A stretch of DNA of 64,000 bases from Opitutia bacterium (GTDB taxonomy: Bacteria > Verrucomicrobiota > Verrucomicrobiia > Opitutales > UBA953): assembly GCA_003569245.1 (NCBI GenBank), contig BGOM01000015.1, positions 1 through 64,000 of the forward strand. Reading direction: 5' to 3'. Within the stretch, counting starts at the first letter, position 1, and each line of letters starts with the position of its first letter. This document shows, piece after piece, positions 1 through 64,000 of this stretch. Below the pieces are notes generated by a model, which had not been told where the DNA came from, ran no database searches, and saw only the letters and a list, made by a program, of their open reading frames with translations. The position numbers and the translations under genes were made by a program.

Positions 1-892
1 GGCGGGTGTAGGCGCGGTTGACTTCCAGGTTGCCGATGGTGTCCTGGCGCGTGGCGCTCTGGAGCATCGCCACGAGATACCGGCCGTCCGGGTCACGTCG
101 ATCGCCTCCAACCTTGGTTGTCGCGCCGTCCGCCCGGTCTGGACCATGGGATCGGTGGCTTTGCTGATATCGAGGCCTTTGACCAGCGTGTTGTAACCGC
201 TCAGGCCGGAGGCCTCGGTGAACCGCGGGATCAAGGCTGGGACGGGCGAGATCTCCCGAGCAGACGACCGTCGCGGGCGACATGGAGGATGATGGGGCCG
301 TATTCGTCGGAGACGTAGAAACCGCCCCCCGGAACGATCGCCAGGCCCTCGGCGTCGAGCGTCAGCTTCCCGTTGGCCACCGGGACGTTGGTCAGGCTAC
401 CGAGCGTCGTACCGTCCGGATCACCGCGGGTCGTCGGCTGGCCGTCGAGATCGGTGAGCTTCGGGTTGCCCTTGAAGGTGAGCGTCAGCTGGGTCTGTCC
501 CACGACCTGGGTCGTGTAGTCGGGCCGGAACACGAGGTCGAACTTCTGCAGTCGCGCGGCATAGCCGATCAGGCCGTACGGTTATAACCGCGGTCGGGCA
601 ACGTGTAGAGCGTCCCGGAGTAGGAACCATCGGCGTGCTTACGCCAGGTCGCCGGGTCGACCTTGAAGGACGAGAAGGATCCCAGGGTATCGCCGAGCCC
701 GTCGACCGCACTGGCGGGGAAGTTGCCCACGCCGACGAGTCCCTTATTGAGGTAGGTGGCGCCGGCGAATGAGACGGATTTCGTCGCGCCGACCGGCGTC
801 GGGTCGAGGTTTGGCTTGGTATACGTGACCGGGCCCGCCGACAACGCGAGGGTCAGGATAGCCGCGGGCAAGGTGCGGGCGAGGTGACGCAT
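1..892 (-). pseudogene. Frameshifted phytase-like esterase relic (5' part)
   Basis: Pieces in different minus-strand frames align in order with the N-terminal third of the intact protein at 11293-13878. They include a signal peptide starting MRHLARTLPAA, then LPDRGYN, then a PDYTTQVVGQTQLTL-like stretch and DAEGLAIVPGGGFYVSDEYG. The frame breaks at about 574-582, where one base is missing after the GYN codons and TGA follows, again at about 250-258, and at least twice more at about 90-160. Restoring single bases recovers homology each time. The family is the 'esterase-like activity of phytase' domain. The gene runs off the window start, so the far end is unseen. It is most likely a decayed paralogue. 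Clustered indels in a poor assembly are the alternative. Confidence 0.8.
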
Positions 893-1003
893 GTTAAGCG
901 ATGGATACCGGCCGGGCCGATGGACCGGTGCAAGCCTGACAAGGGAGACGATGCGCATCCATCAGGAGCGATACGTAACGTTCGGGTCCAAGCAGTCAAT
1001 GTC

Positions 1004-1019
1004 GTGACACAGTTGTCAC
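1004..1019. promoter_or_regulatory. Palindrome GTGACA-N4-TGTCAC upstream of esterase relic
   Basis: A perfect 6-bp inverted repeat with a 4-bp spacer lies about 110-125 bp upstream of the relic's start codon. It looks like a dimeric repressor site, but no regulator is identified. The intact paralogue has a different palindrome at a similar distance. Confidence 0.3.
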
Positions 1020-1059
1020 AGGGCGATGGTTTGGGCCCGATCGGTGGGTCGCGGTCTCG

Positions 1060-1396
1060 AGGTAGGGCTGTCCGTCTGCGCGCAGAACGCGAGCGGTTGG
1101 GGGATGGCGGTTGGCGGTTTGGCTAAGGAGGCTTCAGGTACGCTCAGTACTCCGTACTCTGTCATCAGTACTCTATCTCTTTAAGGTAGGGCTGACCGTC
1201 CCGGTCGGCCGCCGGTATCGTTGATGAGTTGATGAGTTGATCCGTTGACCGGAATGATTCTCCCGCCGACTTCTGCATTTTATCTGGCCAACAAATCAAC
1301 CGATCAACGGGTCAACTCTCCCCGGCTTCGTCTGGCGCAGCGTTGACGTGCCTGACCTCAGGCCGACGGCGTCCTCGTGTCCTCCTGTTTGCCCTC
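1060..1396. repeat. Intergenic repeat mosaic 1
   Basis: This gap holds no gene. It carries repeat modules in order: a GTAGGGCTG variant (about 1062), the 'gcggttggggGATGGCGGTTGGCGGTTT' type module (about 1089), the short tandem 'tactctgt' module (about 1140-1180), a GTAG hairpin 'ggtagggctgaccg' (1185-1212), a 'ttgatgag' tandem, and an approximately 90-bp module (about 1245-1335) ending in the 'ggcttcgtct' hairpin. The same modules recur at 7.3-9.3, 11.1, 14.5 and 15.7 kb. Confidence 0.75.
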
Positions 1397-4348
1397 TCAC
1401 TTCCCCACGATCATCGGCTCCCCGCGCACGCTGAACTGGAGCTCGAGCCAGGGCGCGGGGCCGTCGGCCGCGTCGTCGACGCGGTAGCGCGCCGCGCCGG
1501 CGGGCGCCGTGAGCGCGCCCTCGGCCGCCAATTCGCCGGCCGGTCGCCAGTCGGGATCAAAGACGAGGGCGCGGCCATTTTCATATTTAAGATAGTAGCC
1601 GCTGGGCACGGTTCCGCGCAGGCGCAGGACGCGCTCGCCGACCCGCACGACGGGGTCGACGAGGGGCCGGGGGATCTCCGCGAGCGCGCGCAGCCGGGTG
1701 ATGGTGGCCTGGTGGCGGCCGGGCCGAACCCACTGCGGGAGGCTGACCTTCACCCGGCGCACGTTACCGTAATCGTTGTGCTTGGTCTCCATCCGCCAAC
1801 CCCAGTCGGCCCGCGCCCAGGAGACTTCCCCGTGCGGGATGACGATCTCGCGCTCGCCGGTGAAATCGAGCGGGATGACGTAGTCGCGCTGGCCGACCTG
1901 GAAAAGGAGCAAGGCGCCGGAGCCGTCGCCTTCGACGGTGCAGGCGAGCCCGCGGTGGCGCGTGAGGTCGAGGTCGACCGACCAGCCGGCAACGTCGGCG
2001 ACCTGGCGGCCCGGGCCATCGGCAAGCGCGGCGTCGGCGACGAAGAGCTCTTGATCCTCGAATGAGATCTGCCGCGAGGAGGCCTCGCCGGAATGGAAGG
2101 GCTGCGCAGGAAAGAGGTCGTAGTTCGTCGGCCGACCGGCCGCGGACGCGACAGGTCCGCCGGCATTGCCGGTGACGAAGTCCGCGGGCCCGACGGCGAC
2201 CGCGCCGGGCTTGGTGCGCGCGGGCGGCGGCGGGCGCACGGTGGGCGCGGCGGGATCGAACGCGGGCAGGACGCGGACGACGAAGTCGACGGGGCGCTCG
2301 GCGAGCGGGTTGACGAGCTCGACGGCCTGGCCGGCAGGAGCGAACTGCTTCGGGGCGACGGGTCCGTGCTCCTGGCCGACGTGCCAGAGGATGTCGCCCT
2401 GGGCTCGCCGAAGCACGGTCGTGGGCGTGAGCTCAAAGCGGTCGGCGTGCTCGCGCGCGACACAGACGATTTCGGAGCGGACGTGGTGACTGAAGTTCAG
2501 GGTGCGCGGCCCCGCCGGCGGCCGGAACGAGGCGGCGATGGTCCGATGCTGCTCGGGCGTGAGGCGGCGGTTGATCTCGGTCCACGTGCGCAAGGCGGTC
2601 AGGAAATCCTCGGTCTGCCCGTGGCGCGCAAGCTGTGCCACGCCGACGCCGAACATGGGCTCGGGCTTGGCAAGACCGAGCGCGCCGCCGAGGTGGCCTT
2701 GGCTGAGGACGAAGTGCGCCTCGAGGAGGTTGGACGCGGGCCGGCTGGCTTGATCGAGCGCGACCGGCACGTTCCAATTCCCATGCGAGTAAGCGCAGGC
2801 GCCGGCCATCAGCCGCTTCGAGGAGTTGAGGCGGTACTCGAACCAGCAGTCGGGCCGGCCGCCGCGGCTGTCGTGCGCGGTGGTCGGACGGGTCAGGCCT
2901 TGGTAGACGAGGGTGGCGTATTTGCGATATCCCCAGAAGCCCTCGTACGCGTGGATCTCCGCGCCGTCGAATTCGACATGCTCGACGAGGCAGCGCTCGA
3001 CGAGGCCGGCGTACTCGGCGGCCATCTCGGCGAGCAGGGTGGTGTCGTTCCCGGGGATGAAGTTCGCGCCGTAGGGCGCATACAGCCCGACCACCGCCGT
3101 GGCGCCCGGATGGGCGACCGCGGGCGTCGTGCCGACGCCACGCCGGCAGCGGACCAGCTCGTACGACCCGTCGGCCATCCGGAGTGCGGCGTCGAAGCGG
3201 ACGATCTCCTCGCCGACCTTGAGCCAGTTGGTCTCGATGGTGGCGCCGCGTTCGCCGACGGACGGGAACTTGCCGCGACGCGGATCCTCGGAGGGCAGGA
3301 CCTGTCCGGGCGCGAGCCGCAGGCGCAGGGTCGTAGCCTTGGCGTCGACCGCGCCGACGAGCTTGCCCTCACCCCAGGAGGCTAGGCGCGGGTCGGGCTT
3401 GGCACCGACGCGGCGCGGATCCGACTTCCCGATCCCGGCGGAGATGGAGTGAAGCGCGAGGTACATCCCCGCGGCCCGCGCTTCCTCGGCGAACGCGCGG
3501 AGATCCGCCTCCCCTCGGGGGAAGACCGCCGGGTTGACGTCGACATGCGAGTGCTTATCCGGCCAGAAGGAGTCGGGACGCCACACATCGGTGAAGAGGT
3601 AGACCTGACGGAGGTTCGCGCGGCGGGCCAGCGCGAGGCCGGCGCGCAGTTCGGTGGGCGTCTTGGCCGCGAGGATGAGCTGCGAGCGATCGGCGAACCG
3701 GGCCTGCCACTCACGCACCCACGTTCGCGCCCGAGCGAGGTCCCACGGTCCGTCGACGCGCGGGTGCGGCAGGCCTTCCTCGACCCACAGGCGCAGCAAG
3801 GTCTCGTCCTCGTCCTCGTCGCCGGTGCGCTCATACAGCGCGAAACCGCCGGGCGGATTGGAAGGATGCCGATTCCATAGGGCCGGCCAGGTCACGCGCA
3901 GGAGGCCCGCCCCGCCGGTCGTCTCCGTCATGTAATCCAAAGGCAGCAGCCGGAGGTCGGGGCCGCCGATCAACGTGAAACGCAACGTCTCCCGCTGGGA
4001 GGGTTCGATCCCGCGTAGCTCGCTCGGACGGAACGCAACGTGACGCTCGCCGGCCCGCACGGCGAAGACCACGGCCGGCTGACCGCTGGTGGCGGCGAAC
4101 TCGACCCGCCCGTCCGCGAGACGACGCACCACCGGCAAGGGCGTCGCGGTGCCGTCCGGATCCACGAGCGCGAGTCCTTCGTGCCGGGCACCGGGTCGGA
4201 GCAAGCCCGCGCCATCCGCCGTCCGCACCGCGGCCACCGCCCCGCCCTGCTCGTCGAACTTCAGGGTGAAACGGCCGCATGGCAGGACGACCTCCCCGGC
4301 CGCGAGCACCGCCCACGCGAGGAGGAGAGGGAGCAGGCGACGGCACAT
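1397..4348 (-). CDS. Large secreted TIM-barrel-like protein, putative glycoside hydrolase
   Basis: The protein is about 983 residues from the ATG that precedes CRRLLPLLLAWAVLAAG, a clear signal peptide. The longer ORF start adds 13 unlikely residues. Residues ~200-330 resemble barrel strands (VYLFTDVWRPDSFWP, GMYLALHSISAG). An inserted beta-rich segment follows (~340-440), then strand-like VEFDGAEIHAYEGFWGYRKY with acidic residues that could be catalytic. The C-terminal ~300 residues look like beta-sandwich or carbohydrate-binding modules. The likely role is extracellular or periplasmic polysaccharide processing, which is inference from fold-like patterns. No named GH family is certain. It lies divergent from nothing obvious, 50 bp after the LysR gene on the same strand. 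Confidence 0.8.
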   Translation of the reverse strand: MCRRLLPLLLAWAVLAAGEVVLPCGRFTLKFDEQGGAVAAVRTADGAGLLRPGARHEGLALVDPDGTATPLPVVRRLADGRVEFAATSGQPAVVFAVRAGERHVAFRPSELRGIEPSQRETLRFTLIGGPDLRLLPLDYMTETTGGAGLLRVTWPALWNRHPSNPPGGFALYERTGDEDEDETLLRLWVEEGLPHPRVDGPWDLARARTWVREWQARFADRSQLILAAKTPTELRAGLALARRANLRQVYLFTDVWRPDSFWPDKHSHVDVNPAVFPRGEADLRAFAEEARAAGMYLALHSISAGIGKSDPRRVGAKPDPRLASWGEGKLVGAVDAKATTLRLRLAPGQVLPSEDPRRGKFPSVGERGATIETNWLKVGEEIVRFDAALRMADGSYELVRCRRGVGTTPAVAHPGATAVVGLYAPYGANFIPGNDTTLLAEMAAEYAGLVERCLVEHVEFDGAEIHAYEGFWGYRKYATLVYQGLTRPTTAHDSRGGRPDCWFEYRLNSSKRLMAGACAYSHGNWNVPVALDQASRPASNLLEAHFVLSQGHLGGALGLAKPEPMFGVGVAQLARHGQTEDFLTALRTWTEINRRLTPEQHRTIAASFRPPAGPRTLNFSHHVRSEIVCVAREHADRFELTPTTVLRRAQGDILWHVGQEHGPVAPKQFAPAGQAVELVNPLAERPVDFVVRVLPAFDPAAPTVRPPPPARTKPGAVAVGPADFVTGNAGGPVASAAGRPTNYDLFPAQPFHSGEASSRQISFEDQELFVADAALADGPGRQVADVAGWSVDLDLTRHRGLACTVEGDGSGALLLFQVGQRDYVIPLDFTGEREIVIPHGEVSWARADWGWRMETKHNDYGNVRRVKVSLPQWVRPGRHQATITRLRALAEIPRPLVDPVVRVGERVLRLRGTVPSGYYLKYENGRALVFDPDWRPAGELAAEGALTAPAGAARYRVDDAADGPAPWLELQFSVRGEPMIVGK

Positions 4349-4398
4349 GGGCGACTTGGTTGCTAGCGGCCACGCGAGCCGTGGCAAGGGCGACCGAC

Positions 4399-5304
4399 TC
4401 AGGCCGTCGCCGCGGCCGGCTTCGCCGCCTGGGCGACGAGGTGATCGCGGAAGGCGGCGGCGAGGGGCGCGAGCCGGCGGCCGGCGGGATGGACGATTTG
4501 CCAGCTGGATTGCAGCGGGAAGCCTTCCACGTCGAGCGTGATGAGGTCGCGACGCGCCCCGGCCCGCAGCGCATGCTCCGAGAGGATGGCCAGACCCATG
4601 CCGCCGGCGACGGCTTCGAGGATGGCCTCGTTGCTACCCAGTTCGAACCTGATCTCCCGTGTCCGGTGGTGGCGCCGGAAGAAATCGTCGACGGCCAGAC
4701 GGGTACCCGAACCGGGCTCGCGGGCGATGAAGCGCTCGGTGAGCAGATCGTCGACGCTCAGGCGTCCGCGCTTGGCCAAGGCATGCCCGCGCGGCGCGAC
4801 CACGACCAACGGGTTCGGCATGAAGACCTGGCTGGTGAGCGCGAGGCCCTCGGGCGGGCGCGACATGATGTAGAGGTCGTCCTGGTTCGCGCGCATCCGC
4901 TCGATGACCCCGTCGCGGTTGAGCAAGGCCATCGCGACCTCTACCTTGGGCCGGCTGGCGCAGAAGGAGCCGATCAGGCGCGGCGCGAAATACTGCGCGG
5001 TATTGACCATGGCGACCCGGAGGAGGCCGGACTCACCCCCCTGCAAGGCTTGGACGGACTGCTCGAAAGCGGTCCACTCGGACCGCACCCCTTGCGCGGC
5101 CTTCGCGAGTTCCTTGCCGACCTCGGTGAGGTAGACCTTGCGACCGATCACCTCATAGAGAGGCATGCCGACGGCCTCGGTCAGGTCGCGCAGGTGGACG
5201 GAGGCGGTGGGTTGCGTGACCTTGGCATCCCGCGCCGCGGCGCTGATGCTGCCGGTAGCCACCAGGGCCCGGAAAATCTCTAACTGCCGGAAAGTGACAT
5301 TCAT
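4399..5304 (-). CDS. LysR-family transcriptional regulator
   Basis: This is a 301-residue protein of typical LysR length. Residues ~4-63 form the winged HTH (FRQLEIFRALVATGSISAAA, then VTQPTASVHLRDL), and residues ~90-290 form the periplasmic-binding-like effector domain (GLLRVAMVNTAQYF, AREPGSGTR, GGMGLAILSE). The HTH and effector wording is CbbR/CysB-like, but the effector cannot be read from sequence. It is divergent from a DoxX-like gene across ~120 bp, so that gene and its own promoter are its likely targets. The start ATG is directly upstream of the conserved NVTFRQLEIF. Confidence 0.93.
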   Translation of the reverse strand: MNVTFRQLEIFRALVATGSISAAARDAKVTQPTASVHLRDLTEAVGMPLYEVIGRKVYLTEVGKELAKAAQGVRSEWTAFEQSVQALQGGESGLLRVAMVNTAQYFAPRLIGSFCASRPKVEVAMALLNRDGVIERMRANQDDLYIMSRPPEGLALTSQVFMPNPLVVVAPRGHALAKRGRLSVDDLLTERFIAREPGSGTRLAVDDFFRRHHRTREIRFELGSNEAILEAVAGGMGLAILSEHALRAGARRDLITLDVEGFPLQSSWQIVHPAGRRLAPLAAAFRDHLVAQAAKPAAATA

Positions 5305-5308
5305 GGTG

Positions 5309-5323
5309 TTAAGTAAATGTTAA
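5309..5323. promoter_or_regulatory. LysR-type box TTAA-N7-TTAA
   Basis: TTAAGTAAATGTTAA fits the LysR T-N11-A rule and lies in the divergent gap between the lysR gene and the DoxX-like gene, only 5 bp before the lysR start. An autoregulatory site is plausible. The flanks are AT-rich compared with the genome. Confidence 0.35.
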
Positions 5324-5423
5324 AGGTATACGGATAGCATCAAGTCTATTCTTCGGGCTTGGCGCCGCTAGCCCGCTGGCGGGACACACCCGGCTTAATC
5401 CTATCGAGGGCGAAGCAAACCTT

Positions 5424-5789
5424 GTGAATGCGGGGGCGGGCGATACCCCTGCGTTTTCCTTGAAAACCGCCCTAGTCCTCTTCTCCGCCTTTTCCTTCGT
5501 GGGCTATGGCTTGGGTTGCTTCCTCTCCGGTTATGTCCGCCGAGAGTTCACTCGCTACGGTCTGGAGCGGATGCGGCCTTGGGTCGGGGCCCTGCAGGTG
5601 GCCGCGGCCGGCGGGCTGGTGGCCGGGTGGAACTGGCCTATCTTGGGGCAAGCGGCGGCCGGGGGACTGGCCCTGATGATGGTGGTCGCGCTCGGGGTGC
5701 GGATCCGCCTGGGCGACGCCTTCCCGCGGATGTTGCCGGCGCTAGGCTACCTGGTGCTCAACGCCTACCTGGCCGCGACCGGAGTCTGA
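5424..5789 (+). CDS. DoxX-like family membrane protein (A)
   Basis: This is a 121-residue, almost wholly hydrophobic protein with four predicted helices and the short polar loop 'RREFTRYGLERMRP', typical of DoxX_2-like proteins. The track's start is GTG at 5424; the nearby ATG is in another frame. It is divergent from the LysR gene and convergent with a second DoxX-like gene only 6 bp beyond its stop. The physiological role of this subgroup is unknown. An inner-membrane quinone- or thiol-linked function is only suggested by distant DoxX relatives. Confidence 0.8.
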   Translation: MNAGAGDTPAFSLKTALVLFSAFSFVGYGLGCFLSGYVRREFTRYGLERMRPWVGALQVAAAGGLVAGWNWPILGQAAAGGLALMMVVALGVRIRLGDAFPRMLPALGYLVLNAYLAATGV

Positions 5790-5795
5790 GCGGCT

Positions 5796-6155
5796 TCAGA
5801 GCAGGACGATTCCCAGGCACATCGCCAGGACCGCGAGCGCGGGGAGCGACTTGATCGCGGGGTCCTTGACCTTGAGGTGCATGACGAACGCGCCGACCAT
5901 GAGGACGGCGAGCGCGCCGGCCGCGGGCCCGGCGACCGGGGGCCACCAAAGGGAGACCAGCAGCGCGAGCGCCAGCGCGACCTTGCAAAGTCCCACGGCG
6001 GAATAGAACGGCGTGAGTCCGTAGACGGCGAATTCCTCCCGGAGCGTGCGTGCCGCCTGTCCCCGGTAGGCCGTCGGCTGCTCGCGGCGCAGGACCCAGA
6101 CGTTGAGGATGCCCAGGGAGACGATGAGTTTGAGCGCGATAAGGAAGATATCCAT
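5796..6155 (-). CDS. DoxX-like family membrane protein (B)
   Basis: This 119-residue protein has four hydrophobic helices. The loop 'LREEFAVYGLTPFYSAVGLCK' has the same layout as the REFTRYGLERMRPWVGALQ loop of the neighbouring DoxX-like protein, so the two are paralogues. It converges on that gene with a 6-bp gap. The ATG start is supported by the immediate hydrophobic N-terminus (MDIFLIALKLIVSLGIL). A transcript from either gene would run antisense into the other unless terminated. No terminator is visible between them. Confidence 0.82.
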   Translation of the reverse strand: MDIFLIALKLIVSLGILNVWVLRREQPTAYRGQAARTLREEFAVYGLTPFYSAVGLCKVALALALLVSLWWPPVAGPAAGALAVLMVGAFVMHLKVKDPAIKSLPALAVLAMCLGIVLL

Positions 6156-6241
6156 GAAAAGTGACCGAACCCATCCAACCCGAGACCCGCGACCCCCGCG
6201 ACCTTAATCGGGGCTCATCCGCGCATACGCCGAAGGCACCG

Positions 6242-7243
6242 TCACTTCGGTGGCGGCTCCTGGTAGGTGCCAAGATACCTCTCACAGGTCTCGATGGTGG
6301 CATAGGGCGAGGGACAGAAGCCCGTCCGGGCCGGACTGATCCAGGCGAGGCCACGGGCCAACAGTTCCTCGCGCGCATGCCAGGCGTCGGCCGAGGAGCC
6401 GCTGGTACCCAAGGTGGGATCGGCGTCGAACTCCCGCTCGATCGGTTTGAAGTCGGCCACTTTGACATAGGTTCCCGACACGCACAGCGTCCGGCCCGGC
6501 CCGTCGGCGTCCACGACCACGAGGCCGCGGTCAAATTTCACGGTACAATGCACGAAAGCCTCGTCGGGCCAGTCCGGTGCGCGATAGCGGGTATCGATGA
6601 CCTTGCCCTTGGGCTGGTCGAAAAAATGGACCCACGAACCGTTGTAGGTCGGCCAATAGCCGCCGCCGATGACGACCTCGTACTGGTCGTCACGCTTGCG
6701 GACGATCATCTCATGGCTCCAGAAATTGGTGTAGAAACCTTCGATTTCCTCGGGCCCGGTGGCGGTCGCCGCGAGCGCCTGCAGGAAACTCTCCACGTTG
6801 CGATACCGCTTAGCCTGGTCGACCTTGCCGCCGAGCGTCACCAATTTTTGATGGTAAGGACCTAACGGAGCCTCGTGATCGGCGAGCACATAGCGTCGGA
6901 AGTAATCCTCCACGAACGCCCCGTAATCCACCTTTTCGACCGCCCGGTCCAGCTGCGCCGCCTCCGCGGAGCCCGGCCGGGCTCCGCGCAGGACCTTGAC
7001 CTCGGCGAGCAGGTCGGCGCAGCGGCGCGCCATCCGCGCGTTGTGTCGGTCCAGCTCCGGCAAGGTCAGCTCGATGGGCGGGGCCAGCTCATCGAGCGCG
7101 AAACGGAAGCGCGGCCCGGAGTCGGGTTGCGCCAGGTACCAGGCGCCCCACAAAGCCATGGCGGCGGCGACCGCCACGCACAGGAGTCCGTCGCCCTGTC
7201 GGCGCCACCAGGGCGACCCTGCGGATACTTTCTTCATCGTCAT
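6242..7243 (-). CDS. Hypothetical membrane-anchored protein
   Basis: The protein has 333 residues. A single N-terminal transmembrane segment (~19-40, LLCVAVAAAMALWGAWYLA) follows a basic cytoplasmic tail, so the rest probably faces the periplasm. Residues ~50-150 are helical with charged heptads. Residues ~160-330 are mixed, with VVIGGGYWPTYNGSWVHFF and a pair of cysteines near the C-terminus (GFCPSPYATIETCERYLG). I do not recognise the family. It stands alone between the DoxX pair and a repeat mosaic. Confidence 0.75.
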   Translation of the reverse strand: MTMKKVSAGSPWWRRQGDGLLCVAVAAAMALWGAWYLAQPDSGPRFRFALDELAPPIELTLPELDRHNARMARRCADLLAEVKVLRGARPGSAEAAQLDRAVEKVDYGAFVEDYFRRYVLADHEAPLGPYHQKLVTLGGKVDQAKRYRNVESFLQALAATATGPEEIEGFYTNFWSHEMIVRKRDDQYEVVIGGGYWPTYNGSWVHFFDQPKGKVIDTRYRAPDWPDEAFVHCTVKFDRGLVVVDADGPGRTLCVSGTYVKVADFKPIEREFDADPTLGTSGSSADAWHAREELLARGLAWISPARTGFCPSPYATIETCERYLGTYQEPPPK

Positions 7244-7339
7244 AAAGAAACCATTACAACGGACGCGTTCCGGCTCCGCAATCCCGCTTCCGGCAAGTTA
7301 TGCACACCCCTGCCTGGCCACCGTTTGACGACGCCAGGT

Positions 7340-7890
7340 TCCCTCGACTCAGCACTCGAGGCAGCACTCTTTACTCCGGACTCTGTCATCCGCACTCTGT
7401 CTTCAGGTAGGGCTGACAGTACCCGGTCGGCCGCAGGCATCGTTGAATAGTTGATAAGTTGACAGGTTGACCAGGATGATTCCCCCGCCGACTTCTGCAT
7501 CTTATCTGGCCAACTAATCAACCGATCAACGGGTCAACTCTCCCCGGCTTCGTCTCGAGCATCGGTGACGGGCTGACCTCATGCCGAACGCGGACCAGCG
7601 GGACGCTGGTCCCTACCCGCGCGCGCTGAGCGCGCGAGCGGTTGGGGGTTAGCGGTTGGCGGTTTGTCCGAAGAGGCTTCAGGTACGCTCAGTACTCCGT
7701 ACTCTGTCATCTATACTCTGTCTCTTTAAGGTAGGGCTGACCGTCCTCGGTCGGCCGCAGGCATGGGGGTCTGGCTTCGTCTCGCGCAGCGATGACGTGC
7801 CTGACCTCATGTCGAACTCAGACCAACAGGGACGCTGGTCCCTACCCATGAGGCAGCGAGGGGAGCACGCGGTGCTGCCCCTACCTCCGC
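7340..7890. repeat. Intergenic repeat mosaic 2
   Basis: This 650-bp gap holds no gene. Modules in order: 'tactctgt' tandem (~7363-7400), GTAG hairpin C (7404-7432), 'ttgat' tandem, ~90-bp J module (~7467-7555), 'ggcttcgtct' hairpin D, hairpin A 'ggaccagcgggacgctggtcc' (7592-7616), the 'gcggttgggggttagcggtt' module (~7635), tandem again, C again (~7729-7756), D again (~7773), A again (7821-7846) and hairpin B (~7863-7887). The same order occurs twice in tandem. Confidence 0.8.
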
Positions 7891-7895
7891 GCGCT

Positions 7896-8222
7896 TCAAC
7901 CCGCGACGTAATCCACCACCAACGCCTTCTCCAGCACCCCGCCGAGCATCGCCACGAATTCCTGGTGAGCCGGCTCGTGCAGGTAGTGCTTCTCCAGCGC
8001 CTCCTTGGAAGCGAAGGTGAGCGTGAAGATATGGGTGAAGCCCTGGTCCAGGCCTTCCGGGCTCACGTTCGTCCCGTGCTCGAACGCCTGCACCGCCGGC
8101 AGCTTCGCCGGCAACGCCGCAAACGCCTCGATGATCGCCCGCACCTTGGCGGCCGGCGCGTCAGCCTTGAACTGAAAGAGAACGATGTGGCGATAAGCGC
8201 CTTGGGCGGAGGAAAAACTCAT
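7896..8222 (-). CDS. Dabb (stress-responsive alpha/beta-barrel) domain protein
   Basis: This 108-residue protein starts at the internal ATG before SFSSAQGAYRHIVLFQFK; the longer ORF extension lacks support. The family hallmarks are the first strand 'RHIVLFQFK', the helix 'VRAIIEAFAALPAKLPAV', and the strand FTHIFTLTFASKEALEKH followed by YLHEPAHQEFV. Dabb proteins are small ferredoxin-fold dimers, some with cyclase or monooxygenase-like roles. The substrate cannot be inferred here. The downstream end abuts repeat mosaic 2. Confidence 0.9.
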   Translation of the reverse strand: MSFSSAQGAYRHIVLFQFKADAPAAKVRAIIEAFAALPAKLPAVQAFEHGTNVSPEGLDQGFTHIFTLTFASKEALEKHYLHEPAHQEFVAMLGGVLEKALVVDYVAG

Positions 8223-8307
8223 GCGAAGAGCGAGGCCGAGCCCGGGCGGGCCGTCAAGCGTTGGACGGCGCGGAATAATCACCGCACCCTAGTAAGAATC
8301 AGGGTAC

Positions 8308-8340
8308 AAAAAGGCCGGGGCGTCGGGTGACGCCCCGGCC
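8308..8340 (-). terminator. Intrinsic terminator of the 8364-8867 gene
   Basis: On the minus strand a 12-bp GC stem (GGCCGGGGCGTC / GACGCCCCGGCC) with a 4-nt loop is followed by TTTTTGT. It lies about 23 bp past the stop of the hypothetical gene, a classic rho-independent terminator. Confidence 0.8.
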
Positions 8341-8363
8341 GGCGCCGGACTGCTGATCTCGTC

Positions 8364-8867
8364 TCACCCCCCGCCCCGGGCCACCGCCTCGCGGGCGGCG
8401 CCCAGGGTTTGTCGGAGATACTCCGTGACGACCGGGGCCGTCGGCCATTTCCCCGGCCGATCGTAATCGGTCCGGAAGAGGCACCGGAGCTTCGGGGCCT
8501 TCAGCGGCTCCAGGTCCCGGAGGAGGACCCTTGCCCGGGGGAGGTCCCGGTCGAAGCTTCGGCAGAGCCCTTGGGCTCGCCGCCTTCGCCGGTCCCACTC
8601 CCGCTGGAACCGCTGTTGGTCCGGAGCTTCGGGCCCCTCCCCTTGGGGCGGCCGCAGCGGCTGACCGAGTTCCAGCTCCGCCGCGAGCTCGACCGCTTCC
8701 GGGGTCTTGCTCGGGTTGAGCCGGAGGACCCAGTCGAGTCCGCCGTACCGGAACTCGATCCGGTAATCACCGGTTTCGTTCCGGGGAACCAGCTCCGGTT
8801 CCCGGACCCCGAGGCTCTCGAGGCTATGTTTGTGGATGATGACGAGTTGGTACTCGCTGATTTGCAT
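8364..8867 (-). CDS. Hypothetical protein
   Basis: This is a 167-residue protein from the ATG before QISEYQLVIIHKHSLES. The longer ORF upstream is low-complexity read-through of repeats. The N-terminal half looks like a beta-rich domain (DYRIEFRYGGLDWVLRL). The C-terminal half is strongly charged and helical (REWDRRRRRAQGLCRSFDRD). It is cytoplasmic with no signal. The family is not recognised. A strong terminator directly downstream supports it being an expressed single-gene unit. Confidence 0.7.
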   Translation of the reverse strand: MQISEYQLVIIHKHSLESLGVREPELVPRNETGDYRIEFRYGGLDWVLRLNPSKTPEAVELAAELELGQPLRPPQGEGPEAPDQQRFQREWDRRRRRAQGLCRSFDRDLPRARVLLRDLEPLKAPKLRCLFRTDYDRPGKWPTAPVVTEYLRQTLGAAREAVARGGG

Positions 8868-9002
8868 GTTGTTTGCTGGGTTGGTTTTTTTGGGTTGGCA
8901 GCGCCTCGCGGGATGCGAGGCCCTGTAACCATTCCCCTCCCTGGCCGAGCCCGGAACGCTTCGGCGATTGTCGCACGAACCAGCGTACCGTGCGGATCGT
9001 CG

Positions 9003-9287
9003 CGCGGACCAGCAGGGACGCTGGTCCCTACCTGAGCGCGAACGGTATTCGCGAGCGGTTAGGGGATGGCGGTTGGCGGTTTGATCGAAGAAGCTTCCGC
9101 TACACTCGACGCAGCACTCTGCACTCCGTCCTCTGTACTCTGTACTCTGCCTCTTAAGGTAGGGCTGACCGTCCCGGTCGGCCGCAGGCATGGAGTCTGG
9201 CTTCATCTCGCGAAGCGATGATGTGCCTGACCTCAGGCCGAACGCATCCGCGCCCGCGGACCAGCGGGGACGCTGGTCCCTGCCTGA
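9003..9287. repeat. Intergenic repeat mosaic 3
   Basis: Modules in order: hairpin A (9006-9032), the 'gcggttaggggatggcggtt' module (~9054), the 'tactctgt' tandem (~9111-9150), GTAG hairpin C (~9158-9185), hairpin D with 'ggcttcatctcgcgaagcga' (~9200-9243), and A again (9258-9283). The stretch 8868-9002 holds only a T-rich run and a short 'cctcgc/gcgagg' hairpin. Confidence 0.8.
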
Positions 9288-9347
9288 GTAATCTCCCCTG
9301 CCCCGCCTGATCGGCCCATTTCACGGGGCATTTCGTCACAACTGATG

Positions 9348-9405
9348 TTTTTCATGCGACAGCGATTTTAGCAGGCTTCGGCGAGGTCACCGCGTTTTGT
9401 GCGAC
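9348..9405 (+). promoter_or_regulatory. Paired TGCGAC upstream motif of paralogue P1
   Basis: TTTTTCATGCGAC (9348-9360) and TTTTGTGCGAC (9395-9405) lie 45 bp apart upstream of the 9534 gene. Its paralogue at 50885 has TTTTTCGTGCGAC and TTTGTGCGAC 55 bp apart, a difference of about one helical turn. This suggests a shared regulator site or promoter element, which is inference. Confidence 0.4.
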
Positions 9406-9533
9406 GACCTTTCACCACGAAAATCAAAGGCTTAGCGCGTTACGGCAAGGCTTCGGGCGACTTTACCTCCGGGGGCCCCGCGCCGTTCGAAAGCACTGAT
9501 GTTGTCACCACTAACCTAAAACCACGCACACCT

Positions 9534-11033
9534 ATGCTACCGCTCAACGCCATCCCCTCCGAAGTCATCTTCCGGTCGCTCCGACCGTATCAAGGCTTCG
9601 TCCTCCCCATCGCCTACGATTTGCCCCGGGCACATCAGGGGCATCTCAGCTCGGTGTACGAGACCGTCCACCGCCTCACCGGCGACCGTGTCGCGGAACT
9701 CGCGCTCGACCCGGCGCCGATCTTCAAGGTTTTCGCCGACCTCTTCGGCTACGATGTCGCCCGGCTGCGCGAAGGCGATGGCGAGTGCGGCGTCGCGGAC
9801 CATAACTGGAACCTCTTCGGGCGGGGCGACCGCATCCCGCTCTTCATCCGCTGGCGGGCCTTCGGCGGCGAGGCGATCCTCGCCCTGGGCGGCGACAATC
9901 CCTATGAAATCTACCTCGCGGCGCTGGCGGACCGCACCATGGCCCCGCACGTGCTCAAGGTGCTGAAGGTCCTCGACGGCCTACCGCACGCGCAGCCCGG
10001 CCAGACCACGGAGGAGATCGCGGGCGGGAGGGTGGCGGTGCTCACCAGGACGAAGACGCAGCTCACCCCTTGGGAGCGGACCGTCCTGAGCACCACCGTC
10101 GAGCTCTACGACGAAGGTTGTGAGGGCGAAGCCGACAACCTCATCGAGCAGCTGGCCGACCTCCGTTACTCGGCCAACTGGCGGCGGAGCGCCGCGCAAG
10201 TCAGCCAACCCGGCATCATCAACCTGAGCTGGCACCATCGTCTCCTCTCCCACGGCGAAGTCCCCCGAGGCATCCGCCCCGACCTTGATCTCGACTTCCA
10301 ACCCAAGGACCAGGTCCCGGGCAGCCTTCTGGACCACGTCCGACGGAGTTCCTTCGGCGATGTGATGCGGGTCTTCGAGTCCATCCTCCACCGCGACTTT
10401 ATCACCTATGATGAGCGCGTGCAGCGCTACCTCGTGGAAGAAGGGCTCTACCACCCCGCCAGCTTCGCCGACCACGAGCAGGCCGAGCGGGGCGGAGTCC
10501 TCAACCACTACATCAACCTGCCCATCCGGGACTTTATCACCCGCGTGGGCGGCTATTCTCAGCCGAAGATCCCCCTGCGACCCTGCTTCAGCCGGGACTT
10601 CCGGACGACCCCGGCCGAACGTCTCGTCGGCACCGCACCGTGCCTCGAACTCATCGGCGGGAATGTCCGGCAGGGGACCGACCTCCTCCGCCGCCTGATT
10701 GAATCGACCTATGCGATGACCTGCGCGGAACTGGCGGACACGGGTTTCAAAGAACAGTTCAAGTTGCCGGCGCGGGTCATCGTCAACGATAGCCTCCACG
10801 CGCAGCGCGACACCAACGACTTCGGCCTGAAGACCTTCGACCTCGACCGCCCGTATTTCGCCATGCACTGCGGGCTCCCGGTCCTGGTGGACAAGACCCG
10901 CATCATCTGGCGGAAAGGCATGCCGCAAGCGCTGGCCTGCGACTACCACGTCAACGTCCCGTATCAAAGCATCCTGTACGCCGCGCTCCGCCAGTGCCCC
11001 ATCCCGGCTGGCTGGGAAAGCGAAATCACCTAA
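9534..11033 (+). CDS. Uncharacterised ~500 aa protein, paralogue P1
   Basis: The protein has 499 residues from the ATG before LPLNAIPSEVIF. The same MLPL start occurs in the paralogue at 50885, which decides this start over the longer ORF. Residues ~90-130 carry a motif shared by all three paralogues: GYD..RL..GDGECGV..HNW, then RIPLFIRW. The C-terminus carries CGLPVLVDKTRIIWRKGMPQ then ALACDY. There is no signal peptide and no known catalytic motif. Mid-protein sequence diverges most among paralogues. Function is unknown; the conserved ends suggest one compact fold. It is a single-gene unit closed by a terminator. Confidence 0.85.
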   Translation: MLPLNAIPSEVIFRSLRPYQGFVLPIAYDLPRAHQGHLSSVYETVHRLTGDRVAELALDPAPIFKVFADLFGYDVARLREGDGECGVADHNWNLFGRGDRIPLFIRWRAFGGEAILALGGDNPYEIYLAALADRTMAPHVLKVLKVLDGLPHAQPGQTTEEIAGGRVAVLTRTKTQLTPWERTVLSTTVELYDEGCEGEADNLIEQLADLRYSANWRRSAAQVSQPGIINLSWHHRLLSHGEVPRGIRPDLDLDFQPKDQVPGSLLDHVRRSSFGDVMRVFESILHRDFITYDERVQRYLVEEGLYHPASFADHEQAERGGVLNHYINLPIRDFITRVGGYSQPKIPLRPCFSRDFRTTPAERLVGTAPCLELIGGNVRQGTDLLRRLIESTYAMTCAELADTGFKEQFKLPARVIVNDSLHAQRDTNDFGLKTFDLDRPYFAMHCGLPVLVDKTRIIWRKGMPQALACDYHVNVPYQSILYAALRQCPIPAGWESEIT

Positions 11034-11062
11034 TCCCCATCGCTGACTAAGGCGCTCCCGAC

Positions 11063-11103
11063 AGGGGGTCAGACCACCATCCGGTGGCCTGACCCCCTCT
11101 TTT
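11063..11103 (+). terminator. GGGGTCAGACC palindrome acting as terminator
   Basis: AGGGGGTCAG (11063-11072) pairs with CTGACCCCCT (11089-11098), with inner ACCACC/GGTGG pairing, and is followed by CTTTT 30 bp after the P1 stop. It is both a plausible intrinsic terminator and a member of the GGGGTCAGACC palindrome family seen again at 16.1-16.3 kb. Confidence 0.65.
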
Positions 11104-11285
11104 GTGTCGCTGACCAGGATGATTCCCCCGCGGAGTTCCGCATCCCCTCTGACCAACTAATCAACGGATCAACGGGTCAACTCTACCCGGCTTCGCCTCG
11201 CGAAGCGATGGCGGCCCAGACCTCAGGCCAGACGCAGCCGCACCCCGCGGACGAGCAGGGCCGCCAGGCCCTGCTCGCTCCTCCC
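11104..11285. repeat. Intergenic repeat mosaic 4
   Basis: It holds the ~90-bp J module ('ggatgattcccccgcggag' ... 'caacgggtcaactctacccg', 11108-11190), hairpin D (~11190-11235), and a B-like hairpin with its own stem (GAGCAGGGCC / GGCCCTGCTC, ~11253-11276). The stem has drifted while the hairpin shape is kept. Confidence 0.7.
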
Positions 11286-11292
11286 GCGATAA

Positions 11293-13878
11293 TCAAAAGC
11301 TCGAGGAGAGCCCAAGGTTGAACCGGCTTTCGCGGTAGCCGTTGTCGCCGGAGCGACGCTCAAAGGAAAGCTCGGCATTGAGGTCGCCCTGCTTCCAGCG
11401 CAACCCGACGGCCCCGAGGACGATATCGCGGTCCGCGTTCGGCAGGGTCAGGGATACCCCGACGCTGCCGGCGTTGGTGAGCACGGAGACATTGGTGACC
11501 TGGTCCTCGCCCCCGAACTCATGCTCGAAGCCGCCCCGGAAGAACGGGGTGATCGTGCCGGAGGTCTGCGCGAAAGCCTTGGAGAACTCGACCGTGGCCG
11601 CCGCCGTATTGGTCGACAGGTACTGGGTCGGGTAGGTCACGCCGCCGACCCCCGCCTCGGTGTAGCCGTTGATCTTGGAGATCGAACGCGAGACGCCGAG
11701 CGTCGGGACCACGGACCAACCGACGATCTCGCCGGCGTTGGCGCCGACGAGCAGGTCGGCGGAAAGACTGCGACCATTGGTCACCCCCGTGGGAGTGGAG
11801 CCATACGGCCCGGCCGACTGGATCGCGTCGAGATCCTGGCGACCGAGGGTCATCGTCAGGCTGCCGAAGAACCGCTCGCCGCGGGCGACCGCATAGGTGG
11901 TCACGCTGCGTCCTTTGAAGGACAGGCTGGAGCCGTCGGAGGAGGTGGAGTTGCCATCCTGCATCCCCAGGCCCAGACCGACGTACAAGCCGGAGGCCAC
12001 GTCCCACTCCAAGCCCAACGCTCCGGCGGTCGAACGACCGTCCAAGCTGGCCGCCGAACCGCCCGGGGTGTCGGTGATGTCGCGGATGCTGCCGTCGAAC
12101 CACCAGCGGAGACCCGGCGAGACCGCGTGGGTCGAGGGCACGCCCGTCATGCAGAAATCCAGCCGGGGTTCGGCAAACGCGCCATCCGTATCGGCGAACG
12201 CGAGCGGCGCCGTCATCCGCAGGTTGCCGATCAGGCGCGTCTTCATCATCGAGTTGAAACTGGTGCCCATGAGCTGGGCGGACCGCAGGTTCTTGGCGGC
12301 CATGAGCGGGGCGCGGTTGCTGGCCGAGATCACCAGACCCGGGTCCACGTAGCCGGGCAGGGTCACGCGATAGACCAGGATGCGGTTCGGGTTGTCGGCG
12401 ACGCCGGGGCCGGCCGTGGCATCGGTGGCGGGGCCGCCGAGCATCGTGACGCTGGTGCCGAGGAAATCGTTGTCGTTGCCGACCAACAGGAAGTAGTCGT
12501 TCGGGGCGGCGGGGTCGAGCACCGGGACGATCGAAAGCGCCTCCCACTTCTCACCAAGGGAGTTGGCCGAGATCGGGTTCGCGGACCCTTCGGCCGCGAC
12601 ATTCAGGTCGATGCCGAAGCGGCCGAGCTGGACCGGGTTGAGCAAGTTGACGAAGGGAGTCGCCTGAGCGGCGACGATGCCGGCCACCGGGCCGGCGATG
12701 CCGTTCGCGGCCGGCGTGTAATCGTTGGCGTAAGTCGTGCCGGCCAGGTTGGTGGCGCCGTTCAAGGAGACGAGCGAGACCGTCTTGAAGACCAGCGGGC
12801 GGGCGTTGTCGCCGGAACCATTCCCGTTGCCGTCACGCGTGAGCACCAGGAAGGTCGTCGGCGAAAGCGCGACCAATTCGGATTGGGCCGCGGCGCGGTC
12901 AGCGACGCCACCGGTGCCATCGCGGTCGAAGGTCGGAAGTTCGACCAAATAGTGACCGACCGGCGAGGCCGGCGTGGGGTTGTTGCTGACGTCGTAGACC
13001 GAGAGACGGGTGAAGAGCCGGCCGTCGTTGGTGTTCGCGGGGTTATCCTGGCGGGTGGCGCTCTGCAGCAGGGTCACGAGGTAACGGCCATCCGGCGTCA
13101 GGTCGACGGCTTCCATCCCTTGGTTGTCGCGGCGGCCGCCGGTCTGCACGCCTGCGGCGATGGCGCCCGCGGCGGTGGTGAAGCCGGAGTAGCCGGACGC
13201 GCCGCTGAACTGCGGAAGCAGGGCCTGCGGCGGGGTGATGAGGCCGAGCATCTTGCCGGTCTTGCTGACATGGAAGACGGTGGCCCCATATTCATCGGAG
13301 ATGTAGAACGATCCGTCCGCGCGGATGGCGAGGCCTTCGCCGTCGATCGAGAACTTGCCGTCGGCCGTGGCGACATTGCCGAAACCCTGCAAGGTGGTCG
13401 CGCCGACCGGATCCACCGCGGTCGTCGTCTGGCCGGCGAAGTCGGTGACGCTGATGGTACGCTGCAAGGTGAGGGCAAGCTGTGTCTGCGAGACGCTGTT
13501 GGCCGTGTAGTCCGGGGTGAAGGTGAGCCCCATCTGCTGGATGCGTGCCGGATAGGCGATCAGCCCGGCGACATTGTAACCGCGGTCGGGCAACGTGTAG
13601 AGCGTGCCGGCGTAGCTCCCGTCGGAATTCCTCCGCCAGGTAGCATGGTCGACCTTGAAGGAGGAGAAGGAGCCGAACGTGTCGCCGCGGCCGTCGAGCA
13701 CGTTGGCGGGAAAGACACCGACGCCGACCAGTCCCTTGTTGACGTAGTTCTGTCCGCCGAAACTGACCGTGCTCGCGACGGTCGGAGCGGTCGTATCGAG
13801 GAAAGGCGTACCGTAATTGGTCGCGTGAAGCGGGATGGCGGCGGCGGCGGTGAGCAGGACGAAAGATAGGTGACGCAT
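11293..13878 (-). CDS. Phytase-like esterase fused to autotransporter barrel
   Basis: The protein has 861 residues. A signal peptide (MRHLSFVLLTAAAAIPLHA) is followed at ~60-480 by the 'esterase-like activity of phytase' domain (LYTLPDRGYNVAG, DGEGLAIRADGSFYISDEYG, DNQGMEAVDLTPDGRYL, GEKWEALSIVPVLD). After a linker, residues ~590-861 form an autotransporter-type beta barrel with alternating strands, ending in Phe (RFNLGLSSSF) as outer-membrane proteins do. The passenger is therefore likely displayed outside the cell, acting on phosphate or carboxylic esters. The substrate is unproven. A decayed paralogue lies at the window start. Confidence 0.9.
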   Translation of the reverse strand: MRHLSFVLLTAAAAIPLHATNYGTPFLDTTAPTVASTVSFGGQNYVNKGLVGVGVFPANVLDGRGDTFGSFSSFKVDHATWRRNSDGSYAGTLYTLPDRGYNVAGLIAYPARIQQMGLTFTPDYTANSVSQTQLALTLQRTISVTDFAGQTTTAVDPVGATTLQGFGNVATADGKFSIDGEGLAIRADGSFYISDEYGATVFHVSKTGKMLGLITPPQALLPQFSGASGYSGFTTAAGAIAAGVQTGGRRDNQGMEAVDLTPDGRYLVTLLQSATRQDNPANTNDGRLFTRLSVYDVSNNPTPASPVGHYLVELPTFDRDGTGGVADRAAAQSELVALSPTTFLVLTRDGNGNGSGDNARPLVFKTVSLVSLNGATNLAGTTYANDYTPAANGIAGPVAGIVAAQATPFVNLLNPVQLGRFGIDLNVAAEGSANPISANSLGEKWEALSIVPVLDPAAPNDYFLLVGNDNDFLGTSVTMLGGPATDATAGPGVADNPNRILVYRVTLPGYVDPGLVISASNRAPLMAAKNLRSAQLMGTSFNSMMKTRLIGNLRMTAPLAFADTDGAFAEPRLDFCMTGVPSTHAVSPGLRWWFDGSIRDITDTPGGSAASLDGRSTAGALGLEWDVASGLYVGLGLGMQDGNSTSSDGSSLSFKGRSVTTYAVARGERFFGSLTMTLGRQDLDAIQSAGPYGSTPTGVTNGRSLSADLLVGANAGEIVGWSVVPTLGVSRSISKINGYTEAGVGGVTYPTQYLSTNTAAATVEFSKAFAQTSGTITPFFRGGFEHEFGGEDQVTNVSVLTNAGSVGVSLTLPNADRDIVLGAVGLRWKQGDLNAELSFERRSGDNGYRESRFNLGLSSSF

Positions 13879-13968
13879 GGTGCGGATGATTGCGGCTGGG
13901 CGGCCGAGCTAGCGCAATCCCGGCAAAGCAAACAGTGCGCGTCGATTGCGACAGGGCCGCGTCGTCAG

Positions 13969-13982
13969 TGTCGGCGCCGACA
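13969..13982. promoter_or_regulatory. Perfect palindrome TGTCGGCGCCGACA
   Basis: This 14-bp perfect palindrome lies ~91-104 bp upstream of the phytase-like autotransporter start. It could be an operator. It could also be a chance GC-rich palindrome. Confidence 0.25.
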
Positions 13983-14050
13983 CCTGCTCGTCACGACCCG
14001 GTTTTTCCGGTCCTCTCACCCCCACCCCTTGCCCACATCCCCCTGCTCAC

Positions 14051-14446
14051 CTACCCACCAAACGCTCTCGCGAAAATCGCCCGGATCTCGGTCTCGGGCA
14101 ACAGTCCGGCGGGCGGCACTTCGATGGAAGTGAAGTCCGCCGCCTTCGCCGTGCCGGCCGCGTGCACCGCCGAGAGGAAACCCTCCAGCAGCCGGACATA
14201 GACCTCGGGCTCCTGGGCGGCTTCCATCTTGATCCACGACAACGGCTCGGCCCCGACCACGCCGTAGTTGGCCTCCTTCCAGAGCACCATCACCTCATTG
14301 CCGGCGTCCGGGCCGACCAGGAACAAGGTCTCCTCATCCTCGCCCGACCGCAGGCGGATATCGCACTGGAACAGCAACCGGGTCTTACCCGGCTGCCAAT
14401 CGCCCGGCTCTTCGTTCTCGCGCGTCTCGACCTGAAAGTAACCCAT
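14051..14446 (-). CDS. Hypothetical protein
   Basis: The protein has 131 residues from the ATG before GYFQVETRENEEPG; upstream codons of the longer ORF overlap a repeat. It is acidic and soluble, with alternating strands (TRLLFQCDIRLRSG, ETLFLVGPDAGNEVMVLW) and a C-terminal helix ending 'IRAIFARAFGG'. No family is recognised. It is separated from the autotransporter gene by 170 bp and reads toward it, so co-transcription is possible. Confidence 0.7.
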   Translation of the reverse strand: MGYFQVETRENEEPGDWQPGKTRLLFQCDIRLRSGEDEETLFLVGPDAGNEVMVLWKEANYGVVGAEPLSWIKMEAAQEPEVYVRLLEGFLSAVHAAGTAKAADFTSIEVPPAGLLPETEIRAIFARAFGG

Positions 14447-14486
14447 ACCCAAGGTATACCCGCCCTCGGGGCGTTGTCTAGGGGCC

Positions 14487-14660
14487 CTCGGTAGGGGCAG
14501 CACCGCGTGCTGCCCTAGCTGCCTCCAGGTAGGGCTAACCGTCCCCGGTCGGCCGCCGGCATGGGGTCTGGCTTCATCTCGCGCCGCGATGATGTGCCTG
14601 ACCTCATGCCGAATCGCCGACGCATCCCGAGGACCAGCAGGGACGCTGGCCCCTACCTAT
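14487..14660. repeat. Intergenic repeat mosaic 5
   Basis: Modules in order: hairpin B in inverted orientation (14492-14517, 'ggtaggggcagcaccgcgtg'), GTAG hairpin C (14527-14555), hairpin D (~14570-14612), hairpin A (14632-14657). It fills the whole gap between two minus-strand genes. Confidence 0.8.
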
Positions 14661-14678
14661 GAAATGCCCCGGGCGAGT

Positions 14679-15530
14679 TCAGGCCTTCGCTGCGTCGGCC
14701 GGGTTGGGTTCGAGCAACACGACCGTGGCCTTCCACCCCAAGGCGTCGATGACCCGCTGGAGCGCCGCGAGCTGGGTGTAGTCCGGCGCCACGGCGCAAC
14801 GCAGGGTATCGTTCCCCGGACAGGCCCCGTCGATGTAGACGATGGCGTCGAGGTCCGACTCGATGCCGACCGGCAGCGCGGCCGCCTCCTCCCCCTGCGC
14901 CTCCAGGGCATCGAAGAGACCCTCGACGTAAGCGAGCGCATCGGCCTCCGGACTCTGGTGGCGACACCAATCCGTCAACCATTGTTCGTGCTCGTCCCAA
15001 TCGATATCGTGGTCGAGCCGTCTTAGCACCTCGGAACCCCAGTCATCGACGCAGCACTCGACGTCACTGAGCAGCTGGTGGTCATGACGCTCCACAAAGT
15101 CACGCCAGGTCTCGTCGGGCTCGAAGGTATATTCCTCGCCACCCTCGTTGAGCGACTTCACCTGGCGCGCTTCGACCTCGCCCTCGAGATCATCCAGGTC
15201 CGAGATGAAAGCCCCGTATTTCCTTTGGAACTCGTCGATGGTGTCGCACACGCTCTCCTCCCCCTCCTCGATCAACTTCTCGCGCAACGTGATCTTCGGA
15301 GGCTCTCCGTAGGGCGTACCGTTCAGGTAGAGCAGGTAGCCCGTCCCGTCGTTCCACACCGCGTTGATCACGTCATGACCATCCGGCACCCGCTCATTGA
15401 CGTGGGCGGGGAGGCGGAAGGTCGTCTTGGCGGGCTGCCTGGCCTGTACCGCGGCGAACCAGTCTGCGGTGAAGAGGGCGATGCCGCCCAGGGTGAAGGT
15501 TTTGATGAATTCGCGTCGATCGTAGCTCAT
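14679..15530 (-). CDS. Hypothetical Tat-exported protein
   Basis: The protein has 283 residues. The N-terminus DRREFIKTFTLGGIALFTADW is a near-consensus twin-arginine signal, so it probably leaves the cytoplasm folded. The body is very acidic (EEGEESVCDTIDEF, DHDIDWDEHEQWLTDW) with two cysteines in 'DVECCVDDWGSE'. The C-terminus has a Rossmann-like pattern (DAIVYIDGACPGND, ALGWKATVVLLEP). No family is recognised. The ATG is just upstream of the signal. Confidence 0.75.
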   Translation of the reverse strand: MSYDRREFIKTFTLGGIALFTADWFAAVQARQPAKTTFRLPAHVNERVPDGHDVINAVWNDGTGYLLYLNGTPYGEPPKITLREKLIEEGEESVCDTIDEFQRKYGAFISDLDDLEGEVEARQVKSLNEGGEEYTFEPDETWRDFVERHDHQLLSDVECCVDDWGSEVLRRLDHDIDWDEHEQWLTDWCRHQSPEADALAYVEGLFDALEAQGEEAAALPVGIESDLDAIVYIDGACPGNDTLRCAVAPDYTQLAALQRVIDALGWKATVVLLEPNPADAAKA

Positions 15531-15617
15531 AGTGGAACCACCTTACCTCACGCCGCTTCAGCCGTCTACCGACCGGCTTGTCATAGAGTGACATAATAGG
15601 GTGGAATGCGCTTTAAC

Positions 15618-15710
15618 CCCACCCCCACCTCGTCCCTTTGAAGTCGCAATTTGCGACTTCAAGTTCGCCCACTTCTCGACGGTGAGCATGAGCCGCCCAC
15701 GCAACCCTCC
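15618..15710 (-). pseudogene. ORF6N-domain relic
   Basis: The minus-strand reading gives LTVEKWANLKSQIATSKGRGG, which matches the core of phage-type ORF6N proteins (family text '..NLKSQIATS..GGRRY..PYAFTEQG'). The homology stops where the PYAFTEQG segment should begin and is followed by unrelated codons, so only ~30 codons remain. The KSQIATS codons form the perfect palindrome at 15640-15660 (GAAGTCGCAA/TTGCGACTTC). It is a trace of a lost phage or mobile element near the island's left edge. Confidence 0.6.
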
Positions 15711-15747
15711 CGCACTGGGGTTCAAACCATAGGTTAAATCATCCAGC

Positions 15748-16135
15748 CACAGGTAGGGGCAGCAGGTACTCCCCGCGCCCACATGTCACCATGCCCACTT
15801 GTCCCCTGTGCATCTCAGGTAGGGCTGACCGGCTACGCGCAGAGCGCGCAAGCGGTTGGGGGATGGCGGTTAGCGGTTAGGCTGAAGAGGCAAAAGGTGC
15901 GCCTCGCGTCCTCAGGCCCTCGTGCCCTCCGGTCCTCCCATTCTCACCTTGCCCAATGGTCAACTTGCCAGCCAGCCAGCTAGTGCTGGCTCTTCCCGGC
16001 CAACTAATCAACCGATCAACGGGTCAACTCTCCCCGGCTTCATCTCGCGCAGCGATGACGTGCCTGACCTCATGCCGGAGCAAGAATCCAATCTCAACAG
16101 GGGGTCAGACTACTACGTAGTAGCCTGACCCCCAT
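15748..16135. repeat. Intergenic repeat mosaic 6
   Basis: Modules: partial inverted B (~15751), GTAG C-variant fused to 'gcagagcgcgcaagcggttg' (15819-15880), J module tail (~15990-16037), hairpin D (~16038-16082), and a long palindrome GGGGGTCAG...CTGACCCCC with inner CTACTACGTAGTAG (16100-16133). This is the last mosaic before the island. Confidence 0.75.
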
Positions 16136-16243
16136 GGTGTAGCCTAACCCCATCATCGGTTGGCTTGGGAAATGGGCGGTCGGTCCTGTGCGCACATAAA
16201 CCTGTAACGCTGGATAGATCAGCGACTTCACTTTCTTAGCCAT
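16094..16243 (-). CDS. Possible 49-aa small protein (remnant)
   Basis: Reading MAKKVKSLIYPALQVYVRTG onward gives 49 codons. The last ~14 are supplied by the GGGGTCAG palindrome, so the original C-terminus seems to have been replaced by repeat insertion. It is too short for the ORF track. There is no recognisable family and no clear RBS; it may be only a remnant. Confidence 0.25.
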   Translation of the reverse strand: MAKKVKSLIYPALQVYVRTGPTAHFPSQPMMGLGYTMGVRLLRSSLTPC

Positions 16244-16280
16244 AGGACGACTCCCAGAGCATCGTGGGGTTATCCTGACA

Positions 16281-16334
16281 AGGGGTCAGACCACCATATG
16301 GTGGTCTGACCCTCTTCTGGTGGTCTGACCCCTT
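16281..16334. repeat. GGGGTCAGACCACC palindrome plus half copy
   Basis: AGGGGTCAGACCACCATATGGTGGTCTGACC is a near-perfect palindrome (16281-16312). A half copy 'tggtggtctgacccctt' follows at 16318-16334. It belongs with the palindromes at 11063 and 16100. Palindromes of this GGGGTCAGACC type accompany RAYT-like transposases in other genomes; none is here. Confidence 0.7.
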
Positions 16335-16360
16335 GTTCGGGGGTTTTCGGGCGGGCGCGT

Positions 16361-16534
16361 TCAATCCTTGCGCGGGCGGGTGACGTAGAGACCCCACAGG
16401 CCGGTGATCACGGCGAACAGCCCCGCCCCGGACAAATCCTCCCCGTTCTTGTTCACACCCAGCAGGAAAAGGATCCCCGTGATGATCCAGCCATAGCAAA
16501 GGGAACGCGCGCAGCCGGTCGGGATCGGGATCAT
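16361..16534 (-). CDS. Small two-helix membrane protein
   Basis: The protein has 57 residues and was missed by the 60-aa ORF cutoff. ATG is followed by IPIPTGCARSLCYGWIITGI, a first hydrophobic helix (~14-26, YGWIITGILFLLGV), a short polar turn (NKNGEDLSG) and a second helix (AGLFAVITGLWGLYV) ending TRPRKD. Codon use is GC-rich and host-like, and the ORF is not made of repeats. No family is assigned. It is embedded among palindromes. Confidence 0.5.
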   Translation of the reverse strand: MIPIPTGCARSLCYGWIITGILFLLGVNKNGEDLSGAGLFAVITGLWGLYVTRPRKD

Positions 16535-16664
16535 CCCCCCAACCTACCCGCCCGCCCCGGCCGCACAACGTGTTTAAAGAGGTACGTCTTACATGCTGAC
16601 CATCTGTCTACCCCATAAGTCTCTCCGTAGGGCTGAGTGTCCCGGCCAGTTGAGTGCCAGGTCA

Positions 16665-16711
16665 TATTAATAGGGTCTGACCCCATTAATAGGGTCTGAC
16701 CCTATTAAGTG
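16665..16711. repeat. TAATAGGGTCTGACCC tandem/palindromic repeat
   Basis: The unit 'attaatagggtctgacccc' is repeated in tandem, then inverted into 'ctattaag', followed by 'tgggtgtggca'. A related palindrome with the same 'tctgaccctattaagt' core sits at 19361-19393. It lies 15 bp past the stop of the next minus-strand gene and may also terminate it. Confidence 0.6.
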
Positions 16712-16725
16712 GGTGTGGCACCGGG

Positions 16726-17493
16726 CTATTTGGGGGACTCCGGTAAATCAACTCGGGTGAAGTCGTCCTTGAAGTAAGTGCCCAGGCTTTGGTCGACCCG
16801 CCATTCGAGGTAAGCGATGATGCGATTGACCACCGGAGTCGGCAATTCAACCAAGGTTTCATACAAATCATCCCAGCGTTTCATCATCACCTTCCTGTTA
16901 GTTAAGTAGTTCGACAACCTTTCACGCCGGCACTGCTCCTCAAACTCGGGATCCGAGCCGTCATGAAAATACTTTGGTCCGTTATCATCAAACTTCAGCC
17001 CATGAAGGCGCCACTCAAAGGATCTCAGCCGAGGGAGCACGACGCGGGGATAACTCCGGACGACTGGCTGATCCGGAAGCTGCTCCACGATGGATCGCAT
17101 GAGGAATTGGACGTAAACCCTGTCACCATGCTCGGCCATATGCCCATTACCGCCGACCCGACGATGTTCGGCGTCGAGGTAATCGTAGCAGAAATCATCC
17201 AATTGTTCCATGAGGTGCCGAACCAATCTAGCGCGCTCGGGATGTAAGTTCACCTGCTCGAGCACCAGCGCCTCGCCCATGGCCGTGGCGTAATCTGAAA
17301 TCAGATTCGTCCAATCGGCGCGACAGATATCTGCGCGGGCGTCGATCGGACGGCGCTGGATGTCAGCGACAATCTGCTCCGGCGTCATCCCAATATGGGG
17401 AGCGTAGCAATAATACGGCTCTCTCTGTCCATGGAAACCCGCGATCACCGCGCACCCCATCGCCGCCGTCAGCACCCAAAGCTCGAACTTCAT
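16726..17493 (-). CDS. Hypothetical membrane-anchored protein
   Basis: The protein has 255 residues. An N-terminal hydrophobic stretch (MKFELWVLTAAMGCAVIAGF) could be a signal anchor or lipoprotein-like signal. The rest is helical with aromatic and acidic residues (EQLDDFCYDYLDAEHRR, PVVNRIIAYLEWRVDQSLG). The family is not recognised. The stop is followed at once by the TAATAGGGTCTGACC repeat. Confidence 0.65.
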   Translation of the reverse strand: MKFELWVLTAAMGCAVIAGFHGQREPYYCYAPHIGMTPEQIVADIQRRPIDARADICRADWTNLISDYATAMGEALVLEQVNLHPERARLVRHLMEQLDDFCYDYLDAEHRRVGGNGHMAEHGDRVYVQFLMRSIVEQLPDQPVVRSYPRVVLPRLRSFEWRLHGLKFDDNGPKYFHDGSDPEFEEQCRRERLSNYLTNRKVMMKRWDDLYETLVELPTPVVNRIIAYLEWRVDQSLGTYFKDDFTRVDLPESPK

Positions 17494-17744
17494 CCCCGCA
17501 TCCTGCCATGTCCATCGACTTTCACAAGAGATTCTTCGAATAACTATGCCATATTATATGTATCTACAAATGTGTTGCTGCGTGTTCCGTTTCCGAAGGC
17601 GCCACTCCCCGTCCTTCAACCCAGTCCGATCCGTCATCGCATTGCGAGCATGACACCATTGCATGCAATGACGTACCGAAACATGGCCTGAAGGCCCTAG
17701 CCAGACTTGCGGCGGCCTACCAGCCCGCGAAAATTGCAGGTGAA

Positions 17745-18032
17745 ATGACCCAACCTAATCACCTTACTGAGAAGCAACGTCGCAACGCCAGACAAGCTAC
17801 CAGTGCCAAGCGACGAGCCTGCCGGAAAAGGCACTTTGCCAACTCTTGCCGCGGCAAGATTAGGCACGCCACCAAGCACGGTGCCGTCATGCATCTCAAG
17901 AAGATGAACCAGGCCGATCTCAGCGCGTACCCCTGCCGTCACTGCGGCGGGTGGCATGTTGGTCACCGCAGGATGAAATTCCAAATGCGAATCGACCAAG
18001 TGCTCTCTGGGCCGACCTTCACAAAATCATGA
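17745..18032 (+). CDS. Small basic zinc-ribbon-like protein
   Basis: The protein has 95 residues. The N-terminal half is very basic (RRNARQATSAKRRACRKRH). The C-terminal half carries YPCRHCGGWHVGHR, a C-x2-C plus H-x3-H arrangement that could bind zinc. Such small proteins with a 'CxxCGGWHxGH' tail are common in phages and integrated elements; their function is unknown. The good Shine-Dalgarno 'aggtga' sits 4 bp before the ATG. Its 3' end overlaps the convergent neighbour by 14 bp. Confidence 0.65.
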   Translation: MTQPNHLTEKQRRNARQATSAKRRACRKRHFANSCRGKIRHATKHGAVMHLKKMNQADLSAYPCRHCGGWHVGHRRMKFQMRIDQVLSGPTFTKS

Positions 18033-19065
18033 CCTTCTCTAGTTTGCCCCCTAGTTCGTCCATCTGCTCGGGGGTGAAAGATGGCTCGCATTTAACTAGC
18101 ATAGCAACCGCGGTTGCAAGAAGTTCGGCTTCGGCTCCCTGTAATCCTAGGGAAAATTCACCGAGCCGCCCCATGCGGGCTTCAATCAACAAATGACTGG
18201 GAGGTGCTGGCGGACCGAGCAGCTGGGTTCGCGAGTGCCATTGTTGGATAAGCCTGGCGAGCGCCCGGTGCAACCGCAACGACTGCGGCCATCGCTTCAG
18301 ATGATATAGCATCCGCTGTAACATCACAAACCTCTTACGTAGTTTGTTCATCAAATAGCGCTGTCCAGCATCGCCGTGAATCAGATAGTTGCGGAAAGCT
18401 ACCAATTTGACCACATGCTGCTGACATCCCATGCCCAGTAGCAGGTCGGCATGCTCGGGTTGGTTGGAGAACTCCCATGCGACTTTCCCCAAGGTGACTT
18501 TTGCCACCGTGATTTCCATGCCTGACGAGTCCTCTTTTTCCTCGGGCTGCTCATCATCTGGCTCAGCCATATCTTCCTTGCTTACGGTAGCCTGCCAATC
18601 ATCAGGTAGATGTTTACGGAGCATATGCTCTAGTCGCACACAATCGAAGAGACAAGTGGCGTAGGCTTTCTCCTGCGTATGCATGCCTTCCCAGCGCGGC
18701 ATGATGATTTCTGCGGGCATGAGCTCGCTCGAATAACTCGCCCAAGATGGAGGTATCTTGATGGGCTCGAAAACGGCGGGGATCTGGCTGCGCTCGAAAA
18801 CGCCTGGCGAACATGCCAATGACTCGAACAGGTCTTTGGTCTCATCCGATGAATCCCTGAAATCGACCTCCACCCGGATACCGGCAGGATCATTACCGTA
18901 TCGGATACCGATACCCGCGCTGGAGGTTGACGGACGCCAAACCCATATATCCCCGGCAACCGTAATGCTACCGGCGGATTCCTTGCAGGACTTGGCCAAG
19001 ATTCTCGAGAGCCGCTTATGTGTCTTCTTCAAAGACTTCGGGCTCAGATACTGACAGCTTATCAT
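18019..19065 (-). CDS. Hypothetical protein with HEPN-like motif
   Basis: The protein has 348 residues. The central part contains VAFRNYLIHGDAG, an R-N-x3-H pattern like the catalytic RX4-6H of HEPN ribonucleases, set in a helical context (QQHVVKLVAFRNY ... LMNKLRKRFVMLQRMLYHL). Residues ~180-200 are a highly acidic linker (EPDDEQPEEKEDSSG). If real, it would be a cytoplasmic RNase-type toxin or defence effector. The single motif makes this tentative. It converges with the zinc-ribbon-like gene. Confidence 0.6.
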   Translation of the reverse strand: MISCQYLSPKSLKKTHKRLSRILAKSCKESAGSITVAGDIWVWRPSTSSAGIGIRYGNDPAGIRVEVDFRDSSDETKDLFESLACSPGVFERSQIPAVFEPIKIPPSWASYSSELMPAEIIMPRWEGMHTQEKAYATCLFDCVRLEHMLRKHLPDDWQATVSKEDMAEPDDEQPEEKEDSSGMEITVAKVTLGKVAWEFSNQPEHADLLLGMGCQQHVVKLVAFRNYLIHGDAGQRYLMNKLRKRFVMLQRMLYHLKRWPQSLRLHRALARLIQQWHSRTQLLGPPAPPSHLLIEARMGRLGEFSLGLQGAEAELLATAVAMLVKCEPSFTPEQMDELGGKLEKVMIL

Positions 19066-19139
19066 TGGATTCTAAGAGTTGTCCGGTCGTTATGCCGACG
19101 TATTTATAATCCTAGGCTGTTACAGAGACTCTGCTTTTG

Positions 19140-19353
19140 GAGAGTTTTAGTGTCAAGCACACTGCCCGGAAGTACTAAGGCACGTGACGCCCCGGCCCCC
19201 AGAGACAGACCACGCCGTCATGTGTAGGCTTCATGCTGATTACGGTAATCCAGCCGGAAAAGGCGACCTAGGCCTAGGAGAGGGCACAGAGCTGCTCTTC
19301 GTTGAGGCACTCCTTCCGAAGCTGAAGATAAAAGACTCGGCATAGCCATTCTG
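19140..19353 (-). pseudogene. IS3-family transposase (orfB) C-terminal relic
   Basis: The minus strand reads QNGYAESF (19330-19353), then after a frameshift QLRKECLNEEQL (19289-19324). These are the typical DNGYxESF...LRDECLNE motifs of the IS3 orfB rve integrase core. Further degenerate codons (LDYRNQHEAYT) continue to about 19.14 kb with stops. No orfA, ends or target duplication were seen. A palindrome begins 8 bp from the motif, as if inserted into the relic. Confidence 0.65.
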
Positions 19354-19360
19354 CTGGGAA

Positions 19361-19393
19361 CCAACTTAATTAGATCTGACCCTATTAAGTTGG
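19361..19393. repeat. CCAACTTAAT...ATTAAGTTGG palindrome
   Basis: A 10-bp perfect inverted repeat encloses 'tagatctgaccct'. It shares the 'tctgaccctattaag' core and the following 'tggtgtg' with the repeat at 16665-16715. It lies 29 bp past the stop of the minus-strand operon and inside or at the edge of the IS3 relic. Confidence 0.6.
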
Positions 19394-19421
19394 TGTGACC
19401 TGGCTGTGTGGGTTGGCTGGC

Positions 19422-20627
19422 TTACTTAGATTTGCGCTTCCGCGGTTTGTAGAGGAGATCCACGAGCCGTTTGCCGGTCTTAGGGTGGGTGATGTCCTCG
19501 TCGCAATTGATACCTTCGGGCTCGGTGAAGGAATAGGGGCCGCTGGAGTCTTCGATTACGCCGCCATCGCCGACGAGGAACTGGAAGTCGACCGGTAGTC
19601 CTTGGCGGCTCTCGAGATGGTGAGTACAGACGGCCTGATAGGTACGATCCTCGAACCCATCCTCGTTATGGAGCAGTTCGATAATTTGGAGCTCCCGTGC
19701 GGTGAGCTTTAGGTCGTCAAAATCGAGCTCACCCTCTTCGATGCGTTCGGTCCAGCGCTTGAATTGCTTCCATCGGGACGGGCTGACGTAGGGTTCCATC
19801 TCCCCCATACGCTCGTGGTGCTGGTCGCAAGCGTCCAAGTCATGCCAGTAAGCATAGGTCGTCCGATCGGCATCACCATCGCCCGGCTGGATGCCGCATA
19901 GCAGGGCCAGGTCGTAGGTGCCGATCATCTCATACCGATTCTCCGTCGAATCGATATCCTCCGCCAAGGCCTCGATGACCTCCTCCTCGGAGGCAAGCAG
20001 CTGGAGTTCCGTCAGACGAAGCTGCTGTTGCGTGAACCGGCGGATCTCTTCGGCCCGCTCCTTGGGCTTACCGCTCATCCAAATCACCTTCTCGACGCAT
20101 TCCGAGGCCGGGATGGTCGGCGGAAAGACCTTCTCCTCCAGTCGGAACTCGCGTACCAGCATCGGACCGAAGGTCTCCGCCGTGTTCGCCAGCACATTAC
20201 TCTCCAGGTCGGTGGTGAACCGCTCGGCCTGCTTCACCACGTCGGCTTTCGCCTGGGCCAGTTCGGCTAGGGACTCCTGTAATTCCGGGTGCATCACCAA
20301 GCCATGCGGACCTTCGATTGCCAAGATGAACCTCCCGTTGTCGGTCAACCCATGCACCGGGGACTGATACGGCCAAGACTTGACCTCGGAAGACAGAACC
20401 CCCGCCCTCACCGCGGCCGCCAGGACCTGCTGGCCCGTCCAATACGGCTGCCCGAGGGGATTTCGGAAGTGCGTGCTCGGATGCCGCCCCCGGGGCTTGC
20501 CGAGGTGACGCTTGATCTTCGCCTCGGACCAACCCGCCTCGCGCAATTCGTTTTTCGTTACCAAGCGCTTGGCCAGGTCCGACCAGGGGAACTTGAGAAG
20601 CCCCTCACAAATGGAATCTTTCTTCAT
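19422..20627 (-). CDS. Hypothetical protein, last gene of three-gene operon
   Basis: The protein has 401 residues from the ATG before KKDSICEGLLKF, which leaves a 16-bp gap to the upstream gene; the longer ORF would overlap it. The N-terminal 80 residues look like a DNA- or nucleic-acid-binding head (LAKRLVTKNELREAGWSEAK). The middle is helical and acidic. The C-terminus is basic (LLYKPRKRKSK). It has no known enzyme motif. It is in one operon with a 252-aa unknown and a Sel1-like membrane protein. Confidence 0.7.
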   Translation of the reverse strand: MKKDSICEGLLKFPWSDLAKRLVTKNELREAGWSEAKIKRHLGKPRGRHPSTHFRNPLGQPYWTGQQVLAAAVRAGVLSSEVKSWPYQSPVHGLTDNGRFILAIEGPHGLVMHPELQESLAELAQAKADVVKQAERFTTDLESNVLANTAETFGPMLVREFRLEEKVFPPTIPASECVEKVIWMSGKPKERAEEIRRFTQQQLRLTELQLLASEEEVIEALAEDIDSTENRYEMIGTYDLALLCGIQPGDGDADRTTYAYWHDLDACDQHHERMGEMEPYVSPSRWKQFKRWTERIEEGELDFDDLKLTARELQIIELLHNEDGFEDRTYQAVCTHHLESRQGLPVDFQFLVGDGGVIEDSSGPYSFTEPEGINCDEDITHPKTGKRLVDLLYKPRKRKSK

Positions 20628-20643
20628 ATCAGGTGGTTCGCGA

Positions 20644-21402
20644 TTAGCCCTCCAACTTCCATCCATCGGCGGTCCGGACGTTCCAGCCGCTGGGGATGTC
20701 TCCGCATCGGTCTACATAGACCTTCCCACCGACGGGAATCCAATCCAGCTTACCCGTGCTCAGGTCTTCCCTTGTCGCATACGTCTTGATCCAGTAGCCG
20801 GCATACTTGTGGTACTGCTCCATGTAGAGGTAGTCGTTACCCGGCCGTTCGATTGGCTTATCATAGCTCACCCCGTCCGGGATTTCATCCTTCTCGCGGT
20901 TCTGTAGGGCTTCGTCCGTAGGAGTAGCGCTAACCCATTCGCCCCTGATGCCGCGAATCATCGGCTTCCCATCCACCTGGGCGCGATTCTTTGGGTACCT
21001 CAGAGCGATGTCGGAGGTGAACTCCGCTGAGGACAAGCCATCGGCCGGAATCAGCGAACCCTCCATGCCCTTTGGCATCTTCACCTTCTGAACCGCGCAC
21101 TCCATGCTGAATCCATAGGTCGAAATCCAGTGGACCCTCACCCACTCTCCCTTGTAGGCCGCCAAGTGCCCACGCTTCTTAGGACCTACCTTGATAAGGA
21201 CCGAATCGTTAGATTCCTCGAGGCCCATCCTGCCCTTGCGGAAATAGAAGAACTGGCACTTCCGCCGCTCGAATTCCCGACACAGGTCATTCTTGGCCTT
21301 CCGGTAGACTGACTGTTTATCGCGGGGATTCAGCTCCTTGATCAGTTTACCGACGGCGTCTTCGAGCGAATCGAAGTAAGACCTATTCTCGGCGATAGGC
21401 AT
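20644..21402 (-). CDS. Hypothetical protein, middle gene of three-gene operon
   Basis: The protein has 252 residues and is cytoplasmic. The N-terminal segment is helical (LIKELNPRDKQSVYRKAKND); the remainder is mixed with several aromatic residues (YLYMEQYHKYAGYWIKTYAT). It ends in a Trp-rich beta segment (IPSGWNVRTADGWKLEG). No family is recognised. It starts only 4 bp after the stop of the upstream gene, so it is almost certainly co-translated. Confidence 0.65.
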   Translation of the reverse strand: MPIAENRSYFDSLEDAVGKLIKELNPRDKQSVYRKAKNDLCREFERRKCQFFYFRKGRMGLEESNDSVLIKVGPKKRGHLAAYKGEWVRVHWISTYGFSMECAVQKVKMPKGMEGSLIPADGLSSAEFTSDIALRYPKNRAQVDGKPMIRGIRGEWVSATPTDEALQNREKDEIPDGVSYDKPIERPGNDYLYMEQYHKYAGYWIKTYATREDLSTGKLDWIPVGGKVYVDRCGDIPSGWNVRTADGWKLEG

Positions 21403-21406
21403 ACAA

Positions 21407-21718
21407 TCAGGAAACGGCCCAGGTGAGAATCGCCAGGCCGAGGACTAGTACGCCGGCGCAGCCTCCGGACTGGGGCTCGGTGTAGGTTACGCCTGGCGGG
21501 CGCGGTTTGGTCTTCTCGGAACGGCGGAACCAGTACTCGGCGAGATTACCGTCGTTCTTCGAGTCCCAGAGGAACATGGCGATCTGGGCATCGTGATAAT
21601 CAGACTCGGCAGCCGACTGAATCAGGGCCAATCCCAAGGGGATATTCTGGGGGACTTCTTTACCGAGCACCAACTGCATCCCCTTATCAGTACGAGATTT
21701 AGCCTCTTCATTAGTCAT
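21407..21718 (-). CDS. Sel1-like repeat protein with C-terminal membrane anchor
   Basis: The protein has 103 residues. Residues ~25-70 fit a Sel1-like helical repeat (LGLALIQSAAESDYHDAQIA, then GNLAEYWFRRSE). Residues ~84-103 are a hydrophobic tail (GGCAGVLVLGLAILTWAVS), so this is a tail-anchored inner-membrane protein. It is first in an operon with the two unknowns downstream. Sel1 units usually mediate protein contacts; the partner is unknown. Confidence 0.6.
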   Translation of the reverse strand: MTNEEAKSRTDKGMQLVLGKEVPQNIPLGLALIQSAAESDYHDAQIAMFLWDSKNDGNLAEYWFRRSEKTKPRPPGVTYTEPQSGGCAGVLVLGLAILTWAVS

Positions 21719-22143
21719 AACAGCACACTGTCAGGATTAATCTTCAAGGCAAGCCTTTTCCTCCCCTTTTATGCATAACAATTCGTCGTCTAAGTGAACA
21801 GATTACCGCGCCAATTCGATCTCAGTTCTAAACCTCAAACACTCCCTTTGGGGCGACCTTATGCTTGCCCAAGGTCGTATTGCACGGCCGCTGGATATCT
21901 CCTGGTTGGTGCCTGAATGTCCATTTGGCTCAATGAGCTTAACAGCCGGGCTTAAGAAAGGGACTTTGTGTACACCGTGCTCCCAAAACAGCTCGATATT
22001 GGAATCGTGCAACACTCAGGAGACCACGGGAACACGACCCTCCGGATCTACCTTATCAGGCTACCCGATGAGATGTAAGCTGCAGCTAACGATTGCTTGG
22101 GCATAGGCATTCACCTTAGGAATTCCCTTAGTAAAATATCACT
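21719..22143. other. 425-bp gap, divergent promoter region and possible relic
   Basis: It separates the divergent operon from the methyltransferase gene. A minus-strand reading (IELFWEHGVHKVPFLSPAVK region, ~21.85-22.0 kb) looks weakly coding and could be a gene relic, but no homologous family is recognised. No strong repeat or RNA structure was seen. Confidence 0.3.
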
Positions 22144-25100
22144 ATGCCCTTAAGCGATTTTTCTCTAGTCCTTGGCCAGCCGAGATCATTCCAACTCACA
22201 GGGGTAAGTACTCAGGCGATTACTGGGAGCCTTTGGCTAGGTAAAGACCCTCACGGTCAGCCATTACAAATATGCGCCTTTGACTCAAATGTCGCGCTGT
22301 CGGATGGGAAAATTGAGAATGCCTGGGAAACTCGCAGGGGTAATACGGCCGCGAGCGTGCTGATTGTAGCGGTAAATGGCAAGATGGTCGACATGGCCGG
22401 CCCAGTGACTCGACAGGGAGTCTTGCCCATCATGCGCGGGATCGAGATCAGTGATGCACTGCGTATCCTTAAGCTGGCAAAGGATAGCCCCGACAGCTTC
22501 AGCGCCATTAAGTTCCTGCACCTGGCCTTTGGCTCTGCTCACTCGGACCTTCCAGGACTAAATAACAGCGGCCTATTCGCAGATCACGTCCTTCAGGAAG
22601 TTGTCCAGGAGGCAGCCTCCCCGTATAACATCGAATACAAGAACGCGGCCGCAAAAGCCCTCCCCCTTCTTGCGACATCGAACAAGGAGCTCATCCATGG
22701 GTTGGGCTTCAAAGTCACCTCGAACGACTCCCGCACCGACATCCTGATCGACGCCGACGACCGACAAGTAGCACTGGCAGTCCTCTTGCACGAAAACGAA
22801 TCCCCGGACAGCGCTTCTCCGGCATTCAATAATCAGACACCCATCTCGCATGCGCTAACACAGGCGAGTCGTCGGAACTTAAAATGGGTTATCACACTAG
22901 CGCCTGATCGCACTATCAGGCTTTACCCTGCGGTCCTTAACGTAGGCGTAGGAAGACGCGGAGCTACAGAGACTTTTATCGAATTACACGCGGGGTTACT
23001 TAAAGACGACAATGCCGGCTTACTTTGGATGTTATTCTCGGCCGATGCGCTGACGGACAAGGGCTCAGTAACACGCCTACTAGAAGACTCTACCCGCTTT
23101 TCAGGCTCACTAGCCAAAGACCTACGGGAACGCATTTACGTCGAGGTGATGCCGCGACTCGCCAAAGGAATCGCGGACGCACGACGCCATCCCAACAAGA
23201 ATGCAGCTTTTCTTCAGGACACGCTTCAGATGGCTACGCACGTTCTCTTCAGGCTGCTTTTCATCGCCTATGCAGAAGACAAGGACCTACTGCCTTACGC
23301 TCATTCGGCAGCCTACCGAAAGAGCTCACTGAAGTCTATCGCTCAAGAAATTCTAGAAGCTTTCAGGAAGGGCACAGAGTTCGGCGACACGACAAGGCTG
23401 TGGGAGCAGGTATCCATGCTTTGCGATTCCATCAGCAAGGGAAACAAGGTTCTCGATATTCCGGCGTATAACGGAGTCCTATTTTCTTCCGATAAGGAAG
23501 ACTCCCCGCACGGAGAGGCTATCTCCAAGGTTAAGCTGAAAGATTCACTATTTGGCCACGTGCTAGCTGGACTACTTCTGACCAAGGGCAAAGACGGCAA
23601 TTTGGGGCCGGTCGATTTCCGCTCCCTGGGTGTCCGTGAGTTTGGCACTATTTATGAAGGACTGCTTGAGTCTGAGCTATCAGAAGCAAAGGAGGACCTA
23701 TCCATCAAAGCAAAGGACGGAGATCAGATTTACGTGCCTACGCCAAAGGGCGCCGTCGCAGCTGTCAAGGAAGGGGAGTTTTACCTTCACAACAAATCCG
23801 GAGCCCGAAAAGCGTCGGGGGCGTACTTCACAAAGGAATTCGCCGTTGATCACCTTCTGGATCTAGCGCTCGACAAGGCGCTGGACGACCACCTGGCCAA
23901 GGTCAGCGAAGTGGCAAAGAAGAGCGAGCATGACGCGGCTGATCTGCTGTTTGACTTCCGAGTCGCAGACATCGCGATGGGCTCCGGGCACTTCCTCATT
24001 TACGCCATTGACCGGATAGAGCGAAAGTTCCGCGACTACCTCCTATCTCACCCGCTGCCGCCAGTTAGAATTCAGTTAAGTGAACTGCGTGAGGCCGCAA
24101 GAGCCGAACTGGGCGAGTCAGCAGACATACTTGAAAGTCGGCTCGAAGATGCTGCGCTACTTCGACGGCTCATCGCGCGACGATGCATATATGGCGTAGA
24201 CATGAACCCTATATCGGTGCAGCTCGCGCAGCTCGCCGTATGGATTCATACCTTCGTACCTGGCCTGCCGCTATCCTTCCTTGAACATAATTTGATTCAG
24301 GGAAATTCACTTGTTGGCGTGTCGACAGTTGCTGACTTCGAGGAGTTACTTGATGAGGCTAGACTGCTAGTGTCACCATATTTAAGCAGCGCTCTACCAT
24401 ATATAGCCAAGATGGCAGCTGTGGCCGACAGGACAGTTGCCGATGTCAAGATGATGAAGAAATGCCGGGCTGAAGCGCTAGACAAAATCTCTTATGCAGT
24501 GCAAGCAATGGACATCGCTGTATGGCACCGCGCTTCCGGGAAACTGAGTAAAGAGATCGGTGATGACCTCATGGGACTCCTAGCTGACCCCGAGAGAATC
24601 TCCTCTTCAAGAATGTACCGTGAGGCTACGCATGGACTGAAGAAAATAGGTTGCCGGCACCTTCTTGCAGCTTGGCCAGAGGTCTTCTTAAGACCAAAGG
24701 GCGGATTTGATGTCCTTCTAGGAAATCCGCCTTGGGAAAAGATTCATTTTGAGGAACCGCAGTTTTGGGTTCGTTACATTCCTGGATATTACGCAATGCC
24801 GGGGGCTAAGAAAAAAGCAAATGAAGCATTAGTGGTGGAGCAACAGCCCGATGTGAAACGTCTAATGGAGGAGGAAAATGCTGCGTCTGAACTTAGATCA
24901 ACATGCTATGGGAATCTTTACTCCGATAATAAAGGGGCTAAACCCAGGTTCGGCAAATCAAGTGGGCACCCAGACTTCTTCAAGTTATTTGCGTGGAGAT
25001 TCTGGGACCTGTTGGCTAGCGGCGGCCGGCTTGGTATTGTTATGCCTAGAACTGCATTCTCCGGAGACGCCCTTTCTTCATGGCGTAAGCATTTGCTTGG

Positions 25101-26280
25101 CGACGCTGAATCAGGAAATATCCCAAAGGCTGAGTTAAGGATAAGTGTTTTGGCTAATAAGGGCGAGTGGGTCTTTTCAGATGTCTCTGAAAAGTACACT
25201 GTCTGCCTTTGTGAAGTATTCAAATGTCCGGGCAGTAATGACATATACTTAAATGGGCCATTTCATTCTAAAGATTCATTCAACCAAGATAGGTTGAACT
25301 ATGTTAAATTTAAAACGGAAGAAGTGATGTCATGGTCACCAAATGCTGCCTTGCCGAACTTCCCTTCATCTAAATCCGTAGCAATCTTTCAGAAAATGAA
25401 GAAGTTTCCAGGGTTTTCCCAAGTAGAGGCTTCAAATGGCGCTTGGTCATGTCGTGGCATTCAAGAGTTAAACACCACCAGTGACTCAAATCTTTTTGTG
25501 CTCTCTAATTCCGAGAGCGCAAAAGCTAAGGTTCACGTTTTCAAGGGAGAGTCTTTTGGCCTTTGGCAGCCCGACAAGGGGCTCGAATTCCATTACGGAC
25601 ATGTTTCCGACGTCAAAGGCATTGAAACACACCTATTTAAGGACCGTCTTAACAGTCTAGATCGCGGCCCCCGGTCCCCATTTTACGGAATGCCGAAATC
25701 TACCGCTGAATCAAAGGACACCTTGGGTTTTAAAAATCCTCGGATTGCTTTTCGTGATGTAACTCGGTCTACAGACATTCGTACTATCTATGCTGCGCTC
25801 ATACCGCCCAATGTTGTATGCGTTCATACGGCCCCAGTGCTGGCTTTCCGAAATGGAAACGAAAAAACCACGGCATATGCATTGGGCATCTTATGCTCAC
25901 GTGTATGCGACTGGTATGCACGGAGATGGGTCGAGCTCCACCTAACATTTGTAATCTTTGGGGGGATTCCTTGTCCACGACCTAAAGAAAACGACCCTCT
26001 TTATCACGAGATGGTCGCTGCCGCAGGGCGACTTTCCAGTCCGGATGAACGCTTCTCGCGATGGGCAAAGTCCATCGGTGTTGAATCCGGGCCACTCAAG
26101 GCAGAGGATAAACAAGAACTGATTGACCAAGTCGACGCCGTGGCAGCGATTCTCTACGGCTTGTCCGAGCAAGAGTTAGAAACAGTCTTTGAGACCTTCC
26201 ATGAGGGGTGGGACTGGAAGCCAGATCATGCGCGGGTATTGGCTAAATACAGACTTCTCAAAAGAAAATACAGTATCTAG
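22144..26280 (+). CDS. Eco57I-like adenine-specific DNA methyltransferase
   Basis: The protein has 1378 residues. The N-terminal ~400 residues are a large non-catalytic region. Then come 'RKASGAYFT' (~554), motif I DIAMGSGHFLIYAID (~608), GVDMNPISVQLAQLAVW, and catalytic motif IV NPPW (~860), as in gamma-class N6-adenine methylases. Residues ~1000-1378 contain target-recognition-like sequence and the tail 'WARRWVELHLTF'-type segment near IFGGIPCPRP. It modifies host DNA or acts as the recognition subunit. The partner is the PLD-helicase gene 8 bp downstream. Codon use is more AT-rich than the host genes. Confidence 0.92.
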   Translation: MPLSDFSLVLGQPRSFQLTGVSTQAITGSLWLGKDPHGQPLQICAFDSNVALSDGKIENAWETRRGNTAASVLIVAVNGKMVDMAGPVTRQGVLPIMRGIEISDALRILKLAKDSPDSFSAIKFLHLAFGSAHSDLPGLNNSGLFADHVLQEVVQEAASPYNIEYKNAAAKALPLLATSNKELIHGLGFKVTSNDSRTDILIDADDRQVALAVLLHENESPDSASPAFNNQTPISHALTQASRRNLKWVITLAPDRTIRLYPAVLNVGVGRRGATETFIELHAGLLKDDNAGLLWMLFSADALTDKGSVTRLLEDSTRFSGSLAKDLRERIYVEVMPRLAKGIADARRHPNKNAAFLQDTLQMATHVLFRLLFIAYAEDKDLLPYAHSAAYRKSSLKSIAQEILEAFRKGTEFGDTTRLWEQVSMLCDSISKGNKVLDIPAYNGVLFSSDKEDSPHGEAISKVKLKDSLFGHVLAGLLLTKGKDGNLGPVDFRSLGVREFGTIYEGLLESELSEAKEDLSIKAKDGDQIYVPTPKGAVAAVKEGEFYLHNKSGARKASGAYFTKEFAVDHLLDLALDKALDDHLAKVSEVAKKSEHDAADLLFDFRVADIAMGSGHFLIYAIDRIERKFRDYLLSHPLPPVRIQLSELREAARAELGESADILESRLEDAALLRRLIARRCIYGVDMNPISVQLAQLAVWIHTFVPGLPLSFLEHNLIQGNSLVGVSTVADFEELLDEARLLVSPYLSSALPYIAKMAAVADRTVADVKMMKKCRAEALDKISYAVQAMDIAVWHRASGKLSKEIGDDLMGLLADPERISSSRMYREATHGLKKIGCRHLLAAWPEVFLRPKGGFDVLLGNPPWEKIHFEEPQFWVRYIPGYYAMPGAKKKANEALVVEQQPDVKRLMEEENAASELRSTCYGNLYSDNKGAKPRFGKSSGHPDFFKLFAWRFWDLLASGGRLGIVMPRTAFSGDALSSWRKHLLGDAESGNIPKAELRISVLANKGEWVFSDVSEKYTVCLCEVFKCPGSNDIYLNGPFHSKDSFNQDRLNYVKFKTEEVMSWSPNAALPNFPSSKSVAIFQKMKKFPGFSQVEASNGAWSCRGIQELNTTSDSNLFVLSNSESAKAKVHVFKGESFGLWQPDKGLEFHYGHVSDVKGIETHLFKDRLNSLDRGPRSPFYGMPKSTAESKDTLGFKNPRIAFRDVTRSTDIRTIYAALIPPNVVCVHTAPVLAFRNGNEKTTAYALGILCSRVCDWYARRWVELHLTFVIFGGIPCPRPKENDPLYHEMVAAAGRLSSPDERFSRWAKSIGVESGPLKAEDKQELIDQVDAVAAILYGLSEQELETVFETFHEGWDWKPDHARVLAKYRLLKRKYSI

Positions 26281-26288
26281 GGTTGGGC

Positions 26289-29200
26289 ATGAGTTACCGC
26301 CCCGACTTCATCGACAACTCCGAAGGGAATAAGCTATCGGAGGCGATAGCAGGGCACCTCAAGGAGCTCCGCACTAGAAATAGCACTCCGGAGGAACTGT
26401 GCATCGCAACGGCCTACTTTAGGCCTCAGGCGATGGACTTGCTCCAGGATTCGTTCAAAGAGCTTCAAGGCATCCGTCTCCTGATCGGAGCTGAGCCTCT
26501 CCCAGCCGCCAAGGAAGAAGACATGCTACCTGGCGATGCCGATACCGAAGAAGAATACCGCAAGCTAAAGGCAGCAGAAGCGGCCGAAGAACTGATTCGA
26601 AGGCTCAAGCATGACCGAGATCGTCTACCTTTCAGCAAAGAGACGCAGCTCAAGGTGGAGCGCTTCGTTAAATTTCTTGAGACAAATGTCCTTAAAGCAC
26701 GCCAAGTCACTAAAGGCTTCATGCATGCCAAGGCCTATGTCTTCCGGGGCAAAGGGGAACAGCGAGGCTTTATCGCTGGTTCTTCAAACCTCACTCCCTC
26801 AGGTCTCATGAGAAATGCCGAACTAAACCTGGGAATCTATGAAGGTCCCTTACCGGAAAAGGTGGAAAACTGGTTCGATAAACAGTGGAAAGAAGCATCT
26901 GATTTGGACTTGGCTGAGATTTATAGGCACCTCCTGGAGGCCTATCCTCCCTATTATATCTATATCAAGGTGCTCAGTGAGATTTATGGCGCAGATGTCC
27001 TAAGGGAAGATGGAGATAGCAAGATTCCCGTGACTGAATTCCAGCGGCATGGCGTCTGGCGTGCGCTTAAGATCATCGATGAGCTTAACGGTGCGATTAT
27101 CGCTGACAGCGTCGGGCTTGGAAAGACCTTCACGGCTGGCGCCATCATCGAAAAATACAACCAACGTCGACAGCGTGTGTTGGTAATCTGCCCGGCTGCC
27201 GTACGCGACACTACCTGGAAGAAGTTCTTATCGGACTACCAGCTTCTTGCTGACATTGTCTCTTATGAGCAGCTGGCACTGGAGGGCCTCTTGAAGGTGC
27301 CGCCCGAGAAGCTCCCCAAGACGCCTTTCATGCAACAAGGAGGTTCCGCTTTTGGATTTGGTCAGAATGCCTACGTCAGCAACCGGGCTGGATTGAAGCA
27401 GGATAAGCTCGAAAGACATCCAGACGAGTACGCGCTGGTCGTTATCGACGAAGCTCATAACTATCGTAATCCCTACACTCCGACCAGGGCCGCCGTGCTT
27501 CGAAACCTTCTATGGGGTCAACCCAAGGACGTGCTGATGCTCACTGCCACTCCGGTAAATAATTCGCTTTGGGATCTATTTAACATGCTGCGCTTCTTTG
27601 TGCGCCAAGATGCCCAGTTCGCTGCTAGAGGCATCCCCTCTCTCCATGAGAGATTTGACGATGCGATGTCACAGGACCCGAACAACCTGAATCCCGACGA
27701 GCTTTACCCCATCATTGACGCGACTACGGTCAAACGCACGCGCGCCTTCATCAAGAAGTACTACCCCAATGAAGAACTTAAAATCCGCCAATCTGATGGC
27801 TCAATCAAGCTTGTGCCCATCGTTTTCCCGAAACCTGAGGCATTAGTAGTCCGCTATTCCTTCGAAAAGCAACTGGGGCCCTTCTTCAATGCACTAGAGC
27901 ACTGCCTAGCACCTGCCGACGGCGGGGAGCCCACCATCAAGTTTGCCCGTTACCAGGCCGACAGTTACCTCAAAGAAAGCCCGGCCGACGGCGCCAAGGG
28001 AGGCGCTTTACTAGGACTGATCAGAAGCGGCCTTCTTAAGCGCCTCGAATCCTCCGCTTTTGCATTCCACATGACGGTAAGCCGCATGGTCAAAGAGCAT
28101 GAAATCTTCGTTCAGCAGCTTGAGAAAGGAAGAGTCGTCACTACCCAGACATTACGTGACGCGAGCACTGTCGAAGATGACCTCTCTGACGCTGATACGA
28201 TTCAGAAGCAAGAGAAGGCGATTGCACAAGGGGAGTTCGAAAGCGCCGACCTTTACGAAAAGAAAAAACTGCTCAAAGATGTCGAATCTGACCTCAAGGA
28301 ACTCAAAGTCCTTCGCGACATGGTTCGAGAGGCCGCAAACACCGAACGCGACGACAAGCTGGACTCTCTTATCAATGAAATCATCAAGATATCGGCGGAA
28401 GCCGAATCGGAAGTCGTCAGCTCGGGCGGCGCTACCCTGCGTGATCGACGCAAAATTCTGATTTTCTCCTATTTTGCAGATACAGCTGAATGGATTCACA
28501 AAAGGCTTGAAAAGGCGATTCGCGAAGACGCACGCCTAGCTGCATACCGCGAATCGGATTCTTCTCTTACTGGTCAGAACAAAGGCCTTCGCCTGTGCTG
28601 GGTATCCGGAGGCGATGATTCGGACATAAGCGCGAAAGCAGGTGCGGCATGCTTCGCGCCCATAACAGTAGACGTCAAGGGGGCAGTCGACCTTTTCGAC
28701 ATACTCATCACCACGGACGTTCTCGCCGAAGGCGTGAACCTTCAGCAGGCACGTCACATCATCAATTATGATCTTCCGTGGAATCCAATGCGTCTCGTGC
28801 AACGCCACGGACGTATCGACCGCATCGGAAGCAAACATACCCATGTTTACCTTCGAGCCTTTTTCCCTGATGACCGACTGGATGGAATGCTGCAGCTGCA
28901 ACAACGCATCAACAGCAAGATTGCCATGGCTCGCGCGTCTGTCGGATTAACCTCACCTCTTGCTACAGAACACAGCCGAGAAGCGGACTTCACAGAAGGC
29001 GTCGATGTAATCAAGGGACTCGAAGGCGGAGATGCCAGCATCTATGAGGATGGAGGCACTGCTGAATCCTCGCAGACAGCCGAGCAATACCGGCAGGAGC
29101 TACGCAAAGCTCTTTCAGGTCCTATTGATTCAAAGAAACTGGAGGATATGCCCGGCAAGGCCTGGAGCGGACTAGCTAAGGGGAAGACCTACGGATACTT

Positions 29201-29861
29201 CTTCCTAGCTAAAGTTCGCTTCAAGGTGGACCGCAACGGCGTAAAAGAGACCGAGCAGCGCCACTACCTGCGATTTGTCGAGACAGACAAAGATTACACT
29301 CCCTTGATGACCAAGTCTCTCATAGACGGAAAAGCGATCCCTGTCATAGAGCACCGGGAAGCCGCCTGCTTGCGTAAGATCGAATGCACCCCTGAGGATA
29401 ATCAACAAATCAGCCCTGCTGCGCAGGAAGCCGTATACGCCGCATGGGACTTGACGCTAGATAGCATCTCGAGGCAATGGGATTTCTATACTGACCCGAT
29501 GAATACGGCCCCCAAGGTTAGTAGAATTAACTCAAAGGCGGCTGAGCTTATTCGTGATAATCTTGGCGCTGAAGATAATGACATCTCCAAGGAGGATAAA
29601 GAGAAAGCCCTTCGAATCGTGCTTTCTCCATGGACGACCCGCGACGAGAACGTGCTTCGTACTTGGGTCAATTCTACGGCAGAAGGCTTTACCAGCCTTT
29701 CGAAACATAAACATGCGCAGCTACTGGTGAAGAATATCCTGAGCATGGGACTTTCTCCTACTACGCCCGCCGATATCTTACCTCCTATCACAAAGGATAA
29801 CATCGATTTGGTCTGCTGGATGGCACTAGAGCCCGCACCTGCAGCCCATCCAGCTAAGTAG
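26289..29861 (+). CDS. PLD-nuclease / SNF2-type helicase, restriction partner
   Basis: The protein has 1190 residues from the ATG before SYRPDFIDNS; the track's TTG two codons earlier is less likely. Residues ~30-190 form a phospholipase-D-like domain with the half-motif MHAKAYVF...AGSSNLT (~145). Residues ~255-460 hold the helicase lobe 1, with Walker A DSVGLGKT (~273) and DEAH (~386). Lobe 2 includes TTDVLAEGVN and QRHGRIDRIG (~838). This is a Swi2/Snf2-like translocase with a fused nuclease. With the upstream methylase it resembles a split Type ISP-like or DISARM-like restriction system. No DrmA or DrmB is present. Confidence 0.92.
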   Translation: MSYRPDFIDNSEGNKLSEAIAGHLKELRTRNSTPEELCIATAYFRPQAMDLLQDSFKELQGIRLLIGAEPLPAAKEEDMLPGDADTEEEYRKLKAAEAAEELIRRLKHDRDRLPFSKETQLKVERFVKFLETNVLKARQVTKGFMHAKAYVFRGKGEQRGFIAGSSNLTPSGLMRNAELNLGIYEGPLPEKVENWFDKQWKEASDLDLAEIYRHLLEAYPPYYIYIKVLSEIYGADVLREDGDSKIPVTEFQRHGVWRALKIIDELNGAIIADSVGLGKTFTAGAIIEKYNQRRQRVLVICPAAVRDTTWKKFLSDYQLLADIVSYEQLALEGLLKVPPEKLPKTPFMQQGGSAFGFGQNAYVSNRAGLKQDKLERHPDEYALVVIDEAHNYRNPYTPTRAAVLRNLLWGQPKDVLMLTATPVNNSLWDLFNMLRFFVRQDAQFAARGIPSLHERFDDAMSQDPNNLNPDELYPIIDATTVKRTRAFIKKYYPNEELKIRQSDGSIKLVPIVFPKPEALVVRYSFEKQLGPFFNALEHCLAPADGGEPTIKFARYQADSYLKESPADGAKGGALLGLIRSGLLKRLESSAFAFHMTVSRMVKEHEIFVQQLEKGRVVTTQTLRDASTVEDDLSDADTIQKQEKAIAQGEFESADLYEKKKLLKDVESDLKELKVLRDMVREAANTERDDKLDSLINEIIKISAEAESEVVSSGGATLRDRRKILIFSYFADTAEWIHKRLEKAIREDARLAAYRESDSSLTGQNKGLRLCWVSGGDDSDISAKAGAACFAPITVDVKGAVDLFDILITTDVLAEGVNLQQARHIINYDLPWNPMRLVQRHGRIDRIGSKHTHVYLRAFFPDDRLDGMLQLQQRINSKIAMARASVGLTSPLATEHSREADFTEGVDVIKGLEGGDASIYEDGGTAESSQTAEQYRQELRKALSGPIDSKKLEDMPGKAWSGLAKGKTYGYFFLAKVRFKVDRNGVKETEQRHYLRFVETDKDYTPLMTKSLIDGKAIPVIEHREAACLRKIECTPEDNQQISPAAQEAVYAAWDLTLDSISRQWDFYTDPMNTAPKVSRINSKAAELIRDNLGAEDNDISKEDKEKALRIVLSPWTTRDENVLRTWVNSTAEGFTSLSKHKHAQLLVKNILSMGLSPTTPADILPPITKDNIDLVCWMALEPAPAAHPAK

Positions 29862-29891
29862 CGCGCTAAGTTTTCCCACTCAGCCTAAATA

Positions 29892-31106
29892 TCATTCAAC
29901 CCAAATTCCGTTCCGCCACTCAATCACGGAACGTGCGGGCAGAAGGTCCGTGCGCTTCGGAAGATTGGGAATCTGAACACCGTGGTGCTCGTAATAGTGG
30001 CGGCCGTTGGAGAACTCTTCCTTGAGGCGCTTGCTGACGAGGAGGCGGTAGTCGGTGTCGATGGTGAGGTAACCGGCGTCGAAGAGGGTATGGAAGTCGG
30101 ACCGGAGGAGGAGGCCGTTGCCGACTTCATGGGTGCCGCCCTCCGCATAGGGCCTGATGTGGGCGGCTTCCAGGACCGGCAGGGTCTTCTCCTGGGTGAC
30201 GGCGCAGCGCCGGTCGTAGGCGTCGATGACGGCGACCCGGAAGCCGGCCTGCCCGAGACGAGGCTTGGCCATATAGGGGGTGCCATACCGCTCCTGCTCT
30301 TGGGCGACCTCCCCGGCGGTCGGGCGGGCCTTGAGCTTGGATTGGATGGCCTGCCAGAGGTCCCTGCCTGGCCCCTCGGTGGCCGTGTAGCGCTTACCCT
30401 GGACGATGTTAGGGGACCAGTCCGCCGGTTGGTCGACCCAATGCTCCTCGGGTAGCCAGAAGCACTCCGTGAGGAGGGTGCAGCCGATGACCTCATTATG
30501 GGCTGTCGGCTTGTCCATGCGGGCGCGCATGCGGGTGATCGAGTCGCGGAAGCCCGTAAGGGTGTCGGAGCCATTACCTGGGCCGTAGACCTTCCAGGCC
30601 AGCTCCAGGGGCAAGGTCGTGCTCTTTAGGAACCAGCCCCCGCCGACGATCTTGTTCACCGGGGCCTTCAGCTTGAAGAGAAACAAGGCGCCTTCGGGGA
30701 TGGCGCCGAAGCTACGCTCACCTCCGGGCGCCCAGAAATTCACCTCCTGGGTCGCATGGGCCGAATGGAACTCGAACCACGACCGGTCGGTGACTCCGAC
30801 CCAGTACTCCAACTTGGCAAGGCGATCCGGCCGATCGACGTCCATCTTCTCCGTGATCAAGAAGCCGAGTTCGCGCAGTCGGCGGAAGCAAGCCGTCCCC
30901 TCCCCGCCTCCGAAGTCATCACCCGTCACCACCTGGCCCGTCGCATGCTTTAGCGCCAACGCGATCAGCAACTTCGGCGGGAACGGGCGGCCCTGATGGA
31001 CCACATCATACGTCGTCGAATCCCGGAACCCCGGCAACGCCACCCCCGCGGCCAGATCGGCCAACGCCTGCTCGACATGTGAGCGCTGTACGGAGGTGAA
31101 GTCCAT
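29892..31106 (-). CDS. McrA-like HNH endonuclease with reader-like domain
   Basis: The protein has 404 residues. The ATG before DFTSVQRSHVEQAL is chosen; the longer ORF begins with TTG. Residues ~1-75 match the ScoMcrA-like head (VVHQGRPFPPKLLIALALKH). Residues ~90-200 resemble an EVE/PUA-type fold (YWVGVTDRSWFEFH, ALFLFKLKAPVNKIVGGGWF), which can bind modified bases. Residues ~295-350 are the HNH nuclease (CAVTQ, AAHIRPYAEGG, LLLRSDFHTLFD). It probably cuts modified foreign DNA. It is the last gene of a minus-strand operon and converges on the helicase gene with 30 bp between stops. Confidence 0.88.
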   Translation of the reverse strand: MDFTSVQRSHVEQALADLAAGVALPGFRDSTTYDVVHQGRPFPPKLLIALALKHATGQVVTGDDFGGGEGTACFRRLRELGFLITEKMDVDRPDRLAKLEYWVGVTDRSWFEFHSAHATQEVNFWAPGGERSFGAIPEGALFLFKLKAPVNKIVGGGWFLKSTTLPLELAWKVYGPGNGSDTLTGFRDSITRMRARMDKPTAHNEVIGCTLLTECFWLPEEHWVDQPADWSPNIVQGKRYTATEGPGRDLWQAIQSKLKARPTAGEVAQEQERYGTPYMAKPRLGQAGFRVAVIDAYDRRCAVTQEKTLPVLEAAHIRPYAEGGTHEVGNGLLLRSDFHTLFDAGYLTIDTDYRLLVSKRLKEEFSNGRHYYEHHGVQIPNLPKRTDLLPARSVIEWRNGIWVE

Positions 31107-31166
31107 GGGGGACTTCGACCCTAACCGGGCATCGAGTTCGGGCAAGCCCGGTAAATACTAATGATA

Positions 31167-32021
31167 TTATTTTGCTAGCTTGGCGGACTGTATCTCCGCA
31201 AAAGTGACTCCGCCCTTGTTCTTCCAATTCGAGGGACCCGCAGAGGATCGGGCTAAGATGATATCGGACGCCGACGAGGGGGAGCCAAATACGTAATCCT
31301 GCATGAACAAATAGGTCCCGGAATCCTCCTTGATCACACCTTTTTCGGAAAGCGTTTCGCGAAGTGATTTGGCGCGCTTAGGCATCGTCGGTGTATCCTG
31401 CATAGAGGCGCGACTCCCGGACTTCACGACGAACCCCTCCGGCGTGTCTAACCCGGTTGCTCGAACCCCTTTACCCTCCAAATAAAAAAGTTCGGCATCA
31501 GGCAACTGGCTCGCTGGCCGACCTTGGAACATGTTAAGACCGACAGCGGGTAGGCAGAGAAGCAGCTCGTCCAGGAAGCCCGCCGCATCCGCCTCATCTG
31601 CCTCGGAAAGCGATGGCAGCTCGGGAGCGTTCCCGTTCTTGATGTCGCACCGCTTGGCAGCCGAAGCTAGGCTTATCAGCTTGGACTCCAAATACTGTAC
31701 ATGCGCCTTATTGAGGCTTTCGTCCTTGCTCGTGAAACAGACGCCGCGGGTCCAGAAATCCTTGCCACTAGAGTGGCTTTTCAATCGGTCCAGGATCGGG
31801 TCTCCTTCTCCGATGTAAATCGCAGGCAAGTTGGAGCTGTCGGAATCCCCTAACAGCACATAAACCCCTGTCCGTTTCAATTCCTTGCGCTTAGAAGCCT
31901 CGGGAATTAGCGACCGAGGAAAAGCTAGTCCTTGGCCCGTCCAGTTTGACTTCTCAATCGTACGGATGCCGTTGGGGTCGCCATCCAATTGGAAGATTCG
32001 GATGCTGTAAGGGGCGGCCAT
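31167..32021 (-). CDS. GIY-YIG nuclease domain protein with DUF4357
   Basis: The protein has 284 residues. The GIY-YIG core is at ~50-110 (TGVYVLL, then AIYIGEGDPILDRLKSH). The C-terminal ~80 residues match DUF4357 (GFVVKSGSRASMQDTP, SGTYLFMQDYVFGSPSSASD), a usual partner domain of such proteins. It probably cleaves or nicks nucleic acid; the substrate is unknown. It sits in an operon, 9 bp after the LEM3-like GIY-YIG gene and 60 bp before the HNH gene. Confidence 0.9.
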   Translation of the reverse strand: MAAPYSIRIFQLDGDPNGIRTIEKSNWTGQGLAFPRSLIPEASKRKELKRTGVYVLLGDSDSSNLPAIYIGEGDPILDRLKSHSSGKDFWTRGVCFTSKDESLNKAHVQYLESKLISLASAAKRCDIKNGNAPELPSLSEADEADAAGFLDELLLCLPAVGLNMFQGRPASQLPDAELFYLEGKGVRATGLDTPEGFVVKSGSRASMQDTPTMPKRAKSLRETLSEKGVIKEDSGTYLFMQDYVFGSPSSASDIILARSSAGPSNWKNKGGVTFAEIQSAKLAK

Positions 32022-32030
32022 TCCTTTGAG

Positions 32031-32792
32031 TTATGACTCGTTGATATAAAGGCAAGGAGCCTGTAGGCTGACCCTGGTATAGGCAGTGACGTCGCCGAGG
32101 AGATACTTCAGGCGGATGGCGTCGGGCGCGACCTTTCCGACGAACTCGATTCGCCCCTTGGCGTCATCAGGTACAAGGTCGATCCGGGTAGGATATTTGG
32201 TCGTCAGTGCAGGCATCCATTTCTCCGGCTCATAGACCTCGCGGACGACGCCTTCGTAGACGGCGAAGACATACTTCATCTTTGAGGCACGGCTGAGTCC
32301 GAGAACCCAGACCCCACGGGTGATGTCATATAACTCAGCAGCAGGTATACCGTGCCGATAAAGTTGATTCACGCGTATCAGGATGACCGGGTCGGTGATC
32401 TTAACCGGCTTGGCGGCGTAGTAGCCTTCGAGCTCTGACAATCCCTTGCGGCCGAAACGCAGACTATCCTTGCCCACGACGCGATTAGTCAGGTTCTCCA
32501 AACCTAGCAGACCGATAGCGGCGGCTTCGATATTATAGGCCTCCTGCTCAGTCCGAAGCCCGTGCGCAAGCATCTCGATCCGTGGCTCCAGGCCGGCGGC
32601 GAAGATCTCACGGATGCGCTTCACCTTCGGGTGGTCATCGTCCTCGAACAGGTGGTCTAGGCAGCGCTCGCCCTTCCCTTTGCCGATGTAAAAAACCTTA
32701 CCATCCCGCGGGTCGACATACAGGTAGACGTAATGCCCAAGCCTCTCGGCCATGCCGGGCTTGAGCGATCGGAGATGAGGAGGGATTTTCAT
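32031..32792 (-). CDS. LEM3-like GIY-YIG domain protein
   Basis: The protein has 253 residues. The GIY-YIG core is at ~17-60 (HYVYLYVDPRDGKVFYIGKG), with the basic helix GKGERCLDHLFEDDDHPK, typical of the LEM3-like subgroup. The C-terminal half is an uncharacterised alpha/beta domain (DITRGVWVLGLSRASKMKYV). Start and upstream stop overlap as TAATG, so translation is coupled to the NYN-type gene. It may act on branched or damaged DNA by family analogy; this is inference. Confidence 0.85.
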   Translation of the reverse strand: MKIPPHLRSLKPGMAERLGHYVYLYVDPRDGKVFYIGKGKGERCLDHLFEDDDHPKVKRIREIFAAGLEPRIEMLAHGLRTEQEAYNIEAAAIGLLGLENLTNRVVGKDSLRFGRKGLSELEGYYAAKPVKITDPVILIRVNQLYRHGIPAAELYDITRGVWVLGLSRASKMKYVFAVYEGVVREVYEPEKWMPALTTKYPTRIDLVPDDAKGRIEFVGKVAPDAIRLKYLLGDVTAYTRVSLQAPCLYINES

Positions 32793-34615
32793 TAGCCCAT
32801 ATCCTCCAGGAACCGGGCGAACTCGCCTGGACTAAGATGGTAATTCGACACGGTCTGAACCTGCCCGTCGTTTGATACGGAAATCACCAATGCGTCCTTC
32901 CGGGCATTATGGGCCAGATAATGAACGATTTCCGCATCCGCCTGGCCTTCTCCGGTCTTCTTGATCGTGGGTAACACGAACTTCACGCCCTTATAGGGCG
33001 ATAGGCTCTCGTGATTGGCACCATCTAGGAAAAGCAGGACCCTCGCATTAGCGTCCAAAGAATAGATTCTGCTGACCAGCTTTGCCAAATGCGCGCGCGC
33101 CTCCGGACCGAACGAGAACTTCCCCTTATGGTACTTTGACTCCATCTGCAGCTTCTGGAAGTGCTGATGGACCGTGTGCATGAAGTTATAAGCATCCACG
33201 AAGATGTCCACGGGCTTTCCGGCGTGCAGCGCGGAGCTGAGCTTCTGACGAGTCGACGTCTTCGCGGCTTTTTTGTCGTTTCTCAGGGATTTCTCCCCTG
33301 CGATGAAACGACGAAGGGCATCGCCTTCCTTCCCGTCGATGACCTTGGCATCCACTAGTTTTTCGATCGCTGAAATAAGTCCAGGCAAAGCATCATCAGG
33401 AGCGCTTCGCACGCCTGCCATCATAGCGGCTGTGACCCCGCCCAATGCTTCGGAAGGCTTGAGCGCCTGGCGGCACTTCATGACTTCCTCACGAAGCGTG
33501 GCGTGGGCTCGTACAAGTTCGGGGCTTGGGGAAAGGACCATGGCCATCAGCCGGTCCATTTCCTCGAGCTGTCGGCCGAGAGCGGGCAAGGCGCGCTCTC
33601 GGTTCAGTTCCCAGCGCTGCAGGATGTCCTGCTCGAGCACCGCGGCCTTCGTCTTCTCCAGCAGCTCCGTGGTGACCTTCTCAAGACGCGCCAGCTCAGC
33701 CTGCTCGGCTTCGGCTTTGATTAGCTTGGCAAGCCAAGGGCGGACGACCTCCGAGACCTCATGCTGGACCTGCTCCGCGGCATGCCGCGCGTAGCTATCT
33801 TTGATCGCCTGCAGACTCTCCGGGGTGGCGCCACCGCAATCCTCGATTTCCTTGAGGCGTTCCTTGGCGGCCTTGAGTTCCGCCGTCACCTTCAAGTGCT
33901 CCGACTTAGCCTCGTCGCGCTCTCTCTCGACTTTCTGCAACTTAGCCTCATCGGCCTTGCCGACCTCTCCAGCTGCGACCTGAGCCGCTTTATCTTTTCC
34001 ACGCTGCGCCTCGGCAGCCATTCGCTCCTGCGTCTTAGTCCATTTAAGTCGGGCGTCCTTAAGTTCTTTTTCGGCCTTACATGCTCTAAGCTGTGCATCC
34101 TGTGTGGCCTTGACCTCGTCACGAACCAAAAGGGAGCCAACCGTGATCAACTCAGCGCCCAGTTTCTTGGCGAGTAAATCTACTACCTTCTCGTCGGGGA
34201 GAGGATCAGTTGGCGCCTCCTCGCCTTCAAGCGGGGCATAGAAGCTTTTGGCGCCCCGCTCACCTGACCGGAGATAACGCAATCCAGCGAAGCAACAGTA
34301 AGCCCGTGTAGTGCCTAAGCACTTGACCAACTCATCTGCATGTTTCTTGAAAAACAAATCGCCCTCGACGATTTCGAATGGTTCAAGGAGCTTTCCGTAG
34401 CTGATATCACGGATTAGCAACCCCATGAACTGCGGCAGCCTGGCAGGGTGTTCGGCCAGGTGCTTCTTCACGGCCTCGACCGGCGGCAAAGTCTGATCGA
34501 GCTCCATCCCCTCGGACATGAACTGGAGGTCTTCCTTCGATAACGTAGCCAGATCGGCGGCCAACTGCGCCAAGCAGGTGGCCGCGGTGGGAAGTTGCTG
34601 GACGATTTCCGTCAT
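32792..34615 (-). CDS. Coiled-coil protein with C-terminal NYN/PIN-like RNase domain
   Basis: The protein has 607 residues from the ATG before TEIVQQLPTAAT. Residues ~150-400 are long coiled coils (KAEKELKDARLKWTKTQERM, AELKAAKERLKEIE). Residues ~455-590 form a YacP-like NYN nuclease (VDIFVDAYNFMH, VLLFLDGANHES, GEGQADAEIVHYLA, DALVISVSNDGQV) with the acidic residues that bind metal. It probably cleaves RNA. The coiled coil suggests an oligomeric sensor or scaffold. It heads the operon with two GIY-YIG genes and the HNH gene. Confidence 0.85.
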   Translation of the reverse strand: MTEIVQQLPTAATCLAQLAADLATLSKEDLQFMSEGMELDQTLPPVEAVKKHLAEHPARLPQFMGLLIRDISYGKLLEPFEIVEGDLFFKKHADELVKCLGTTRAYCCFAGLRYLRSGERGAKSFYAPLEGEEAPTDPLPDEKVVDLLAKKLGAELITVGSLLVRDEVKATQDAQLRACKAEKELKDARLKWTKTQERMAAEAQRGKDKAAQVAAGEVGKADEAKLQKVERERDEAKSEHLKVTAELKAAKERLKEIEDCGGATPESLQAIKDSYARHAAEQVQHEVSEVVRPWLAKLIKAEAEQAELARLEKVTTELLEKTKAAVLEQDILQRWELNRERALPALGRQLEEMDRLMAMVLSPSPELVRAHATLREEVMKCRQALKPSEALGGVTAAMMAGVRSAPDDALPGLISAIEKLVDAKVIDGKEGDALRRFIAGEKSLRNDKKAAKTSTRQKLSSALHAGKPVDIFVDAYNFMHTVHQHFQKLQMESKYHKGKFSFGPEARAHLAKLVSRIYSLDANARVLLFLDGANHESLSPYKGVKFVLPTIKKTGEGQADAEIVHYLAHNARKDALVISVSNDGQVQTVSNYHLSPGEFARFLEDMG

Positions 34616-34687
34616 GGGGTGCCCCCACCCTATCCCCACCCCCCGGCTATTGAAGCCAATTATTGCATATTCTTGTGCGTCTACCGC

Positions 34688-34852
34688 CTAGTTCTCTGGA
34701 AAACCTGTCCAAGTGATGGTGCCGTCGGGCTCTAGGTGGGCTTTGGCGCGGACGGATCTAAGCTGGTCAGCGGGCGAATAGCGTGAGCTGACGTAATGCA
34801 CCTCTGGTTGGCGGAACCTGCCCAAGCGTATAAATGCCTCGCAATCAGGGCA
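34688..34852 (-). pseudogene. C-terminal gene remnant in 34.6-35.0 kb gap
   Basis: An open frame of 54 codons without start reads CPDCEAFIRLGRFRQPEVHY to TWTGFPEN before a stop. It looks protein-coding and has a Cx2C, but is cut off upstream by TGA. It is probably the tail of a lost gene. The rest of the 377-bp gap shows no RNA or repeat. Confidence 0.35.
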
Positions 34853-34992
34853 TCACTAAGAAACACGAATCTATCTTCATTTTCCCTGGCAACGAAGGTC
34901 ATGCCAGCTCCTGGGCTTTCCTAGCCCTCACGGGTCACTGAGCCACTCCCGATGGCGACATTACAGGCATCGACGTTATATAATTTCGCGCG

Positions 34993-35985
34993 TCATGGCA
35001 CAATCGAGCTGTTCTTGGCTTTTTTCATCAACTCAAAGAAGCTCTTCCCCCATGTCTCTGCTGAAGGCCTATGGGAGGCGCCGCCTTCGAATGCCTGCCG
35101 AAACAAAGGCTGTAATTCCGGATAATATGACACGAGTCGCTGATGCGGCCTCGGGATTACCTCGAACTTCGATGCCTCGACTCCGCCTACATACATCTTC
35201 GCTTTGATCTTATCCTCAAGTGTGTCGACTCCAGTGACAAACTCTTTTGCTGTTCCGCAATATGGATGAATACCCGTGATCATTTGATAAAAAATCACAG
35301 CCATTGAAAATCGATCCCAGCTCGGGTTCCTAGGCTTGTCGGCCGGCTCAACATATGCCTCGGGAGGCATGTATTCCGGAGTCCCAAGTGGAGCGAGAAA
35401 CTTGCCGAGCTTCTCGCTTAACTGCATGGAGTCCAGATCGACGAACATTATTTCTCCTGAGGTGGGATGGGCGAGCACGTTTGATGGCTTAAAATCCACA
35501 AATACATGCCCTGCCGAATGAAGGCGATGAACTCCGGAGGCGATATTGCACATGAGCGCCAATCGATTTACCCTGCCTCGTAGGGTATCGAAATCAAAGT
35601 AAGCTCCATCAAGCCTCTTTGCGCCAGGGACTACGAACTCGCCAAGGGAGCAGCTGCCCGGCTTTGCTCGCTTCATTAGAAATCCAACGAACACCGAGCC
35701 CTGCTTTAGCTCAGATAACGGCCATCCGAATGCATGCTTGGGCCCGTCTTTCATCGGGTTCTGTAGCATTGCCCAGATTTTCCGTAACCGTTGCTCTCGC
35801 TTTTTCCCCTCTATTGCCTGCTTGCCGTAAAGCTTGGCGCAATAGTCAGCCGCAATGTATCCTGATTGGTTATGGGGAAAGGCCGTTACTTGCAGAACAG
35901 CACCTTCGGCGCCTTCAGTTCCTAACTTATATGAAGATATGAATACTTGCCCATACTTTGCCGAAATATAGACACCGTTCCTCAT
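34993..35985 (-). CDS. Serine/threonine kinase-like protein of TerY-P triad
   Basis: The protein has 330 residues. Kinase lobe features are VFVDFKPSNVL (~160-170, where canonical HRDxKPxN has lost the HRD His-Arg but keeps D-x-K-x2-N), FVDLDSMQ (~178, a DLD version of DFG) and GTPEYMPPE (~200). The Asp in VDFKPSN and the metal-binding Asp are present, so activity is possible. It overlaps the PP2C stop by ATGA and so is co-translated. In TerY-P systems the vWA, PP2C and kinase act together in stress or phage response. Confidence 0.9.
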   Translation of the reverse strand: MRNGVYISAKYGQVFISSYKLGTEGAEGAVLQVTAFPHNQSGYIAADYCAKLYGKQAIEGKKREQRLRKIWAMLQNPMKDGPKHAFGWPLSELKQGSVFVGFLMKRAKPGSCSLGEFVVPGAKRLDGAYFDFDTLRGRVNRLALMCNIASGVHRLHSAGHVFVDFKPSNVLAHPTSGEIMFVDLDSMQLSEKLGKFLAPLGTPEYMPPEAYVEPADKPRNPSWDRFSMAVIFYQMITGIHPYCGTAKEFVTGVDTLEDKIKAKMYVGGVEASKFEVIPRPHQRLVSYYPELQPLFRQAFEGGASHRPSAETWGKSFFELMKKAKNSSIVP

Positions 35986-37325
35986 GGCAGATTAACAGCG
36001 AGCGCAATGGTCTTGTCGTCCCGCTCAGCCTTGAGAGTCGGATTTCCTGCAAGAATGAACTGAGCGAAAAGCCTGTCCGTCTCGTTCTGGACTTCGGGCT
36101 GAGCCATGCCTTTTGTCATAAGCTGACCAGGAAGCTCAACGACCGTCATTGCAATCGATGCCCAGAAATCCGCGGACGGAATATTGGGATCAACCAAAGG
36201 TCCATGGGCTCTGTACTGTGACTTAGTCTTGGTGAACCAGCTAGCGTTTTCGCATCCATCGCTAATACAGAAGACAGCGGAACTCGACAAAGGTATGAAA
36301 TTTGCCTGAACCAATCCCGGTTCGTCACGGAGATGCGTGAGGAACTTTGTCATGTTAGCCTCTCCGCCCTTCATAGGACTGAGTAGCGGAATCCACTGAC
36401 CATCACGCAGGCAGCACCCGGCGCGACCATCCCCAATATGTGCGCATGCGGTGCAGTCGGGCCCGGCAATCAGGAGAATCAAGGTCGACCCATATTCATG
36501 CGCATTCCGTTTCTCCCTTTCGGCCCGCGATGAAACGGCTTCAAGCGCTCCGACGAATGCCTTGTTTGAAATCCTTAGGAATTCCTGCCGTGTTAAAGCT
36601 TCCCCGCTTGACTCGATCGACTCGAGTACGTCTCGCGCCACCCGGGCTGCAGCTGTAACCGCCTCTTCCGCTCCTAAATTTGAATATTTGAGCGACCCTG
36701 CCCCGTCGGCTACGGCAAGAATCACGAACTTCCCCCCTGAAGTGACCACGAGCTGTGAGCGGTCCTGGCACTGGTCTGTAGTTTTCTCGCTCCCATGCAC
36801 AGACCCGCAAGCGTGCCTCCATTGACCGCCCGTACTTCCAGTTAGAACCTTCACCTGAGGCGGAGGGAAATCCGGTGCGTCTACTGGTGCTGATACTTTG
36901 GCTTTTGCCTGAGCCCGCTGTTCAATCTCCGCCTGCTGCGCCTGGGCTCGAAGCGTCTGCAGCTGCTCGTCTTGTGTTTGAACCTTCTTAACTAGGCTGT
37001 CTCGCTCCGTCTGAACCTTCTTCAAACGCAAACCGAGAGCCTTAAGCTCAGATTGAAGAGTGGCATTCGCGTTGTTGGTTTTTTCAAGATCTTGGCGAAG
37101 CTTGATTACTCCTTCAGCACCATTGAACTCAGGCACTTCTTCTGCATCGCTCAAAACCCGCGGCGGCGCTTCAGGATCTGTAACCTGATGTCCGGAATTT
37201 AACTGCCTTCGCTCCTTCCTGAGCCTTCTTGCAGTCTTTCGGTCTTTTTTTCGGCTCATATAAAAACAGCCTAATGCAAATCCCAAGACAACAATCAACA
37301 AAGCCGCCCAAGCGTTTTCTGGCAT
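35982..37325 (-). CDS. Membrane-anchored PP2C-type phosphatase of TerY-P triad
   Basis: The protein has 447 residues. A transmembrane helix (~7-25, AALLIVVLGFALGCFYM) is followed by a basic stop-transfer, a coiled coil (~75-135, LRQDLEKTNNANATLQSELK) and a PP2C_2 domain (~165-447). The metal and active-site motifs are FVILAVADGAGS, GSTLILLIAG, AHIGDGRAGC, CISDGCENASW and RDDKTIALAV. It likely reverses the neighbouring kinase's phosphorylation at the inner membrane. Only 11 bp separate it from the vWA gene. Confidence 0.92.
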   Translation of the reverse strand: MPENAWAALLIVVLGFALGCFYMSRKKDRKTARRLRKERRQLNSGHQVTDPEAPPRVLSDAEEVPEFNGAEGVIKLRQDLEKTNNANATLQSELKALGLRLKKVQTERDSLVKKVQTQDEQLQTLRAQAQQAEIEQRAQAKAKVSAPVDAPDFPPPQVKVLTGSTGGQWRHACGSVHGSEKTTDQCQDRSQLVVTSGGKFVILAVADGAGSLKYSNLGAEEAVTAAARVARDVLESIESSGEALTRQEFLRISNKAFVGALEAVSSRAEREKRNAHEYGSTLILLIAGPDCTACAHIGDGRAGCCLRDGQWIPLLSPMKGGEANMTKFLTHLRDEPGLVQANFIPLSSSAVFCISDGCENASWFTKTKSQYRAHGPLVDPNIPSADFWASIAMTVVELPGQLMTKGMAQPEVQNETDRLFAQFILAGNPTLKAERDDKTIALAVNLP

Positions 37326-37336
37326 GAAAGTTCGGA

Positions 37337-38041
37337 TCAGGACGGGCTCTGTCCGCTATCCCAACTGCCGGTGTTTGACTGAACAGCCTTACCGACATCG
37401 GCGCCTTTCGCAACTTCGGCGATTGTCGCCGAAAGCCACTTGAAGAAATCCGTAAACTTAAGCCCCGACATCTTGTAAACCGGGATTTGGGCCTGCTTGA
37501 TGCGCTCAAGGTAGGCCGGCTTGAACTCATCTACGCCCAAGGAAAGGAAGCAGAAAGTCTTCTGTTGCTCCGCTTGACGAATCTGCTGCGCAAGCTCATC
37601 CCATTTGGCTTCGAATTCCCCACCGAACTCACGCGAATCCGGTTCGCCGTCCGTGATATGGATTACCCAAGGCCGATAATAGCTAAGCCCATTGGTGCGG
37701 TACCAAGCCTTACGATCAGATACCATCTGGATTCCGGCTCGGATAGCCTGGATCGAAAATGTGCCTCCTTCGGCTTTCAGCTCAGGGAGCTGAATGTCGG
37801 CAGCCAACGAGGGCTCGACGACTCGTCGACATTCATGGCTGAAAGCGACAATGCCGATCTCGAGCTTGTTCTTCAAGTTTTCGTCCTCCTGGACCTCCTT
37901 GATGAATGCGGCAAGTCCTGCGACCATGTTAACGAGTCGACTATGCTCTGACATCGATCCGGAGGTATCGACAACCAGCGCGACCGTGCACTTCTGTTCG
38001 TAGTTCTTGGGGCTCTCTGCAGAGAAGGGATTAGTAGTCAT
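37337..38041 (-). CDS. TerY-like vWA domain protein
   Basis: The protein has 234 residues. The MIDAS motif DTSGSMS (~25) with TxD-type partner ITDGEPDS and conserved GGTFSIQAIRAG place it in the TerY group. The vWA domain fills ~18-200. The C-terminal tail is short and Ser/Gly rich (NTGSWDSGQSPS). It is first gene of the vWA-PP2C-kinase operon. TerY proteins bind metal and assemble partner proteins in tellurite and stress systems; no TerC or TerD genes are nearby here. Confidence 0.92.
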   Translation of the reverse strand: MTTNPFSAESPKNYEQKCTVALVVDTSGSMSEHSRLVNMVAGLAAFIKEVQEDENLKNKLEIGIVAFSHECRRVVEPSLAADIQLPELKAEGGTFSIQAIRAGIQMVSDRKAWYRTNGLSYYRPWVIHITDGEPDSREFGGEFEAKWDELAQQIRQAEQQKTFCFLSLGVDEFKPAYLERIKQAQIPVYKMSGLKFTDFFKWLSATIAEVAKGADVGKAVQSNTGSWDSGQSPS

Positions 38042-38107
38042 GTACGTATATTTCTTTAAGGGTTATTTGTTTCAATAACATTATAGTTAGTTCATTCTGA
38101 TTTCTAA

Positions 38108-38644
38108 TCAAGCGCAGCCGCCGTGGCGGCCAAAGCGGGCGATGACCTCAAGGATGTGTTCTGGGACTAAATAGTCGGTATCGATCACGTGCCGGTAGTT
38201 GGATTCGAGAGCGTAATCGTATCCGTATAGTTCCAAGAGGCGGCGCCGAGATTCCTCATTGCGCCTGGTCAGGCTGGCAAAATCCTCGCCGGTCCTTCCA
38301 GCCAGACGTTTGCGAACAACCATGGGTGAAGCCTTCAAGAAGATGCTCATGGCACCCAAGAAAAAGTGGGCTCCCATCCTGAAGTCGACGACCAGGCCGG
38401 CAGCCTGACCGAGTTGTTGCCGAATGGTATTACAAAAGTCGTCGTCGAGCTGCAGGTCGATCGCGGGGTTACCCTCGCACAAGCCTTGGAGGGCGTGCAC
38501 ATCCAAGCCATACTTGGTATGCGCGAATTCTCGGGCATGGTTGCCGGCGGAGTGGAAGACATAACCCAGCTTAGCAGCCAGCGCCTGGCCCACGGTTGTC
38601 TTCCCCGTGCAGGCTTCTCCGCTCAAGATGATGAGGTTTTCCAT
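38108..38644 (-). CDS. P-loop (cytidylate-kinase-like) protein
   Basis: The protein has 178 residues from the ATG before ENLIILSGEACTGKTTVGQ; the longer ORF overlaps the radical SAM gene. Walker A GEACTGKT is at ~9-16. The lid-like region is RTGEDFASLTRRNEESRRRL, close to AAA_18/CMP-kinase-like enzymes. The substrate is probably a nucleotide or small phosphate acceptor; not known. It starts 7 bp after the radical SAM stop, so the two likely act in one pathway. Confidence 0.82.
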   Translation of the reverse strand: MENLIILSGEACTGKTTVGQALAAKLGYVFHSAGNHAREFAHTKYGLDVHALQGLCEGNPAIDLQLDDDFCNTIRQQLGQAAGLVVDFRMGAHFFLGAMSIFLKASPMVVRKRLAGRTGEDFASLTRRNEESRRRLLELYGYDYALESNYRHVIDTDYLVPEHILEVIARFGRHGGCA

Positions 38645-38651
38645 GGTCAGA

Positions 38652-40148
38652 TTAGGCAGCGGCAAGCTGGGCCGAGTCGGTGAACCCGCGATGGATCCGG
38701 TACTCAAGCAACGACGACCAGGGCCAGCGACGGGTCACTTCGATGCCGTAGGCCGAGGGGTTGCTCCCCATCGGGGAAAGCATCTCCAGCTGGAAGGCGT
38801 TATGCTCGATCATCGCCTTAAGCGCAGGTCGCACGGCGACCTCGTCCCGGACAACCTGGAGCCAATGTTGCTCCTCGCGAACATCTGCCCCGGGCAGACC
38901 GGTCAGGTAGTTTATGACGACCGCGACGCCCGCCTCGGCGGCGGCATCCAGGAAGCCGCGGAGCAGCTTCGGTGACTGCGGCTTATTGATGATGTTTTGG
39001 GAGGTGTCGTCGAGGGTCTCGAGGCCGATCTCTAGAGTACGCAAGCCTTCGCCGTACAGACGACGCATGGTCTCCCGATTGAAGCTGTCGTGGAGCTTGG
39101 TGCATGCGCTCCACAAGACCCGGCCCTTGATCATTGCACCGACCTCACGCAGCTGAGTGGGCACAAGGAGACTATCCTTGAAAGAGACCACGGCATCATG
39201 GGCGACCGCCTGCTCGATGACGGGCTCCAAGGCCGTCACAGAAATCTTACGATGCTTACCCTCAATTTTGGGGTAAGTGCAGAAAGAGCACTTGCCGTAG
39301 GCGCAGCCGCGCGAGGCCTGGACGGGCAGGGTCAGGCTACCTTGGCCATAGGACACGAGATCGAAGGAGGGAACCGTAGCGCCGTCTTCCTTGGCACGCC
39401 GGGAAGCCGTGCCAGCTCGGAAGACTTCCGCCGGCCAAGGATTGTCGATGGCTACAGCGTCGAGAAGCTCAACCCAGGTCTTCTCGGCGTACCCGACCAC
39501 GAAGCCGTCGATGCCTTCGCCATAGATTGTATCCTTGCTGATAGGGTCAGCCAAAGCGGTGACATGGGCACCGCCCCAGACGACCGGGACCCCAGGCCAG
39601 ACGGCGCGGATGACCTTGGTGACGGCCAGAGCGGCGATGATCTGACCGCTGAACATGACGGAGAGTCCGACCAAGTCCGGACGCGGAACCTGCTCTAACT
39701 GACGACGCACCCATTCCCCGAATGAGCCTGCGGCCAGGTTGGCGGCGCAGCCGATGATTTCATCGTGTGAAGCGTAGAGCACAACAGTTCGCGATTCCCT
39801 TTCATTAGCGGGGACAGGGACGGGCCAGTGGGTTGAGCAAAGCTCCTGCCACTCCTGGTAAAGACGGTTCAGCTCCTTGGACGGCTTATCATGGTCACCC
39901 TTGATCTGGCCGGAGGTATGGGCGGAGGTGATGCGCTCCTTGATCCATTCTCGGTTGAGATCCAGGACGTCGACCTTGTGTCCGGCGCGTTCGCCCGCCC
40001 CTTTCAGGTAGGCGGGGCCGGCCATCGGCCCCCCGAAGTGCTTGAGGAACGGCGGGACGATGACAACCGACGCGGTCTTCGGTCGAACGTCGGGGATAAC
40101 GGGCAACGGAGCGCCGTCAGTGGTGAGGTAGCTGGATACGTCGATCAT
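38652..40148 (-). CDS. B12-binding-type radical SAM protein
   Basis: The protein has 498 residues. The N-terminal ~230 residues resemble a cobalamin-binding Rossmann domain (PDLVGLSVMFSGQIIAALAV, VPVVWGGAHVTALAD), though no clear DxHxxG is seen. The radical SAM cluster motif is C-x4-C-x2-C in RGCAYGKCSFC (~280). Then SCTKLHDSFNRETMRRLYGE and LEIGLETLDDTSQNIINKPQ follow the usual SAM barrel. The N-terminus may process an unknown substrate. It is paired with the P-loop kinase. A natural-product or nucleotide modification role is inference. Confidence 0.88.
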   Translation of the reverse strand: MIDVSSYLTTDGAPLPVIPDVRPKTASVVIVPPFLKHFGGPMAGPAYLKGAGERAGHKVDVLDLNREWIKERITSAHTSGQIKGDHDKPSKELNRLYQEWQELCSTHWPVPVPANERESRTVVLYASHDEIIGCAANLAAGSFGEWVRRQLEQVPRPDLVGLSVMFSGQIIAALAVTKVIRAVWPGVPVVWGGAHVTALADPISKDTIYGEGIDGFVVGYAEKTWVELLDAVAIDNPWPAEVFRAGTASRRAKEDGATVPSFDLVSYGQGSLTLPVQASRGCAYGKCSFCTYPKIEGKHRKISVTALEPVIEQAVAHDAVVSFKDSLLVPTQLREVGAMIKGRVLWSACTKLHDSFNRETMRRLYGEGLRTLEIGLETLDDTSQNIINKPQSPKLLRGFLDAAAEAGVAVVINYLTGLPGADVREEQHWLQVVRDEVAVRPALKAMIEHNAFQLEMLSPMGSNPSAYGIEVTRRWPWSSLLEYRIHRGFTDSAQLAAA

Positions 40149-40298
40149 GACGCCTCCATCGTTCGCCTGATTTACAGATGCTCAACCTACTCAGCTTTAT
40201 ACTGCAGCCTGCCGAGGCTAATTGTTAGCAGACTCGTGTTTTCACCATTAAAAACGCGTTTTTATTGGTGGATGCATTAGCAGGACCAAACGCCAAAG

Positions 40299-42185
40299 CT
40301 AACGCCTTAGATCACACCTAATACGCAAACCCGTAATTATTCTCTCTAATTCTAAATCAAAGTTAAAATATATCCCGAACTGGATTTCACCTGCGGTAAT
40401 CAAGGCTTTACGATAGCGCGCTATTTGTAGCTTAGCCTTCTTATCTTCCGTGGCCCTTTCCTTCATCCATAAGGCGGCTGCCATTTCGGGTATACACCAT
40501 GCAGCAACCTCGCCATCCATCGTGCCCTCGTCATTCTTAACTGAAATATCTTCTTCGAACTTTACTTTGGAATCAAAGATAGCGTCGAGTGTCCGGGCAT
40601 AATGGGAAAGCGCCTGATCTAACTGAACTATATACTTTTGCGGAACATTTTGGCAATGCCACGCATTGTGTAACGCGTTTCTTGCCATCAGCATCCAGAC
40701 GATTCCTTTAGGAATATCGAGTGCGTCGTCTTTCTTAAGCCAGGCGATGGCTTCCTCGATATAACTGGTCCCCGGCTTCCCCCTCACATCAATGATGAAA
40801 CGCGGGTTGGATCGCAGACCTGCCCGGTACCTAATTGCAAGCAGCCCAAATTGCCTAGCTTTGGAAGCGGCCTTCAAAATCTCGGGCCTCGAAAGAGATT
40901 CTAAAAGCCTGTCCAACAGTTCGGACGCCCGCCACTCTAGCTTTAATACTACCGCGGCATTTTTCAGGTCCGCAGATAGCCCGTGGGCAGGGTTTCCTTT
41001 CACCATTCGTCCAAGAAGTATTCGCCGTGAAAGGAGGTAAGCCCAACCGAATAGCTTGGAAGCCTGATCATGATCCGTATGGTCGGGGTAAGGATAGGCT
41101 TTGTGGGCATCGATAACCTTCTCCGCAGTGTCCAGCGCCCCATCTGGATTCTTTCTCAACATCTCGGCTTCTGCTTCCATCTTAAAAGCAAATCTCAAAA
41201 GTCCGAACTTCGCCCGGGCGCAATTCACTAAAGGCAATTGTTCGGTTTTCTTGAACGTAAGCTCATCTTGCTGAATTACCTTAGCGACTAGCATCTCGTC
41301 TGCCGAAAGATCCCCCGAGGCAAGATCTGCGAGGCTGGACCATAAGCGACTTATCGCAGGGTTCTCGACATATTCGGTCACAAGCTCGCGTATGAGCGTA
41401 AACTGTTCGTTAGCCTGCGATCTTACGGGGTGAAAATGTATAAGGGCGTCAAAGAGCAGTTGCCACCTTTGCAGTTTTTCCATCTCGGACGTGGATAATG
41501 ATGTAGGCTTAGCGTAACCGCGAGCTGCACCTAGTTCCTCCGGCTTCGACGGGGCGCCAGAGGCATACCAAGCCAATAGCGACTTGCTGGGCGGATCGTC
41601 ATCGCGCGCCCTACCATCGACCGCGATCACTCTGAATACCGACGGATCGGAGCGCAGGAGAAAGGTTAAGTTGTGCGCCATGATTGGGGTCAAAACCACA
41701 CGTCCAACGAGACTAATCAGGCCATCGTATTCTACCTTCGGGAAAATCGAGTGAAGCCGTAGCGATACAGCCACAAAATGGTTAAGGGCGACGCGATAGC
41801 CGATTGGCCCGGGCCAACGCTCGTTTTCAACCTGAGAAAAGTCGGGCATTATCTGGCACAGCCCCGCTTCGACACCCATGAGGGCTTTCTCTACGCGGAC
41901 CGCCGATTCTAAGTAGTCTCCTTCTTTTTTTAACAAAACTCCAAAGCCTTCCTTCATCCTCACCACCAACTTCGTCCTCGAATCTTTGAGAAAGGCGCGG
42001 GCCTTACTTAGTGTTACTTTAAATGAACTAGTTTTCTGGCCGCGCACCAATTGAAGATCGCTTTGCATCTTCGCAGTCATTTGTCCCCTCATTTCCTTGA
42101 GGCCGTAGCGATATAGGCCAGCCAAGGCTTCCGTTAAAAGCAACCCGGCCCACTTGTTGGCGTCTCCAGCTGGGGGGTTATTCAT
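40299..42185 (-). CDS. Large helical protein, family H copy 1
   Basis: The protein has 628 residues from the ATG before NNPPAGDANKW; the longer ORF starts with TTG. It is mostly helical, with no signal or transmembrane segment. It shares with the 48643-50421 protein the signature RYRAGLRSNPRFI (there RYAAGFATNPRYI). The C-terminus has PEM...R...FGIYFN..LELERIITGL (there PEL...YGIYFD..EEERMLTAGL). The function is unknown. It is AT-richer than the host copy and is the last gene before the ~42.2 kb boundary. Confidence 0.75.
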   Translation of the reverse strand: MNNPPAGDANKWAGLLLTEALAGLYRYGLKEMRGQMTAKMQSDLQLVRGQKTSSFKVTLSKARAFLKDSRTKLVVRMKEGFGVLLKKEGDYLESAVRVEKALMGVEAGLCQIMPDFSQVENERWPGPIGYRVALNHFVAVSLRLHSIFPKVEYDGLISLVGRVVLTPIMAHNLTFLLRSDPSVFRVIAVDGRARDDDPPSKSLLAWYASGAPSKPEELGAARGYAKPTSLSTSEMEKLQRWQLLFDALIHFHPVRSQANEQFTLIRELVTEYVENPAISRLWSSLADLASGDLSADEMLVAKVIQQDELTFKKTEQLPLVNCARAKFGLLRFAFKMEAEAEMLRKNPDGALDTAEKVIDAHKAYPYPDHTDHDQASKLFGWAYLLSRRILLGRMVKGNPAHGLSADLKNAAVVLKLEWRASELLDRLLESLSRPEILKAASKARQFGLLAIRYRAGLRSNPRFIIDVRGKPGTSYIEEAIAWLKKDDALDIPKGIVWMLMARNALHNAWHCQNVPQKYIVQLDQALSHYARTLDAIFDSKVKFEEDISVKNDEGTMDGEVAAWCIPEMAAALWMKERATEDKKAKLQIARYRKALITAGEIQFGIYFNFDLELERIITGLRIRCDLRR

Positions 42186-42373
42186 ATATAGGCTTATTAG
42201 ATGCCCCGAATGACCGGTCAAGGCGGTGATGCGCCGCTAACCGTCATCCTTGGCGTTTACCCCAATTTTATGAGCATATTCTACGTCAGCTAACATTTAC
42301 TCCACAATGAGGACCCATCATTCCCCTCCTTATTTACCCAAGATTTATCTCCTGCATATTTGGTTTCATACGC

Positions 42374-43033
42374 ATGAATCCTCTTCTGTATTTATCCCGG
42401 ACGAGCGCCAATGGCTGGACGATCCTCCGCCCGCAGTCCCAGGCTAACCTGCTGGCCGACCTGGCGCAACTGGGTCCGGTCATCCAGACGACGGAGATCA
42501 CCCCGCGGGTCAACGCCAAGGCGGCCTTGGCGACCGATCAGGAGATGGCGCTGCACACGGACCATCCCCGGGCCCGTTGGATCAGCTGGGAGTGCGTCCG
42601 CCAGTCCTCCGAGGGAGGCTACAGCCTACTGAAGGACACCAAGCCCGCGCTTAATTCCCTTTCCGACTCCGAGCGCGACGAACTCCGAGCCCTGACGATT
42701 CGCACGCATGTCGTCTTTCCGGACGATATGGGAGCCTATCCTGTCCTTCGTCAGGATAGAGACGGCGCTGACTGGGTCTACTTCACGCCTTGGATGACGG
42801 ATGGGCAGTCCTCGCCGGCGTTCCGCAAGTTCATCCAGGCGCTCGAGGCCACCCCGACCCTTACCCTCCGTCTCTACCCCGGGGAATCCCTGCTCATCGA
42901 TAACGGCCGCATGCTGCATGGCCGCTCGGCACTCGGCGGCGACAAAGACCGCCTCCTGATCCGCCGATGGATCGCCTCCCCTTTCGACACTTTCGGCCGC
43001 ACCCGCGGCCTAGAAGCCAACGCCGTCGGCTAA
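42374..43033 (+). CDS. TauD/TfdA-like Fe(II)/2-oxoglutarate oxygenase
   Basis: The protein has 219 residues. The iron ligands are probably His-x-Asp in LHTDHPRARW (~57) and the distal His in NGRMLHGRSALGG (~180), with RLLIRRW after it for 2-oxoglutarate binding. This is the TauD/TfdA layout at short length. The substrate is unknown. It lies 24 bp before the GRDP-like gene with the Cys-rich tail, so it may hydroxylate a partner or a product of that operon. Confidence 0.85.
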   Translation: MNPLLYLSRTSANGWTILRPQSQANLLADLAQLGPVIQTTEITPRVNAKAALATDQEMALHTDHPRARWISWECVRQSSEGGYSLLKDTKPALNSLSDSERDELRALTIRTHVVFPDDMGAYPVLRQDRDGADWVYFTPWMTDGQSSPAFRKFIQALEATPTLTLRLYPGESLLIDNGRMLHGRSALGGDKDRLLIRRWIASPFDTFGRTRGLEANAVG

Positions 43034-43057
43034 ATCGGCACTCCCAAACCAAAAACC

Positions 43058-43630
43058 ATGAACACCCAGACCCAGATCCCCGCGGCGGAGGCCTTCCTGG
43101 CCCACGCCTCCACCCTCAACCCGGCGCCGACCCACATGGTCTTCCCCGCCCCGCTCACCTCGGAGCGCATCAGCTGGCTCGCCGCCAAAGGCGTCGACCC
43201 GCAGATCGCCGCCCTCGACCTCGAGATGGTCAAGATGAAGCTCCGCGACCAGGAGGAAGGCCAGGGGTGGTCGCTCCAGCAGACCGACGAGGCCGAACTC
43301 GAGTACAAGCGCTGGCTCACCCTCGTGAAGCGCCATGGCAAGGGCATGGTCCCGACCAACGCGATCGACCTCTTCTGGCACCAGCACATCCTCGACACCC
43401 GCGCCTACGTGGTCGACTGCGAGCGGACCTTCGGTGGCTACCTGCACCACTACCCCTACTTCGGCATGCGCGGGGAGCAGGACGCCAAGGACCTCGAGGC
43501 CGCGTTCCGCCGGACGCAGGCCCTCTACCAGGAGGCCTTCAACGAGACCCTCGGCGCCAACGCCGGTGAGAACTGCTGGCACGACTGCGAAAGCCGCTGC
43601 TGGCACGCCTGCTCCGGCGGGAAGGACTAA
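43058..43630 (+). CDS. GRDP-like protein with C-terminal Cx3C tail
   Basis: The protein has 190 residues. The core (~80-150) matches the glycine-rich-domain (DUF1399-like) family, with FWHQHILDTRAYVVDCERTF and GYLHHYPYFGM. The last ~18 residues form 'NCWHDCESRCWHACSGG', in which four cysteines are spaced exactly by three residues, with Trp-His after the first and third. Such a tail could bind metal, form disulfides or be a modified peptide-like segment. It sits in an operon with the oxygenase upstream. Confidence 0.85.
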   Translation: MNTQTQIPAAEAFLAHASTLNPAPTHMVFPAPLTSERISWLAAKGVDPQIAALDLEMVKMKLRDQEEGQGWSLQQTDEAELEYKRWLTLVKRHGKGMVPTNAIDLFWHQHILDTRAYVVDCERTFGGYLHHYPYFGMRGEQDAKDLEAAFRRTQALYQEAFNETLGANAGENCWHDCESRCWHACSGGKD

Positions 43631-43642
43631 CCAACGGGGCTC

Positions 43643-43664
43643 GGCCGGCCCGCAAGGGCCGGCC
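43643..43664 (+). terminator. GGCCGGCCC-GCAA-GGGCCGGCC hairpin
   Basis: A perfect 9-bp GC stem with a GCAA (GNRA) loop begins 13 bp after the stop of the GRDP-like gene. It lacks a following U-tract, so it may be a transcript-stabilising or rho-assisted end rather than a classic terminator. Confidence 0.5.
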
Positions 43665-43768
43665 ATCCGCCCTCTGCTTCAAGCACTTACCCAACTTAAG
43701 CCCAATTCCTGCGACAAGCGCCCTCACCCGAACCCACCCTATCTCCCACCCCTCTTTATAGAGACCTC

Positions 43769-44674
43769 ATGATCGACTCCTCCCACACCCCCCCGGCCTT
43801 CAACAGCTACGCCGACGTAATCAGAACTATCCGGCTCGGACAGAAAGCATTCCTAAACATGTCGAACGGCACTACCTCCCGTATCAACCGAACCCGACTG
43901 CTGCAAAACTATGAGACCATCCTGCATTGCGCCGGCATCGAGCAGATGATGGGCGAGGCCATCGGCGTAAAGCCGGGCGAACTTTTGATCCAAGACGCCG
44001 ACGAGGAACTTGGTCGATATGCGGACGTGCCTGCCTGCTGGCTGCCTTCGCTAGGCGAGTTGATTTCAGCCGCCGACCATAAAATGGCGATCGCCAGCGA
44101 TTTGCTGGCGGAAATCAAGTTGGTCAAAGAGTTTCGCGACCAGGTTCTGCATGGCAAACAGCCCGCTTTCGGCGCCGGCCAACGTAAATGCGTGAAAGCC
44201 GTTTTCCAGAAGCTGCGACAGGGCAAGCACTGCACACCCCGAGCGGAGTTGCTTAGCCGAATCGCCTTCGTCGAGAAGATTCAAGCTGGCAAAGCCGAGG
44301 CTGAAGAAACTTTCGCGACTCTGGAAACTCTCTATCTTTCGATTGAGGCCGAGAGCGACGTTCGGAACGCACTGCCGCCTTCAAAATACAAAAATTTTCA
44401 TCTCCCGGCCGTAGCCAGCATCTTCGAGCTCAAGCGGCTCGACCCGGCCCTGACGCGGATTTTCAAGCGCGACAACCTTTCTCGACGACTCAGGGCAAGT
44501 GCCTTGATCCGGAACCACCTCGTACATGGGTCGCTCATCACCCCAACCGAGAGACAAACGAGCATCATCCGTTCGGCACATGAGCTCCTGGGGCAGGCGC
44601 TGGTCGAATTCCAGCTTAAGAAGAACGGCGGCCACACCGCCGGCGGCGACCTCCGCAACGGATTGGACCTCTGA
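43769..44674 (+). CDS. Two-HEPN-motif protein, candidate RNase effector
   Basis: The protein has 301 residues. Two separate HEPN-type motifs are visible: VKEFRDQVLHGKQ (~125) and ALIRNHLVHGSLI (~248), both R-x4-H followed by Gly. This suggests a tandem HEPN fold that forms one RNase site within a single chain. The N-terminal ~100 residues and the C-terminus (GGHTAGGDLRNG) are uncharacterised. It is GC-poorer than its neighbours and may be acquired. The target RNA and any antitoxin are unknown. It is on the same strand, ~140 bp before the small Gly-rich gene. Confidence 0.7.
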   Translation: MIDSSHTPPAFNSYADVIRTIRLGQKAFLNMSNGTTSRINRTRLLQNYETILHCAGIEQMMGEAIGVKPGELLIQDADEELGRYADVPACWLPSLGELISAADHKMAIASDLLAEIKLVKEFRDQVLHGKQPAFGAGQRKCVKAVFQKLRQGKHCTPRAELLSRIAFVEKIQAGKAEAEETFATLETLYLSIEAESDVRNALPPSKYKNFHLPAVASIFELKRLDPALTRIFKRDNLSRRLRASALIRNHLVHGSLITPTERQTSIIRSAHELLGQALVEFQLKKNGGHTAGGDLRNGLDL

Positions 44675-44813
44675 CCTGACCATGCTCCCGAACCAAACCG
44701 CATTTCCGCATCCCAGTCAGCCTAAGCCGCTAATCAATCGGCCGGCGACTCCACGGAGCCGACAACCCCTTTGGGCGTGTCCTGAAACCCCCAGAATAGA
44801 AAGGATCAACAAC

Positions 44814-44906
44814 ATGGCTAACAACTACGGCAACGGTGGCGGTTACCCCAGCACGACGGGCAACTCGTCGGGCGGCGGTCGCTCCAACGGCCCGCGCGGC
44901 AAGTAA
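44814..44906 (+). CDS. 30-aa Gly/Asn-rich small protein
   Basis: The peptide MANNYGNGGGYPSTTGNSSG ... GRSNGPRGK has 30 residues. It is too short for its own track entry; the 126-aa track ORF covering it is fused to out-of-gene codons. It has a good Shine-Dalgarno AAAGGA ~7 nt before ATG and a strong terminator 20 bp after the stop, so it is very likely expressed. It has no signal peptide and no cysteine. Its role is unknown: a structural, signalling or RNA-binding peptide, or a precursor peptide. Confidence 0.7.
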   Translation: MANNYGNGGGYPSTTGNSSGGGRSNGPRGK

Positions 44907-44926
44907 GCCGCCAAGCGGATGGTCGC

Positions 44927-44954
44927 GAGGGGCTGTCGGTCGGCCCCTCTTTTT
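44927..44954 (+). terminator. Intrinsic terminator after Gly-rich peptide
   Basis: GAGGGGC / GCCCCTC stem with a 9-nt loop followed by TTTTT. This closes the small-peptide transcript. Confidence 0.85.
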
Positions 44955-45060
44955 CCCAATATATCGAAACAGCGTAGAGGAATCCTAGACGGATTCCCGC
45001 CGCTGCTCTCCTCGAACGATTCTCACCCAACCTCTTTATTTAACTACCCCTTCTCTTCCC

Positions 45061-46512
45061 ATGAAACCGATCATTCCCTCCATGCCCTTCCTGGGCTTCC
45101 CTTCCGACCTGGTGCTCGCCGGGTTCCGGCCGGTCCGCGGCCTGCTGGTCGAGACGCCGGCGCCGGCCCTCACGCCCGAACAGGCGCGCGGCGAGTTCGA
45201 GTCGCTGGGCGACCTGCTCGACCTGCATGATCCGCGGCCGCTGCTCGCGGCGATCGCCCGCGAGATGGGCTATGACGCCGACCTGATCGCGGCGGGCGAG
45301 TGCGAGACGGGGGTGCCGGGGCATTCCTGGACGACGTATTGCGACGAGTCGTGGTTGCCGATGCTGGTGCGCTGGGAGGCGGGCGACGCCCAGCTGGTGC
45401 TGTCCTTGTGCGAGACGTTCGAACGCGGGGGCCGGCCGGACCTGCGCCTGACGGTCCTGGGGGATGCGGCGGCGTTGCCGATCCTGCGCCGGCTGGCGGT
45501 GGCGCTCTCCCCGTTCCACTTGTGCCGGCCCGACCTGTGCCAAGGGCCGGTGGCATTCGACGGGCGGACGCATTCGCTGCTCGTGCCCGAGATCGCCTTG
45601 AACCGCTTCGGGATCGGCGCCCATGTCTGCGGGGACGCAGCGGGGCGGATCGGCGCGGCGCGGGCGGAGGGGCTGGCCGACATCGCACGGTCGTGCAACC
45701 TGAGCTCGATGCAGGTGGAGGTGACGGGGATGAAGCCGGACGAGCTCCAGCTCTGGCTGCCCCCGGGACCGGGGCCGACCATGACCTACCCGGCCGACCG
45801 GGCGCTGGCGCCGGAAATCATCGAGTTGATCCAACGGCAGAGCGTCGGGGAAGTCCGCCGACTGGCGACCGAGGCGATCGCCAGCCGCCTCGAGGGGCGG
45901 GCGGAATTCGGACGACGTCCGGATAACTTGCTCTTCGGGATGGGGCAGCAGTCTCCGACGCTCATCGCGCAGCGCCTGCACCTGGCGGGTCTGCTCCACG
46001 AGATCGAGTACCTGCCGGTCGACCGCAAGGGGCTGTTCAGCCGGCCGTTCGGCACCTACCAGCTGGCCCTGGGCGACACCTCGGTCGGGCCGGCGTTCCG
46101 GCGACCCGACGACGAGGTGCTCGCGGGCACCGAGCATCGCACCTACGGGCGGGAGGCCACGACCGGGATCGACTTGTTGGGGCTCGGGATCCTGGCGGTG
46201 GAGCACTACCTGAAGCACCTGCGGTCGGGCCAACCGCCCGCCGAACTGCGCGAGCCGCCGAAGGCCGGCATCCCTGTGCCGGAATTCGGGGATATGCGAA
46301 AGTTGCCCGGCGCTCCGCGCGCGCGGTTGATGCCGATCGAGAAGCCGTCCTTCGGTATCCATCTCGGCCTGCCGGTACGCGTAGACCGTAGCGTAGTCGT
46401 CTGGCGGTCGGACGATCCGCAGGCGCTCGCGATCGACTTCGCGGCGGGAACGGGCGGGGTCCACCTCGCGGGGATGCGGAGGTGTCCGGTGCCGGTGAAG
46501 GCGGGGAGGTGA
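45061..46512 (+). CDS. Uncharacterised ~480 aa protein, paralogue P3
   Basis: The protein has 483 residues and is high-GC. It shares with the proteins at 9534 and 50885 the N-terminal pattern GYDADLIAAGECETGVPGHS then LPMLVRW, and the C-terminal GLPVRVDRSVVVWR...PQALAIDF. It diverges more than the other two, and its N-terminus has extra residues (PIIPSMPFLGFP). No signal peptide and no catalytic motif are seen. It follows the small Gly-rich gene's terminator. Confidence 0.82.
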   Translation: MKPIIPSMPFLGFPSDLVLAGFRPVRGLLVETPAPALTPEQARGEFESLGDLLDLHDPRPLLAAIAREMGYDADLIAAGECETGVPGHSWTTYCDESWLPMLVRWEAGDAQLVLSLCETFERGGRPDLRLTVLGDAAALPILRRLAVALSPFHLCRPDLCQGPVAFDGRTHSLLVPEIALNRFGIGAHVCGDAAGRIGAARAEGLADIARSCNLSSMQVEVTGMKPDELQLWLPPGPGPTMTYPADRALAPEIIELIQRQSVGEVRRLATEAIASRLEGRAEFGRRPDNLLFGMGQQSPTLIAQRLHLAGLLHEIEYLPVDRKGLFSRPFGTYQLALGDTSVGPAFRRPDDEVLAGTEHRTYGREATTGIDLLGLGILAVEHYLKHLRSGQPPAELREPPKAGIPVPEFGDMRKLPGAPRARLMPIEKPSFGIHLGLPVRVDRSVVVWRSDDPQALAIDFAAGTGGVHLAGMRRCPVPVKAGR

Positions 46513-46830
46513 GGGAGGGGAGGATCGAGGATTGAGTCGATGGGAGGGTCGATGGTTGAGTCGAGGACAGAGAGCTGAGTCGAGGGGAGGAGGGCGGAGT
46601 GCAGAGTACTGAGTACGGATACGGAGTTGATCAGTTGGCCGGTTGGTCGAAGGAGATACACGGACCAGCGGGGACGCTGGTCCCTACCTGGAGGCAGGGG
46701 AGGTGGCGGGGGCAGCACGCGGTGCTGCCCCTACCCGCGCGCGGGGCTGCGGGGGCATTGGTCCCTGCCGGCGCGAACGGGGTTCGCGAGTGGTTGGGGG
46801 ATTCCGTTGTCGCATGAAAAGGTGCCGGTG
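46513..46830. repeat. Intergenic repeat mosaic 7
   Basis: The mosaics resume here, right after P3: 'gagtcgag' tandem H module (46516-46610), 'ttggccggttgg' F module (~46627), hairpin A (46661-46687), hairpin B (46709-46735), and the 'gcgaacggggttcgcgag' E module (~46775-46805). A promoter-like AT-rich stretch 46831-46920 precedes the next gene. Confidence 0.8.
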
Positions 46831-46953
46831 GGTCGCCGGATTATTATACTAGGCTCCAAGGAGGTCGCTCAAGGCCCCGGGATGCTGATAGTAAATGCTA
46901 AAATAGGTTCGCAAGCAGACGAGGAATGCTAGGATTCACTCAACCCCACGACC

Positions 46954-47913
46954 ATGCCGCGCACCCACGGACTGACCGCCCTCGCCATCCTCCACAACGT
47001 CACCGCGGCCCTCGCGTTGTTGGCCCTGACCGGGCGCACGATCAATCCCGCCGCCGACAACGCTTCGTTCGTGTCGGTGATACAGGTCTGTGCTTTCGCC
47101 TTCTTCACGGTGATCGTTCGCCGCGCCTGGGCCAGCATCGACGGTGGTACCAACGGGGTTAGCCCGGCCAAGGCCCAAGGCTTCCTGTTCATTCCCTTCT
47201 TCAACTTCTACTGGATCTTCCCCGCCCTGGTCTCCCTAGCCACCCAGACCAACGCCAAGGCGGATTCCTCGAACGTGAGCGGAGGTAAGCTGACCCGAGG
47301 CTTTGGCCTGGTCATCGCCATCCTGTTCTGCGTGACGAGCCTGACCGACCTGCATGCTTCGCTGGCCTGGTTGCATCTGCTGGTCTACGCCACCTATGTG
47401 GGCTTCACGGTAACCTATATCTGGCAAATTCGCCGGGCCGCGGCGGCCTTCGACGCCCATACGGCTCCGGCTTTAAGCGAACCGACCAAGATGCCTACCG
47501 TGGGCATTGCCGGCATCATCTATGGCGCGGGTGTCGCCGCGCTCCTGCTTGCCGCGCTCGGCAACCTGGTCTTGCTCTCCCCCGAAGCGGTGCAAGCAAG
47601 GCTCCAGTCGAAGGGATACACGACCCGAATCTCCGACCGAGATCGCATTGAAGGATGGTTCGGCAGCGGCCGTGACGTTCTCCGGGGAACCGGGGTGACC
47701 GAGATCAAGGAGCTGCGCGTTTATCGGGGCGATGATCGGGTCGCAGGTGTCTACCTTGCGACGGGCAACCTCACCAGCGACGCGGAACAAATCGTCGCCA
47801 CTAAACTTTCGACCCGTGTCGAGCGTTCAGGCAACACTATCTACTTCAAGGCCTACATCCGTGAACCCGCCCAAGACAACGTCGATATCAAGGCTTGGCT
47901 GGCCGCTTTTTGA
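46954..47913 (+). CDS. Hypothetical multipass membrane protein
   Basis: The protein has 319 residues. About five hydrophobic helices are visible at ~8-28, 42-58, 75-95, 112-150 and 180-208, followed by a soluble C-terminal ~105 residues (RISDRDRIEGWFGSGRDVLR, NTIYFKAYIREP) with a strand-rich pattern. No family is recognised. The stop is 10 bp before the start of the secreted-protein gene, so the two form an operon. Confidence 0.72.
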   Translation: MPRTHGLTALAILHNVTAALALLALTGRTINPAADNASFVSVIQVCAFAFFTVIVRRAWASIDGGTNGVSPAKAQGFLFIPFFNFYWIFPALVSLATQTNAKADSSNVSGGKLTRGFGLVIAILFCVTSLTDLHASLAWLHLLVYATYVGFTVTYIWQIRRAAAAFDAHTAPALSEPTKMPTVGIAGIIYGAGVAALLLAALGNLVLLSPEAVQARLQSKGYTTRISDRDRIEGWFGSGRDVLRGTGVTEIKELRVYRGDDRVAGVYLATGNLTSDAEQIVATKLSTRVERSGNTIYFKAYIREPAQDNVDIKAWLAAF

Positions 47914-47923
47914 TTCACCGACC

Positions 47924-48370
47924 ATGCGCAAACTCATCCTCGCCTGTTTCCTGCTCCCCCTCGCCGCCTTCGGCGGCGTGCTCGACGAGTTGTTCGACAA
48001 CCCCGAACTCCAGATCGCGACTGTCATCAACATGCGGTCTCCGAAATTCCGCGAGACCTGGAAGACGCGGTTCGCCGATTCCGCCAATTTCGAGAAGGCC
48101 AACGCGGTCATCGACTCGCTCAAGGTGCTTGCGTTCTGTGAACTAGAATCGGAAGGCCATAAAATCAAGATGGTCATCGGCGTCGGAGAAATCACCAAGA
48201 AGGCCGAGAACATCCTCAAGGAACAGAAAATCCCCTCCGGACTTATCCACGAGGACGGGGTGATCTTCGAAGTTTCCGTGGACGGTAAAACACTTAAGGG
48301 CCCTGAACTTGAGGCGTTCGCCAAGGAGATGGAAGCCGAAGACAAGCCCGAGCCGAAGAAGAAGCGCTGA
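47924..48370 (+). CDS. Hypothetical secreted protein
   Basis: The protein has 148 residues from the ATG before RKLILACFLLPLAAFG, a signal peptide, which decides this start over the longer ORF. The mature part is mixed alpha/beta (INMRSPKFRETWKTRF, HKIKMVIGVGEITKKA) and ends very basic and acidic (EMEAEDKPEPKKKR). It is probably periplasmic. The role is unknown. Its 3' end runs into repeat D in inverted orientation. Confidence 0.7.
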   Translation: MRKLILACFLLPLAAFGGVLDELFDNPELQIATVINMRSPKFRETWKTRFADSANFEKANAVIDSLKVLAFCELESEGHKIKMVIGVGEITKKAENILKEQKIPSGLIHEDGVIFEVSVDGKTLKGPELEAFAKEMEAEDKPEPKKKR

Positions 48371-48399
48371 GGCTGATAGACTGGTTGGCCAATGGGCCG

Positions 48400-48595
48400 G
48401 GGTCGGCCTTCGGCAACGGGGTCAGGCACATCATCGCTGCGCGAGATGAAGCCAGACCCCATGCTTTGGCCGCGGACCAGCGAGGACGCTGGTCCCTACC
48501 GCGCGAACGGGGTTCGCGAGCGGTTGGGGGTTAGCGGTTGGCGGTTAGGGCTGAGAGGCTGCTAGGGCAGCACGCGGTGCTGCCCCTACCAGGGG
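48400..48595. repeat. Intergenic repeat mosaic 8
   Basis: Hairpin D in inverted orientation (~48413-48462, 'ggcacatcatcgctgcgcga'), hairpin A (~48475-48500), the 'gcgaacggggttcgcgag' E module with 'gcggttgggggttagcggtt' (48503-48550), and hairpin B (48567-48592). Confidence 0.8.
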
Positions 48596-48642
48596 TCTGC
48601 CTTTGGCCTTTCCCCGCTCTTGGGTATTCTTAATACAACGGC

Positions 48643-50421
48643 ATGCCCCTCGAAGCGGAAGATTTCCATTACCTGACGATCCTGCGCGAGCTGGAGAAGG
48701 CGCTGGCCCGGCTGGATCGCAAGGCGACCCGGAACGACCGACGCCAGACGTACCGGACGACGGAGGCTTTCCGCTCGGCCTTGCCGAAGCTGAGCGAGAA
48801 AGGGGTCGGGGCGAACATCGCGGTGGCGCTGCGGGCTTCCGCCGAGTTGCTCGCCGAGACCGAAGCGGCGAGCGCGCAGGTGATCCGCGAGCAAACCGAG
48901 GTCCGGCCGCGACTGGCGCGCCTGGCGGCGGGGGACTGGCCGCCGCTGGTGCCGGCGGCCCGGATGGTCGAGCGGTTCACGGCCCTGACGATCGGCAAGC
49001 ATGCGGAGGACCCGGCGAGCCCGCTGGCCGAGCATGCAGAGGAGGCCTTCCGCCTGGCGGTCCTGCCGGCGCTCGCCTGGGGACTCGTCGCCCATCTTTA
49101 CGAGCTGCCGGAGAACCTCCGCGGTGATGCGCAGCAGGCGCTGGCCCGCCACTTCCGCGGGAAACCCCAACCCTACCAGACCGAAATCCGCCTGAGCGAC
49201 GAGGAGGAGCCGCTGACCTTCCGTTATCTCCGGATGGTCGAGGGCTGGTTGCGCGTCCTCGAAGGGGAGTCCGCCTGGCAGCTCGCAGCGGAACGCATCA
49301 CGAGCTTGCGCGGCGAGCTCGCCAAGTTGCTGGAGCGCCGGCTGACCGACCTCGACACGCATCTGTGGGAACTGCTGGGCGACCACTACACCGCGCAGGT
49401 CGCCGGCTCGCAACGCGCCCGGGTCGTGGCCCAGGCGTCCGAACATTCGCGGCATAGCGCGGGCTTCCTGCGTAACCGCCTGCAGCTCTTCGCCGCGGCC
49501 AACGCGACTGGTCTGCGGAAGTTCCGCCTCCAGACCGAGCGCAACCTCAAGCAGGCGGTGGCCCATAAGTTCGCGGCAGAACAAGAGAGCGCCCCCGCCC
49601 CGGGCGACCAGGCCGCGGCCGGACGCGAGGCCTGCGGGGCGGCCTTCTGGCTGGCCCGGGCCTGCTTCGGGCACGCGACGAAGGTGCCGACGGAGCATCA
49701 GTACGCCGCCTCGAAGAAGGTGCTGCTCCTGCTGTTGCGCGCCGCGGCGCTGCTGAAGGGCGAACCGGATCTCCAGCGGACCTGCGTGCGCTACGCCGCC
49801 GGCTTCGCCACGAACCCGCGCTACATCCGCTCCGGGCTGGTCCTCGATTTCCAGGAACGACTGGTCGACCTCTACGCCGGACTGCCGGGCGCCCGGCGCT
49901 CCCTGACCAACCTCTTCCGGGGGCGGATCTACTGGCAACGCTGGCAGGCGGAGCTGGTCGATGACGCGCACAAGGCGGTCGAGTTCTACGGTGCGGCGCT
50001 GAAGGACTATCGCGACCCTGAGCACGGCTTCGACGCCGAAGCACCGGTGCATTTCTTCCCCGAGCTGCAGATCCTGCTCCAGGAGGTCCGCAAGCGCAAG
50101 GACCGCGAGCTGCACACCCTCGAGGTCGTGGACTTCATCACCCAGCGCAATTACGGCATCTATTTCGACGTCAAGGAAGAGGAACGCATGCTCACGGCCG
50201 GCCTCGACGAATACGCCGATTTCAAGTCGGACTGCTTCCAGCGGCTGCGGAAGCGCCTGAAGGCGAGCGCGGTGAAGCACGAGTCCCTGGAAGATACGGA
50301 TTGGGAAAACCTCGGGGACACCGCCTTGGTGTTGGCCGAGATGGATCCCACGACCGACTATTACCAGACGCTGATCAACGACCTGAAGACGATTCCGGGG
50401 ATGAGGTTTGGGAGGAAGTAG
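48643..50421 (+). CDS. Large helical protein, family H copy 2
   Basis: The protein has 592 residues, high-GC, almost wholly helical, without signal or membrane segment. It shares with the island protein at 40299-42185 the signatures RYAAGFATNPRYI (~380-395) and PEL...ITQRNYGIYFD..EEERMLTAGL (~470-520). Central helices are charged (GLRKFRLQTERNLKQAVAHK). The function is unknown. P2 lies 460 bp downstream on the same strand, with a repeat mosaic between. The ATG before PLEAEDFHYL follows a TA-rich stretch. Confidence 0.8.
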   Translation: MPLEAEDFHYLTILRELEKALARLDRKATRNDRRQTYRTTEAFRSALPKLSEKGVGANIAVALRASAELLAETEAASAQVIREQTEVRPRLARLAAGDWPPLVPAARMVERFTALTIGKHAEDPASPLAEHAEEAFRLAVLPALAWGLVAHLYELPENLRGDAQQALARHFRGKPQPYQTEIRLSDEEEPLTFRYLRMVEGWLRVLEGESAWQLAAERITSLRGELAKLLERRLTDLDTHLWELLGDHYTAQVAGSQRARVVAQASEHSRHSAGFLRNRLQLFAAANATGLRKFRLQTERNLKQAVAHKFAAEQESAPAPGDQAAAGREACGAAFWLARACFGHATKVPTEHQYAASKKVLLLLLRAAALLKGEPDLQRTCVRYAAGFATNPRYIRSGLVLDFQERLVDLYAGLPGARRSLTNLFRGRIYWQRWQAELVDDAHKAVEFYGAALKDYRDPEHGFDAEAPVHFFPELQILLQEVRKRKDRELHTLEVVDFITQRNYGIYFDVKEEERMLTAGLDEYADFKSDCFQRLRKRLKASAVKHESLEDTDWENLGDTALVLAEMDPTTDYYQTLINDLKTIPGMRFGRK

Positions 50422-50429
50422 GGGTGCGC

Positions 50430-50730
50430 GCGAACTGAGTTCGCGGGGGGCAGATTAGAGTGCTGAATCGAGTACAGAGTGCTGAATCGAGGGCGGAGTC
50501 GATGATTGGGTCGATGGTAGGGTCGATCTTGGAGTCGAGGGTGGAGTCGAGGGGAGGCGAATACTAGTTGACCGGTTGACCGGTTGGCCAGTTGGCCGGA
50601 GGAGAGACACGGACCAGCGGGGACGCTGGTCCCTACCTAGAGGCAGGTAGGGCTGACCGTCCTCGGTCGGCCGGGGATCCCTACCGGCGCTAACGGAGTT
50701 CGCGAGCGGTTGGGGGATAGCGGTTGGCGG
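50430..50730. repeat. Intergenic repeat mosaic 9
   Basis: H tandem (50455-50560), F tandem 'ttgaccggttgaccggttgg' (50567-50598), hairpin A (50611-50637) head-to-head with GTAG hairpin C (50647-50675), so that 'CCTACCTagaggcAGGTAGGG' forms between them, and E module (~50690-50730). Confidence 0.8.
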
Positions 50731-50771
50731 TTGGGGCTGCGCCTACCAGGGGCGTTTTGGGAAATCGGGCC

Positions 50772-50839
50772 TTTTTCGTGCGACGTGGGACGCCTAGGCG
50801 GGGGCGGGATATGGTTTTGCGAGGCGTGCTTTGTGCGAC
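50772..50839 (+). promoter_or_regulatory. Paired TGCGAC upstream motif of paralogue P2
   Basis: TTTTTCGTGCGAC (50772-50784) and TTTGTGCGAC (50830-50839) lie 55 bp apart, 46 bp before the P2 start. The counterpart at P1 has a 45-bp spacing. No such pair is seen upstream of P3. Confidence 0.4.
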
Positions 50840-50884
50840 TTTCGCCCTCGGCATAGTTTTGGGCTAGGGACCCCTATTTATGCC

Positions 50885-52327
50885 ATGCTACCCCTCCAAT
50901 CCATCCCCACCGAGATTATCCGCAAGACCTTCGAACCGACCCGCGGTTTCATCCTCGCCCTCGACGTCGCCCTGGCGCCCGAGGACCGCCCGCTGCGCCA
51001 CCTGGCCGGGGCGACGATGAGCCCGCTGAGCGCCGACAAGGCCGGCGAGCTGGCCGTCGACTTCGACCCGCTCTTCCAGGTCTTCGTCGACCTGTTCGGT
51101 TATGACCTCGCGCTGCTGCGCGCCGGCGATGGCGACTGTGGCGTCGACGGCCACGACTGGAACCTGTTCGGCCGTCGCGACCGGATCCCGCTCGTGATCC
51201 GTTGGCGGATGCCGGCGGGCGCCGAAGCGATCCTGGCGATCGGCGACAAGCACGAGGGCGTCTCCGACCTGTATCTCACGGGCGTGGCCAACCGCGCGAT
51301 GGAGCCGCACTTGGCCAAGGTCTTCGCGGCGCTGCGGGAACTGCCTGCGGTCAACGGCGAGGACGTGATCAACATGCCGGCAGGCAACGTGCTCCAGAAG
51401 CTGGTGACGCCCTACACGCTGACGGATAGCTTCAGTACGGGCCTGGCGGTCGCCGGGGAGAAGCTGGGGCTGACGGCGCTGGCGGAGGCGGAGCTCGCGC
51501 AGCTGCGGTTCTCCTGCGCCATCGGCGGGCGGGCGAGCCACAAGGTGGTCGGCAACCTGACCGCAGCGCGCCGCCGCGAGGTGCTGGCCGATCTCGCGCC
51601 GGGCACGCGGGCGCTCACGCTGACGCCCGAAGGTCGGTTCGCCCTGACGTTCGGGCCGGAGGAGCCGATCCCGGGGACGGTGATCGCGGCGATCCACGCC
51701 CACTCGGTGAAAGACGCCGAACGCACGATGGGTCTGATCCTGCGGGAGTCGTTCAAGCGGCAAGCCGAGCGCGTGCAGGACTACCTGCAGGACGAGGGCT
51801 TGGACATGAACCCGGGGAGCGTCGAGGAGGCCGAGCGCGCGGCGGCGCTGCGCGATGCGATGAGCACGTTCGAGGAGATGGCCGACGAAGTCCGCCTGAA
51901 CCTCCGGGTGACCTTCAGCGACGACTTCAAGGGTACGCCGGCCAAGACGCTGCTCGGGACGCGGCCGCTGCCCGGCCTCCGCGGCGGGCACGTGATGAAC
52001 TCGCCCGACATGCTCTGGCAGGCGCTCTTCCAGGCCTTCCGCGAGACGACCGACCGCCTCATCGACGGCGGCAAGCCCCGTCAGCTCAACGCCCGGATGA
52101 TCGTGAGCGCCGACAAGGAACTGGAGCGCGACCACGAGGCGATGCGCCACCGTTTCGAGTCGCTGACGACCCCCTACTCCACCCTCGTCCGCGGCCTGCC
52201 CATGCGCGTGACCAAGTCGTCGTTCGTCTGGCGCGAGGACGAGGACGAAGGCCTGGCGTGCGATTACGTCTTCGACGCCACCCACCGCGAGCTGCACTTC
52301 GTCGCCCTTTACCGGGCGAGGGTGTGA
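50885..52327 (+). CDS. Uncharacterised ~480 aa protein, paralogue P2
   Basis: The protein has 480 residues from the ATG before LPLQSIPTEIIRK, the start shared with P1. It is the closest paralogue of P1: GYDLALLRAGDGDCGVDGHD then WNLFGRRDRIPLVIRW at ~85-120, and GLPMRVTKSSFVWRED...GLACDY at the C-terminus. The middle (~170-400) is helical and charged. It is soluble with no signal. The helical family H protein upstream is on the same strand, and the same family pair recurs near 40-46 kb. Confidence 0.85.
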   Translation: MLPLQSIPTEIIRKTFEPTRGFILALDVALAPEDRPLRHLAGATMSPLSADKAGELAVDFDPLFQVFVDLFGYDLALLRAGDGDCGVDGHDWNLFGRRDRIPLVIRWRMPAGAEAILAIGDKHEGVSDLYLTGVANRAMEPHLAKVFAALRELPAVNGEDVINMPAGNVLQKLVTPYTLTDSFSTGLAVAGEKLGLTALAEAELAQLRFSCAIGGRASHKVVGNLTAARRREVLADLAPGTRALTLTPEGRFALTFGPEEPIPGTVIAAIHAHSVKDAERTMGLILRESFKRQAERVQDYLQDEGLDMNPGSVEEAERAAALRDAMSTFEEMADEVRLNLRVTFSDDFKGTPAKTLLGTRPLPGLRGGHVMNSPDMLWQALFQAFRETTDRLIDGGKPRQLNARMIVSADKELERDHEAMRHRFESLTTPYSTLVRGLPMRVTKSSFVWREDEDEGLACDYVFDATHRELHFVALYRARV

Positions 52328-52329
52328 TG

Positions 52330-52872
52330 GATAGAGGACGGAGGGCGGAGGGCAGAGTCGAGGGGAGGCAGTGTAGAGTGCTGAATCGAGTACAGAGTGC
52401 TGAGTCGATGGCTGAATCGATGGAGAGGCAGTGGGAAGGCAGGGTTGACCGGTTGACCAGTGGGCCAGTGGGCAAGGGCAATAGAAGCGGCAGCTAGGGC
52501 AGCACGCGGTGCTGCCCCTACCCGCGCGCGGAGCGCGCGATGAGGTTACGGGTACGCTCGATTCAGCACTCGATGCAGCACCCTGCCCCGCGGCGCGAAA
52601 TGAAGCCCGAGGGATACATAGTTGACCGGTTGACCAGTGGGCCAGTTGACCGGAGGCGAGACACGGACCAGCGGGGACGCTGGTCCCTGCCTAGAGGCAG
52701 GTAGGGCTGACCGTCCTCGGTCGGCCGCTGGTCCCTACCTAGCGCGAACAGAGTTCGCGAGCGGTTGGGGGATAGCGGTTGGCGGTTGGGAAGGAACTGA
52801 AAGGTAGCTAGGGCAGCACGCGGTGCTGCCCCTACCCGCGCGCGGACCAGCGGGGACGCTGGTCCCTACCTA
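52330..52872. repeat. Intergenic repeat mosaic 10
   Basis: Order: H tandem (52330-52420), F tandem (~52443), hairpin B (52497-52521), tandem/other modules, F (~52620), hairpin A (52667-52691), GTAG hairpin C (52700-52727), E module (~52740-52785), hairpin B (52811-52836), hairpin A (52845-52870). The last A overlaps the stop codon of the following minus-strand lipoprotein gene, whose TAG abuts GGTAGGG. Confidence 0.82.
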
Positions 52873-53256
52873 GCCGATGCCTTGCTTGGCGCCGTCGGCG
52901 TAGAGGGTGAGGGTGGCTTTGGCGCCGTCCTTGCCCTCGATTTCGACGTCGACCTGGATGGTGCTGGGCGTCCGGCGGACGGCGAGGGTGCGGAGGGTCT
53001 TCGCATAGCCGTGCTTGCGGAGGAAGCGCTTGGCTTCGGCTCCGTTGAGGAGGGTGACGTACTCGCCGAGGGCGGCACGTCCATCGGCCTGGGCGACGGT
53101 GAGCTGGCGGGGGTTGGCGAGGGTCTGGTCGAGCTTGGCCCAGCCGATGACTTGCTCGGGGGTGAGGCTATCCGCCGCGCGTGCGGCGTCAGGCGTAGGC
53201 GAGGTCTGACAGCCAACGAGGGCGAGCAGGGTCAGGAGCGGAAACCAGAGCTTCAT
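52870..53256 (-). CDS. Small lipoprotein
   Basis: The protein has 128 residues. A lipoprotein signal with lipobox LVGC (MKLWFPLLTLLALVGC) is followed by a helical region (~30-70, DSLTPEQVIGWAKLDQT) and a beta-rich end (STIQVDVEIEGKDGAKATLT). It is probably anchored in the inner or outer membrane. No family is recognised. The stop codon lies inside a GTAG hairpin. It is divergent from the TraB-like lipoprotein gene across 78 bp. Confidence 0.75.
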   Translation of the reverse strand: MKLWFPLLTLLALVGCQTSPTPDAARAADSLTPEQVIGWAKLDQTLANPRQLTVAQADGRAALGEYVTLLNGAEAKRFLRKHGYAKTLRTLAVRRTPSTIQVDVEIEGKDGAKATLTLYADGAKQGIG

Positions 53257-53334
53257 GGGTCGGAGGTTGTCCGACCGCGACAGAGACGCCAGCCAAAGCG
53301 TTGACCCAGGGCTGTAATGGTTTAACTCCAAGGG

Positions 53335-54318
53335 ATGGGCCGACTGCTTTCCCCGTTCCTGCTTCTGGTCCTGCTCGCCGGGTGCGCCACGACCGAGATC
53401 GACCCGCGCGTGCCGCTGCGCATCGAGCCGGTGATGCGGACGGTCCAGAACGACGAGGGCGAGTATGAGCTGCGGCTGGCGAGCCGCACGCTGGCGCCGC
53501 TGAACGGCCAGGGACCGAAGGTCCGCCTGGTGGCGGCGATCCACATCGCGTCCCGCGAGTACTACCGACAGGTGCAGACGATCCTCGACCAGGACACGGT
53601 GACGTTGTTCGAGGGGGTCTCGAACAAGAAGGATGACTTCAAGAAGCAGGGGCCGAGCCGCCGTCCGGAAGCCCTCTACACCAAGATGGCCGACGCCCTG
53701 GGCCTGATCTCGCAATACGAAGGGATCGACTACCGGCGGGAGCATTTCCACAACGCCGACCTGACGCAGGGCGAGATGCTGGCGCGGTTGCGCGGGGAGA
53801 CGTTGACGACCCCGAAGCCGGAAGGTCCCGACCAGGCGTTGGGGGCGCCGGCGAAGCAGGCCGAGGCGAAGTTCCAGACGATGATGGAGGCCATGAACGG
53901 CGGCGGCCTGATGGGAGCCATGGCGAATATCGGACTGACGTTCATCAAGTATAACCCGCGGCTACGTGCCACCGTGCTCCTCGGCATCATCGGGACCGAT
54001 CCGACCGCGAGCGAACAGACGATGGCCAAGCAATTGGGTGGCGAGTCAGGCAAACGCATCGCCCGGTTGATCGTCGAGGAACGCAACCAGGAGGCGATCT
54101 CCGGTCTGCGCCGCTTCATCGGCCAACGGAAGACCGGCGAGACCATCGCCGTCTTCTACGGGGCGGCGCACCTGAGCGGCATCGAGGACGCCCTCATCCG
54201 GCGTTTCGGCTATGTGCCCGAGAGCACCGAGTGGCTGGTGGCGGTGAAGGTCGACCCCGAGAAGGCCGGGCTCACGCCGGAGCAGACGCAGCAGGCGCTG
54301 AAGATGACGAGGAAGTAA
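53335..54318 (+). CDS. TraB/GumN-like lipoprotein
   Basis: The protein has 327 residues. Lipobox LLAGC (MGRLLSPFLLLVLLAGC) precedes a TraB/TIKI-type fold: VAAIHIASREYYRQVQTIL (~62-80), VTLFEGVSNKK, FHNADLTQGE and, near the C-terminus, AVFYGAAHLSGIEDALIRR. Members resemble erythromycin-esterase/ChaN-like folds; some are metal-dependent proteases. Conserved His and Glu are present. The substrate is unknown. Confidence 0.85.
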   Translation: MGRLLSPFLLLVLLAGCATTEIDPRVPLRIEPVMRTVQNDEGEYELRLASRTLAPLNGQGPKVRLVAAIHIASREYYRQVQTILDQDTVTLFEGVSNKKDDFKKQGPSRRPEALYTKMADALGLISQYEGIDYRREHFHNADLTQGEMLARLRGETLTTPKPEGPDQALGAPAKQAEAKFQTMMEAMNGGGLMGAMANIGLTFIKYNPRLRATVLLGIIGTDPTASEQTMAKQLGGESGKRIARLIVEERNQEAISGLRRFIGQRKTGETIAVFYGAAHLSGIEDALIRRFGYVPESTEWLVAVKVDPEKAGLTPEQTQQALKMTRK

Positions 54319-54324
54319 CTGACG

Positions 54325-54905
54325 GGATTAGTTGACCAGTTGACCAGTTGGCCCGTTGGCCGGAGGGCCAGAGGAGGCAGATACTAGCTGGCCGGTTGAC
54401 CAGCTGGCCAGGGGGCAAGGAGAAGAGTACTGAGTACGGAGTGCTGAGTACGGAGGGAAAAGACAGAGCATGCCGGCGGGGGTTGGCGGTTGGGGCGATG
54501 CGGCTACAGGTACACTCAGTACTCCGTACTCTGTCATCTGTACTCTGTCTCTTTCAGGTAGGGCTGACCGTCCTCGGTCGGCCGGTGTGTTGATCAGTTG
54601 GCCAGTTGACCGGAGCGGGAAGCAGAGTTGACCCGTTGACCGGTTGACCAGTTGGCAAAGGGGATGCAGGGACCAGCAGGGACGCTGGTCATTGCCTAAA
54701 GAGGCAATCGAGACAGCTAGGGCAGCACGCGGTGCTGCCCCTACCCGCGCGCAGAGCGCGCGCGACGCGGAAATAGCTGCGGTCGATGCAGCACTCTGTA
54801 CTCCGTCTGAAAGAGGCAAATGCAACGCCCCTTGCCCACTTGTCCACCGGCCAGCTGGCCAGCTTTGTCTCTACCTGCCCCTACCCGCGCGCAGGCGACG
54901 CCTTC
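54325..54905. repeat. Intergenic repeat mosaic 11
   Basis: F tandems (54330-54410), H-like 'tactgagtacggagtgctga' (~54425-54460), E fragment (~54478), 'tactctgt' G tandem (54520-54555), GTAG hairpin C (54557-54585), F (54590-54655), hairpin A variant ending 'ggtcattgcc' (54670-54695), hairpin B (54719-54744), and G/F-like modules to 54880. Confidence 0.8.
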
Positions 54906-54909
54906 GCGC

Positions 54910-56373
54910 TCACTTCCCTTTCTTGCCGCCTTTGCCGCCACCCTGGCCGCCACCTTGACCACCACCTTGACCACCGCCCTGACCGCCTTTGCCACCGCCG
55001 CGAGGTTCCTTGGCGTTGGGGTCGTAGGCGGGGTTTGGTTGGTTAGCGAGGAAAGCACCGGTCTCTTTTTGCCAGGTGAGGAGCTGTTTCTTGAGCTCCT
55101 CGAGCTTGGCCGGTTCGGACTTCGCGAGATCCTTGGACTCCGACGGGTCCTTCTTCACATCGTACAGCTCAAAGGTCGGCCCGGTGAACTTCATGATGAG
55201 TTTGTAGTCGCCGGCGCGCAGCAGGCTCATCGGCTCACCCTTGCCGATGTAGCAAGGGAAGTGCCAGAAGATCGCCGGCCGGTTGAGCGGCGCACCCGTC
55301 TTCAGCTGCTTCAGGAGACTCATGCCATCGGTCGGCTGACCTGCCGGCAGCGGTATGCCGGCCGCCTCCAGGATCGTCGGCATGAAGTCCATGCTCGCGA
55401 CCGGCTCGTCGAAGGACTTGCCGGCGGGAATCGTGCCCGGCCAGCTCACCGCGCCCGGCACCCGGATTCCGCCTTCGTAGAGCAGGCCCTTGCTCCCGCG
55501 GAGCGGATTGACCACGTAAGGCAGGCCCCCGTTGTCGGACGTGAAGATCACGAGCGTATCCTTGGTCAGCCCCAGCGACTCCAGCTTGGCCAGGATCCGG
55601 CCGATGTTGGCGTCGGCCGCCTCGACCGTGGCCGCGTATTCCGGGGTGATCCCCTTGTCCAGGCCCGTCGCCGCCCGCTTCTGGTATTTCGCGACCAGCT
55701 CCGGCTTCGGGTCGAACGGTTCGTGCACCGAATGATCGGCGTAGTAGAGGAAGAAAGGCTTGGACTTATGCTGCTCGACCCAGGCCAGCGCCTCGTCGCA
55801 CAGCGCGTCGGACAGGTAACGACCCTGCGCGTCGCGGTAGGCGTCTTTCGCGAAGTTCACGTCGTCCGGGCGCTTGTAGACCTCGAACCCGCGCCCCGTC
55901 GGCGAGCCGGTGGAGCCGTTACGGCCGCGGCCCAGGTTCCACATCCCGATCAGCGCGGTCGCGTACCCTTGGGACTTCAGGACATCGGCGACCGTCTTCG
56001 TGCCCGCCGGCAACTCGTCGTTTCCTTTGGTCGAAAGCACCTTCATGTGGGCCTGACCCGGCGCATAGCGATCGTCGACCACCGTGTAGACCCCGTGGCG
56101 CGGGGTGTACTGACCCGTCAGCAGGCAGGCGCGGGTCGGCGCGCAGTTGGGCGCGGACGCGTAGCACTGGTTGAACGTCGCCCCACCCTTCGCGATCTTG
56201 TCGATGTTCGGGGTGTCGATGTACTTGTTGCCCACGAACCCCGGATCGCGGTACCCCATGTCGTCCATCAGGATGAGGACGACGTTGGGCTGCTTCGCGC
56301 CGGCCGAGGCGGGCGCGAAGCAAAGGGCGAGCGCCAAGGCTAGGGCTAGGGCGAGGCGGGGAAGCAAGGCCAT
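54910..56373 (-). CDS. Secreted sulfatase
   Basis: The protein has about 487 residues from the ATG before ALLPRLALALALALAL; a GTG 15 bp upstream (56388) overlaps the phosphoesterase stop as GTGA and is an alternative coupled start. After the signal peptide come the metal-binding VVLILMDDMGYRDPG and the formylglycine motif C-A-P-T-R (~76). Then AHMKVLSTKGNDELPAG and FTSDNGGLPYVVNPLRGSKG follow. The last ~30 residues are an unusual Gly/Gln/Lys repeat (GGQGGGQGGG). It cleaves sulfate esters outside the cytoplasm. Substrate unknown. Confidence 0.93.
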   Translation of the reverse strand: MALLPRLALALALALALCFAPASAGAKQPNVVLILMDDMGYRDPGFVGNKYIDTPNIDKIAKGGATFNQCYASAPNCAPTRACLLTGQYTPRHGVYTVVDDRYAPGQAHMKVLSTKGNDELPAGTKTVADVLKSQGYATALIGMWNLGRGRNGSTGSPTGRGFEVYKRPDDVNFAKDAYRDAQGRYLSDALCDEALAWVEQHKSKPFFLYYADHSVHEPFDPKPELVAKYQKRAATGLDKGITPEYAATVEAADANIGRILAKLESLGLTKDTLVIFTSDNGGLPYVVNPLRGSKGLLYEGGIRVPGAVSWPGTIPAGKSFDEPVASMDFMPTILEAAGIPLPAGQPTDGMSLLKQLKTGAPLNRPAIFWHFPCYIGKGEPMSLLRAGDYKLIMKFTGPTFELYDVKKDPSESKDLAKSEPAKLEELKKQLLTWQKETGAFLANQPNPAYDPNAKEPRGGGKGGQGGGQGGGQGGGQGGGKGGKKGK

Positions 56374-56384
56374 GGGATAGCTGC

Positions 56385-58016
56385 TCACGCGTTCCGCGGT
56401 TTCACCTCGTAAGCATGGGCGATCATGCCGTGCTTGGTTTCCTTGGTCTCGTCCTTCGGCAGGAAGCAGCGGACATATTCCACCTTGGCCTGCTGCGGCG
56501 TGACCGTGACGCGGAGATACCCGGCGCTCGGGAGCTTCTTGCCCGACTGGTACCGATCCTCGTTGTAGGCGATGTAGCCGTGGTCGGACGGCATCGGGAG
56601 CTCCTGGTAGATGACCCCGTCCTTCTCCTGCTGGCAGTAGAGGTGGTCGTGTCCCTGGAAGAAGATGCTGACCTTGTGCTTGGCCATCAGCTGGTGGATC
56701 GGCAATTCCCAGCCCGGGCGCTTCTCCTTGAACGTCCCCTCACCCTTCTTGCCTTGGCCGCCCCACTCGTAGAGGTCCGCCTCATCGACACCGCCGCGGC
56801 CGGAACCCAGCACGTGATGGGCGAAGACGAACTTATGCTTCGCCTTGCTCGTCTCGAGCGTGCGCTTCAGCCACTGGTACTGGGCGTCGCCGATCGTGAT
56901 CCCCCACCAATCGCGGTTCTTCTTGTCGTCGCCCTTCGTCTCCTTGGCCTTGGCGCCGAACCCGCTGTCGACCAGCGCCGGCGAATGCCAGTAATTATCG
57001 AGCAGCACGAACAAGGCGTCGCCCCAGGTGAAGGCGCAGTAGCTCTTCAGGCGACCGATGTCCGGCAAGGTGGTGTCGCAACCCGTGTAGAAACCATCCG
57101 CGCCCGTCGTCGGAAACAGCCGGTTGCGCGCCACCTGCACGCCCACCGCCACGTCGCGACGCTCGTCGGTCTGCCGGTAGTTGAAGAGGGAGCCTTGCTC
57201 ATGGTTGCCGTTCATGAGGAAGACGCCGGCCTGCTGGCCCACGAGCCCGAGGAACGGCCGCTGCAGCAGGTACGGCTCGGTCAGGGCCTCGCGCGCGACC
57301 GTGCGCGCCTTGTCCACGCTGAAATCGTCACCGATGCAGATATGGAAATCCGGGCGGTCGGCCGAGGCCGCCTGCAGCGTACGCGCGTAGAGGTCCGGGT
57401 GGCTGCTCTGCGGACGCTCCGGATGGGAGTCGCCTTGGATCGTGAAGACGAAGCTGCTCCCCGGCGCGCGCTGGGTGGCGAACCGGCACTCGGGACGCGC
57501 GACGAAAGCGCCGGCGCCCGCCTTGCGGGACTGCAGCCGGTAGAAATATTCCGTGTTGGCGGCGAGCTGGTCGATGACCACCTCGACCGGCTCGCCTTTC
57601 GGCAGGACCAGCGGCCCCAGCTTGCGGGTGTACTTGCCCGGGGCCGTGCCCAGCTCGATCGTCGCCTCCATCGCCTCCTTCGCGAGGAGGCTCGCGGTCA
57701 CCGACTTGTCGGTCGCGCGACCGAGGATCACCGAGAGGCGGGCGAAATCGGCCAACGCCGCGGGCAGCACGTAGTCGCCCTGGAAGACCGGCCCGCGGGC
57801 CTTGGCCTGGTCGTCGCCGCCACCACCACCGCCGCCGCCCTTCCCTTTGCCCCCGCCCCCCTTGCCCTTCTTATCGCCCTCGGCGCCGCGCAGGACGGCC
57901 CAGCCGAAGGTCAGCGCCATGAGACTGACGAATTGGCGGCGGACGAAAGCGGGCACGCCGCGGCTCGTGCCGAAGAACGGGTTCGGTTTGGCGACGGGGT
58001 CGGGCGTGGGGCGCAT
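56385..58016 (-). CDS. Secreted metallophosphoesterase
   Basis: The protein has 543 residues. A signal-like RRQFVSLMALTFGWAVLRG is followed by a Lys/Gly linker (~47-70, KGKGGGGKGKGGGGGGGG), an FN3-like N-terminal domain (~75-165), and the calcineurin-type core with QGDSHPE (~195), GDDF, GNHE (~270), AHH and GHDHLY. This is a purple-acid-phosphatase-like layout. It is co-transcribed with the sulfatase, whose start overlaps this stop. It likely releases phosphate in the periplasm or at the surface. Confidence 0.92.
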   Translation of the reverse strand: MRPTPDPVAKPNPFFGTSRGVPAFVRRQFVSLMALTFGWAVLRGAEGDKKGKGGGGKGKGGGGGGGGDDQAKARGPVFQGDYVLPAALADFARLSVILGRATDKSVTASLLAKEAMEATIELGTAPGKYTRKLGPLVLPKGEPVEVVIDQLAANTEYFYRLQSRKAGAGAFVARPECRFATQRAPGSSFVFTIQGDSHPERPQSSHPDLYARTLQAASADRPDFHICIGDDFSVDKARTVAREALTEPYLLQRPFLGLVGQQAGVFLMNGNHEQGSLFNYRQTDERRDVAVGVQVARNRLFPTTGADGFYTGCDTTLPDIGRLKSYCAFTWGDALFVLLDNYWHSPALVDSGFGAKAKETKGDDKKNRDWWGITIGDAQYQWLKRTLETSKAKHKFVFAHHVLGSGRGGVDEADLYEWGGQGKKGEGTFKEKRPGWELPIHQLMAKHKVSIFFQGHDHLYCQQEKDGVIYQELPMPSDHGYIAYNEDRYQSGKKLPSAGYLRVTVTPQQAKVEYVRCFLPKDETKETKHGMIAHAYEVKPRNA

Positions 58017-58084
58017 GGCGAAGGCTTGGTGGACGGGTAGCGTGACAATTATAGTAAACCCGAGATTAAGAGGAAGTTAAGGGG

Positions 58085-58418
58085 CGGAGTGGGCGGTGGG
58101 GGTGAGGAAGGCGGAGGGCTGGGTCGAGGGGAGAGTCGAGGAGAGGGTCGAGGGTTGAGTCGATGTTGGAGTCGAGGGGAGGCGGATACTAGTTGACCGG
58201 TTGACCAGTTGGCCGGTTGGCCGGAGGGGGAAGCAGGGACCAACAGGGACGCTGGTCATTACCGGCGCGAATGGTGTTCGCGGGAGAGACAGCTAGGGCA
58301 GCACGCGGTGCTGCCCCTACCCGCGCGCAAAGCGCGCGATGTCAGAGGCAAACGCCGCGCCCCTTGCCCACGTGTCAACTGGCCAGCGTGTCCCCTCGCG
58401 AAGGCCGCGCCTTCGCGC
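58085..58418. repeat. Intergenic repeat mosaic 12
   Basis: H tandem (58100-58175), F tandem (58190-58222), hairpin A variant ending 'ggtcattacc' (58236-58262), E fragment, hairpin B (58297-58321), and an inverted 'cacgtgtcaactggccagcg' end directly before the esterase stop. No gene. Confidence 0.78.
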
Positions 58419-59363
58419 TCACTTCCAAATCCACTCGAGGGCCGAGGGGAGGGTCGCGGCGACGGCCTTGCCGTCGACGTGCCCGGCTTTCTTGCAGAAG
58501 ACGTACTGGTAGGCGTAGCCTTTCTGCGCGAGGACGGCAGCCATGCGTTCGTTGGCTTCGACCCAGTTATGGAAGGAAGGCGGCACGGGGCGGTCCCAAC
58601 CGTTGTCCTTCTCGCCGACCTGCAACCAGATACGGAGCGGCTTCTTCTCCGCCTTGGGGATGAGGCTCGCGTGGTATTCCCAGGCGCCATGCAGGGTCTT
58701 GGGGTCCTCGGGGTATTGCTGGTTCACGAAGGTTCCGGAGTAGCTCAGCACGCGACGGTAGAGATCGGGCCGATACCAGGCCATGGTGAGGGCCGCGGCC
58801 GCGCCGGAGCTGCCGCCCATCGCGGCGCGTTCTTCGGGCTTCTTGGTGAAGGTGACGCCCGTCTCCTTCGTGACACGCGGCAGGACTTCCGCCTCGATGA
58901 ACTCGGCGTACTTAGCCGAGAGCGTGTCGTACTCGAGGCCGCGCTGGCTGCCCTTGCTATCGCCGCCGCCGGATTCGACCAGCACGGCGACCTGCACCGG
59001 GACGCGCTTGGCGGCGATGAGGTTGTCGAGCGCGGTCGCGACGCGCTTGGTGTACCACGGGCCGTCGGTGACCAGAAGCAGACGCGCCGGCTGACCCGCG
59101 ACGTATTGGGCCGGGATGTAGACCTGGACCTTACGCTTATAAGGGACGACTTCACCGGGCTTATTCTTGGCGATGCCGGGATAGGCCGGACTCTCGGTCG
59201 AAAGCATCGTGAACTCCTTGATCGTGCCCTTGGGCACGCCGGGCTTCGCCGTCATCTCCGGGGCCGGGGCGTAGTCCGGCCCGATGGCCGAGTCGTTCGG
59301 GCCCGAGGCGCCGAACGCGAGCGCAGCGCAGGCGAGGGGGAGGAGGGGACGGAGGAGGGGCAT
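58419..59363 (-). CDS. Secreted esterase (alpha/beta hydrolase, enterochelin-esterase-like)
   Basis: The protein has 314 residues. The signal peptide is MPLLRPLLPLACAALAFG. An alpha/beta hydrolase domain fills ~90-314: VYIPAQYVAGQPARLLLVTD, nucleophile elbow MGGSSGAAA (~190, Ser), GEKDNGWD, and the likely catalytic His in KKAGHVDGK near the end. This is the putative-esterase (IroE/Fes-like) family. It acts outside the cytoplasm on an unknown ester. Confidence 0.88.
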   Translation of the reverse strand: MPLLRPLLPLACAALAFGASGPNDSAIGPDYAPAPEMTAKPGVPKGTIKEFTMLSTESPAYPGIAKNKPGEVVPYKRKVQVYIPAQYVAGQPARLLLVTDGPWYTKRVATALDNLIAAKRVPVQVAVLVESGGGDSKGSQRGLEYDTLSAKYAEFIEAEVLPRVTKETGVTFTKKPEERAAMGGSSGAAAALTMAWYRPDLYRRVLSYSGTFVNQQYPEDPKTLHGAWEYHASLIPKAEKKPLRIWLQVGEKDNGWDRPVPPSFHNWVEANERMAAVLAQKGYAYQYVFCKKAGHVDGKAVAATLPSALEWIWK

Positions 59364-59379
59364 GGGGATGGGGGGCGGG

Positions 59380-59600
59380 AGTACACAGTGCAGAGTACGG
59401 AGGGCTGAGTAGAGTGCTGAATCGAGTACAGAGTGCTGAATCGAGGGCTGAATCGATGGTAGCGTCGAGGATTGGGTCGATGGGGGAGTCGATGGGAGGC
59501 AGGGGATGCGGAGAGCCGCGGACCAGCGGGACGCTGGTCCCTACCTGAAGGGGCGAGCGGTGCGCCTCCGGCCAACGGTTCAGCTGGTCAACTCCGCGGG
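59380..59600. repeat. Intergenic repeat mosaic 13
   Basis: H/G-type tandem (59385-59500, 'gagtacagagtgctgaatcg' repeated), hairpin A (59520-59542), and a J-module fragment ('ttcagctggtcaactccgcg') near 59575. No gene. Confidence 0.75.
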
Positions 59601-59639
59601 AGCCCCCGGGTCCTCCGTCCCCCTGGGCCGCTTCTTCTA

Positions 59640-59873
59640 GAAACCTGTTGACGGGAAAGGCGGGCCGGGGATGATGACCGGCGATGTTGATACGGCGTCC
59701 ATCCTGCCACCTAGGGGCCAGCTTAAGCTGAGCCCCCGGAGCTGACGCGCCTATCGACCTAGGTCCGCAAGGACCCGATCACTCCCTCCCCTCCCGGGGA
59801 AGCCTTGGCGCCTTCGAGAACGTTCCGCGCACGTTCCCGGCGATTCCTCCCCGCGGACCAAATTCCAAAAAAC
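59640..59873 (+). other. Structured 5' region upstream of small coiled-coil gene
   Basis: This is not one of the repeat modules. It contains several possible RNA stems: GGGGC...GCCCC around AGCTTAAGCT (~59714-59738), GGTCC-GCAA-GGACC with a GNRA loop (59762-59775), and GAACGT/ACGTTC (59818-59836). The last stem lies ~40 nt before the start of the 57-aa gene. It could be a leader RNA or an ncRNA. No known class is matched. Confidence 0.35.
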
Positions 59874-60047
59874 ATGAACCTTACGAACGAGGCCATCCTC
59901 GCCCTTCTCCTTGAACTCAAAGCCGACATGGCTGAGATCAAGAGGGACGTCGCGGCGTTGAAGGCCGCCGACGCCAAGATCATCGCCAGAATCGAAGTAA
60001 TCGATGGCAAGATCAACATCCTCGCTGAGGTGTTGAACGTCATCTGA
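59874..60047 (+). CDS. Small coiled-coil protein (57 aa)
   Basis: The protein has 57 residues from the ATG before NLTNEAILALLLELKADMAE; the longer ORF begins inside the structured leader. It is one continuous amphipathic helix with heptads (IKRDVAALKAADAKIIARIE, VIDGKINILAEVLNVI), likely an oligomerising coiled coil. No family is known. It is a stand-alone gene between mosaics. Confidence 0.6.
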   Translation: MNLTNEAILALLLELKADMAEIKRDVAALKAADAKIIARIEVIDGKINILAEVLNVI

Positions 60048-60049
60048 AA

Positions 60050-60395
60050 AGTTAGTCGATCGGCCGGTTGGCCGGGGAGAGGCAGGGGGGAGTGCAGAGT
60101 CGAGGGGAGAGTCGAGGGGCGGGTCGATGGTTGAATCGAGGGCTGGGTCGATGGGGATACAGAGAGAGAGACACGGACCAGCGGGGACGCTGGTCCCTAC
60201 CTAAGAGTCCGTCGAGGCAGCTAGGGCAGCACGCGGTGCTGCCCCTACCCGCGCGCGGAGCGCGCGCCATGAGGCAAGAGCTACGCTCGATACAGCACTC
60301 GATTCAGCACTCTGTACTCTGTACTCCGGACTCCATCACAAAGAGGCAAAGGCAACGCCCCTTGCCCACGGGTCAACTGGCCAGCGTGTCCCCTC
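60050..60395. repeat. Intergenic repeat mosaic 14
   Basis: F (60058-60075), H tandem (60090-60155, 'gagtcgaggggagagtcgag'), hairpin A (60175-60201), hairpin B (60225-60250), a GCGCGC palindrome, G tandem (60280-60335), and a gtcaactggccagcg end at ~60370-60385, directly before the DUF1552 stop. No gene. Confidence 0.8.
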
Positions 60396-60398
60396 GCC

Positions 60399-61748
60399 TC
60401 AGCCCAGCTTCTTCAACTCGCCGGAACTGTCGCCGAACTGGACGTCGCGGATGTCCATGCGGTTGAGCATGGAGACCCAGAGGTTGTTAAGCGGGGTTTC
60501 CTTGCCGTACTGGATGCTGCGGCCCTGGCGGATCGTGCCGCAGCCGCGGCCGGCGAGGAGGATCGGCAGGTCGTCGTGGTTGTGGCGGTTGCCGTCGCCG
60601 TTGCCCGAACCGTAGACGATCATCGAGTGGTCGAGCAGCGTGCCGTCGCCTTCCTTGACCGACTTCAGGCGGTTGAGGAAGTAGGCGAGCTGCGTGGTAT
60701 GGAAAATATTGATGTCCTGGATCTTCGCCTTCTTCTCCGGGTCGCCGCCGTGGTGGGAGAGGTTGTGGTGACCCTCGCGCACATTGATGAACGGGTAGGA
60801 GCGGTTGCTGCCCTCGTTGGCGAAGACGAAGGTCGAGATACGAGTCGTGTCGGTCTGGAAGGCGAGGACGATGAGGTCGGCCAGCAGGCGGAGGTGCTCC
60901 TCGTAGCTCTGCGGGATGCCGGACGGCGGCTTGACGCCGGGGGGCAGCTTGGGCGCGCCCTGGGCGCCTGCCTTGGCGATGCGCAGCTCCATCTCGCGGA
61001 CCGCGGTGAAATACTCGTCGAGCTTGCGCTGGTCGTCGGCGCCGAGGCGCACGTTGAGCTCGCGGAAGTCGTCGCGCACGGCATCGAGGACGCTCTTGCG
61101 CTCGGCGTCGCGGCGGGCGCGCTCGAGGTCGGTGCCCGAGCCGAACAAGCGCTCGAAGATCAGCTTGGGGCTGACCTCCTTCGGCATCGGCTGGGTGGCG
61201 GAGCGCCAGGAGAGGTTGGACTCGTAGATGCAGCTGTAGCCGGAGTCGCAGCCGCCGGCCATCTTGCTGGAGTCGGCGCCGACCTCGAGCGAGGCCAGGC
61301 GCGTGCGGTCGCCGACGCGGGCGGCGGCGATCTGGTCGACGGACACGCCGACCTTGATGTTGGCGCCGTCGGTCTTGCGCGGCTGCGCGCCGGTCAGGTA
61401 GGCCGCCATCGCGCGGGCGTGGTCGCCGCCGCCGTCGCCGTGGGCGCGGGCCTTGTCGGCGGTGAGACCGGAGAGGACGGAGAAATCCTTGGAGAGATCC
61501 GCGAGCGGGCGGAGGATCGCCGGCAGCTTGGCAGGCAGCGCGCCCTCGGTCGGGATCTGCCAGCCCTCCGGGTTCACCCCGTTCGGGATGTACACGAAGG
61601 CCATGCGGTTGGGCGCGGCCTGGGCGATGGGCGTGTTGCCGGCGGCCCAGCTCGTCTGCACGCCCATCTGCTCGAGCCAAGGCAGGGCCATGGTGACGCC
61701 CAGTCCTTTGAGGACGGTGCGGCGGCTGAGGGTTTTCGCGGTGAACAT
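60399..61748 (-). CDS. Tat-exported DUF1552 protein
   Basis: The protein has 449 residues from the ATG before FTAKTLSRRTVLKGLG, a twin-arginine signal, which decides this start. The family hallmarks are VYIPNGVNPEGWQIP, a GGDHARAMAAYLTGAQP segment, VGVSVDQIAA, and the C-terminal EGHHNLSHHGGDPEKKAKI and MIVYGSGNGDGNRHNHDDLP. This family occurs next to DUF1592 cytochrome-type proteins in Planctomycetes and Verrucomicrobia. The enzymatic role is not established. It starts 13 bp after the DUF1592 stop. Confidence 0.95.
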   Translation of the reverse strand: MFTAKTLSRRTVLKGLGVTMALPWLEQMGVQTSWAAGNTPIAQAAPNRMAFVYIPNGVNPEGWQIPTEGALPAKLPAILRPLADLSKDFSVLSGLTADKARAHGDGGGDHARAMAAYLTGAQPRKTDGANIKVGVSVDQIAAARVGDRTRLASLEVGADSSKMAGGCDSGYSCIYESNLSWRSATQPMPKEVSPKLIFERLFGSGTDLERARRDAERKSVLDAVRDDFRELNVRLGADDQRKLDEYFTAVREMELRIAKAGAQGAPKLPPGVKPPSGIPQSYEEHLRLLADLIVLAFQTDTTRISTFVFANEGSNRSYPFINVREGHHNLSHHGGDPEKKAKIQDINIFHTTQLAYFLNRLKSVKEGDGTLLDHSMIVYGSGNGDGNRHNHDDLPILLAGRGCGTIRQGRSIQYGKETPLNNLWVSMLNRMDIRDVQFGDSSGELKKLG

Positions 61749-61761
61749 GGCGGGCGGGGGG

Positions 61762-64000
61762 TTATTTCTTTTTAGGGGAAGCGGGGACGCTTTCAACCTG
61801 AGATGTGCCGCGGCGGAGGCGGAAGGGCTCGCTCTGGACGACCGCCATGACCAGGGCCGAGAAACGATGCTGCCCTTGCTCGACCGAAACCACCATCTTA
61901 TCGAGGGCCGGCTCATCGTAGAACTCCAGGCCGCGGCCCAGGCCGTAGGTCAGGAGCTTGGCGCAGAGGTTGCGGACGTATTTCTCGCGGTCGGCCTTGA
62001 GGACGGTCTTCAGCTGGCCGGCCCCGGCGAAGGCCCGCCCGTCGGGGAGCTTGCCCGCCGTGTCGATGGCCACCCCCTCGTCCATGGTGCGGCCGCGGCC
62101 GATCGCGTCGAACTTCTCGAACGCGAAACCGAGGGCGTCCATGCGGTTGTGGCAGGAGGCGCAGGCCGGGTTGGCACGGTGCTGCTCGAGCCGCTGGCGC
62201 AGGTTACCCGTCAGCTGCTTCTGCCCTTCGAGGGAGGGGACGTCGGCCGGCGCGGGCGGGGGCGGGGTGCCGAGAATCTGCTCGAGGATCCATTTGCCGC
62301 GCTTGACCGGCGAGGTGCGATCGGGATTGGACGTCGCCGTGAGGATGCTCGCCTGCGTGAGGACGCCGCCGCGCTCGCCCTTGGGCAAGGTCACGCGCAC
62401 GAAGTCGCCCGGGAACCGGGTCGGCGCGTCGTAGATCCCGTACAGCTTGGCCAACGGCCGGTCGAGGTAGGTAAAGTCGGCGTCGATGATGTCGAAGACG
62501 CTCCGGTCGTCGCGGACGATCTCCGCCAGGAAAAGCTCGGTCTCCTTGACCATCGAGGCGCGCAGGGCCTCGTCGAACTCCGGGAACAACTTGGCGTCGG
62601 GCGTCACCAGGGCGAGGCGGCGGGTCTGCAGCCACTGCAACCCGAAGCCCGTCACCAGGTGCTGCGCGCGCCTGTCCTTGAGCAGCCGCGTCGTCTGGGC
62701 CGCGAGGTTGGCGGTGAGCTTGCCCTGGTTGGCCAGGCCGAACAGTTCCTCGTCGGGCATCGAGCCCCACAGGAAATAACTGAGCCGCGAGGCCAGCGCG
62801 AACTCCGCGACCGGGTGGGCGTCCTTGGCCAACGGCTGATCGTCCTGCTCGATGCGGAAGACGAACTTCGGGGAAGCGAGCACGGCGGCGATCATCGCCT
62901 GGGCGCCGGCCTCCCAGGTCCCGCCGGCGGTCTCGGCGACCGTGAAAACCTTGGCGTAGCGCTGAATCTCGACGGGCGTGGCGGGCCGGCGGAAGGCGCG
63001 GCTCACGAACCAGTTGGCCATCGCGCGGGCGCGGTCGTCGCCCTTCTTGCCGGTGGCGAAGTCGGCCAGTTTGCGCTGCAGGTCGGTGCGCGTGTCGGTC
63101 GGGCCGAGCAGCTGGTAACGGTAGGTCCCGAGGCGGCGGCTGCCCGACGTCAGTTCGGCGGGCGGGTTCGTCCACGTCACCGCGAGCGCGTGCTTGCCCG
63201 CCGTCAGCCGCACCTTGGCGTCGACCTTCTCGGCGCCGCGGCTGTTGGTCTTGAGCTTGAGCGTCTGGGTGCCGACCGGCTTACCGTCGGCCATCAGGTT
63301 TACGACCGCGGGGGCGTCGCCGGGGTTACCCATCCCCACCAGGTGGGCGCGGAAGATATACTCGCCCTCGCGCGGGGCGTCGAAGGCGGCCGTCAGCGTC
63401 GGCGCGTTGAAGACGCGCATCTGATCCTCGGAGCGGCCCCGCGGCAGCATGTTATAACCGTCGACGTTAAGCACATCGAGCTTGGCTTCCGTCGTGGGCA
63501 TCGCGCGTTCGGCGACGAGCTTACCCGCGGCGATGAACCGCTCGAGGTGGACCGGCGAGAAGGTCAGCACGTCGCCGATGTTATCGAACCCGTAGCCCGT
63601 GTCGTCGGCGGGGAAGTCCACCGAGAAGTTGCCGTCGACGTAGCAGAGGTCGCGGATGGTGTTGTTGTACTCCGTGCGGTTGAGCCGGCGGACCGTCACC
63701 TTGCCGGGGTCGACCTTGGCCTGGGCGACGGCCTCCTTGAGCAAGCCGCGGACCTGTCCCTGGAGGGCCTCGATCTCGGCCTGGGTCGGGCGCGTCTTGC
63801 GCTCCGGAGGAGGCATCTCGCCGGCGACCACCTGGGTGATCACCTGGCGCCACAACCGCTGGTCGCGGTAGAAACCCGAGGCGTCCTTGAAAAGCTCCAG
63901 GTTGAGGTCGGCCTTCGTCTTATCGTTCCCGTGGCAATCGTAGCAGTATTTCTCGAGGAACGGCTGGACGCCCCGGCGGAAATCCTGGGCCGCCAGGAAC
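61762..64000 (-). CDS. DUF1592-type planctomycete cytochrome-c-domain protein (partial)
   Basis: The gene is open to the window end. The track's ATG at 63855 is internal because the frame continues upstream with FLEKYCYDCHG, a CxxCH haem-c motif. In order it shows: haem domain, DUF1587 (TVRRLNRTEYNNTIRDLC), a carbohydrate-binding-like region, DUF1595/1592 (SRAFRRPATPVEIQRYAKVF, RLSYFLWGSMPDEEL), DUF1588 (ILTATSNPDRTSPVKRGKWI, ACASCHNRMDALGFAFEKFD) and DUF1585. A second CxxCH (CASCH) lies in the DUF1588 part. It is probably a periplasmic redox protein. The start lies outside the window. Confidence 0.95.
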   Translation of the reverse strand, partial: FLAAQDFRRGVQPFLEKYCYDCHGNDKTKADLNLELFKDASGFYRDQRLWRQVITQVVAGEMPPPERKTRPTQAEIEALQGQVRGLLKEAVAQAKVDPGKVTVRRLNRTEYNNTIRDLCYVDGNFSVDFPADDTGYGFDNIGDVLTFSPVHLERFIAAGKLVAERAMPTTEAKLDVLNVDGYNMLPRGRSEDQMRVFNAPTLTAAFDAPREGEYIFRAHLVGMGNPGDAPAVVNLMADGKPVGTQTLKLKTNSRGAEKVDAKVRLTAGKHALAVTWTNPPAELTSGSRRLGTYRYQLLGPTDTRTDLQRKLADFATGKKGDDRARAMANWFVSRAFRRPATPVEIQRYAKVFTVAETAGGTWEAGAQAMIAAVLASPKFVFRIEQDDQPLAKDAHPVAEFALASRLSYFLWGSMPDEELFGLANQGKLTANLAAQTTRLLKDRRAQHLVTGFGLQWLQTRRLALVTPDAKLFPEFDEALRASMVKETELFLAEIVRDDRSVFDIIDADFTYLDRPLAKLYGIYDAPTRFPGDFVRVTLPKGERGGVLTQASILTATSNPDRTSPVKRGKWILEQILGTPPPPAPADVPSLEGQKQLTGNLRQRLEQHRANPACASCHNRMDALGFAFEKFDAIGRGRTMDEGVAIDTAGKLPDGRAFAGAGQLKTVLKADREKYVRNLCAKLLTYGLGRGLEFYDEPALDKMVVSVEQGQHRFSALVMAVVQSEPFRLRRGTSQVESVPASPKKK

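What the first reader, a model, noticed from the sequence alone, without database searches (positions are those of the whole stretch)
34993..38041. Compact TerY-P triad with atypical kinase catalytic loop
vWA, membrane-anchored coiled-coil PP2C and kinase lie in tight succession (11-bp gap, then 4-bp ATGA overlap). The kinase reads VDFKPSN instead of HRDxKPxN and DLD in place of DFG. The membrane anchor plus coiled coil on the phosphatase suggests it senses something at the inner membrane. No terC or terD-like gene is nearby, so this may be a stand-alone version.
Basis: partly seen in the sequence, partly recalled or inferred. Interest (0 to 1): 0.5.

Follow-up and report, generated by a model that had tools for sequence, protein, structure and literature searches.

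The report
Stand-alone vWA–phosphatase–kinase switch in defence island
Three adjacent bacterial genes encode a protein kinase, its opposing membrane-anchored phosphatase and a vWA partner, a swappable phosphorylation switch in an antiviral-defence region; the kinase's odd-looking active site is normal for its family, and the uncommon part is the anchor on the phosphatase.

Summary
The three genes, 11-bp gap, ATGA overlap and motifs are real. The triad is a member of the known vWA–PP2C–kinase kind (TerY-P; E. coli yegL-pphC-yegI). The 'atypical' kinase motif is the family rule: in 106 relatives the HRD Asp and both Asp of DxD (in place of DFG) are invariant, and His/Arg of HRD occur in only 3 and 2. 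All catalytic residues are present and AlphaFold gives a full bilobal kinase (pLDDT 90.5). Stand-alone is also normal: of 93 triads, TerD lay nearby in two, both in the ter branch; this genome has no TerD, and its one TerC is on another contig. What is less usual is the phosphatase: N-out TM helix, 74-residue coiled coil, cytosolic PP2C. That places it in a fully supported 20-locus clade holding all 13 of 93 triads with an N-terminally anchored PP2C, many with a signal peptide and extracytoplasmic domain. Here the phosphatase is the only anchored part and the kinase is a bare domain. Within the genus the triad is an exchangeable cassette (2 of 55 genomes) in a defence hotspot. Best reading: a membrane-tethered phosphorylation switch for phage/stress defence. 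New variant of a known kind; function untested.

The parts
37337..38041 (-). vWA protein (TerY/YegL-like), 234 aa; MIDAS DxSxS (D25,S27,S29), T94, D131 conserved
   Evidence: Pfam VWA_2; alignment A2, MIDAS residues invariant in 10; PADLOC TerY only weak, E 4e-4
35982..37325 (-). PP2C-type Ser/Thr phosphatase, 447 aa: TM 5-23 (N-out), coiled coil 70-143, PP2C domain 168-446 with D188, D207, D299, D356, D437 metal ligands
   Evidence: Pfam PP2C_2; alignments A3/A6/A8; AlphaFold pLDDT 86; PDB fold matches tPphA, PstP
34993..35985 (-). Ser/Thr kinase, 330 aa, bare catalytic domain; K51, D164, K166, N169, D183, D185
   Evidence: Pfam Pkinase; AlphaFold pLDDT 90.5 pTM 0.91; PDB kinase folds
38105..38145 (-). 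41-bp remnant of the 3' end of a 251-264 aa genus gene (codes ...ARFGRHG..A*), the upstream edge of the swapped segment; here the tail of the NMP-kinase ORF
   Evidence: 90% match in L175, aligned with L073 and L175
34606..34664 (-). downstream edge: start of the 615-aa gene, shared with L073 (88%) and L174
32792..34639 (-). neighbouring 615-aa coiled-coil protein with NYN/PIN-like C-terminal motifs (read by eye, no Pfam hit); occurs without the triad in two genomes, so not counted as a triad component

Best explanation
A stand-alone TerY-P/YegLKI-type phosphorylation switch, carried as a mobile cassette in a defence island. Shown by sequence: a catalytically equipped kinase, a catalytically equipped PP2C predicted to be tethered to the cytoplasmic face of the inner membrane by one TM helix and a coiled coil, and a vWA protein with an intact metal site, arranged as one operon. 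Inferred: the coiled coil oligomerises the phosphatase at the membrane; the vWA protein docks kinase, phosphatase and substrate through its Mg2+ site; the phosphatase keeps the soluble kinase and its targets dephosphorylated at rest; a phage- or envelope-linked cue relieves this, and kinase-driven phosphorylation of cell or phage proteins halts infection. The anchor, carried by the kinase in YegI, is here carried only by the phosphatase.
For: Family and catalytic residues. E. coli YegI autophosphorylates and PphC dephosphorylates it (as cited in PMC13232886). Stand-alone TerY-P systems protect against T7-like phages (PMC11090510, PMC7699616), and in P. aeruginosa against Autographiviridae with cell survival (PMC10889362). 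Neighbours: type IIG R-M and HKD-SNF2 helicase, HNH, PDC-S14, PD-T4-3, in a low-GC island at 16-42 kb. Patchy cassette in 2 of 55 genus genomes, replaced by a beta-CASP/MBL protein or absent at the same place in others. Purifying selection; TM and coiled coil conserved 61% and 59% while the linker between them is 12%.
Against: No phage assay. PADLOC does not call the triad (TerY E 4e-4, and only 3 of 10 family vWAs match). The kinase lacks the C-terminal OB-fold or zinc ribbon of described TerY-P kinases. YegIKL itself has no known defence role. Guilt by location alone supports defence.
Confidence: 0.55

Rival explanations
1. Same biochemistry but a general envelope or stress signalling switch, like E. 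coli yegL-pphC-yegI, with no role in phage defence; it lies in the island only because islands collect mobile genes.
For: Nearest functional precedent is YegIKL; the clade has receptor-like PP2Cs with extracytoplasmic domains and FtsK-like neighbours in Bacteroidota rather than plain defence genes.
Against: Patchy presence, cassette swapping with other modules and a dense set of defence genes around it.
Confidence: 0.3
2. Part of a longer operon with the upstream NMP kinase and B12 radical SAM gene, regulating a nucleotide-like metabolite.
For: Same strand, 66-bp gap to the NMP-kinase ORF; the NMP kinase resembles viperin-associated kinases.
Against: The radical SAM gene is conserved in G008 and G004 without the triad, L073 has the triad without it, and a recombination edge lies between them at 38105-38145.
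Confidence: 0.05
3. A ter-type metal/tellurite response module whose ter genes lie elsewhere.
For: vWA/TerY name and triad order.
Against: No TerD in a 91%-complete genome, TerC alone on another contig and widespread in control genomes, no TerD in the whole 20-locus clade; the ter-linked triads form a separate deep branch.
Confidence: 0.04
4. The kinase is a pseudokinase that only binds.
For: H, R of HRD and F, G of DFG are missing.
Against: All residues that contact ATP-Mg and the phosphoacceptor are conserved (K51, D164, K166, N169, D183); YegI with the same DxD motif, and N in place of K166, is reported active.
Confidence: 0.06

Closest known systems
E. coli yegL (vWA) - pphC/yegK (PP2C) - yegI (kinase)
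   Same: Gene order, stand-alone, DxDS motif in place of DFG, no HRD His/Arg; an inner-membrane component
   Different: There the kinase is anchored (TM about residue 392) with a long C-terminal part and PphC is soluble, 253 aa; here the PP2C is anchored and the kinase is bare
TerY-P antiphage system (Gao et al. 2020)
   Same: vWA + PP2C + Ser/Thr kinase, no other ter genes, defence context
   Different: Kinase there is described with a C-terminal OB fold (PMC11090510); none here. PADLOC TerY model barely matches (E 4e-4)
ter operon vWA/PP2C/kinase genes of Klebsiella plasmids (L009)
   Same: Three protein kinds; DVDGL for DFG
   Different: TerD in the locus, three vWA genes, separate deep branch
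Membrane-anchored-PP2C triads of Bacteroidota, Herpetosiphon, Marithrix, Thiomargarita (L074-L087)
   Same: Same fully supported clade, PP2C with N-terminal anchored extension
   Different: Most have an extracytoplasmic domain and a kinase with its own C-terminal part; several sit by FtsK-like ATPases

Membership tests
vWA-PP2C-kinase triad (TerY-P / YegLKI kind) | Adjacent genes for vWA, PP2C and Ser/Thr kinase, same strand | tested here: met
vWA-PP2C-kinase triad (TerY-P / YegLKI kind) | Kinase with D...DxD signature instead of HRD...DFG | tested here: met
   D164, D183, D185 invariant in 106/106
vWA-PP2C-kinase triad (TerY-P / YegLKI kind) | vWA MIDAS intact; PP2C metal ligands intact | tested here: met
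Gao-type TerY-P antiphage system | Kinase fused to C-terminal OB fold (or zinc ribbon in CoCoNuT TerY-P) | tested here: not met
   Kinase ends with the catalytic domain, 330 aa
Gao-type TerY-P antiphage system | PADLOC TerY model match | tested here: inconclusive
   E 4.4e-4, no stretch passes on its own; only 3 of 10 family vWAs match
Gao-type TerY-P antiphage system | Protects against phage | not testable with these tools
   needs a plaque assay
ter tellurite/stress operon | TerD/TerC genes linked | tested here: not met
Clade with N-terminally membrane-anchored PP2C | Phylogenetic position and N-terminal TM on PP2C | tested here: met
   20-locus clade support 1.0; 13/20 anchored inside, 0/73 outside

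The most novel reading that the evidence does not exclude
The phosphatase, not the kinase, is the receptor of this clade: a family of membrane PP2Cs with fast-changing extracytoplasmic or coiled-coil N-termini that gate a soluble or anchored DxD-type kinase, reversing the usual receptor-kinase logic and linking envelope events to defence.
Probability: 0.3. Interest if true: 0.5.

Novelty: new variant of a known kind. Interest (0 to 1): 0.33.

Why it matters
It moves the surprise from the kinase motif (ordinary) to the phosphatase: a well-supported clade in several phyla puts the membrane anchor, and often an extracytoplasmic domain, on the PP2C of a vWA-PP2C-kinase switch. That gives a concrete, testable idea of where such switches receive their signal, which to my knowledge is unknown for TerY-P and for YegIKL. 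The bare kinase and short anchored PP2C of this locus would be the minimal construct for such tests.

Tried and rejected
(1) Kinase as degenerate: rejected by the 106-sequence motif count. (2) Sequence error: rejected by L073. (3) Ter linkage: rejected. (4) The 615-aa gene downstream as a fourth component: its start is shared with L073, but homologues at 47% and 38% occur in genomes without the triad, so it is treated as a hotspot neighbour. (5) Operon with radical SAM/NMP kinase: rejected. (6) The first kinase alignment was too diverse for a contig scan; the vWA alignment was used instead. (8) Promoter, terminator and Rfam scans gave nothing above chance. (9) The 2012 Ter paper and the two YegI/PphC papers are not held in the library, so whether the anchored-PP2C clade was noted there could not be checked.

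Full report
OBSERVATION. The three minus-strand genes exist as described: vWA 37337-38041, 11-bp gap, PP2C 35982-37325, ATGA overlap, kinase 34993-35985. Pfam confirms all three domains. The kinase reads FVDFKPSN and DLDSMQ.

KINASE MOTIF. phmmer aligns D164 to the HRD Asp and D183 to the DFG Asp of human kinases. In a small family alignment K51, D164, D183 and D185 are invariant. In 106 kinases of the family, most of them fetched through their vWA neighbour and so not chosen by kinase sequence, D164, D183 and D185 are invariant in 106/106. His of HRD occurs in 3, Arg in 2; position 166 is K in 36 and N in 53. So 'no HRD, DxD for DFG' is the signature of this family, and the window kinase is nearer to textbook than E. 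coli YegI (VGDVNQNS, DSDSF). YegI is cited as an autophosphorylating kinase and PphC as its phosphatase (PMC13232886). The model of the window kinase is a complete two-lobed kinase (pLDDT 90.5, pTM 0.91) whose best folds in the PDB are CaMKII, PDK1 and phosphorylase kinase.

FAMILY. Relatives were found on plasmids, in 30 of 388 genomes of the phylum and across bacteria and Methanoregula archaea. Stand-alone triads are usual: in 93 triads placed on a concatenated tree, TerD lay in the fetched flanks only in L009 and L067, which sit together on a separate branch. The window genome has no TerD and a lone TerC on another contig. So the absence of ter genes is ordinary.

PHOSPHATASE. The 447-aa PP2C has one TM helix (5-23, net charge +6 after it, so PP2C in the cytosol), a long helix 70-143 predicted at high confidence, and a PP2C domain 168-446 like tPphA and PstP, with all metal-ligand Asp conserved. 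Against L073 the TM stretch is 61% and the coiled coil 59% identical while the linker between them is 12%, so both are kept by selection. On the tree (LG, 779 columns, 93 triads, midpoint root) window + L073 fall in a 20-locus clade (support 1.0). Every triad with an N-terminal TM before the PP2C domain is inside it: 12 by the threshold plus L073, which is just under it, i.e. 13/20 inside and 0/73 outside. The relatives were ranked by likeness to the window's vWA, which enriches the clade but does not explain its exclusive anchor. Several members add a signal peptide and a 70-280 aa extracytoplasmic part before the TM (L077, L079, L082, L085, L087). Outside the clade anchors are mostly on the kinase, and in one branch at the C-terminus of the PP2C. 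In the window and L073 the kinase has no C-terminal part (0-2 aa) while the rest of the clade has 42-484 aa, so the phosphatase is the only anchored component.

CONTEXT. The region 16-42 kb has lower GC than its flanks and holds a type IIG R-M protein, an HKD-SNF2 helicase, HNH, PDC-S14 and PD-T4-3 genes. In the genus the triad is in 2 of 55 genomes (the second is the L073 genome, an uncultured Opitutae MAG). Comparison with L073, L174 and L175 shows a modular site: a 251-264 aa gene ending ...ARFGRHGRGA, then either the triad (L073) or a beta-CASP/MBL protein (L175), then the 615-aa gene; in L174 the 615-aa gene has no triad beside it. In the window the 251-aa gene has been replaced by other genes, and its last 41 bp survive at 38105-38145 as the tail of the NMP-kinase ORF. 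The radical SAM unit upstream occurs without the triad. The triad is therefore a self-contained exchangeable cassette.

MECHANISM. Shown by sequence: enzymes, predicted anchor, operon layout, cassette, selection. Inferred: antagonism of kinase and phosphatase (precedent YegI/PphC), docking by the vWA metal site, membrane oligomerisation through the coiled coil, and a defence output (precedents: TerY-P in Gao et al. as described in PMC11090510 and PMC7699616; P. aeruginosa TerY-P in PMC10889362). I put the defence reading at 0.55 and a general stress switch at 0.3.

NOVELTY. Member of a known kind; the N-anchored PP2C with a bare kinase is a variant I did not find described in the papers held. 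The main 2012 Ter paper is not held, so prior description cannot be excluded.

Noticed in passing
window 38652-40148(-), 40299-42221(-), 42374-43033(+): B12-binding radical SAM protein, a 640-aa protein without Pfam hit and a 2OG-oxygenase form a unit largely conserved in another genome of the genus (L184); looks like a small biosynthetic cluster.
   Followed up: partly
window 38108-38707(-): NMP/CMP-kinase-like ORF matching PADLOC pVip-kinase (9e-32) and VakA, but beside a B12 radical SAM gene rather than viperin; its last codons come from a different gene.
   Followed up: partly
window 22144-29861(+): Type IIG restriction-methylase (full-length match to PADLOC model PDLC03620, 3339 bits) next to an HKD+SNF2 helicase resembling DrmD.
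   Followed up: partly
window 32792-34639(-); L174:6784-8604; L175:8093-9913: 615-aa coiled-coil protein with NYN/PIN-like C-terminal motifs, no Pfam or PDB hit, with diverged homologues in most genomes of the genus; possible uncharacterised nuclease of the hotspot.
   Followed up: partly
window 7838, 14490, 46710, 48553, 52486, 52799, 54710, 58281, 60214; L175:81-250, 4548-4582: Dispersed 27-43 bp near-identical repeats on both strands, shared with another genome of the genus; REP-like intergenic element.
   Followed up: no
L074, L077, L082, L085: Bacteroidota triads of the same clade sit beside an FtsK/SpoIIIE-family ATPase and partner genes; L077 and L079 have two vWA genes.
   Followed up: partly
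L042, L044, L052, L056, L057, L060: In another branch the PP2C carries a C-terminal TM instead, so anchoring of the phosphatase seems to have arisen more than once.
   Followed up: no
window 45061-46512, 48643-50421, 50831-52327; L073:791-4401; L174:8969-10489: Two families of long uncharacterised proteins recur around the hotspot in the genus.
   Followed up: no
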